Virus record (IMG/VR): IMGVR_UViG_3300010392_000921
Span: 1-27,441 of that record
Reading direction: 5' to 3' (one strand)
Length of the DNA: 27,441 nucleotides
Source of the DNA: a virus
Positions 1 to 27,441 of this stretch are shown here, piece after piece; position 1 is the stretch's first letter, and the number at the start of each line of letters is the position of its first letter. Under the pieces are notes generated by a model that did not search any database, was not told the origin of the DNA, and worked only from the letters and a program-made list of their open reading frames with translations. The translations under genes were made by a program, and so were the position numbers.

Positions 1-320
1 ACCAAGATGCAATGTCAACAGCGGAAGGTGCCCCAACTGCAACAGGCGCACAACGTCGCACAATTGAGCAGGAAATTCTTAACATCCCTGGTGTTGATCG
101 TATCGTGGCAACTGACTCGGTGCCGGTTAACACAATTATTGCGCTTGTTCGTGACCGTGAGTGTGTTGAAGTATTAAATGCTATGCCATTAACTCAGCGC
201 GCTAAATTCCGCGCAAACCCAGAAGATGACTATGTATTCCAAAACATGGTAGCACAATCAATTCAACTTAAGTTTGATATTGATGGCCGCATGGGTCTAG
301 CAGTTGGCACGCAAGCGTAA
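1..320 (+). CDS. Major capsid protein, C-terminal part (5' end outside window)
   Basis: The reading frame (codons from base 3) is open to the window edge, so this is the 3' end of a longer gene; the ATG at 12 is probably internal. About the last 105 residues are visible. The segment running from QRRTIEQEI through IPGVDRIVATDSV to the closing FDIDGRMGLAVGTQA resembles the C-terminal part of DUF2184-type HK97-fold major capsid proteins, where a final strand with a GR/G-hydrophobic pattern ends the axial domain. Family assignment is from memory of the family, not from a search. It fits the context: a portal of the DUF1073 type and a Mu F-like protein lie at the other end of the window, and head-tail connectors follow at 10.5 kb. 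It is followed after 8 bases by a 50-aa gene. Confidence 0.72.
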   Translation, partial: QDAMSTAEGAPTATGAQRRTIEQEILNIPGVDRIVATDSVPVNTIIALVRDRECVEVLNAMPLTQRAKFRANPEDDYVFQNMVAQSIQLKFDIDGRMGLAVGTQA

Positions 321-328
321 GGTGATTT

Positions 329-481
329 ATGGCTAACAAGAAATCACCAAAAGCAATTGTAACCGGCAAGGTAAAAGTAGACGGTGAAGTTGTTAAAGTT
401 GGTACTGAAATTGACGTGAAGCTGGATGAAAAAGGAAATTTACCACCTTCACTAGTCAATAAAGTTAAACTAAAAGGTTAA
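329..481 (+). CDS. Small lysine-rich protein downstream of capsid gene (50 aa)
   Basis: ATG at 329 is preceded by AAGGTG (319-324), which overlaps the stop of the capsid gene, so the two are probably translated together. The 50-residue product starts MANKKSPKAIVTG and is rich in Lys and Val. It contains a short beta-rich core (GKVKVDGEVVKVGTEIDV) and a C-terminal SLVNKVKLKG. Small proteins of this shape (a hairpin, then a short 'exceeds/stays above' helix) often follow phage capsid genes and are annotated as unknown head-region proteins, for example DUF7210-like; I see only a loose resemblance. A candidate role is minor head or decoration protein. A strong terminator begins 14 bases after its stop codon. 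Confidence 0.7.
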   Translation: MANKKSPKAIVTGKVKVDGEVVKVGTEIDVKLDEKGNLPPSLVNKVKLKG

Positions 482-494
482 ACCCGACAAGACT

Positions 495-520
495 AAAACC
501 CCTCATTTACGAGGGGTTTT
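495..520. terminator. Bidirectional rho-independent terminator
   Basis: Perfect 10-bp stem, AAAACCCCTC (495-504) with GAGGGGTTTT (511-520), six-base loop, followed on the plus strand by TATTTTT. It closes the capsid transcript. The stop codon of the minus-strand gene at 507-830 lies in the loop, so the hairpin also serves the convergent transcript. Confidence 0.9.
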
Positions 521-830
521 TATTTTTACATCTGTATTTTTTACCCCACACGCAACCGTCGGATTGTAAGCCTGAGTGTTTGTAGTAAACCTCACACAAA
601 AGCTGTGACCCTAATTTGGTAGGTGTTCTTCCATCCTTCCTGATTAACTCGCGACTCATTGAATTTAAAAACAAAGCCTCTGTATAGCTAACTTTATAGC
701 CAGCAAAATTTTTTAAAATTAACTCACACAATAAAAGAGTTGCTTGACCATAACTTTCAAAATCAAACCCAACTCTGTTCGCGCTCAATTTTGCCTTTAA
801 TTGTATTTCTTTGTAAGTTTCATCTTTCAT
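507..830 (-). CDS. Unknown small protein, distal gene of the YopX-like operon (107 aa)
   Basis: I chose the ATG at 830 rather than the in-frame TTG at 851. The ATG lies two bases after the stop of the upstream gene (833-1084), and GGGGAG at 847-842 is placed as its ribosome binding site. The product begins MKDETYKEIQLKAKL. A helical middle (ATLLLCELILKNF) is followed by a basic, cysteine-containing C-terminus (CVWGKKYRCKNKN). No family is recognised. It is soluble, with no signal peptide or clear membrane segment. It is the last gene of a three-gene minus-strand operon that ends in the shared terminator. Confidence 0.68.
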   Translation of the reverse strand: MKDETYKEIQLKAKLSANRVGFDFESYGQATLLLCELILKNFAGYKVSYTEALFLNSMSRELIRKDGRTPTKLGSQLLCEVYYKHSGLQSDGCVWGKKYRCKNKNPS

Positions 831-832
831 AA

Positions 833-1084
833 CTACAACCACTCCCCGCAAGCTTTAACAGCTTCAATTAACTTATCAGTTACAGCTTCTTGATTCTCTG
901 CTTTTATGTTTACCGTGCCAGTTTCATAAACAGTGTCACCACTATCTGTATTGTAAATGCTAAATCGTAAATAGTGCGGTACTGCTGTATGGCTTGTACT
1001 ATATTCGCATTCATCTTTTACACTGTTTTCAGTGTGTGCTACTGCTAACGCTTTTAGCAGTATACAATTTGCTGTGCTAATCAT
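833..1084 (-). CDS. Unknown small protein, middle gene of the YopX-like operon (83 aa)
   Basis: ATG at 1084 overlaps the stop of the YopX-like gene (ATGATTAG) and follows a good GGAGAGT site five bases upstream. The 83-aa product starts MISTANCILLKALAVAH. The central segment (HYLRFSIYNTDSGDTVYETG) reads as alternating beta strands, followed by a helix (EAVTDKLIEAVKACGEWL). No family is recognised. The tight overlaps on both sides indicate translational coupling within the operon. Its function is unknown; an accessory (moron or early) role is inferred from its position against the late genes. Confidence 0.7.
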   Translation of the reverse strand: MISTANCILLKALAVAHTENSVKDECEYSTSHTAVPHYLRFSIYNTDSGDTVYETGTVNIKAENQEAVTDKLIEAVKACGEWL

Positions 1085-1424
1085 TTTTACTCTCCAATAG
1101 CTCTGGGTTTTCGTATATGTTGCCGATTACTTCAACCATTCTTTCGAGTAAACCATAGCCTTTAACAGTAAATGATGAGTTGATGTATTCAACAGGTCTG
1201 ACACCAAAACAATAATCAGACACACCTAGACTTTTAACAATATCACCCTCATAAATCTCAACACCGTTTTTGTCTTTTAGTCCGGTGTATTGTGATATTT
1301 TAAAATCATCAATAATATTTTTTGGGCTTATATTCGACTGGTTATTTGAAAGTAAATATTCAAGCGAAACGAAATCGCAGCCCCCATTCACTGTGTTTAT
1401 AATCCTAAATTTAATCTCTCTCAC
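1077..1424 (-). CDS. YopX-family protein (115 aa)
   Basis: The product carries the YopX signature: an N-terminal REIKFRI, then QYTGLKDKNGVEIYEGDIV around residues 47-65, and a C-terminal VIGNIYENPELLE. YopX proteins (PF09643) are common in phages and prophages of many bacteria and form a beta-barrel oligomer; their biochemical role is not established. The start is set at the GTG at 1424, giving the usual family start M-R-E-I-K-F-R. GGAG lies a few bases upstream; a TTG at 1436 is less likely. It is the first gene of the operon, read from the promoter at 1454-1482, and overlaps the next gene by 8 bases. Confidence 0.88.
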   Translation of the reverse strand: MREIKFRIINTVNGGCDFVSLEYLLSNNQSNISPKNIIDDFKISQYTGLKDKNGVEIYEGDIVKSLGVSDYCFGVRPVEYINSSFTVKGYGLLERMVEVIGNIYENPELLESKND

Positions 1425-1453
1425 AACTCTCTCCAATTAATTAACTTTACGTA

Positions 1454-1482
1454 ACTATAGTTATTTAACTTTACATAGTCAA
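1454..1482 (-). promoter_or_regulatory. Sigma70-type promoter with palindromic operator-like site for the YopX-like operon
   Basis: On the minus strand, TTGACT (1482-1477) and TATAGT (1459-1454) are separated by exactly 17 bases. A perfect 12-base palindrome, TAACTATAGTTA (1452-1463), covers the -10 box, and the box TTAACTTTAC occurs at both 1441-1450 and 1465-1474. This arrangement suggests a repressor- or activator-controlled promoter. Promoter call is strong; the operator is inferred. Confidence 0.75.
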
Positions 1483-1500
1483 TACAAAATCACAAATTTA

Positions 1501-1529
1501 TTTTAATTGCAAATCGTGGCTGTTATACT
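1501..1529 (+). promoter_or_regulatory. Extended -10 promoter for the fibre-gene block
   Basis: TGTTATACT (1521-1529) is an extended -10 element; the -35 position (TTTTAA, 1501-1506) is poor, as is common with extended -10 promoters. It lies 32 bases before the ATG at 1561 and downstream of the terminator at 495-520, so the block from 1561 needs a promoter here. The same motif recurs before the tail tube gene and the portal gene. Confidence 0.6.
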
Positions 1530-1560
1530 GTGCATATAAATTGCATAGAGGCTCAAAAAA

Positions 1561-1848
1561 ATGGCTGACACTAGACCAGACATAAAACTCGAAGGTGGCG
1601 TTTATATTGACCTTTACGCTGCACTAAACGCACAGACAGGCTATCCCGCTGTTACTGTTGGCACTCAAATTAGACTCCAAAATAAATCAGGTTCAGTTAT
1701 TGACTTGATCGCTAAGGCAGACCAGCCAGACAGCGATGACGGCTCAGTAATCATTGAACCATACAAACAGGCAACTAACCAAGCCGGTGACTCAGGTGCT
1801 TGGGCTTACTCTAATAACACAGCAACAATTAATATAACGGTGGTTTAG
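1561..1848 (+). CDS. Unknown structural-type protein, first gene of the fibre block (95 aa)
   Basis: Begins MADTRPDIKLEGGVYIDLY; AGAGG at 1547-1551 is the likely ribosome site. It is acidic and beta-rich, with no signal peptide or membrane segment. The segment VTVGTQIRLQNKSGSVIDLI followed by GSVIIEPYKQATN looks like a small beta-sandwich. No family is recognised. The stop TAG (1846-1848) is followed one base later by the ATG of the 1119-aa fibre-like gene, so the two are coupled. A plausible role is an attachment or decoration subunit for the fibre, based on position only. Confidence 0.7.
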   Translation: MADTRPDIKLEGGVYIDLYAALNAQTGYPAVTVGTQIRLQNKSGSVIDLIAKADQPDSDDGSVIIEPYKQATNQAGDSGAWAYSNNTATINITVV

Positions 1849-1849
1849 T

Positions 1850-4800
1850 ATGAGTTGGCAAGTATTAGACGGTGGCGGAAGTAGTGGCGGTGGCTCTTTA
1901 AATGTTCCAAGCGACCAGATTTTTAACAGTGAAGCCGAGCGCGATACTTATTTCGCAAACAATCCGACAAAGCTTATTGAAGGTGCACAATGTATAATTG
2001 TAACGAATGCGCCTGCAGGGCTTTATCAGGTTTACACTAGTAACGCTTGGGAAGATAGAAGCCAAGTAATTAGAGGTCCGCAAGGTGAAAAGGGTGACAA
2101 GGGTGATACTGGTGAAATAGACACAGTAGGTCTAGACGCTAATACTTTGCCTGTGGTTAACGGTGCTGGCGATAACTTTGAAAATTCACCTTTAACTGTT
2201 GACGCTCAAGGCAATGTTTCAATGTCTGGAACATTTACTGCTAATGAGCTTAAAACCAATATTGCATCTTTAAACCTTGGCGATCAAAAGAAAATATCAG
2301 GCCTTGGCGAAGGTGTCGAGATACACGACATTAGCCAAGATAGACATAAGTTTATAGTGACACAGTGGCTTGATAAAGATGAGGATACAAGGGCTTTTCA
2401 GTACAAGCAGGAAGAATATCAGTTAATTAATATTCAACCAGTTTTTGATACCACATTAACTAACCCTGAGTTTGACTTTACAACTCAGCTTGGAGATCAA
2501 ATCCTCTACGGCTTTGAAGTTAAAGTAAACACCACGCAAAACAATTGTGTGGCGCAGATTTTCCGTCAAGGGCAAGTAAACCCAATATGGGAAGAAACAT
2601 TTAACAACGTTCAATCAGATACATTGGTTTTAGGTTCGCCAGTTGCTCTTGATGGAAACACAACTTACATGTTTAAGATTACCGGCGAGTTCTTAGGCGA
2701 GCCGGGCGGTCGCATGTATTACTCTATCGGCGCGCGTTTAGCTGAAAAACAAGAGTTACTAGACGGCTCTGACCGCGTAAATGTTGATTCGATACAAACA
2801 CCAAACATTGAAACGGGTGAAGGTTTAAAGTCTGAACAGTCTGGTAATAGTGTTGTGATAGAGCTTTCAGGCAACAAAGATGTTATAGAGCTTGATGTAA
2901 CCCTAGATGCGACGCGAGAAATTACCAATGCTTATGTGGGTAAGTTTCTCAGCATTACGCAATCGGGAAATCCTGTAGCAATACCAATGCAATTAACTTT
3001 AGCAGCTCACAATTCATTTGAAACTGGTGACACGATAAAGATCGGAACAAGTGACAGTTATGTGAATTATTATTTTGCTGTTTACTACACGGTTGCAACT
3101 GGCACACTTAAAGTTCAATACCCTAGTAAAAATATTACAATGGTTAGAACTGACTCAGGCTGGGATGTTGAAAAAGACGGTACTTATACAAACGTAGCTA
3201 TCGTACCAAGAGTGGGAACCGTAGACGCTTCTCAAGATAACCCACTATTAACACCTGTTAGCAGCTTTGCTTTCCTAGAGCACCCAGGCGTAACTCACTT
3301 CGATAACGCAGACGGCACAAGGGCAGTGTCGATTGATTTAAATGCAGTAGACACCGAGGCTTTTACGGTTGACGGAAATGAAACGGTTGACTTGATTATC
3401 GGTGGCGGGATTAATTACGCTTACGACGCAGTAACGCGAGAATCAACAATATCAATTGACCCGACAAATATTAGCCTTGATGGTTTTGCACAATTAGAAA
3501 CTGACGTTGTATTCAGTAAGCTATCAATTGCCAATGATACCGACCCAGCATACGTGTCGGTTTTAAATGTTACTAACGGCGGAAACTCTGAACTAAACCT
3601 TGTTGGTACAACCAATATTAGAAAGGTTGATAAAGTTACCGGTGACGCTACTGACGTAATTAGAATTAACGGTAGTTCTGGAGATGTTGACTTTTTAACT
3701 GTTCCAAAAAAGGATGGTGTAGAGTTAGCCAGCCTTAATGAAGTTGCCGCGGCATTTCCTGAGCGTAAGATAGCAACAGCCATAACTTACCAGCAATTAG
3801 ACTCGTTTGATTATTACGAGCTAAGCGGAACAAGTAACAATGCAACGGTTGTTGAAATTGATTCGGAACTTTTAAGCGCTCAAACTTTAGTAGATATACC
3901 AGTAGCTTCAAATCTTGAATACAGGGATTTTACAGTTACAAATGCACTAGGAGCTACAACAACAAAGAGAGTTTACAAAGGTGAGCGCTATATAGTTTAC
4001 ACCAATAACACAAGCGCAAATACAAGCCCTATATTTGCAACGGCAAGTAGCAGTATAAATAGGGGGATAGGTGTTCCCGAGGCGATTGAGGTTTCTGGCG
4101 GAAACTCATACAACCAAACAGCAGCGGTTGCGTTATTCACAACCGTTGGAAATGATATAAACGATGTTGAGATTCAAATTGATTCTGGATTTCTAGAATC
4201 AGAAACCATCATTGTTGTACCTTATGACAGCCAAGTAACCACTAAAAACTTTGATGTTGTTCAGATTACTGGGCAAGGAACCACTAAAAACATCAAGGCC
4301 GGAGATACGTGGAAGGTTCGCATGATAGTGGATCAGGCCGGTGATAACCTTTGGTTTTGGGAAAAGATATACACTCCAAATAGCAATGTTGTTTATGGTC
4401 TAGCAGGCCGAAACGACATAGTTGACGAGCCAGCAGTTAAAGCGTTCGCTTACGCTGAGGGGATGCCTTTTCATCTGCTACTTGAAACACCTAATGGAAG
4501 CCGTTTATTTCATGAGTTTCCTAAAAATAAAACCTTTAGATTCACTCCAACATCATCATCTAGGGAGTTTGAAGGTAGTGTAGTTATTTCGCAGGCCAAT
4601 CAAGGCGTCGCTGTTGGTGATTTGTCACTAGGTCAATACTCTGACATTCCACTTTACATCATAGAGCCTAACGTTGTTATTAACAGGGACCAGAGAGCGT
4701 GGGTTAACTTTCCGGCAAGTCTAACGATTGATGTTAGCAATGGTTTTTATGCGTTCGGTACAGTTTCGGGCTGGTGCGGTAATAACAACACGGAAGGTAA

Positions 4801-5209
4801 TGTTGGCGTTTATGTTGGTACGTCCGAAAACTTTAGATCTTACAATAACAATATTGGTTTTGTTTTGGGTAACTCCGGTTTGTTTTTACTTGATGGCTTT
4901 AACTTGAGAACACCAAACAATAATACCTCAATGGCTTTTAATATCGAGCCTGGTGTAACACATATGTATCGCTACGCTTTTTATGTAGATAACACAGGAT
5001 TGATGACTTATTACATTGTCGACTTAAATACTGGTCAAGTGTCAACGGGTACACAGCAATGTAATCTTGGTGCGCTTGGTAATGATCCTAAACTGTATAT
5101 TAGTTATGACCGATATGCTAACAACACAGCGGCCATAGCGATAGCTGAAACACACCTTGTAGTTAACAGCGTAGGTAACGCTGAGGACCGCTGGAACTGG
5201 AGAAATTAA
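1850..5209 (+). CDS. Large fibre-like structural protein with collagen-like stretch (1119 aa)
   Basis: A 1119-residue protein with a Gly/Ser-rich N-terminus (DGGGSSGGGS). A Gly-X-Y run follows at residues 76-90 (GPQGEKGDKGDTGE), the usual triple-helix linker of phage fibres. Long beta-rich domains come next. Two segments near residues 660-715 and 765-820 resemble each other (xVEIDSxLL.. then DIPVAS/VVPYDS then TTKRVYKGERY/TTKNIKAGDTW) and look like a domain duplication. The last ~200 residues, from about 930, form a Gly/Asn/Tyr-rich jelly-roll-like domain typical of receptor-binding tips. Position between capsid and connector genes, far from the J-like tail tip gene, suggests a capsid-anchored or accessory fibre. 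Trimeric assembly and receptor or glycan binding are inferred. Confidence 0.8.
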   Translation: MSWQVLDGGGSSGGGSLNVPSDQIFNSEAERDTYFANNPTKLIEGAQCIIVTNAPAGLYQVYTSNAWEDRSQVIRGPQGEKGDKGDTGEIDTVGLDANTLPVVNGAGDNFENSPLTVDAQGNVSMSGTFTANELKTNIASLNLGDQKKISGLGEGVEIHDISQDRHKFIVTQWLDKDEDTRAFQYKQEEYQLINIQPVFDTTLTNPEFDFTTQLGDQILYGFEVKVNTTQNNCVAQIFRQGQVNPIWEETFNNVQSDTLVLGSPVALDGNTTYMFKITGEFLGEPGGRMYYSIGARLAEKQELLDGSDRVNVDSIQTPNIETGEGLKSEQSGNSVVIELSGNKDVIELDVTLDATREITNAYVGKFLSITQSGNPVAIPMQLTLAAHNSFETGDTIKIGTSDSYVNYYFAVYYTVATGTLKVQYPSKNITMVRTDSGWDVEKDGTYTNVAIVPRVGTVDASQDNPLLTPVSSFAFLEHPGVTHFDNADGTRAVSIDLNAVDTEAFTVDGNETVDLIIGGGINYAYDAVTRESTISIDPTNISLDGFAQLETDVVFSKLSIANDTDPAYVSVLNVTNGGNSELNLVGTTNIRKVDKVTGDATDVIRINGSSGDVDFLTVPKKDGVELASLNEVAAAFPERKIATAITYQQLDSFDYYELSGTSNNATVVEIDSELLSAQTLVDIPVASNLEYRDFTVTNALGATTTKRVYKGERYIVYTNNTSANTSPIFATASSSINRGIGVPEAIEVSGGNSYNQTAAVALFTTVGNDINDVEIQIDSGFLESETIIVVPYDSQVTTKNFDVVQITGQGTTKNIKAGDTWKVRMIVDQAGDNLWFWEKIYTPNSNVVYGLAGRNDIVDEPAVKAFAYAEGMPFHLLLETPNGSRLFHEFPKNKTFRFTPTSSSREFEGSVVISQANQGVAVGDLSLGQYSDIPLYIIEPNVVINRDQRAWVNFPASLTIDVSNGFYAFGTVSGWCGNNNTEGNVGVYVGTSENFRSYNNNIGFVLGNSGLFLLDGFNLRTPNNNTSMAFNIEPGVTHMYRYAFYVDNTGLMTYYIVDLNTGQVSTGTQQCNLGALGNDPKLYISYDRYANNTAAIAIAETHLVVNSVGNAEDRWNWRN

Positions 5210-5210
5210 A

Positions 5211-5348
5211 ATGTCCGAATATGTAGAGATAGAAAATCTAGTTTTGATTAATCCATTAGAGCAAGCGCCTCCAGAAACGGCCATTGCAATCATTAACTTT
5301 GTTGAGCTTACAGAAGCTTACGACCAACTAACCGTAGAGGTAATTTAA
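5211..5348 (+). CDS. Small acidic protein in the fibre block (45 aa)
   Basis: ATG at 5211 comes one base after the stop of the fibre-like gene, with TGGAGA at 5198-5203 upstream. The 45-residue product begins MSEYVEIENLVLINPLEQAP and ends DQLTVEVI. It is strongly acidic and hydrophobic in alternation, consistent with a short beta-strand plus helix. Its stop is again followed by one base and the next ATG, so spacing is identical on both sides; that supports it as a real gene. No family is recognised. It may be a fibre chaperone or a small structural subunit; the sequence alone cannot decide. Confidence 0.72.
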   Translation: MSEYVEIENLVLINPLEQAPPETAIAIINFVELTEAYDQLTVEVI

Positions 5349-5349
5349 A

Positions 5350-5634
5350 ATGTCACAACTAAGCACTGTAGCTTTCAGAAACAAATATCGAGCTGGCGTA
5401 ACTAATGAAGGTAACGTTGCAACTGAGATTGATTTTATTGATATTGGCGGCGTATTCGATACTGAAAACGGCGCCGTTTTATATATTCAAAAATCATTTA
5501 TCCCAAATTGGGATGTTAACGCTAACGGCAGCTTGCCAGAGTATTACCTGGTTAAATCACTTGAAGCAGAGCGCATTTATTCAATTACTGAATCAACCGC
5601 GTCAATTTATGTGACGCTTTGGTCTAACGCATGA
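5350..5634 (+). CDS. Unknown small structural-type protein (94 aa)
   Basis: Starts MSQLSTVAFRNKYRAG; GAGG lies about 10 bases upstream in the end of the previous gene. It is predicted soluble and beta-rich with many aromatics (GAVLYIQKSFIPNWD, EYYLVKSLEAERIYSI). It ends in LWSNA, overlapping the next gene by four bases (ATGA). No family is recognised. A second ORF in another frame of the same stretch is a shadow. Operon position places it among the fibre-block structural genes. Confidence 0.7.
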   Translation: MSQLSTVAFRNKYRAGVTNEGNVATEIDFIDIGGVFDTENGAVLYIQKSFIPNWDVNANGSLPEYYLVKSLEAERIYSITESTASIYVTLWSNA

Positions 5635-6176
5635 AGATAAGCAGATATAAAGATGGTCAAAAGGCGATTGAGATACAGGCAACGGAGACTGATGATAGCT
5701 TATTGGCTCTACAAGGTGACACCACAGTAAAGGCAAAGGATCGCGTTACTGGTGAAGAATCTAACGTAATGGGTATTAGTCAGCATGGCGGCGTTAACTT
5801 TAATCAGCGCCCAACTGTTGCTGGTGCCGACATAGTTACAGCTGATGACCAACCTTACAACCTGGATAGCCAAACGGCAACGGTGATTAATGACAGAGTT
5901 ACAGCGGTCACCCTTGTTCCTGTACAGCCAATGGTTACGGTTTTGTATAGCTTACAAGGTAGCGCTATTAGTGAGACTGGCTCTATAACAATTAGCGATG
6001 CTGGCGGTGTATTAAATGTATCTGCCGAGCAACATTCTAATAACGCTTTTGCTGATGTTAGTTTTTCAGCAAGAGAAGATAACGGTTCAATTTTACTTGA
6101 TATTTCTGGCTATGGCACTGGTGAGGTGTTAACGATGACTTATCGAGTAAATGCGATAAACACTCTCTATATATAG
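5631..6176 (+). CDS. Unknown structural-type protein (181 aa)
   Basis: ATG at 5631 overlaps the preceding stop. N-terminal part (MKISRYKDGQKAIEIQATE) is followed by a segment with the flavour of fibre linkers (GGVNFNQRPTVAGADIVTAD, residues about 50-70). The rest is a beta-rich region ending in TMTYRVNAINTLYI. No signal peptide or membrane helix. The AG-DIVT motif with preceding 'RP-V' resembles the short shaft/linker pieces seen in phage fibre and head-fibre proteins, but no family can be named. A 15-base gap separates it from the next gene. Confidence 0.7.
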   Translation: MKISRYKDGQKAIEIQATETDDSLLALQGDTTVKAKDRVTGEESNVMGISQHGGVNFNQRPTVAGADIVTADDQPYNLDSQTATVINDRVTAVTLVPVQPMVTVLYSLQGSAISETGSITISDAGGVLNVSAEQHSNNAFADVSFSAREDNGSILLDISGYGTGEVLTMTYRVNAINTLYI

Positions 6177-6191
6177 ACAATAGGAATAATT

Positions 6192-7388
6192 ATGAGTACT
6201 AAACAGTTTGCCCTTGCTGGCGTAAATGAAACGGTTGAGTTTGGTAAAGACGGTCACAAGGTCGACGCATCAAACTCAGGTTATTTTAAACTGACTGACA
6301 GCTCAGATACTTTAATTCGTGTTAAGGGTCTGGCTGCAAATGCATCTGACGAGTTTGTTACTAAAACTCAGTTAGACGCTGTTAACGCTCTTGCTGGTGG
6401 TTATACATCTTACAGCTATGACGCATCTGGCAACATCTCACAGCTTAGCGGTCAAGGTACAGGCGATTCTGGCGCTATCCTTTACGGTGATACTTACAAG
6501 ATTGGTACTTCTGGTACTTTCCTTGGTCAATCTGCCCAAGCGGGTGATTTGGTTTCTGCGCTTGTTGCTGGTGCTGATGTTTCTGATAATACATCTTCTA
6601 ACACTGATTGGATTTTAATTGAAATCCGTACAGCTAGCGATTTAGCTGACGGCTCATCAACTGACCATTCAAGCGGTAAAATTATTGTTAAAGATCGTGG
6701 TATTGATGGTTCTAAAATTGCACTTGAAACAATCTTGAATGAAAATATGGGTGCTAACTCTATTGATTCAGACCAGTATGTAGACCGTTCAATTGATGGC
6801 GTTCACATCGGTTTAGCTCAACTTCTAGATGAGCATCATGCAACAAACCAGATTGCCAAAAACAAGCTTGCAGCATCGGTTCAAACTACGCTAACAAATG
6901 CTGATACTCAGTACGGTACGCGTAACGGTAACTTCGAAAGTGCAATTGGAGGAAGCTTTGATGCTGATAGCGACTCATCTATTGCAGCTCAAACTAACTA
7001 CGGTACTGACACAACTATCACAGGCCAGTTATCACAGCTTGACGCACGAATGAAGCTTGATAACGATGATAATGCTTTGCGTGTTGTTTCTGCATCTCAC
7101 AGCGGTGGCGCTCAAAACATTGGCTCGTCAGTTAAATCAGGACGAACTGTTTTACGTGTTAAAGTTAAGCCTGTAACTGTTGCCAATGGTGCGAACTGTA
7201 CCATGACAATTGGTGTATCTGGTGATGCGGCTAAATACGTTGCTGCTGCTGACATTGACCTTTACGAGTCAACTGTTCAAGTGTTTGAATTTGCTGATGA
7301 GCTATCAAGCGACGAGCAGATTATTGCAACTGTAACGCAAGGTACGGCTACGCAAGGTACTTTCTATGTTACTGTAGAACACGCTTAA
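6192..7388 (+). CDS. Structural protein with duplicated N-terminal anchor-like domain (398 aa)
   Basis: Residues 1-65 (FALAGVNETVEFGKDGHKVDA then SNSGYFKL, IRVKGLAA, EFVTKTQLDAV) match the start of the protein encoded at 7425-8138 nearly position for position. The shared segment is therefore a domain and probably the part that binds the virion. After it come Ser/Asp/Gly-rich beta segments and a stretch with heptad character (DSDQYVDRSIDGVHIGLAQLLDE, about 195-220, quoted in part). A C-terminal beta domain follows from about residue 295. 'FVTK.QLD' motifs occur widely in phage tail and head fibre proteins just before the shaft. Likely virion surface protein; exact role inferred. Confidence 0.75.
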   Translation: MSTKQFALAGVNETVEFGKDGHKVDASNSGYFKLTDSSDTLIRVKGLAANASDEFVTKTQLDAVNALAGGYTSYSYDASGNISQLSGQGTGDSGAILYGDTYKIGTSGTFLGQSAQAGDLVSALVAGADVSDNTSSNTDWILIEIRTASDLADGSSTDHSSGKIIVKDRGIDGSKIALETILNENMGANSIDSDQYVDRSIDGVHIGLAQLLDEHHATNQIAKNKLAASVQTTLTNADTQYGTRNGNFESAIGGSFDADSDSSIAAQTNYGTDTTITGQLSQLDARMKLDNDDNALRVVSASHSGGAQNIGSSVKSGRTVLRVKVKPVTVANGANCTMTIGVSGDAAKYVAAADIDLYESTVQVFEFADELSSDEQIIATVTQGTATQGTFYVTVEHA

Positions 7389-7392
7389 TATT

Positions 7393-7410
7393 AGAGGGCG
7401 AAAGCCCTCT
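7393..7410 (+). terminator. GAAA-loop hairpin between paralogous structural genes
   Basis: Perfect 7-bp stem AGAGGGC / GCCCTCT closed by a GAAA tetraloop, 5 bases after the stop of the 398-aa gene. It is followed only by TTTACC, so it is a weak terminator at best. It could attenuate transcription or set an mRNA end between the two related genes. Confidence 0.55.
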
Positions 7411-7424
7411 TTACCGAGGTTAAC

Positions 7425-8138
7425 ATGGCTAAGAACTTTACACTTGAGGGTGTTGCTGATTCTGTTGAGTTCGGCAAAGATGGAAACCAACTAGACGCTA
7501 GCAACTCACATGCTGAGTTTAAAAACAACGCTGGAACAAAAATACAGGTGCGCGGCGCTGATGCGACACACTCATCATCTTTTGTGACTAAATCTCAGCT
7601 TGATAACGCAACAAGTGGAGATGCTGGAACAATCTGGATTGAGTACAGCACATTACCGTCGGTATCTAACTTTACCGCCAACACTGCAAAAGAGATTGAC
7701 TTAACAACTGGTACAGCTAGTTTACTGTCTGATTACTCAACTATCCCACAAAACACTAGCTGGGATGGCAGCGACGCGCGTACATACATTGTTGATACAA
7801 CAAACGGCTTGTTAACGCCTAATAACGTTGATAAGCAGGCGCACGTTTTTAGTATCGAGTTTGAATATACCGATTGGGGCAGCGGAACTAATACAGGTGT
7901 GGGCGCTTACTTTTCTTTGATTGAATACGATGGATCTAGCGAACAAAGAGAAATCAGAAAGCAATTCCGAAAAGCTAATAATGACAATGGTGACGGCGTT
8001 ATTACTTTAGACTTTATGACAAATGTGACTGGTAACGTAAACGGCTCAGGTAAAGGATGGAAGTTGAAGGTGACATCATTAGAAAGCGATAGTAACGCAG
8101 ATATAAAAATTAAATCAATTAGATTACAGGTAGGTTAG
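7425..8138 (+). CDS. Structural protein sharing the N-terminal anchor-like domain (237 aa)
   Basis: The first ~60 residues (FTLEGVADSVEFGKDGNQLDA, SNSHAEF, IQVRGADA, SSFVTKSQLDNA) align with the N-terminus of the preceding 398-aa protein; the remainder does not. The unique part is a beta-sandwich-like domain of about 170 residues. It is rich in aromatics and Asp/Gly (FSIEFEYTDWGSG, AYFSLIEYDGSS) and ends KSIRLQVG, a pattern common in phage decoration and carbohydrate-binding-like modules. The CGAGG site (7414-7418) precedes the ATG. It is the last gene of the fibre block and is closed by a strong terminator. Function by inference: second virion-surface protein mounted by the same anchor. Confidence 0.75.
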   Translation: MAKNFTLEGVADSVEFGKDGNQLDASNSHAEFKNNAGTKIQVRGADATHSSSFVTKSQLDNATSGDAGTIWIEYSTLPSVSNFTANTAKEIDLTTGTASLLSDYSTIPQNTSWDGSDARTYIVDTTNGLLTPNNVDKQAHVFSIEFEYTDWGSGTNTGVGAYFSLIEYDGSSEQREIRKQFRKANNDNGDGVITLDFMTNVTGNVNGSGKGWKLKVTSLESDSNADIKIKSIRLQVG

Positions 8139-8165
8139 GGCCATTAACGGCCCTTTGTTTTTATC
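8137..8165 (+). terminator. Rho-independent terminator closing the fibre block
   Basis: Stem AGGGCC (8137-8142) with GGCCCT (8149-8154), loop ATTAAC, then TTGTTTTTAT. The 5' arm overlaps the stop codon of the upstream gene, and the stop of the minus-strand gene at 8144-8344 lies in the loop. Confidence 0.85.
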
Positions 8166-8344
8166 TTCTTTATTCTTTCAGATAACTGGTCAATCTCACC
8201 TTGCATGTATAAAGGCCAACCCTCACCGCTAACAGGCTTTGATAGAACTCGATGCGCTGTATTATTAACATCCTCTAAAATTAAAAGATAATCTTTTAGC
8301 GGAAGTTCATTTTTAAGCTGTAGCAGCGTTTCGCATTTAAGCAT
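8144..8344 (-). CDS. Unknown small protein, last gene of minus-strand accessory operon (66 aa)
   Basis: ATG at 8344 overlaps the previous gene's stop (TAATG). The product, MLKCETLLQLKNELPLKDYL onward, is helical and charged, with a middle stretch VSGEGWPLYMQGEIDQLSER and a basic tail IKKIKTKGR. No signal peptide or membrane helix. No family is recognised. It is translated last from the four-gene operon whose promoter is at 9128-9156. Confidence 0.65.
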   Translation of the reverse strand: MLKCETLLQLKNELPLKDYLLILEDVNNTAHRVLSKPVSGEGWPLYMQGEIDQLSERIKKIKTKGR

Positions 8345-8625
8345 TATTCACACTCCAATCTGTCAAACTGAGTAGCATATAATTTTCGCCCGTTTGAGTC
8401 CTCGTACATTTTCATAATACCACCCCTTTCAAATGAAATTTTTACAACTTCAAAGCCGTTTTTGTACGGGTGTTTGTTGGTATAAGCAATGCAGTTAAGT
8501 TCATTGTATTTGTAATATAAAAATTGCTTATGAGCAAGCTTATGAGCAACAACCAAAGCCAAAACTAAAGAAGTTACAGTTAAAAACATAACTGTAAGGT
8601 GTAAGTGTTTATTGTTAATTTCCAT
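8344..8625 (-). CDS. Small membrane-anchored protein (93 aa)
   Basis: ATG at 8625 is preceded by GGAG; the start overlaps the stop of the upstream gene. Residues about 10-30 (LTVMFLTVTSLVLALVVAHK) form one transmembrane helix or an uncleaved signal anchor. The rest, about 60 residues with KNGFEVVKISFERGGIMKMY, would lie outside the membrane. No family is recognised. Its neighbour is a protein with a cleavable signal, so both may act at the cell envelope, for example in superinfection exclusion; that role is inferred from context. Confidence 0.68.
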   Translation of the reverse strand: MEINNKHLHLTVMFLTVTSLVLALVVAHKLAHKQFLYYKYNELNCIAYTNKHPYKNGFEVVKISFERGGIMKMYEDSNGRKLYATQFDRLECE

Positions 8626-8951
8626 TAAAACAACTCCGACAATTTAACTTCATAATCAATAAAAAATTCATCTTTAAAATATTCACGGTCATCATTAAAC
8701 GGGAATCCAGTTTGCAAATTGCTGTGATGACTATAACCAAAAGTAAAGTTTTTATACTTGGTTCCAATCTCAATACGCGCACTAATGGGTTTATTTGTTG
8801 CGCCACCATCCCATCTAACTTCAGATTCGTTAAATTTATAACCAAGACCGACTTTCGCATAAGCGTTATCAATTAGCTGTCTTGCTAAATCATCACTGGC
8901 TTTAGCGTTAAACGATAATAATGTCGATACTAATATTAATTTTTTAATCAT
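8625..8951 (-). CDS. Secreted, outer-membrane-barrel-like protein with PagL-like HHSN motif (108 aa)
   Basis: The N-terminus MIKKLILVSTLLSFNAKASD is a clear Sec signal peptide with cleavage after AKA. The mature part alternates short amphipathic strands (KVGLGYKFNES, ISARIEIGTKYKNFTFGYSH) and ends in a hydrophobic strand, YEVKLSELF. The motif YSHHSN then GFPFNDD resembles the H-x-S-N catalytic signature of the PagL/acyloxyacyl hydrolase family (lipid A 3-O-deacylase). The protein is, however, only about 88 residues after cleavage, well short of the ~150 of PagL. It may be a reduced barrel or periplasmic protein that alters the host surface. ATG at 8951 with AGGAAG upstream; overlaps the 48-aa gene by 8 bases. 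Confidence 0.7.
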   Translation of the reverse strand: MIKKLILVSTLLSFNAKASDDLARQLIDNAYAKVGLGYKFNESEVRWDGGATNKPISARIEIGTKYKNFTFGYSHHSNLQTGFPFNDDREYFKDEFFIDYEVKLSELF

Positions 8952-9090
8952 GCCAAACTTCCTTTGTAATTTCTTTGCGTGACTTAATGTCGTGAATTGC
9001 TAAATGGGCCGTACGTTTTCTTGCTGCGCGCTTTTTATCAACAGACTTAGCTGCCCTAGCTATTATTTGGTACCTTTCTGAATATGTCAT
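8944..9090 (-). CDS. Small basic protein, first gene of accessory operon (48 aa)
   Basis: ATG at 9090 follows a strong GGAGAGT site (9101-9095). The 48-residue product begins MTYSERYQIIARAAKSVDKK and continues with a very basic helix (KRAARKRTAHLAIHDIKSRK). This composition suits nucleic-acid binding or a small regulator, but no family is recognised. The 3' end overlaps the next gene (ATGATTAA), the same overlap style as in the operon at 833-1424. The fit of start site, codon frame and overlap supports a real gene. Confidence 0.7.
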   Translation of the reverse strand: MTYSERYQIIARAAKSVDKKRAARKRTAHLAIHDIKSRKEITKEVWHD

Positions 9091-9127
9091 TTTAACTCTC
9101 CAAAGTTATTTATTAAATCCGCTATAC

Positions 9128-9156
9128 ACATTAATTAAGTTTATTTACCTTGTCAA
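9128..9156 (-). promoter_or_regulatory. Promoter of the minus-strand accessory operon
   Basis: Consensus -35 TTGACA (minus, 9156-9151) and TAATGT (9133-9128) with a 17-base spacer. The -35 box overlaps that of the divergent plus-strand promoter almost completely, so both cannot easily be occupied at once. Confidence 0.6.
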
Positions 9157-9178
9157 CTATAAATTTAATTGTTATATT
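9150..9178 (+). promoter_or_regulatory. Promoter of the connector-gene block
   Basis: TTGTCA (9150-9155) and TATATT (9173-9178) with an exact 17-base spacer, 32 bases before the ATG at 9210. It shares the -35 DNA with the divergent minus-strand promoter. Confidence 0.65.
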
Positions 9179-9209
9179 TAAGCAACTATGACACAGGAAT
9201 TAATAAAAA

Positions 9210-9626
9210 ATGATTAAGACGTTAGAACAATTTAACTTTTTACTAAAGGTCGCAAAGAAAAACCGACGCGGCCGCAATCCAGAATCAAACATTGATGGAT
9301 GCAAAAAAATCTTATTTGGTGACGCTGGCGAAATGACATCGCTGGAAAAGCAAAGCCCAAATAAAACAATTAAAGGCCTAGAGGATATTCACAACAAGCT
9401 TGTTAATTGGCCCAATTCAGCAAATAGTAAAGTTGACAACATTGCATCAAATCAAGTTTCTGAAAATGCTAAACTAGCAACCATCGGATTTCTTGACGGT
9501 ACATATGGCAACGCATCTGAGGCAGCGCGCAAGTGTGGATGTAACACTTATAGCGTGTGCGCTTTATCTGATCGCGTTAAATCATTTGACCGATTTGCAA
9601 TTGAATATAACAAGTTATTACAATAG
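9210..9626 (+). CDS. Unknown protein with C-terminal helix-turn-helix-like segment (138 aa)
   Basis: First gene of the plus-strand connector block; AGGA lies about 11 bases before the ATG. N-terminal part is basic (KVAKKNRRGRNPES). The C-terminal third (ENAKLATIGFLDGTYGN, then ASEAARKCGCNTYSVCALSD) has the A-xx-A-A-R-K...C-N-T-Y pattern of a helix-turn-helix, as in small terminase subunits and phage-encoded regulators that read 'NASEAARK' repeats. No exact family can be named. Position at the head of an operon with its own promoter suggests a regulator; a packaging-related DNA-binding role is the main alternative. Confidence 0.65.
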   Translation: MIKTLEQFNFLLKVAKKNRRGRNPESNIDGCKKILFGDAGEMTSLEKQSPNKTIKGLEDIHNKLVNWPNSANSKVDNIASNQVSENAKLATIGFLDGTYGNASEAARKCGCNTYSVCALSDRVKSFDRFAIEYNKLLQ

Positions 9627-9642
9627 TGGGAGTTATTAACCA

Positions 9643-10215
9643 ATGGAGTATTTAGAATGCCTACAAAACCTACAAAGCCACCTGGCGACGATAAAGACAA
9701 GTAAGTTAAACTTTTTAGCGCTCTATACGGGCGCTATAATGACCCTTTACGCTTTAACATTCAACAGATCTAAAATGTATTTTATATCTTTTATGATTGT
9801 AGAGATTTCTTCGAAATCAGGCCACTTCGGATTAGTTTCAAGTTATGAGTTTATAGGGTTTCAACTTCATTCTATAACAGCTTCAATTCAGTGCATTCTA
9901 TTCGCCTGCATACTCTCCAAGACCAACTCAAAAAGCCAAAGAATCATTTGTGGTATGATAGTTACCATTGACGTTTTAATGGCTGTAGGATATTTAACAG
10001 GTGGTGAACTTGCGCTTTATTTGTATAACAATTACGAGAGCATTGTTCTTTGTCTTCATTTATGCCTCATACTTAGTCTATACAAACCAAAACCAATCAT
10101 TAACGCTATGGTCGACGGCATTCGTAAGCTTTTCCGTATCGTTGACGATATATTATTCTTTAGTGCTATTAGGTATAATCAGATTAGAACAATGCAAATG
10201 CTGCGGACAGTATAA
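9643..10215 (+). CDS. Multi-pass membrane protein (190 aa)
   Basis: ATG at 9643 with GGGAG upstream. The product has four or five hydrophobic segments: about residues 22-40 (LNFLALYTGAIMTLYALTF), 75-95, 102-118 (IICGMIVTIDVLMAVGYL) and 125-147. A basic C-terminal tail follows. It ends directly before the ATG of the next, one-TM protein. An alternative start at the ATG at 9739 is possible. A second hydrophobic ORF overlaps its 3' end in another frame (10001-10219), so a frameshifted or alternative C-terminus cannot be excluded. A 15-codon ORF (9657-9704) with its own GGAG is nested at the start. Function unknown; holin or exclusion protein are candidates. Confidence 0.55.
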   Translation: MEYLECLQNLQSHLATIKTSKLNFLALYTGAIMTLYALTFNRSKMYFISFMIVEISSKSGHFGLVSSYEFIGFQLHSITASIQCILFACILSKTNSKSQRIICGMIVTIDVLMAVGYLTGGELALYLYNNYESIVLCLHLCLILSLYKPKPIINAMVDGIRKLFRIVDDILFFSAIRYNQIRTMQMLRTV

Positions 10216-10539
10216 ATGAGTGATGACAAAGTTAGTAAAGAGGTGTTTGAAATGCACCGCGAAAAAGTTGACGATGCTATTGTTAAGTTGACAGAGGTTT
10301 CAGAGCAATTAACAAAAGTTATAAGTACTTACGAAGATGTCGAGCCAATGATGCCATCAATAAGATTTTGGAATGGTGTCTATAATATGTTTACTGACTC
10401 ATTTAAAAAAGTATTCGCACCTCTTATATTGATTGGCCTCGCTGTTGCCATTGCCAGTGGTTTAGGTTACAGCATTAGTGAAAATAAAAGTATAAGCATT
10501 GAAGATGAAAAAAAGGAGATTTTAAAGGATGGCAATTAA
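10216..10539 (+). CDS. Single-TM protein with N-terminal coiled coil (107 aa)
   Basis: Starts immediately after the preceding stop. Residues 1-45 form a charged coiled coil (KEVFEMHREKVDDAIVKLTE, VSEQLTKVISTYED). One membrane helix follows at about 68-88 (FAPLILIGLAVAIASGLGYS) and a short charged tail. This topology (cytoplasmic coiled coil, then one TM near the C-terminus) is seen in several phage proteins called holin-like or XhlA-like, and 'holin-associated' is a fair working label. No family can be named with certainty. Its 3' end overlaps the connector gene by 11 bases. Confidence 0.65.
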   Translation: MSDDKVSKEVFEMHREKVDDAIVKLTEVSEQLTKVISTYEDVEPMMPSIRFWNGVYNMFTDSFKKVFAPLILIGLAVAIASGLGYSISENKSISIEDEKKEILKDGN

Positions 10540-10921
10540 TTTAACTCCTGATGATGTGAGAGAGCTTTGCCCTACAAACGCAAGCGACGCTGTAATTCAA
10601 ATTTATATTGATGTTGTCATTGAAAAATATGAGCAATGTCTAGAAGGTAACTATTCAGAAGCAACCGCAAAGCTACTAGCCACCATGGCAACTTGCGTAA
10701 TGCTGTCCAACTCATCCAACTCAAGCGGCAAGGTAAAAAGCAAGCGCGCACCAAACGGCTCAAGCATTAGTTACGACACAAGCGAAGATGCAAGCGGCAT
10801 GTATAATAATATTGAAGCTATCGACACATCTGGTTGCTTAACAGACTTGTTACTAACTGATGGTGTGTTTGCTTTTGGCACCGCCGGCTCGAATCTTAAC
10901 GATACTAATGGGTGTTGCTAA
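10529..10921 (+). CDS. Head-tail connector (gp6-like) adaptor protein (130 aa)
   Basis: N-terminal MAINLTPDDVRELCPTNASD followed by helices with the spacing VIQIYIDVVIEKYEQCL and EATAKLLATMATCVMLS. This is the usual start of phage head-tail connector proteins, which begin 'T-dv+.lcp..sd..i..yI..a....', as in HK97 gp6-like or neck proteins. These bind the portal ring and extend the DNA exit channel. AAGGAG lies at 10513-10518 upstream. It is followed by two further neck proteins and the tail terminator, the canonical order connector, stopper, gp10-like, terminator. The C-terminal half is low complexity and ends GCC. Confidence 0.72.
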   Translation: MAINLTPDDVRELCPTNASDAVIQIYIDVVIEKYEQCLEGNYSEATAKLLATMATCVMLSNSSNSSGKVKSKRAPNGSSISYDTSEDASGMYNNIEAIDTSGCLTDLLLTDGVFAFGTAGSNLNDTNGCC

Positions 10922-11289
10922 TGTCTAGCATGACACGCGAGTCTCAAACATCAATAGCAACTGTTTGGTATAAGCAAGAGGCTGCAAACGAATATAGCGG
11001 CATCGGTCAAGGTTTAACTTATACAGCCAGTAAAATTACTGTTTGCTTTATGCAGGGCGGTTCAAGTCAATTCTCTGACAGCCAGGGCGTTTTATTTACT
11101 CCTGATGGTCAATTCTGGTTTGAGACTTTAGGTGATGCTAATCCGCGTTTAGGTGATTACATTGCTATTGGTGATTACATTGCCATCACCGACCCTAGCG
11201 AGGTGGACGCAGCCAAGGAAATACGCAAGGCTGAACTTCAAGACTGCTCAAGTATTGGTGAGCCTGATGACTTTTATGTGGTGACATAA
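10921..11289 (+). CDS. Head-tail joining (stopper/neck) protein, probable (122 aa)
   Basis: I chose the ATG at 10921, which overlaps the previous stop (TAATG), over the GTG at 10912. The product starts MSSMTRESQTSIATVWYKQE, has a beta-rich middle and contains the local duplication GDYIAI-GDYIAI (about residues 80-91). Its size and place, between the gp6-like connector and the gp10-like neck protein, fit the stopper/head closure position, but sequence similarity is not evident to me. The role is therefore inferred from gene order. Confidence 0.6.
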   Translation: MSSMTRESQTSIATVWYKQEAANEYSGIGQGLTYTASKITVCFMQGGSSQFSDSQGVLFTPDGQFWFETLGDANPRLGDYIAIGDYIAITDPSEVDAAKEIRKAELQDCSSIGEPDDFYVVT

Positions 11290-11681
11290 TGCCAGTTACA
11301 GGTGCCAACAAAGTTAAATCAAACCTCAATAAGATATTTTCGAATATCGAGACTGATAAAACTATGCAGTTCGGCAACGCTGTCATGGCTGGTGCTGGTA
11401 ACTTATCAAAGCAAAAGGCACCTATCGAGTTTGGTACGCTGGTTAACAGTCAAAGAATCGAAGTTAGAAAGCAATCAGGTAGAGTTGTTTTTACTTTGGG
11501 TTATTACACTAATTACGCTGGCTTTCTTAACTACGGAAAAGACTGGAAACCAAGGCCACCATCATTAAAAGCTGGTAACGCTTGGAACCAAGACGCAGAG
11601 CCTTACTTTTTAGAGTACGGTTTTGAGTCTGCTGAAGGTCAGGCGATGATTAAAAAGAATTTAGAAATATTTAAGGTTTAA
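11289..11681 (+). CDS. HK97 gp10-like neck / tail-completion protein (130 aa)
   Basis: The segment KAPIEFGTLVNSQRIEVRKQ followed by VVFTLGYYTNYAGFLNYG (about residues 43-80) is the recognisable core of the HK97 gp10-like family: 'P..tG.L..S' then 'G..t.YA.yvhyG'. These proteins sit at the head-tail interface. It starts on the last base of the preceding stop (TAATG) and is followed after one base by the tail terminator gene. Length (130 aa) is normal for the family. Confidence 0.8.
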   Translation: MPVTGANKVKSNLNKIFSNIETDKTMQFGNAVMAGAGNLSKQKAPIEFGTLVNSQRIEVRKQSGRVVFTLGYYTNYAGFLNYGKDWKPRPPSLKAGNAWNQDAEPYFLEYGFESAEGQAMIKKNLEIFKV

Positions 11682-11682
11682 C

Positions 11683-12123
11683 ATGGCTGATATTGAAAAT
11701 TTTGAAGAGGTTAGATTATTAGAGCATGTTAAAACTAGCGGCCTGCTTGATGGTTTTAATGACATTAACGGACAGCGCAAAAGTGCGCCAAAACTTTATG
11801 TTAGTGAGATTGATTTAACGGAACTGCAAAATAATCAACGCGCTGTATTTTTCCGCTTGGATGGTGGTGATCAGCTTGGTGACGCTGCTGCAAAATTTGA
11901 GCAATACCCTGTAAGTATTTATGTTTTTGGTCGCAAAGGTAAAGATGATGCCGGTATAGTTAAAGGTTACGCAAAAGACATAGCAAGATGGTTGCGCGAA
12001 AATTACACCAATGATGACCAGTGCATAACAAACATTCAAAGCTTAAGCTTTAGCGGCCCGCAAATTACCGAAGATAGTCGCAGGGTTTACACTATCAATC
12101 TAATTGTTAAATTCACGGTTTGA
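11683..12123 (+). CDS. Tail terminator protein, probable (146 aa)
   Basis: Follows the gp10-like gene and precedes the tail tube gene, the position of the tail terminator (gpU-like) in siphophages. The protein begins with a long helix (EEVRLLEHVKTSGLLDGFND). It continues with a beta-alpha core including AVFFRLDGGDQ, FEQYPVSIYVFGRKG and AKDIARWLREN, and ends in strands (SFSGPQITEDSRRVYTINLI). The layout of helix, strand, strand, helix, strand matches tail-terminator folds. Terminators cap the tube once the tape measure length is reached. Assignment rests on fold-like layout plus position. Confidence 0.72.
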   Translation: MADIENFEEVRLLEHVKTSGLLDGFNDINGQRKSAPKLYVSEIDLTELQNNQRAVFFRLDGGDQLGDAAAKFEQYPVSIYVFGRKGKDDAGIVKGYAKDIARWLRENYTNDDQCITNIQSLSFSGPQITEDSRRVYTINLIVKFTV

Positions 12124-12166
12124 CATAAAGGTAAATACAAACTAAATTTATATAGCTGACTTAATT

Positions 12167-12248
12167 GATACAGCCTTTGACAAGGGGGTGATTGTATCTA
12201 CCCGGTACGGGGTTAAGTACCAACGCTGATGTTAATGTTGTGAAACAT
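12167..12248 (+). ncRNA. Candidate structured RNA between tail terminator and tail tube genes
   Basis: This part of the 262-base gap (12124-12385) holds no usable ORF on either strand but has several nested stems. They are GATACA/TGTATC (12167-12172 with 12193-12198) enclosing CCTT-TGAC-AAGG, GGTAC/GTACC (12204-12208 with 12217-12221), and ATGTT/AACAT with a GTGA GNRA-type loop (12235-12248). A terminator follows at 12285. No RNA family is recognised; short stems can arise by chance, so this is a candidate only. Confidence 0.35.
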
Positions 12249-12284
12249 GAACTAAGCAATCTCTGTTTATCAAATGCTACTTGC

Positions 12285-12311
12285 AAAAACCCGCTTAAAT
12301 GCGGGTTTTTT
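12285..12311 (+). terminator. Rho-independent terminator before the tail tube gene
   Basis: Stem AAAAACCCGC (12285-12294) with GCGGGTTTTT (12301-12310), loop TTAAAT, then TATATAA. It separates the connector block from the tail block, so most tail transcription must restart at the promoter just downstream unless there is antitermination. Confidence 0.88.
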
Positions 12312-12327
12312 ATATAACCTTTTTGCG

Positions 12328-12336
12328 TGTTATAAT
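12328..12336 (+). promoter_or_regulatory. Extended -10 promoter for the tail block
   Basis: TGTTATAAT is a near-perfect extended -10 element, 50 bases before the ATG of the tail tube gene and directly after the terminator. No good -35 is seen. It matches the motif upstream of the fibre block (TGTTATACT, 1521) and of the portal gene (TGCTATACT, minus strand, 26516-26508). Confidence 0.7.
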
Positions 12337-12385
12337 CCTAGATGGTAATTACCAAAATTAATTTCAACTTCTAGGAGTGTTCAGC

Positions 12386-12904
12386 ATGGCAACGTGTGGA
12401 AATGCAAATTTAACAGGACGTCAACTAAAAGTTGCGTTCGCTCAGGGCTGTGGTGACTTAGATTTAAGCACAGCAGTTTTTGACCAGTTTGGTTCAATCA
12501 ACTCTAAATCATTCGATTTAACAGCCAATACAACCGATAACACATCCGATTTGTCTGGCGGTAATCAATCAACATTAGTGACAACGCTTGGCGGTGAAAT
12601 TACTGTGTCAGGTTGGTTTGATAAAAACGACAGCGATGAAGTTGGGGCGTTATCAGCTGCTCAACACAAAATGACTAAATACTTTATTGATGAGTCGCAG
12701 AACGCTGACGCTCAGCCTTGCGGTTGGCTTAAGGTTTGGAACGACACGACTCCTTTAGGTTTTTATGTTTTTTGTAACATCACACAGGGACCTGGCATTG
12801 GCGGCGGAACTAATGACACTGTTACATTTAGTATGACGTTCCAGTCGACAGCAACAGGTCTTGCTTCAGTTAACGCAATTCAGACTTTTGACCCGACTGC
12901 GTAA
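12386..12904 (+). CDS. Major tail (tube) protein (172 aa)
   Basis: ATG at 12386 with GGAG eight bases upstream; an in-frame GTG at 12377 overlaps that site and is rejected. The product starts MATCGNANLTGRQLKVAFAQ and runs through FDQFGSINSKSFDLTANTTD, TTLGGEITVSGWFDKN and TVTFSMTFQSTATG. This beta-sandwich order, with a 'S+sfd.....d.T.d' strand near the start and a closing 'v.f.mtf.sTG..' strand, matches phage major tail proteins of the TP901-1/lambda V type. It polymerises into the tail tube around the tape measure. Position between the terminator and the chaperone/tape measure genes agrees. Confidence 0.85.
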   Translation: MATCGNANLTGRQLKVAFAQGCGDLDLSTAVFDQFGSINSKSFDLTANTTDNTSDLSGGNQSTLVTTLGGEITVSGWFDKNDSDEVGALSAAQHKMTKYFIDESQNADAQPCGWLKVWNDTTPLGFYVFCNITQGPGIGGGTNDTVTFSMTFQSTATGLASVNAIQTFDPTA

Positions 12905-13455
12905 TGATTCACCATAGATATGGTCACGGGCAAATAAAATTCGAGGGTGAGCTTTACACGTTCATCCCGAGTTTTTACAACATGTCAAAGATTGGTGATC
13001 CAGATCACATTGTCGATATTTACAAAATATTAGTAGATAACGAATCCCCATGGTACGCAAGATTTGATGCTGCAATGGTTGTTTTAAATTCTTGTTGCGA
13101 CAAGGTTATACCAAAAGAGATGACGGGCCATATAACGGATGAGCTTGATTACTCAATAAATGACAATCCAGAAAGAGCCGTTAGCATGATTGAGGTTGCT
13201 ATTAATTTAATGTACCACGGAATTAGCGGAGACATTAAATCTGAATCAAAAGGCGATCCCATATCAGAGTTTGACCCCTACGAATACATTGAGCTTGCAA
13301 CTCAGCACTTAAGTTTTAATCAGGATGAAGCTGCAAATATGTCAATGACTCAGTTTGTAAGAAGTATGCAAGCAAAATATCCAGAAGCTAAAGAAGCAAA
13401 CAACCCAAATGTGCGAGTTGTTAACGGAGTTAAATACGAGAGGTTTGAAGTCTAA
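12904..13455 (+). CDS. Tail assembly chaperone, DUF6246-like (183 aa)
   Basis: ATG overlaps the tail tube stop (TAATG), and the gene overlaps the tape measure start in the same way. The segment GQIKFEGELYTFIPSFYNMS then KIGDPDHIVDIYKIL is characteristic of the DUF6246-type proteins that occupy the gpG/GT slot between tail tube and tape measure genes. The rest is helical, with a C-terminal tail (VRVVNGVKYERFEV). Unlike lambda G/GT there is no second overlapping ORF and no slippery heptamer at the end, so a single product is expected. It keeps the tape measure protein soluble before tube assembly. Confidence 0.75.
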   Translation: MIHHRYGHGQIKFEGELYTFIPSFYNMSKIGDPDHIVDIYKILVDNESPWYARFDAAMVVLNSCCDKVIPKEMTGHITDELDYSINDNPERAVSMIEVAINLMYHGISGDIKSESKGDPISEFDPYEYIELATQHLSFNQDEAANMSMTQFVRSMQAKYPEAKEANNPNVRVVNGVKYERFEV

Positions 13456-15224
13456 TGACTGTTGATGCTGGTAATATTGAATACTCAGTTGGCATAAACA
13501 CGACTGAAATGGACAAGGGCGCTAAAAAGGTTGAGTCAGGCGTAAATAAAATAAATACTCAAATGACCAAAGTTGCAGAGTCAACAAAAAAAGCTAATAG
13601 CGCACTGGGTCGAATGGGTAGAAACGCTGGTCAAGCTGGTATTCAAGTCCAGCAGTTTGTTGGTCAAATTCAAGGCGGTCAAGATGCGATGCTAGCTTTT
13701 GGGGCGCAAGCTGCTGACCTTGGTATTGTTTTAGGCTTACCTTTAGTCGGTGCCGTTGCTGGCCTTGGTGCTGCTGTTGTAGGAACGTTAATTCCTAGCT
13801 TGAGCGCTGCAAATGAAGAGGTTAAAGAAATACTACCTTCTATTGATGATTTAATAGAAAAAATGGAAACCTTAACTTTAGCACAGAAAGACTATGTTAA
13901 GTCTGAAATTGCAAAAACAATATCTCAAGAAAATAAAGAACTTCAAGAAAAGAATAATAGAATCGAATCGCTAATAAAAAGCAATCGATATTTGTTACGC
14001 GATGAAGAAAAGAATGCCGAACAAATTGACAAGCAAACTGACCAGTTAAGAAAGCTTAGAGCTGAAAGAGACCAGCTTGTTGAAAGCATTGACAAGCAAA
14101 GACAGGTGATTAGCGATTTAAACAAAGCAGAATCAAACAACGCTTCAAACTCTGTAACAACAGAAAATTCAATGGTTGAAAGAATCAGAGTTCTAGCTGA
14201 AATAAATAAAGCTCTAGACACTCAAGTTGCCACGCTTGGTATGTCAGAACGGGAGATGGCATTATACTCTGTAAGCTTGCTTGCTGTTGGTGACACTGAA
14301 AAATCAATAGTAGACGCTTTAAAGCAAAAAATAAATGCTCATTATGATGAAATTGACGCCATAAAAGCAAAAGAAGAAGAACAAAGAAAGGCGGAAAAAT
14401 ATCAACGCGAAGAGGAACGCAGATTAAGCTCATTATCCAGTAGAGGCGCAACAATTGGCCTAACTGATGAAGAAACTTTTAGATTGCAGCTAGAAAATCA
14501 AGACGCGATACTAAAAGAAATGCTAGAAGCTAGATTGATAACAGAGCAAGAATATATTGAGCGCAGAAATAATCTTTACAATCAAGGTAACAGTGAGTTA
14601 AGCGCAAGTTTTGAGTCGGTGCAAAATCAAGCTATAGGATCTTTAATGGCTGTAGTTACCGGAGCTCAAGATGGTAGAGAGGCAATAAGAAACCTAGCTT
14701 TAAGCATTACAACTCAATTAATCGGCGCACTAATAAAGCAAGGTATAACGTCAGTTTTAACCACAACAAAAACAGCAGCAGCACAGGTTAGCGCAAACGC
14801 TGCCATTACAGCTTCTGCCGTTCCCGCTGCGGCTGCAACATCTCTTGCAAGCTTTGGTTCTAACGCTCCGCCAGCAATAGCGGGCATAGCTGCGGTAAGC
14901 GCTGCGGCTGCTGGTCTTGCTGCAATAGGTGGCAGGGAAATGGGTGGCGCGGTTTCTGCTGGCTCAATGTATCGAGTCGGTGAACGCGGTCCTGAGATAT
15001 TTAGCGCCGGCGGTCAAAACTATATGATACCAGGTGAATCCGGGCAAGTTGTTAATAACAAAAATGCGTTTGGCGGTGGTCAACAGCAGCAGCCTGTTAT
15101 TAACCTAACATTTAACGCCGCTGGTTCAATAGATAAAGATTTTGAAAGCTTCGTAATAAATAATCAAGATCTAATTTACGCCTCAGTTTCTGCTGTTAAA
15201 TCTCAAAACGGGGAGTCTTTTTAA
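13455..15224 (+). CDS. Tape measure protein (589 aa)
   Basis: The longest helical protein of the tail block. Layout: N-terminal amphipathic region with the NKINTQMTKVAEST repeats, and a hydrophobic, Gly/Ala-rich membrane-like segment at about 86-116 (LGIVLGLPLVGAVAGLGAAV). A long charged coiled coil spans about 120-345. A second Ala-rich hydrophobic region lies at about 440-495. The C-terminal GERGPEIFSAGG box is typical of lambda-H-like tape measure proteins. It sets tail length: at about 0.15 nm per residue (known rule) 589 aa gives about 88 nm. It also helps DNA pass the inner membrane. Start overlaps the chaperone stop; the stop overlaps the next start. Confidence 0.9.
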   Translation: MTVDAGNIEYSVGINTTEMDKGAKKVESGVNKINTQMTKVAESTKKANSALGRMGRNAGQAGIQVQQFVGQIQGGQDAMLAFGAQAADLGIVLGLPLVGAVAGLGAAVVGTLIPSLSAANEEVKEILPSIDDLIEKMETLTLAQKDYVKSEIAKTISQENKELQEKNNRIESLIKSNRYLLRDEEKNAEQIDKQTDQLRKLRAERDQLVESIDKQRQVISDLNKAESNNASNSVTTENSMVERIRVLAEINKALDTQVATLGMSEREMALYSVSLLAVGDTEKSIVDALKQKINAHYDEIDAIKAKEEEQRKAEKYQREEERRLSSLSSRGATIGLTDEETFRLQLENQDAILKEMLEARLITEQEYIERRNNLYNQGNSELSASFESVQNQAIGSLMAVVTGAQDGREAIRNLALSITTQLIGALIKQGITSVLTTTKTAAAQVSANAAITASAVPAAAATSLASFGSNAPPAIAGIAAVSAAAAGLAAIGGREMGGAVSAGSMYRVGERGPEIFSAGGQNYMIPGESGQVVNNKNAFGGGQQQQPVINLTFNAAGSIDKDFESFVINNQDLIYASVSAVKSQNGESF

Positions 15225-15862
15225 TGGAATTTCCAACTTACTTTAGAAATACAAAAACACCTTATCCGCAAAGCAATACACCAACTTTGATTAGCGAAAC
15301 AAGAAGCTTAAAAACTTTAGCTAGAAAAATACCATCTCAACGATGGGAGTTTAGATTTGCAGGCCACACTTTAAATTACGATTGCGCAACTGGAAGAAAT
15401 GAAACGCTAGCTTTTGCTGCTGAGTTCACATCACTAGCGCAAGGCGGATTTGGTATATTTGACTACAGACCAAATGACATATTTTTAATGGCTAGCGGTT
15501 TAGATATTACAGTTACAACCGAAGTAACAAAAGGTGATGATGTGATAGAGATTGGTAGTCCTGCTGCTGGTGCTGATCCAACTGATAGCATTGTACCTGG
15601 AAAACTAATGAGGTTTTCAACTGCAGACAAGGTTTACATGATAACAGCGGTTGCAAATTTAGGTATAGTTAACGGTTTTAGACGTTATAGAGTTAATTTA
15701 AATACAGGCTCATTTCAAGATCAAGCTTTTGGAACTCGCATTATTGCAGACAGAACCATGAGAATAAAATTAAGATTGGATGGTGATATAATAGAGGGGC
15801 AAACTCCTAATATTAATTTTAATAAAACTGTTTACAGTTTTAAAATGATAGAGGTTATATAG
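15224..15862 (+). CDS. Distal tail / minor tail protein, probable (212 aa)
   Basis: Directly follows the tape measure gene, the usual slot for the distal tail (Dit- or lambda M-like) protein. The sequence has a beta-rich N-terminus (RSLKTLARKIPSQRWEFRFA), an LAFAAEFTSLAQGGFGIFDY segment around residues 65-85, and an inserted central domain with DDVIEIGSPAAGADP. C-terminal strands end YSFKMIEVI. The pattern 'R.eF.f.g......e...f.af..s..G.ggtF' is shared with distal tail hub proteins. Assignment is by context plus this pattern. Confidence 0.65.
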   Translation: MEFPTYFRNTKTPYPQSNTPTLISETRSLKTLARKIPSQRWEFRFAGHTLNYDCATGRNETLAFAAEFTSLAQGGFGIFDYRPNDIFLMASGLDITVTTEVTKGDDVIEIGSPAAGADPTDSIVPGKLMRFSTADKVYMITAVANLGIVNGFRRYRVNLNTGSFQDQAFGTRIIADRTMRIKLRLDGDIIEGQTPNINFNKTVYSFKMIEVI

Positions 15863-16416
15863 TGACAATACCTGCAGATGTCGCGAACAATCTAAATAAG
15901 CCGTTTGAATTATGCTATTTAATTAAAATAGAATTCAGCGGCTTAACGCTAGCTATAACTGATGCACCATTTGAAATAGATCACGATGGACTAACTTACA
16001 TACCAAGCGACCTACTTGTGTCTGTTGGCGATATTAAAAGCAGCTCAGAAACTAAGGTTAACACTACTAATTTAGCATTTAGCAGTGTCGATCAAACAAT
16101 TGTCGCGCTAATGCTTGCAAACAACCAGATCGGTAGAGATGTTTACATCTATCAAGTTTATTTTTATGAAGACAATTTGAGGCAATCTGGTACTTACGTA
16201 GAGGAAGTGTCAATAGGTGAGATTAGTGGATTTACAAATGCATCAGAAAGAGACTCAAGTTTGATTAGTTTAAGTATTTCAAGTTTGTATGCGGATTGGG
16301 AGCGCAAATCCGGGCGCGTAACAACAAATTCAAGTCAGCAGTTATATTACCCTAATGACTTAGGTATGGAGTGGGCAAACGCCGTTCAAAGTGATTTAAA
16401 ATGGGGTGCTAAATAA
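15862..16416 (+). CDS. Tail hub-associated protein, DUF2163/lambda L-like (184 aa)
   Basis: GTG start overlaps the upstream stop (TAGTG). Contains ELCYLIKIEFSGLTLAITDA then GLTYIPSDLLVSVGDIKSSS near the N-terminus. A C-terminal motif, DWERKSGRVTTNSSQQLYYP with NDLGMEWANAV after it, matches the 'R..GR.t..sq...yPgD.gfe.a' ending known from DUF2163 and lambda L-type tip proteins. In lambda, L binds an iron-sulfur cluster in the tail tip; I see no cysteine set here, so that feature is probably absent. It lies between the distal tail protein and the J-like gene, as expected. Confidence 0.72.
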   Translation: MTIPADVANNLNKPFELCYLIKIEFSGLTLAITDAPFEIDHDGLTYIPSDLLVSVGDIKSSSETKVNTTNLAFSSVDQTIVALMLANNQIGRDVYIYQVYFYEDNLRQSGTYVEEVSIGEISGFTNASERDSSLISLSISSLYADWERKSGRVTTNSSQQLYYPNDLGMEWANAVQSDLKWGAK

Positions 16417-18710
16417 TGTCTTTATTTAAGAAGTTAAGAAGATTAAGTAACAAGCTTGGCCTTGGTATACCAGATAAAATAGATGAGCTTTTCTCGCCAA
16501 AAATGCCAGCAAAAAAAGGGCTTAGAGTACAAAGACAGGGCTCTTCACTTCCTATACCTGTTGTTTATGGCACTCAATTTGTCGGCGGTATTGTTGTTCA
16601 TAAATACGTCACTGATGGATCAACAAAAAACAGGTTTTTAAATGTTATAGTAGTTTTTTGCGAAGGTGAAATTGACGCCTTTGAGGAAATATTTTTTGAT
16701 GGCGTTAGCTGGGAAGATGAGCGCTTTAAAGATAACAGAGACGGCACCAGATGGTTCATAGCATCTCTTCTTGAGGGCGCACCTTCTCAAATATCCACAC
16801 TACCCATTGATAACATTCCGAACTGGACAGATAAGCACAACCTTAACGGTTTAGCTTGGGGTTATTTTAGGTTTGAGCAAGATAAAGACCAAACAATATG
16901 GAGTGGTGAGCCAAAAATAACCGCCAGAGTTAGAGGTAAAAAGATATTTGACCCTAGAGCAAATACAACCGCTTATTCTGATAACCCAGCCCTATGCCTT
17001 CGTGATTATTTAACTAATCCGATTTATGGTAAAAATATACCAACAAGCAGAATTGATGATGCCGCATTTATTAATGCTGCAAATAACTGCGATCAAGTTA
17101 TAGACTCAGTGGAGCAAACTGTAACTCGCTCTTTTTACGATGAGGAAAGTGGTACTTATATAACATTACCATCTGAGACCACCTTTGTAGATATTACAAA
17201 GCATACTTGTAACTTAACCATCGATACAAGCAACAGTATTTTTGATAATGTAAAAATACTATTAAACACGTTCAGAGGTCTGCTTCCACCAAAATTTATT
17301 TTAAGCCCAATAATAGAAGAAGCTGGAAGCCCTTCGTTTACGTTTGATGATGACATAATTGAAAGTGACGTCATTATTAAATCACCTAATCTCAACCAGC
17401 GATATAATAGAGTTACGGTTAGGTTTCCAAATGAACTTTCACCCACATTTGATGATGACGAAGCATTCTGGCCTGCTACAGATTCAGCTATATACCAAAC
17501 TTTTTTAAGTGAAGATAACGGTAAGCTTTTAGAGAAAACGTTTGATTTTAACGGTATAAATAACATGGCTGAAGCTCAGCAGATGGCTGAGTTTTTATGC
17601 AAAAAATCAAGGTTTCAGTTATCCACAACAATCACAGCTAACCCAATATCGAACCAAGTTGAGGTTGGTGATATTGTCGGATTAACAAACCTTGACAACG
17701 GTTATACAAACAAGCCTTTCAGAGTTAAATCTAAAACACAACTGTCAGACAATTTATTTAGGTTTGAGCTTTTAGAGCATGAAAATAATATTTATCCGTG
17801 GGAGGATAAGGCCTACAACGAAATAGACGGGGGCACTTGGCTTGGTGACCCTGGCGATGTTGGTGTTGTTGAGGAGTTAACCTTTGTAAAAGATTTAAGT
17901 CTCTCATCGACAGGAACTTTAACTTGGAAAGCTGACAATGACTCTTTTATTGATGGTTACATTGTAGAGACTAGGCTGGTTTTAGATGAAAATGGAGATA
18001 AACCAACAAACGAAGCTGGTCAAGAGGTTGATTTTATAATCATAGAAAGAGTTGATACTGTTTCGGAAAGTTACACTATACCATTGCTGACAAAATCAAC
18101 GTATCAATTTTTTGTTTACATAAGGTCGACCGTTGGCAACACTGGTTTACCAAGCTCAATAGAAGTTTTAGTTGCTAACCCTCCAGAGCCAGACGGTATA
18201 ACATTTGAAGCAGATAACTTTGAAATTAGAGCTAGTGCTTTTTTTGATCCAGACCCAAACGTGGGTCAAGGGGATCAAGGTGTTGGGACAAGCTTTCAGT
18301 TCGCTATAAGTGACACCGCAAACCCTAGTGAGCCAACTGGATCAATTACATTTGTAAACCTCTCACCAGAAACCACCTATACTATTTTTGCGCGTTCAGT
18401 TAACGCTTACGGTGTTTCGCCTTGGATTAGTCAAGAGGTTCAGACTTTAAAAGATGGCTCAAGAATAGTTGAAGTTATCGGTGATGATATTTCAGATGTT
18501 ATTTTGCCTGATGTAATTGACGCGGTGCAAGATGATTTGCAGCAAATTGTAACTGACTCGCTTGTTGACTACCCGACTAAATTAGAGGTTACAGAAGAGA
18601 TAAATAATTCCATAGGGTTAATCAACAACGCCTTCAATGAGGACCCGAGATTAACTCCTATAGAGGTTATCAACAATATACTTGAAATTACGACACTGAA
18701 GGTAATGTAA
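16416..18710 (+). CDS. Tail tip (host specificity, J-like) protein, N-terminal part before frameshift (764 aa)
   Basis: Begins MSLFKKLRRLSNKLGLGIPD and contains GSSLPIPVVYGTQFVGGIVV (about residues 42-62). This is the 'r.gs..piPvvYG...vgG.iv' opening of lambda-J-like tip attachment proteins (phage-tail_3 family). The hub domain runs to about 485. Two fibronectin-III-like domains follow at about 487-593 and 594-680 (with LSPETTYTIFARSVNAYGVS). A helical region then leads into the frameshift. The frame ends at the TAA at 18708-18710, but the reading continues in the -1 frame without interruption to 20482, so this is the 5' part of a split gene. Expected intact size about 1355 aa. The J protein forms the tail tip and determines receptor binding. 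Confidence 0.85.
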   Translation: MSLFKKLRRLSNKLGLGIPDKIDELFSPKMPAKKGLRVQRQGSSLPIPVVYGTQFVGGIVVHKYVTDGSTKNRFLNVIVVFCEGEIDAFEEIFFDGVSWEDERFKDNRDGTRWFIASLLEGAPSQISTLPIDNIPNWTDKHNLNGLAWGYFRFEQDKDQTIWSGEPKITARVRGKKIFDPRANTTAYSDNPALCLRDYLTNPIYGKNIPTSRIDDAAFINAANNCDQVIDSVEQTVTRSFYDEESGTYITLPSETTFVDITKHTCNLTIDTSNSIFDNVKILLNTFRGLLPPKFILSPIIEEAGSPSFTFDDDIIESDVIIKSPNLNQRYNRVTVRFPNELSPTFDDDEAFWPATDSAIYQTFLSEDNGKLLEKTFDFNGINNMAEAQQMAEFLCKKSRFQLSTTITANPISNQVEVGDIVGLTNLDNGYTNKPFRVKSKTQLSDNLFRFELLEHENNIYPWEDKAYNEIDGGTWLGDPGDVGVVEELTFVKDLSLSSTGTLTWKADNDSFIDGYIVETRLVLDENGDKPTNEAGQEVDFIIIERVDTVSESYTIPLLTKSTYQFFVYIRSTVGNTGLPSSIEVLVANPPEPDGITFEADNFEIRASAFFDPDPNVGQGDQGVGTSFQFAISDTANPSEPTGSITFVNLSPETTYTIFARSVNAYGVSPWISQEVQTLKDGSRIVEVIGDDISDVILPDVIDAVQDDLQQIVTDSLVDYPTKLEVTEEINNSIGLINNAFNEDPRLTPIEVINNILEITTLKVM

Positions 18711-20482
18711 AAACCGAATCACTAGAAAGAAAGACGCAAGTAAACAGTCTGCAAACAGAAATAAACGGAAATACTGCAAGTATTGTTGAAATAAACACGG
18801 TTGTTTCTGATCTTGATAGCTCAACTGCTGCACAGTTTACAGCGCTTCAAACAAGAGTTGACGATAACGAGTCTAGTATAGTAGAGATAAATCTTTCTGT
18901 AAGCGATTTAGAGTCATCTGTTGCACAGCAATTTACACAAATACAAGCTTCAGTTGATGGTAACTCAGCAAGCATAACAAGCGTTTCAACTGCGCTTGCA
19001 ACAGAAACGACCACTAGGGCAACGCAAGTTTCACAACTGCAAGCAACTGATAACAACATAATTAGCCAAATAAATCAGGTTGAATCAGATGTAGAGGGGA
19101 ATTTTAGCTCTATAAGTGCGATTCAAGCGACAATAGATAATCCCGTTACAGGTCTAAGCGCCACGTATGGGTTAGCACAATCAGCAGAATCAAAAGCAGA
19201 TGGTAATACAACATCCATAACAGCGCTAACAAACAAGGTTGAAGACCCAGATAGCGGACTTTCAGCTACTTTTAGCCTTGCATCTCAAGCAAAAATAACG
19301 GCAGATGGTAACACTACATCCATAACAGCGCTAACAAACAAAGTTGACGACCCAGACAACGGACTTTCAGCTACTTTTAGCCTTGCATCTCAAGCAAAAA
19401 TAACGGCAGATGGTAACGCATCATCCATAGCGGGCCTTGACACTAGAGTAACAAGCGCTGAGGGAACAGCAAATGCGGCTTTAACTCTTTCATCGAGCAT
19501 TGACTCAAGCTTGAATGAATATAGAGCAAGCGCACAAATAAAAGTAGATGCTCAGGGTAACGCTGGTTTTATACAGCTTGACGCAACTCCATCAGTTACG
19601 CAAATAAGATTTGAGAGCGACCAGTTTATATTGCAGCAAAACGGAGTTCCGAAGGTTTTCTTTGATAACACAGAAAGCCAATACAAGTTTATAGGGATAG
19701 GGGACTTTACGGTTGTTGATTCACCCATAATTGACTCTCAAGATATTACCGCGACAAACGCAATATTAACTAAAAATATATCTGTTAGTGGTAGATGTAT
19801 CACTGATTTTATTGTTGACGCCGGAAAGCAGATAACAGCGCAAAAAATAGAATGCACAGAGACTGATAGCACTAGATTTGTTGGTAGAGATTTAAACTTA
19901 TCAGGAACAACAACAAACGCCAGAGCTTTAATTGTCAATACGGGTGCTGGTGATGGTGTTGACGCTGCATCAACTGGTGGTGGTTTTGCTTTTTACGCCT
20001 CGCAAGGTGGTTACGGCCCGTTTACAGGCTCTCACGAAGGGTTAGTTAAAAAGGGGTTTAAAGCTGAGGTTGGTGATTTAATTTGTGACGGTGATTTAAT
20101 TCACATTGCCGATGTAAGCAACGCGATACTTGAATCAAAATTGTCAACAGAGAAAAATGACCCTTCAATATCTGGCGCTTTTGTATCATTGAGGCCAGTA
20201 AATAATAGTAAACTTCCTGCAGGACTTAGGGGGTTTAGCGGTGACTTATCTAATTATGATATAATTACATTTAATTCAATTGGCGAAGGTGTAATTAATG
20301 TCTGCGGTCAAAATGGAGACATAAAAGCCGGTGATTATATATGCTCTAGCTCATTACCGGGTAAGGGTATGAAGCAAGATGAAAATACAATGAAAAATTA
20401 CACAATAGCAAAAGCTAGACACTCAGTATCTTTTAAAGGTAATGAAACAAAACAGTTAGCTGTAAAATATTTAGGTGGTTAA
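18686..20482 (+). pseudogene. J-like tail tip protein, C-terminal part displaced by a frameshift (-1 frame relative to 16416)
   Basis: This frame opens at 18686, after a TGA at 18683-18685, and runs without a stop to 20482. It lacks any ATG, GTG or TTG until 19511, so it cannot be a separate gene; it continues the J-like gene. It reads NYDTEGNVKTESLERKTQVN and then coiled-coil repeats like DUF1983 regions of J proteins. A beta-rich tip (NAGFIQLDATPSVTQIRFES) and a GDYICSSSLPGKGMKQDE box near the end follow, as in C-terminal phage fibre chaperone/peptidase-like domains. Adding one A to the AAA run at 18685-18687 would fuse the two parts. No classical slippery heptamer is present in the overlap, so a real mutation or an assembly/sequencing error is more likely than programmed frameshifting. 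Confidence 0.8.
19091..19450 (+). repeat. 105-bp (35-aa) tandem repeats inside the J-like coding region
   Basis: Three units at 19091-19195, 19196-19300 and 19301-19405 plus a partial fourth to about 19450. Units 2 and 3 are nearly identical in DNA (the ADGNTTSITALTNKV part and GLSATFSLASQAKIT); unit 1 is diverged in the same period. They encode a coiled-coil shaft, so copy number would set fibre length; near-identity suggests recent duplication or homogenisation. Confidence 0.9.
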
Positions 20483-21475
20483 ATGTCAAGTCTTTACAGA
20501 TTAGAGTTTTTAAAATCAGCAAGTGTTAATGTTGCAAACGGCAGTGACACCATAACAGTCACTGGTAATGTTGACTGTTCAACGGTTTACCAGGGTACAG
20601 CTATATTTATAAATGACTTTCAAGTTGTTGAGGCTGTATCTGGTACAGGTATTAACCCAGCCACAGGGGAATCTAGCATAACGCTTAGATCTGCATGGAA
20701 TAGACCAAGCGTTACGGCTGGCACCCTTGTCGGCTTCAATAGTATTGAAGGGTTAAATAGCGCAGTAACAAGGCTTAACGAGGTAATAAAATCTGTCCCC
20801 GATTTCACAAACGTAACTGGTGAAGGTCTTCTTTATAAGGACAATGCCGGCGCATACACCCTTAAAGCCCTTACGGCTTACGCTGAAACCATACTTGCAG
20901 CCACAAATTCCAGTGATGCAAGAAATATTCTAGGTATTATCTCAGCAACAAGCACCGCTGAAGGACTTGTAAGGCTATCTACTCAAGCGGAGGCTTTAGC
21001 TTTAGTTAACGATACAACGTCAATGACTCCGCTAAAAACATCGCAGCAAGTAAATCAAAAGATAGCACAAGAAAATGTTTACACATTATCGCCAAACTCT
21101 ATTTTCAAAAAACAAAACTCAGATCTTGAGGGTGGTGAAATAAGAATGGAGCTTGCCGATAATGCAACTATTGACGGTCCAGTCGTAATAGATGTGATTT
21201 CAAACAACATTAGAATACGTGAAGGCTCTGGCACAGCTAGGGGTGCTTTTTTAAATATTGAAGCTTGCGCCGCTGGTTCATCCTCGGTTATGTACCACTC
21301 AGGTATTAAGCTGCAAGCTAGCGAGCTTGAATCTTACACTATTGGAACACTTCCAAGTGCAGCAGCTAATAACAGAAGGGCTATATACGTTTCAGATTTG
21401 TCTGGTGGTGCCGCGCCTTGCTTTAGTAATGGAACAAATTGGTTACGATATTCAGACAACACAATAGCGAGTTAA
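20483..21475 (+). CDS. Tail fibre protein (330 aa)
   Basis: Begins right after the J-like stop with AGGTGG as ribosome site. The N-terminal beta region (residues 1-95) resembles tail-attachment domains. Helical linkers and a shaft segment follow at about 155-185 with TAEGLVRLSTQAEALALVND, the 'GivrLaT..ea..g.....a.TP' motif of many tail fibres. The C-terminal tip reads ELESYTIGTLPSAAANNRRA then IYVSDLSGGAAPCFSNGTNW, a compact ending common to marine-phage fibres. Probably a trimer attached to the tip complex. Its C-terminal region is the natural candidate for receptor binding. Confidence 0.8.
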   Translation: MSSLYRLEFLKSASVNVANGSDTITVTGNVDCSTVYQGTAIFINDFQVVEAVSGTGINPATGESSITLRSAWNRPSVTAGTLVGFNSIEGLNSAVTRLNEVIKSVPDFTNVTGEGLLYKDNAGAYTLKALTAYAETILAATNSSDARNILGIISATSTAEGLVRLSTQAEALALVNDTTSMTPLKTSQQVNQKIAQENVYTLSPNSIFKKQNSDLEGGEIRMELADNATIDGPVVIDVISNNIRIREGSGTARGAFLNIEACAAGSSSVMYHSGIKLQASELESYTIGTLPSAAANNRRAIYVSDLSGGAAPCFSNGTNWLRYSDNTIAS

Positions 21476-21477
21476 TT

Positions 21478-21675
21478 ATGATTGAAAAAAAAGAAATACC
21501 TTACGAGTTTTTAGTGAGAATTAATGATGGCGAAATATCTGGAGCGCATGTAAGAAGACTTGAAGTTGTTAAGGATTCTGAAACCGGTGAAGTTTACAGT
21601 GCAAAAGAGCTGCCAGCAGAAGCTATAAATTTAACACAAGAAGAGTTAAACATGATTAAATCGAGGTTAGTATGA
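21478..21675 (+). CDS. Small unknown protein after the tail fibre gene (65 aa)
   Basis: I use the ATG at 21478, three bases after the fibre stop; longer versions beginning at 21439 run back into the fibre gene. The product, MIEKKEIPYEFLVRINDGEI onward, is acidic. It has GAHVRRLEVVKDSETGEVYS in the middle and a helix EAINLTQEELNMIKSRLV at the end. Its size and place suit a tail fibre assembly/chaperone-type helper, but no family is recognised. The stop overlaps the ATG of the lipoprotein gene at 21672. Confidence 0.68.
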   Translation: MIEKKEIPYEFLVRINDGEISGAHVRRLEVVKDSETGEVYSAKELPAEAINLTQEELNMIKSRLV

Positions 21676-21977
21676 GAATTTTAGTTTTGTTTTTTGTGGT
21701 GTTACTAGCTGGTTGTTAGTCAATGGGCGTAACAGAATACGAGCTTGAGCCAATTGTAAAATCAGATGGATCCGTTGTTTGTTGTAAGGCTACAGTTTAC
21801 AACTCCAAAGATTACGATCAGCTTAAATTTAAATTCAAGGTTGATAAAGATGGAAATATTGAAGCTGTACTTGATGAAAAAGGTGTAAATTCTAGCGACC
21901 CCGCATCTATTGGCGCTGAGAATAACGGGAAAATGCTTGATGCTATTAACAAGTTGATACCTTTAACTGGTGGCTAA
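21672..21977 (+). pseudogene. Lipoprotein with in-frame amber codon directly after the lipobox (101 codons)
   Basis: ATG at 21672 opens MRILVLFFVVLLAGC, a textbook lipoprotein signal peptide with the lipobox L-A-G-C, overlapping the preceding gene. The next codon (21717-21719) is TAG, then SMGVTEYELEPIVKSDGS and so on to 21977 in the same frame. Replacing TAG by CAG would give LLAGCQSMG, the usual start of a mature lipoprotein, so a C-to-T nonsense change, suppression/readthrough, or a base-call error is likely. The ATG at 21723 could restart translation but would yield a cytoplasmic protein of 84 aa. The mature part is charged, with a VVCCKATVYNSKDYDQLKFK core; function unknown, candidate outer-membrane exclusion or lysis accessory protein. 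Confidence 0.8.
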
Positions 21978-21978
21978 C

Positions 21979-22395
21979 ATGTTTTACTCTAAAAGGCATG
22001 ACCAGCAATTCAGAGTGATTAACGTAAAAACTCAATCTGTTTTTAATTTTGTTGAAAAGATAAAAGCTACTGACGGTAAGGTATTGGGTTACGTAGTTAA
22101 GGAAAATCTAGCTTACTGGTCTGAACGTTACAAAAAATGGGTGACAATTAAAGCCGGTGATAAGTCTGACGGAGCAACAAAGGCACCAGATATTAATAGC
22201 TGGTGCTGGCTAATTCATGATGACCTGTGTAACTTTGGCGTTTTTGAGGATGGTACTAAATGCAACAACTGGCAAGCTTCTATGATACTTAGTGACATTC
22301 TTTCTACTGAAGGTCGATGGTTTAGATCTAAAACATGGCTTATGGCAACTTGGATTTTCGGCGGCGGAAAAGCTAGGGAGAATGGTATGTTTTAG
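21979..22395 (+). CDS. DUF1353-like phage protein (138 aa)
   Basis: I use the ATG at 21979, one base after the preceding stop; a GTG at 21970 is possible. Contains KWVTIKAGDKSDGATKAPDI then WCWLIHDDLCNFGVFEDG, the 'G..tDGaS.P......iHD.ly' signature of DUF1353, a family common near phage lysis genes and of unknown biochemical role. The C-terminal part (SDILSTEGRWFRSKTWLMAT) is hydrophobic and helical. It is the last gene of the tail block; the hairpin at 22390-22413 overlaps its stop codon. Confidence 0.75.
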   Translation: MFYSKRHDQQFRVINVKTQSVFNFVEKIKATDGKVLGYVVKENLAYWSERYKKWVTIKAGDKSDGATKAPDINSWCWLIHDDLCNFGVFEDGTKCNNWQASMILSDILSTEGRWFRSKTWLMATWIFGGGKARENGMF

Positions 22396-22413
22396 CGCTT
22401 AATTGCGCTAAAA
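22390..22413. other. Inverted repeat between convergent genes
   Basis: TTTTAGCGC (22390-22398) and GCGCTAAAA (22405-22413) form a 9-bp stem with a TTAATT loop. It spans the stops of the plus-strand gene ending at 22395 and the minus-strand gene ending at 22408. There is no T-tract outside the stem on either strand, so it is not a standard terminator, although it may still terminate weakly or stabilise mRNA ends. Confidence 0.6.
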
Positions 22414-22569
22414 CCCTCCATAATAAGGTTCAAGTTTTGAGACTGCAAAAAGAAACCATCCAAGAAACGCAAATACTTTTAGCATGAAAATGCTGTTATT
22501 TTTACGTCTTAAAATAAATCTAAGGCGATTACATTCAGCTTCACATTGCTTGTGAGTTCTCATGCTCAT
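22408..22569 (-). CDS. Small single-TM protein after the endolysin, holin/spanin candidate (53 aa)
   Basis: ATG at 22569 overlaps the endolysin stop (ATGA). The product begins with a basic cytoplasmic-type segment (MSMRTHKQCEAECNRLRFIL, then RRKNN). One hydrophobic helix, IFMLKVFAFLGWFLFAVS, and a short C-terminus, KLEPYYGGF, follow. A positive N-terminal side and a single membrane helix directly downstream of an endolysin is the layout of a small holin-like or i-spanin-like lysis protein. It is too short for a typical spanin periplasmic part, so holin is favoured. No family is recognised. Confidence 0.65.
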   Translation of the reverse strand: MSMRTHKQCEAECNRLRFILRRKNNSIFMLKVFAFLGWFLFAVSKLEPYYGGF

Positions 22570-22955
22570 GATTCAACCTCAAAGTGTGGCATATCTAAAA
22601 AGTGCCTCCAGTGACCACCCCAATGTAGCACCACGCCAAGCTCAGAGGCAGCGGCAAGCATCGCTGTTGCAACGTGAGTTAAATGCTCAGGCTTCCAGCT
22701 TGCTCTACCATCAACAAACGCATAAACGTCAATAGCATTACCTGACTGGTGTTTGCTTTTCTTTTTATAACCATCAAGCTTTGATTTGCCATCATGGAAT
22801 AATTTATTTTGTTCCTCTGCTGTCCTAATTCCACCACTTGACGGTATACCAAAGTCAACTTTACTAATTTCAATGGCCCTCATACAAACAGCCTGCAAGT
22901 CAGGGTTAACACCGGCAATTACATTTAAGCTTTTTTGACTGAATTTAAATGACAT
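22566..22955 (-). CDS. Endolysin, M15-family L-alanyl-D-glutamate / D-Ala endopeptidase (129 aa)
   Basis: ATG at 22955 follows GGAGAGT. Zinc-site residues of the M15/VanY-like fold are visible: HQSGNAIDV gives His69 and Asp76, and DMPHF gives His124 (with Asp121). The SSGGIRTAEEQN segment (39-50) and GGHWRHF (113-119) complete the active-site surroundings. At 129 aa it is a compact single-domain enzyme like T5-type endolysins. It has no signal peptide, so it needs a holin to reach the murein; a candidate follows. It cleaves the peptide stems of peptidoglycan at lysis. Confidence 0.92.
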   Translation of the reverse strand: MSFKFSQKSLNVIAGVNPDLQAVCMRAIEISKVDFGIPSSGGIRTAEEQNKLFHDGKSKLDGYKKKSKHQSGNAIDVYAFVDGRASWKPEHLTHVATAMLAAASELGVVLHWGGHWRHFLDMPHFEVES

Positions 22956-23101
22956 TCTTTTACTCTCCTAGCACAAAAACCTTCGTAAAACTCGTTGGCT
23001 TCACATTCTGCATCGTGCGCGTTTTTAGCTTCAACCTCAACGCTGCGACTTTCGCCGCTAGCGTCATTATATAACTCAACTTCAAATTTCTTAGTAATCA
23101 T
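22925..23101 (-). CDS. Small charged protein in the lysis operon (58 aa)
   Basis: The ATG at 23101 overlaps the end of the preceding gene; longer versions starting up to 23233 would run through that gene and are rejected. The product, MITKKFEVELYNDASGESRS onward, has an acidic helix (EAKNAHDAECEANEFYEGFC) and a basic end with VKECHLNSVKKA. It resembles small DUF-type proteins that carry the 'FEV.l......r.y.VeA.n..eA...a...' pattern, but I cannot name the family. Its 3' end overlaps the endolysin start by 31 bases. Confidence 0.62.
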   Translation of the reverse strand: MITKKFEVELYNDASGESRSVEVEAKNAHDAECEANEFYEGFCARRVKECHLNSVKKA

Positions 23102-23384
23102 CATCGTCAACCTGTGATAGACAAGATTCATTAACTGAATCGCTATGATACTTGGCTTGCTTTCGATAATTGGCTTCATCTCTAAAAAACGGAGAGTTAA
23201 GCACTTTTCTATTATAGCGTTTAATTGCATCATACGCCCTTTGCCACATCGAATAAGCTTTTTGATGCTTTATGCAGTACTTACAACCCTCACCCGTACA
23301 TTTATGCTCAACGATGCTGTCTTCGATTTGTTGCGCTTCGTCTGAATATTTGTCAGCTTTTACTAAATCGGTATGACGTTCCAT
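23091..23384 (-). CDS. Unknown protein with CxxxxCxxC motif, first gene of lysis operon (97 aa)
   Basis: First gene after the minus promoter at 23426-23454. The product begins MERHTDLVKADKYSDEAQQI. A cysteine-rich piece (HKCTGEGCKYCIKHQKAYSM, about residues 27-46) has a spacing that could bind zinc. The rest is basic and helical (WQRAYDAIKRYNRKVLNS). The end is acidic, DDDDY, and overlaps the next gene. No family is recognised; a small zinc-binding accessory protein is the most that can be said. Confidence 0.68.
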   Translation of the reverse strand: MERHTDLVKADKYSDEAQQIEDSIVEHKCTGEGCKYCIKHQKAYSMWQRAYDAIKRYNRKVLNSPFFRDEANYRKQAKYHSDSVNESCLSQVDDDDY

Positions 23385-23425
23385 TATTTTCCCTATTTAA
23401 AGTTGCAAAATTAAATTGTTACTAT

Positions 23426-23454
23426 AATATATAATTAAATTTATTGTGATGCAA
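23426..23454 (-). promoter_or_regulatory. Promoter of the lysis-type operon
   Basis: TTGCAT (minus, 23454-23449) and TATATT (23431-23426) with a 17-base spacer, 42 bases before the ATG at 23384. The same AT-rich interval must also serve the divergent plus-strand gene at 23466, for which TATAAT occurs at 23423-23428 and 23430-23435 but no convincing -35 is seen. Confidence 0.62.
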
Positions 23455-23465
23455 ATGGAGATAAC

Positions 23466-23795
23466 ATGAAAAGATTTACAGATAAAAATGAATGCTTAGT
23501 GTGGCTGACTGAGAATTACAAAAAGGCAAGTCAAGCGTTTGCTGTTATGGGCATTGAATGGCTTTATTATGGCAAAGATGTGGTTTTAGCTAGTGACATT
23601 AAAAACGCATTCAAACTATTCAAAGGCAAAGAAATGCCATCAACGCAAGTATTAGAAAGCGAATGCCATACGATTGAGCAGGCACTTAAAAATCTGATTA
23701 ATGCTTGTGAAAATAATACAGGTAACGAGCCAAGTTTGAGTTGTTATTATAGAGCGGTTGATGATGCTAAGCGTGTTTTGGGTTTGATTAATTAG
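23466..23795 (+). CDS. Unknown protein (109 aa)
   Basis: ATG at 23466 with ATGGAG upstream. Soluble, helical product starting MKRFTDKNECLVWLTENYKK. A segment LASDIKNAFKLFKGKEMPST and a C-terminal helix with cysteines (ESECHTIEQALKNLINACEN) are followed by SCYYRAVDDAKRVLGLIN. No family is recognised. Pairs with the next gene as a two-gene plus-strand unit between divergent and convergent minus-strand genes; probably an accessory or early function. Confidence 0.68.
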   Translation: MKRFTDKNECLVWLTENYKKASQAFAVMGIEWLYYGKDVVLASDIKNAFKLFKGKEMPSTQVLESECHTIEQALKNLINACENNTGNEPSLSCYYRAVDDAKRVLGLIN

Positions 23796-23806
23796 AAGGG
23801 TTTTTT

Positions 23807-24076
23807 ATGAATACAGAAAGTACACTAAAAGAGCGCGGTAGTGAATACGGATCGTTTGAAGATGGATCTATAACGATGCAAGCAATGAAATCTGCAGTTA
23901 GAAATAACCCAAGATGGAAGTATTTAAAGGCAAACCAAAAAGAGTCAATAGAAATGATACTCCACAAGGTTGGTAGGATAGTTAATGGTAATTCAAATCA
24001 CATTGATAGTTGGCATGATATATCTGGTTATGCAAAGCTTGTTGAGAACAGTTTGACAGGTAAGGGTGAGAAATAA
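23807..24076 (+). CDS. DUF6378-like phage protein (89 aa)
   Basis: Starts MNTESTLKERGSEYGSFEDG and has ANQKESIEMILHKVGRIVNG followed by HIDSWHDISGYAKLVE. The 'L..R...YG.f', 'q.e...mI..K..Ri.nGn' and 'DsW.DiaGYa.L' elements are those of DUF6378-type proteins found in many phages, often near nucleotide-metabolism genes; their role is unknown. AAGGG lies upstream. The hairpin at 24075-24097 overlaps its stop. Confidence 0.72.
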   Translation: MNTESTLKERGSEYGSFEDGSITMQAMKSAVRNNPRWKYLKANQKESIEMILHKVGRIVNGNSNHIDSWHDISGYAKLVENSLTGKGEK

Positions 24077-24097
24077 AAGCGCTAACTAAGCGCCTTT
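24075..24097 (-). terminator. Rho-independent terminator of the portal/head operon
   Basis: Read on the minus strand: AAAGGCGC, loop TTAGTTA, GCGCTTTT followed by ATTT. The loop contains the stop of the Mu F-like gene, while the other arm overlaps the stop of the convergent gene ending at 24076. One G-T pair in the stem. Confidence 0.72.
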
Positions 24098-25075
24098 CAT
24101 TCCTACCCGCCACACTTGTTTTTGTTTTAACATTTTATCAATCAAATCTTGCTGTGGCGTTTCACCTGTTTTTTTATTTACAAGCACTGGCCCTTGATTG
24201 CAGTAGCAGTTTATCGCGTTAGCACCTTCACTATAAAAATCATCAACCTCTTGATTATCGTAAATGCCACCATGCTTTGCAGCGTGAGTTTTACGCGTTG
24301 TCGATGTTAATGCAGACCACCACAATAATTGCATATGCCAATCACTATCAGCGTAAATATTAGCGTTAATGTCTCTCTGTTCGCTTCTTGTTGCTGTGCG
24401 ATACGATTGCATTATTTCAGTTCTAGCGATACGCTGAGCGCGACTAAAGCCCACCTGAACGCGCTTTTGGATATTCTTACTAATTTCTGTGATACCTAAA
24501 CCATCAGCCATACCGCGAGTTAATGTATTGGCAAGGTCGACTTTCATTGAGTTTGTTAGGCCGTCCATTTCTTCAAATACTCGAGCATAAACCAAACCTA
24601 AACGCTGTTGCTGTTGTGGTGATATGTAATCTTCATCGATCGCCATTATTTGTTGAGTGATTTCTTCACCAACAATTGCAGGGTCGGCCATCGATTTAGC
24701 TGAGTAAACCTGGTCGTTTATACCGTCAATAAATGATTGCTCAAGGTATGACTGATAAAACCAGTTGAGCGGCTTGGTTCCATCAAATGACTCGAGCAAG
24801 TTAGCGCGCAAGACTCTTAAAATATACTCATTGATTGACTGGTATCTAAGTTCATCAATTTGATATTCATAGTATGCTTTATTCGTAGTTATGCGAGTTT
24901 GGTATTTTCTTTGCTCTTTTACCAGCTCAACCATGCGCTTATTTATTTTATTAAAGCGTTTCTTTAAATCAGAAAATAACCGCTTAACCGTTGGCATTTG
25001 CCCCGCTGGATCAGATGCTTTTTTAGGTATAAGCGGGTTGTCTTTAGATGGTGCTTTGATCGCTAATATTTGCAT
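24086..25075 (-). CDS. Mu F-like head morphogenesis (minor capsid) protein (329 aa)
   Basis: The C-terminal part contains SRAQRIARTEIMQSYRTATR (about 212-232), WWSALTSTTRKTHAAKHGGI (about 255-275) and INCYCNQGPVLV. These are the hallmark motifs of the phage Mu F / SPP1 gp7 minor head protein family (PF04233), in the usual order. The N-terminal half is helical and charged (KRLFSDLKKRFNKINKRMVE). These proteins bind portal and capsid and enter the prohead. Length of 329 aa is normal; no toxin or enzymatic C-terminal extension is present. The start overlaps the portal gene by 32 bases, so they are co-translated. Confidence 0.88.
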   Translation of the reverse strand: MQILAIKAPSKDNPLIPKKASDPAGQMPTVKRLFSDLKKRFNKINKRMVELVKEQRKYQTRITTNKAYYEYQIDELRYQSINEYILRVLRANLLESFDGTKPLNWFYQSYLEQSFIDGINDQVYSAKSMADPAIVGEEITQQIMAIDEDYISPQQQQRLGLVYARVFEEMDGLTNSMKVDLANTLTRGMADGLGITEISKNIQKRVQVGFSRAQRIARTEIMQSYRTATRSEQRDINANIYADSDWHMQLLWWSALTSTTRKTHAAKHGGIYDNQEVDDFYSEGANAINCYCNQGPVLVNKKTGETPQQDLIDKMLKQKQVWRVGMKGA

Positions 25076-26480
25076 CGCCTAAAGTCTCGTCTGATTTATC
25101 ATCTTCTTGCTCGTATTCAGAGTTAGGTTTATCAGTTTCAAAACCGGCAACCTCTCGAATTTCCTCAACAGTCCACGGAGCTTCTTGGCGTGATTTAAAT
25201 GCGCGCTCATTTTGCATTGTCATTTTATCAGCCATTTCTAGCTTTTCGCTTAAAGTAGGTTCAGCAATATCAGGCCATATAACAGTTATTTCTTTGCTTG
25301 GCGCCGGTAAAATGCCTAAATCAACAAGCCAGTAAAGGAAAGCGCAAATTCTAGGGCCATATTCGTTTTCTTGCTCACCCTTTAGGCGTTTGCTAAATGC
25401 TGAGCTATTCTCACTTGATGAGCGCTCACCTGTCATAAAGCCTATTAACTCGGTTACAGGAACGCGACGAGAAGCGCAAGCCTCTTGCAGTGCAACAGTG
25501 CTAGCACCTGTTGGGTCTTCGATTGTGCCTTGCAACATGTTGACGTCCATACCCGCAACTTTTAACGCCTGGTTAAAGTTGTCGTTAAAGTCATCAATGT
25601 TTTTATCTAACTTAGCCGCCGTGGTTGGATCATTAAACGCTTTACCAGCAACCGCGTTATCATTAGCGTTTAACACATACTTTTGCATTGCGTTCTTGCG
25701 ATAACCTTCAGCAGATGCGCCTCGTATTTTTCGCTGGTCAAATAAAGCATCAAAAGGTGATTCAAGTGCTGGCTTTCCGTAAATAGTCGAGCCAGTCGCG
25801 TTAGTTAGAATAAATACTCGCTTGCGATTAATTTCTATTTGCTCAGCGTTTGTCGTTTGACGGTCAGAAAGTACAGAGTTGTTAATTTTATAATAAACGG
25901 GCTTATTGTAATCTGGATCAAAATAATCCATAACAACATCAGTTGACGCCTCACACTCAGGCTCATAATAAACATTAATAGCAGCAACTGAGCCAACCCC
26001 GCCTTGCGCTTTGCTTGGCTCATCCGATAGCTTAGGATCGTTTCCTGACTCTTTAAAGACTGGCACAATAGCGGAATAACTGCCGACGTCCTTCATTTTT
26101 TCCGCTTCTTTAAACAAACGGAGTAAGTTGAATTTTTTATTAAGTTTTTTTAGTTCAACTTCAAATGCTGTATTGTCTTTTTTAGTGCTGTCGTATTCAT
26201 CACCATCAACAATAAGCGGCATCTGATTGAAACAGCGTTCTGGCACAATATCAACCAAAGCATTAAAAAAACCGCCGCGACTATAGGCGTTGTAATAATT
26301 CATAAAGCTTAGTTGGCATGGATAGCCATACTGCGCCGCATCATCGCGAAGTGTGTCACCGATATTTGAAGGTGCGCTAAAGTGTAAAGCGTAGTTAGCT
26401 CGACTTTGCGCCATGCGTCTATCATTATTAGCGGCTAACTGTCGCTTTTTCTGTTTGCTATTGTGCTTTCTATTTGACAT
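25044..26480 (-). CDS. Portal protein, DUF1073 type (478 aa)
   Basis: N-terminal basic tail (RKHNSKQKKRQLAANNDRRM) followed by GFFNALVDIVPERCFNQMPL. The central part carries NVYYEPECEAS, VYYKINN and TNATGSTIYGKPALESPFDA. The C-terminal third has AGMDVNMLQGTIED, VPVTELIGFMTGERSSSENS and LVDLGILPAPSKEITVIWPD. These are the DUF1073 portal elements (phage_portal_3), with a terminal acidic tail. The same family name is attached to Acb1-like proteins in some databases because of fused domains; no Acb1 enzyme domain is seen here. The portal forms the dodecameric DNA channel. SD is weak (GGG); the portal start sits just after a hairpin and T-run. Confidence 0.88.
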   Translation of the reverse strand: MSNRKHNSKQKKRQLAANNDRRMAQSRANYALHFSAPSNIGDTLRDDAAQYGYPCQLSFMNYYNAYSRGGFFNALVDIVPERCFNQMPLIVDGDEYDSTKKDNTAFEVELKKLNKKFNLLRLFKEAEKMKDVGSYSAIVPVFKESGNDPKLSDEPSKAQGGVGSVAAINVYYEPECEASTDVVMDYFDPDYNKPVYYKINNSVLSDRQTTNAEQIEINRKRVFILTNATGSTIYGKPALESPFDALFDQRKIRGASAEGYRKNAMQKYVLNANDNAVAGKAFNDPTTAAKLDKNIDDFNDNFNQALKVAGMDVNMLQGTIEDPTGASTVALQEACASRRVPVTELIGFMTGERSSSENSSAFSKRLKGEQENEYGPRICAFLYWLVDLGILPAPSKEITVIWPDIAEPTLSEKLEMADKMTMQNERAFKSRQEAPWTVEEIREVAGFETDKPNSEYEQEDDKSDETLGDANISDQSTI

Positions 26481-26506
26481 AAAAAAGACCCATTTATTAA
26501 TGAGCC
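26481..26506 (-). terminator. Hairpin with T-tract immediately before the portal ATG
   Basis: On the minus strand GGCTCATT and AATGGGTC pair over 8 bp (two G-T pairs) around an AATA loop, followed by CTTTTTT up to the ATG at 26480. It has the form of a terminator for the upstream dUTPase transcript, and would be disrupted in transcripts starting at the portal promoter. Confidence 0.5.
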
Positions 26507-26507
26507 T

Positions 26508-26536
26508 AGTATAGCATTTTAATTTGTTTCGGTTAA
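26508..26536 (-). promoter_or_regulatory. Extended -10 promoter for the portal gene
   Basis: TGCTATACT (minus, 26516-26508) with TTAACC at -35 (26536-26531), spacer 17. Transcripts would begin near 26501, inside the hairpin at 26481-26506, leaving a leader of about 20 bases before the portal ATG. It matches the extended -10 elements at 1521 and 12328. Confidence 0.6.
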
Positions 26537-26540
26537 ATGG

Positions 26541-26927
26541 CTAGTTATCAGTTGAACCAAAGCCGCCTTTTCGTTCATTATTTTCAACTTCAAAAAAGCC
26601 GTCCATATAACGCATAGGGACAATTTGCGCTATACGCTCACCTTTATCAATCTTAACCGGTTTGTTGCTGATATTTGTAAGCATCACCTTAACTTCATCT
26701 TTGTAATCAGCATCAATCACGCCTACCGAATTAGTTAAAATTAAACCACGTTTAAATGACAAGCTGGAGCGTATAAATAACATATAAACCATATTTGGTA
26801 ACTCATGGTAATTCTCAAGCTTAAAACCTGTGCCAACTAAAACAGTTTCACCCTTATCAATCAAAACAGATTCACTTGAAGATAAATCAGCTCCAGCGCT
26901 AAGCTTTGTTTTATGTGTTGGTATCAT
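26541..26927 (-). CDS. dut: dUTPase (deoxyuridine 5'-triphosphate nucleotidohydrolase) (128 aa)
   Basis: All five motifs of trimeric dUTPases are visible: SAGADL (motif 1), RSSLSFKRGL (motif 2), GVIDADYKDEV (motif 3, with the catalytic Asp), GERIAQIVPM (motif 4) and RKGGFGSTD (motif 5, glycine-rich C-terminal arm). Motif 2 reads RSS where RSG is commoner. It hydrolyses dUTP to dUMP and pyrophosphate, keeping uracil out of phage DNA and feeding dTMP synthesis. Length of 128 aa is slightly short, with a short N-terminus (MIPTHKTKL). GGAGGGG sits directly before its ATG, inside the end of the 31-aa gene. Location upstream of portal is unusual but keeps it in one operon. Confidence 0.93.
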   Translation of the reverse strand: MIPTHKTKLSAGADLSSSESVLIDKGETVLVGTGFKLENYHELPNMVYMLFIRSSLSFKRGLILTNSVGVIDADYKDEVKVMLTNISNKPVKIDKGERIAQIVPMRYMDGFFEVENNERKGGFGSTDN

Positions 26928-27023
26928 TTACCCCTCCAATATTCTCAATGACATTTCAATTAATGGTAAAAGTAACGCTGCACACGCTACAGTAAAAATT
27001 AGTGCTTTTTTGGTTTGTTTCAT
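26928..27023 (-). CDS. Tiny single-TM protein (31 aa)
   Basis: ATG at 27023 preceded by AAGGTGA. The product is MKQTKKALIFTVACAALLLP then LIEMSLRILEG: a basic N-terminus and one hydrophobic helix. The stop is directly followed by the dUTPase ATG, and its last codons carry the dUTPase ribosome site, so it may act partly to position dUTPase translation. Function unknown. Confidence 0.65.
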   Translation of the reverse strand: MKQTKKALIFTVACAALLLPLIEMSLRILEG

Positions 27024-27038
27024 ATATCACCTTATAGT

Positions 27039-27069
27039 TAATGAAAGAGTCTTAGCAGCTCTTTCATTA
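27039..27069. repeat. 11-bp inverted repeat between two small membrane genes
   Basis: TAATGAAAGAG (27039-27049) and CTCTTTCATTA (27059-27069) are perfectly complementary, with a 9-base loop. No T-tract follows on either strand, so it is not a normal terminator; it could be an operator or an mRNA stabilising hairpin. Confidence 0.6.
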
Positions 27070-27079
27070 GTTAGAAAAA

Positions 27080-27328
27080 TCACAACAACCTTTTGAACCA
27101 ATTATTTGAAGGCTGTGAATATCTTATTACACCAATTCCTTTTTTATGGTTAGATGCCATTCCATGATTAATATTTGAACCTTCATGAATAATACTGTTC
27201 TCTCGCAATTCCATTTCATATCTTTTCATATCAATTTTATTTTTTAATACTGCACCCCAAAATGATACCCAACTAATCACTAATGAGAGTGTAATTATTT
27301 CTAAAAATATATTATCGAATAAAGCCAT
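27080..27328 (-). CDS. Small membrane protein, first gene of the dUTPase/portal operon (82 aa)
   Basis: ATG at 27328 follows AAGGTGATAT, the same leader as the 31-aa gene. Residues about 8-30 (FLEIITLSLVISWVSFWGAV) form one membrane helix, with a charged cytoplasmic-type remainder (NKIDMKRYEMELRENSIIHE and a basic end, WFKRLL). No family is recognised. As the first gene after the promoter at 27357-27384 it is likely expressed early and might act on the host envelope; that is inference. Confidence 0.68.
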   Translation of the reverse strand: MALFDNIFLEIITLSLVISWVSFWGAVLKNKIDMKRYEMELRENSIIHEGSNINHGMASNHKKGIGVIRYSQPSNNWFKRLL

Positions 27329-27356
27329 ATATCACCTTGTAGTTTAATTGTTATTA

Positions 27357-27384
27357 AGTATACGCAATTAACTTTATATGTAAA
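27357..27384 (-). promoter_or_regulatory. Promoter of the dUTPase operon
   Basis: TTTACA (minus, 27384-27379) and TATACT (27362-27357), 16-base spacer. The spacer carries TTAACTTTATAT (plus-strand sense, 27368-27379), one base different from TTAACTTTACAT at 1465-1476 in the YopX-like operon promoter. Confidence 0.7.
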
Positions 27385-27408
27385 GGTATTTATTATGATT
27401 CATGCAAA

Positions 27409-27434
27409 AAAAAGCCTGCTGCAACAGGCTTTTT
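27409..27434. terminator. Rho-independent terminator at the window end
   Basis: AAAAAGCCTG (27409-27418) with CAGGCTTTTT (27425-27434), loop CTGCAA, near-perfect 10-bp stem with A/T runs on both sides, so it can work in either direction. It would close the genes lying beyond the right edge and insulate the promoter at 27357-27384. Confidence 0.85.
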
Positions 27435-27441
27435 GTATTTA

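Follow-up and report, generated by a model that had tools for sequence, protein, structure and literature searches.

Why does the J-like tail tip gene of this virus record lie in two frames, and does the break reflect gene control, a defective phage or a fault in the record? The window, that is the whole stretch of DNA analysed, is a 27,441-base virus record. The features concerned are listed below, with differences given against a sister contig, IMGVR_UViG_3300010430_000105, and a second related record, IMGVR_UViG_3300040959_000451.

16416..18710, + strand: 5' part of the J-like gene, a 764-aa frame; codons past 18686 are out of frame
18685..18686, + strand: one base fewer in the window record than in the sister contig, from the alignment of the two
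18686..20482, + strand: 3' part of the J-like gene, 598 codons, with coiled-coil-looking repeats followed by the C-terminal tip domain
21672..21977, + strand: second lesion, a 101-aa lipoprotein-like frame interrupted at codon 16 by a stop (mismatch 21718); the sister and the second record are without the stop

Two frames of one J-like gene

The ORF list and a frame scan bore out the layout described in the initial annotation: the 764-aa frame ended at 18710, and a second frame was open from 18686 to 20482 with no ATG, GTG or TTG before 19511. A stop at 18683-18685 directly precedes the opening of this 598-codon downstream frame, in which the first TTG is found at 19511, 275 codons in, and the first ATG at 20369, GTG being absent; the only ORF of this frame in the program's list is the 323-aa one running from the TTG at 19511 to 20482. 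A run of 598 stop-free codons had a log10 P of -18.5 at the base composition of the region, and in 2000 first-order Markov simulations open runs reached at most 188 codons in any of three frames. The two J frames overlap by 25 bases, and joining them needs a -1 shift.

The 5' half matched PHROG 31, central tail fiber J (5e-47), and PHROG 37728 (4.8e-93), and the 3' half matched one tail protein family, PHROG 2589 (4.1e-8). In Pfam, fn3 was above its cut-off and Ig_J_second, at 25.2 bits, slightly below its 27-bit cut-off; the solved Tip attachment protein J, 9e7m, gave a weak match (E 0.0079). Judged by eye, the repeats of the 3' half resemble a coiled coil. Upstream of J are genes for the tape measure (13455-15224), the distal tail protein (15224-15862) and the tail assembly protein (15862-16416), and a match to a major tail protein family was also found among the upstream genes. 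Major tail protein, tape measure, distal tail and tail assembly is the customary gene order ahead of J. A lambda-type J is recognised by its family match, by its position past the tape measure and tail assembly genes and by a single continuous frame; the first two were found here, and the third was lacking in the window record and present in all four relatives read. The gene is best read as one of the lambda central tail fibre or tail-tip attachment protein type, from a tailed phage. The real gene would encode one protein of about 1355 aa, with its N-terminal part seated in the tail tip and its C-terminal coil and tip domain predicted to extend towards the receptor.

Several other features of the window were recorded. 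In the 3' repeat region of J, a 129-base stretch occurs twice, 105 bases apart and 93% identical (19196-19429), with the same copies in the sister. The minus strand, opposite the tail genes, carries genes for endolysin, head morphogenesis, portal and dUTPase at 22566-26927, and a 1119-aa protein encoded at 1850-5209 matched no PHROG at E 0.001.

J in the sister contig and in other relatives

The sister contig, 45,207 bp long, covers the window end to end over all 27,441 bases and has the same gene order around J. Four differences separate the two records, namely three mismatches (7433, 21718 and 26195) and a one-base gap in the window at 18685. The sister differs in that its J is unbroken, a single ORF of 1355 codons in which the two frames of the window are fused, and in that the downstream 101-aa lipoprotein-like frame is intact too. 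The first 757 residues of the window's 5' part match the sister J, and there were no differences at all in the 3' half. The length of about 1355 aa predicted earlier for the fused protein is therefore exactly that of the sister J. The earlier proposal that a one-base indel at an AAA splits the gene stood as to the site, which the sister alignment places there, and failed as to a change in the length of an A run, since the base was lost outside a homopolymer.

The J of IMGVR_UViG_3300040959_000451 is 63% identical overall, with both halves matching, and unlike that of the window it is unbroken, at 1345 aa. Before the junction 487 of 741 aligned residues were identical (65.7%), and after it 342 of 580 (59.0%). 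Across the junction itself the identity was 23 of 24 residues, a level reached by 18 of 1332 stretches of equal length. The roughly 800 bases without a start codon, which had been taken as coding, are indeed coding: they are conserved J sequence in both the sister and this second record.

Phage records were matched by one J half in 299 cases and by the other in 13 (5' and 3' in that order), and two of these records were read. In Alteromonas phage P24, both halves match within a single CDS (AZU97344.1, 29% identical to the sister J), an unbroken protein of 1560 aa annotated only as "hypothetical protein". The tail protein, or central tail fiber J, of Colwellia phage 9A is likewise unbroken, at 1710 aa, and is matched only by the C-terminal part of the 3' half, where the tip domain is 45% identical over 174 query residues. 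These last 174 residues of J (window 19958-20482) are closer to Colwellia phage 9A than the rest of J is to any phage record listed, and given the 45% identity the tip domain may have been exchanged. Comparison with related J genes had been proposed as a check, and it returned a single-frame J in all four relatives read: the sister, IMGVR_UViG_3300040959_000451, Alteromonas phage P24 and Colwellia phage 9A. Elsewhere, a distant viral match, a 115,739-bp contig, covered residues 47-504 in part. The window had no DNA similarity match among 50,697 phage records, and a scan of genome contigs gave 129 candidate stretches, none of them a relative.

Since J is a single frame in the sister and the other relatives, and conservation runs straight across the junction, the two frames belong to one gene and not to two. 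We infer that this is an ordinary J-like gene broken by the loss of one base in this record only, and that the loss is probably an error of the assembled consensus, a reading of the sequences to which we give a probability of about 0.68. Of the explanations for the missing base, a consensus error is the most likely one; what the records show directly is the pair of frames, the base missing against the sister and the intact J of the relatives.

A second interrupted frame

The mismatch at 21718 converts a sense codon of the sister into a stop in the window. The frame it hits, 101 aa long and situated shortly past the tail fibre gene, has a lipoprotein-like beginning with a lipobox-like cysteine immediately preceding the stop. 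The frame is intact in the sister and in IMGVR_UViG_3300040959_000451, and its remainder is strongly conserved; the window's own version restarts only at 21723. Of the other two mismatches, the one at 7433 is synonymous and the one at 26195 a missense change in the portal gene; the portal codon adjoins an alignment gap with the second record, so the change there was not assigned to either side. Two of the four differences are thus gene-breaking (the 18685 gap and the 21718 nonsense change), both on the window's side, which is what errors or unselected changes would produce.

Calculated over 26 coding stretches that total 21,909 bases of the window, unselected substitutions were expected to be 22.1% synonymous, 73.6% missense and 4.4% nonsense, and the chance of at least one nonsense change among three random substitutions was only 0.126, which, like the small number of differences, counts against the preferred reading. 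The four changes look unselected, their numbers being too small for a firm test. With another gene broken at 21718, a switch becomes less likely than a sequence that is faulty or not under selection.

The gene that carries the mismatch at 7433 was also noted for another reason. Its protein (7425-8138) had a second match in the sister, 50% over about 63 residues, at the place of its upstream neighbour (6192-7388), and judging from this similarity the two genes seem to be partial duplicates. The gene at 7425 had no match in the searched stretches of IMGVR_UViG_3300040959_000451, so that the mismatch at 7433 was not assigned to a side either.

Alternative explanations

The strongest alternative, which we regard as possible and clearly less probable than a consensus error, is a real deletion in a defective phage, whose J would be truncated at 764 aa, without the coil and tip domain, and which would exist as a minority or be helped by intact copies. 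Loss of a single base outside a homopolymer is rare in short-read consensus sequences, and the defective variant therefore stays alive as an option: the loss here is a clean one of just this kind, and a second gene is broken too, as in a genome free of selection. However, the remainder of the record is near-identical to the intact sister, so that decay, if any, can only have begun very recently. A tyrosine integrase, which would fit a decaying prophage, was found in 0 of 3 records in a search for that family, the same search being positive in 14 of 14 control genomes. A scan of ten further sister genes, out of 17 ORFs listed in the stretch, gave only packaging, replication, recombination, methyltransferase or unknown types. 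On these two grounds a decaying prophage was rejected.

A variant of the same idea is very improbable in our estimate: genomes whose J is truncated and whose lipoprotein gene is broken would persist in a natural population next to intact genomes, which complement them in mixed infections. If this were true, the tail tip would show a polymorphism of cheating or sharing.

Gene control at the junction fares worse still. In phase variation, a base would be reversibly lost and gained, turning J on and off. Host range in lambda-like phages is set by J, and two states are seen across two records. Against this, the junction has no repeat tract, the longest run being 2 bases in the intact sister and 3 in the window, and a scan of viral contigs for the junction pattern found the sister only, the window's own record possibly lying outside the scan. 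Reverse transcriptase (PF00078, RVT_1) was found in 0 of 3 records, which may be fragments, in a search with positive controls in 3 of 14 genomes. A diversity-generating retroelement was rejected on that result and on the identity of window and sister throughout the 3' half of J. Since the intact copy lacks a repeat tract there and no mechanism of switching was found, phase variation is very unlikely. It thereby drops out of the three readings offered by the initial annotation, of which assembly error and a defective variant both still stand.

A programmed -1 frameshift giving a short and a long J is just as hard to sustain. The 25-base overlap and the direction of the required shift would suit it, but no slippery heptamer of the form X-XXY-YYZ starts within 18640-18710 in any phase, which extends the absence noted earlier for 18686-18710. 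The RNA 3' of the site showed no sign of a stimulatory structure in a model that leaves out pseudoknots (z 0.11; 105 of 200 shuffles folded equally well or better). Moreover, the relatives read encode J without a shift, and the single-frame J of the near-identical sister already contradicts recoding. Without a heptamer, an unusual RNA fold, a repeat tract or a reverse transcriptase, recoding and phase variation are both unsupported.

Two separate genes are the least probable reading of all: the TTG at 19511 does open a 323-aa frame, but the 275 preceding codons are conserved and code for part of the same protein, which already contradicts a start there, no Shine-Dalgarno-like stretch was seen by eye just upstream of this TTG, and J is a single gene in all relatives read.

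Consequences for reading the record

From one missing base, a gene caller run on the window record would produce a short tail-tip protein, a gene-less stretch and a 323-aa orphan. Since two of the four differences between these near-identical public records break genes, odd features of the window record need checking against the sister or the reads before they are counted as biology. The split J itself most likely reflects an error in the sequence or else a dead variant, and not a novel form of gene control.

Follow-up and report, generated by a model that had tools for sequence, protein, structure and literature searches.

Llp of phage T5 is among the closest described systems to the locus considered here. 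Its gene lies adjacent to and downstream of pb5, and Llp binds FhuA from the periplasm and blocks adsorption (PMC9586334); the position of the lipoprotein gene described here may be likened to that of the llp gene. The gene sits after tail-tip and tail-fibre genes, as cor does in phage N15. In the window (the whole stretch of viral DNA that was analysed, 27,441 bases), this gene is interrupted by an in-frame TAG directly after the codon for the lipobox cysteine.

The interrupted gene and its surroundings

A search of viral contigs with the 84-aa part of the protein as query recovered four relatives, in contigs G001 to G004, and a profile search of viral contigs returned the same four. The features of the locus that matter for the argument are as follows.

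16416 to 20482, plus strand: gene for tail-tip protein J; the window lacks one base near 18685, which shifts the frame, and G001 (1355 aa) and G003 have the gene intact
21478 to 21675, plus strand: small ORF upstream of the lipoprotein gene; its TGA and the lipoprotein ATG share bases (ATGA), and it is conserved in G003 (83%)
21672 to 21977, plus strand: lipoprotein gene split by a TAG, in which 21672-21716 encode the signal peptide and lipobox, 21720-21974 encode the body and 21975-21977 is the TAA; a continuous ORF in loci L001, L002, L003 and L004
21717 to 21719, plus strand: in-frame TAG; TCG (Ser) in G001, a single C-to-A difference at 21718
21723 to 21977, plus strand: 84-aa ORF from an internal ATG, which is without a Shine-Dalgarno sequence; all four relatives have this Met
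21979 to 22395, plus strand: downstream conserved ORF, 79% identical in G003; its family matches are all below the cut-off

From the ATG at 21672, 15 codons specify a signal (MRILVLFFVVLLAGC in the window) that ends in LLAGC, and the TAG stands immediately 3' of the TGT codon of the lipobox cysteine. The same frame is open beyond it, from TCA-ATG at 21720-21725 to the TAA, so that the TAG and the in-frame 84-aa ORF lie where the initial annotation had placed them. We consider the start at 21672 credible, given that a GAGG (21663-21666) lies 5 nt 5' of the ATG and that this ATG overlaps the stop codon of the upstream ORF. The lipoprotein ORF runs without interruption through the lipobox cysteine in all four relatives and is broken in the window record only. 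Since signal and 84-aa body form one continuous ORF in each of the related contigs, their joined reading is not due to chance, and the earlier view that a single lipoprotein gene has been cut by a TAG is borne out.

TAG otherwise serves as an ordinary stop in this window. It ends the genes at 1848, 8138 and 15862, as had been noted before, and, in all, 11 of the 40 tabulated ORFs. Genome-wide recoding of TAG, which the initial annotation had also discounted, is rejected given the many genes that stop at this codon.

The site in related contigs

In G001 (IMG/VR 3300010430_000105; 45,207 bases), the lipoprotein gene differs from that of the window by one base, with TGT-TCG-TCA (C-S-S) in place of TGT-TAG-TCA, that is, C rather than A at 21718. 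The lipoproteins of G002, G003 and G004 are more distant (64-83% protein identity). G004, at 64%, has the same TGT-TCG codons as G001, and G002 and G003 read C-V-N at the site of the lipobox cysteine. A lipobox of the form [LVI]-[ASTVI]-[GAS]-C is present throughout, as LLAGC in the window and G001, LLTGC in G002 and G003 and IVAGC in G004. None of the four relatives has TAG at this codon, which is TCG or another sense codon. The initial annotation had proposed an ancestral CAG (C-Q-S) altered at 21717 and a search of homologues for CAG or TAG. Neither codon occurs at the site in the four relatives, and the altered base is 21718. A scan of viral contigs in which A or C was allowed at the site returned only the C form, in G001, although such a scan may pass over the record of the window itself.

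The lipoprotein is kept under strong purifying selection, with a dN/dS of about 0.05 between L001 and L003 (dN 0.12, dS 2.3, with dS near saturation) and of 0.02 between L002 and L003 (dN 0.008, dS 0.42). Between the window and G003, the 84-aa part is 90% identical and so better conserved than any other tabulated protein (24-83%). No relatives of the lipoprotein were found among phage records (tblastn) or among genome contigs.

These comparisons bear on two ways, both raised in the initial annotation, in which the TAG could be of use to the phage. Under programmed or suppressor-dependent readthrough of the amber codon, translation would mainly give a separate 15-aa peptide, and a little lipoprotein would be made. 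The frame is indeed open before and after the TAG, as readthrough would need, but the codon is found in none of the relatives, and many genes of the window end at a TAG in the ordinary way. No tRNA gene, and so no suppressor tRNA, was found in either the window or the 45,207-base G001 record, and the RNA fold 3' of the TAG is unremarkable, being only slightly better than those of shuffled sequences (z -1.37). Literature searches for readthrough of amber codons in lipoproteins of phages, and for errors in contigs, returned nothing relevant. We regard readthrough as very improbable.

Restart at the ATG at 21723, giving a cytoplasmic form with a function of its own, fares no better. This ATG lies three bases past the TAG and its Met is invariant in all of the relatives, which would suit a start codon, but no Shine-Dalgarno sequence precedes it. 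In all four relatives the same Met is internal to the intact lipoprotein, and its conservation thus does not require that translation start there. Such a restart is likewise highly improbable.

Differences from a near-identical record

G001 aligns over all 27,441 bases of the window with only four differences (99.985% identity). The two records represent the same phage, sharing gene order and the lipoprotein except at the TAG codon; in contrast to the window, G001 has the Ser codon TCG at that place and an intact J gene. The differences are these.

7433: AAG/AAA, synonymous
Near 18685: one T fewer in the window than in G001, with a frameshift in J
21718: A in the window, C in G001; TAG versus TCG, nonsense
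26195: TAC (Tyr) in the window, AAC (Asn) in G001, in the portal protein

At residue 96 of the portal protein, where the window has Tyr and G001 has Asn, the G003 alignment is gapped and does not tell which record is right.

The J gene was assigned from matches to PHROG 31 and related families. In the window its frame stops at 18710 and then resumes to 20482, while J is a single 1355-aa ORF in G001 and is continuous in G003 too. J is the central tail fibre and presumably essential. G001 gave no integrase match, which offers no indication of a decayed prophage, although the record may be incomplete. The J region of the window also contains, at 19196-19429, a tandem copy of about 105 bases (93% identical) with repeated SITALTNKV..GLSATFSLASQAK units.

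Conserved genes, one of them presumably essential, are thus broken by two of the four differences, a pattern to be expected of uncorrected errors or of a defective copy and not of a regulated amber codon. The one-base deletion in J indicates that the contig as written is not a fully functional genome. We therefore favour, with a probability of roughly 0.75, the reading that the TAG arose as a base-call or assembly error in the contig or, failing that, belongs to a rare non-functional copy. This judgement is drawn from sequence comparison. Nonsense changes make up 4.6% of random coding substitutions, and the probability of at least one among three substitutions is 0.13, so an error needs no special explanation. 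A nonsense change is unremarkable for an error and unexpected for variation that has been filtered by selection, and we infer that the difference at 21718 is probably an error rather than true variation. Against the error reading, real mutations could account for differences between contigs from separate samples, and the comparison is with a single near-identical record.

Under the favoured reading, the intact gene encodes a small phage lipoprotein of an ordinary kind, about 101 residues long, with a signal that has the lipobox LLAGC, Cys15 as the predicted site of the lipid, then S-S-M-G and about 84 residues of conserved body. In the window, one base of the Ser16 codon differs, C to A, which gives the TAG. 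The TAG is a real letter of the record and most likely not a biological feature. The frameshift in J calls for the same caution.

The initial annotation had put a nonsense change first among its explanations. That order was right. The second gene-breaking difference, in J, which could not be seen from the window by itself, points to an error or a defective copy. The alternative is a true null allele, a nonsense change that segregates in the phage population in a lipoprotein gene which the phage can do without. In general, phages can complete a single infection cycle without accessory lipoproteins such as those for superinfection exclusion, and apart from a few differences the contig nearly matches G001; both points are compatible with a null allele. 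A viable phage, however, should not carry the J frameshift that is found in the same contig. The strong purifying selection on the lipoprotein gene, and the occurrence of the TAG in no other record in the viral contig searches, also speak against a null allele, which we consider unlikely, though a serious candidate. If the TAG is real, it would represent a loss-of-function allele of an accessory lipoprotein and be of modest interest. Finally, the TAG could be both real and fixed in the strain, with amber suppression by the host providing lipoprotein in suppressor hosts only. The J frameshift would then have to stem from a separate error, and we give this reading almost no credence.

From the perspective of genome interpretation, the case for an error or a non-functional copy carries a caution: a striking stop codon in one virus contig should first be compared with near-identical records.

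The intact lipoprotein and known phage lipoproteins

The intact protein may be lipidated and located in the outer membrane, as suggested by the Ser at +2 and the lack of an Asp there. No supported family match for the lipoprotein was found in Pfam, PHROGs or NCBIfam, and a sequence search against the PDB gave no match. The AlphaFold model made from four sequences (pLDDT 53, pTM 0.31) is too poor to use.

Our leading guess is that the protein is a superinfection-exclusion or lysis lipoprotein. Among phage families of known function, the best match is to the Cor superinfection exclusion family (PHROG 1119), and it is weak (best E 0.0018). We built a Cor profile from six aligned Cor proteins and compared profiles over the full length and over the mature parts. 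The match consists of 15 residues of signal and lipobox, and the mature parts give no alignment (hhalign probability 0.3%). An identity with Cor is thus not supported, as the signal peptide and lipobox match and the mature parts do not.

In G004, the lipoprotein gene follows an M15 endolysin gene and stands just before the terminase genes, a place that would equally suit a lysis lipoprotein. Directly 5' of it, and 3' of the endolysin gene (L004, 3498-3936), are genes for a 50-aa peptide and for a coiled-coil protein with a single apparent membrane segment. These are possible lysis genes, and neither has a supported family match. No such coiled-coil or membrane-segment neighbour of the lipoprotein was identified in the window.

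Outer-membrane spanins of the Rz1 type are small lipoproteins too, and the G004 gene lies 3' of the coiled-coil ORF just described; the comparison with Rz1-type spanins gave no supported match, the best being to an Rz-like family (E 0.051). Like Cor and Llp of phages N15, phi80, HK022, T1 and T5, the protein described here is a small phage lipoprotein encoded 3' of tail-tip genes, and it differs from them in its length and cysteine pattern.
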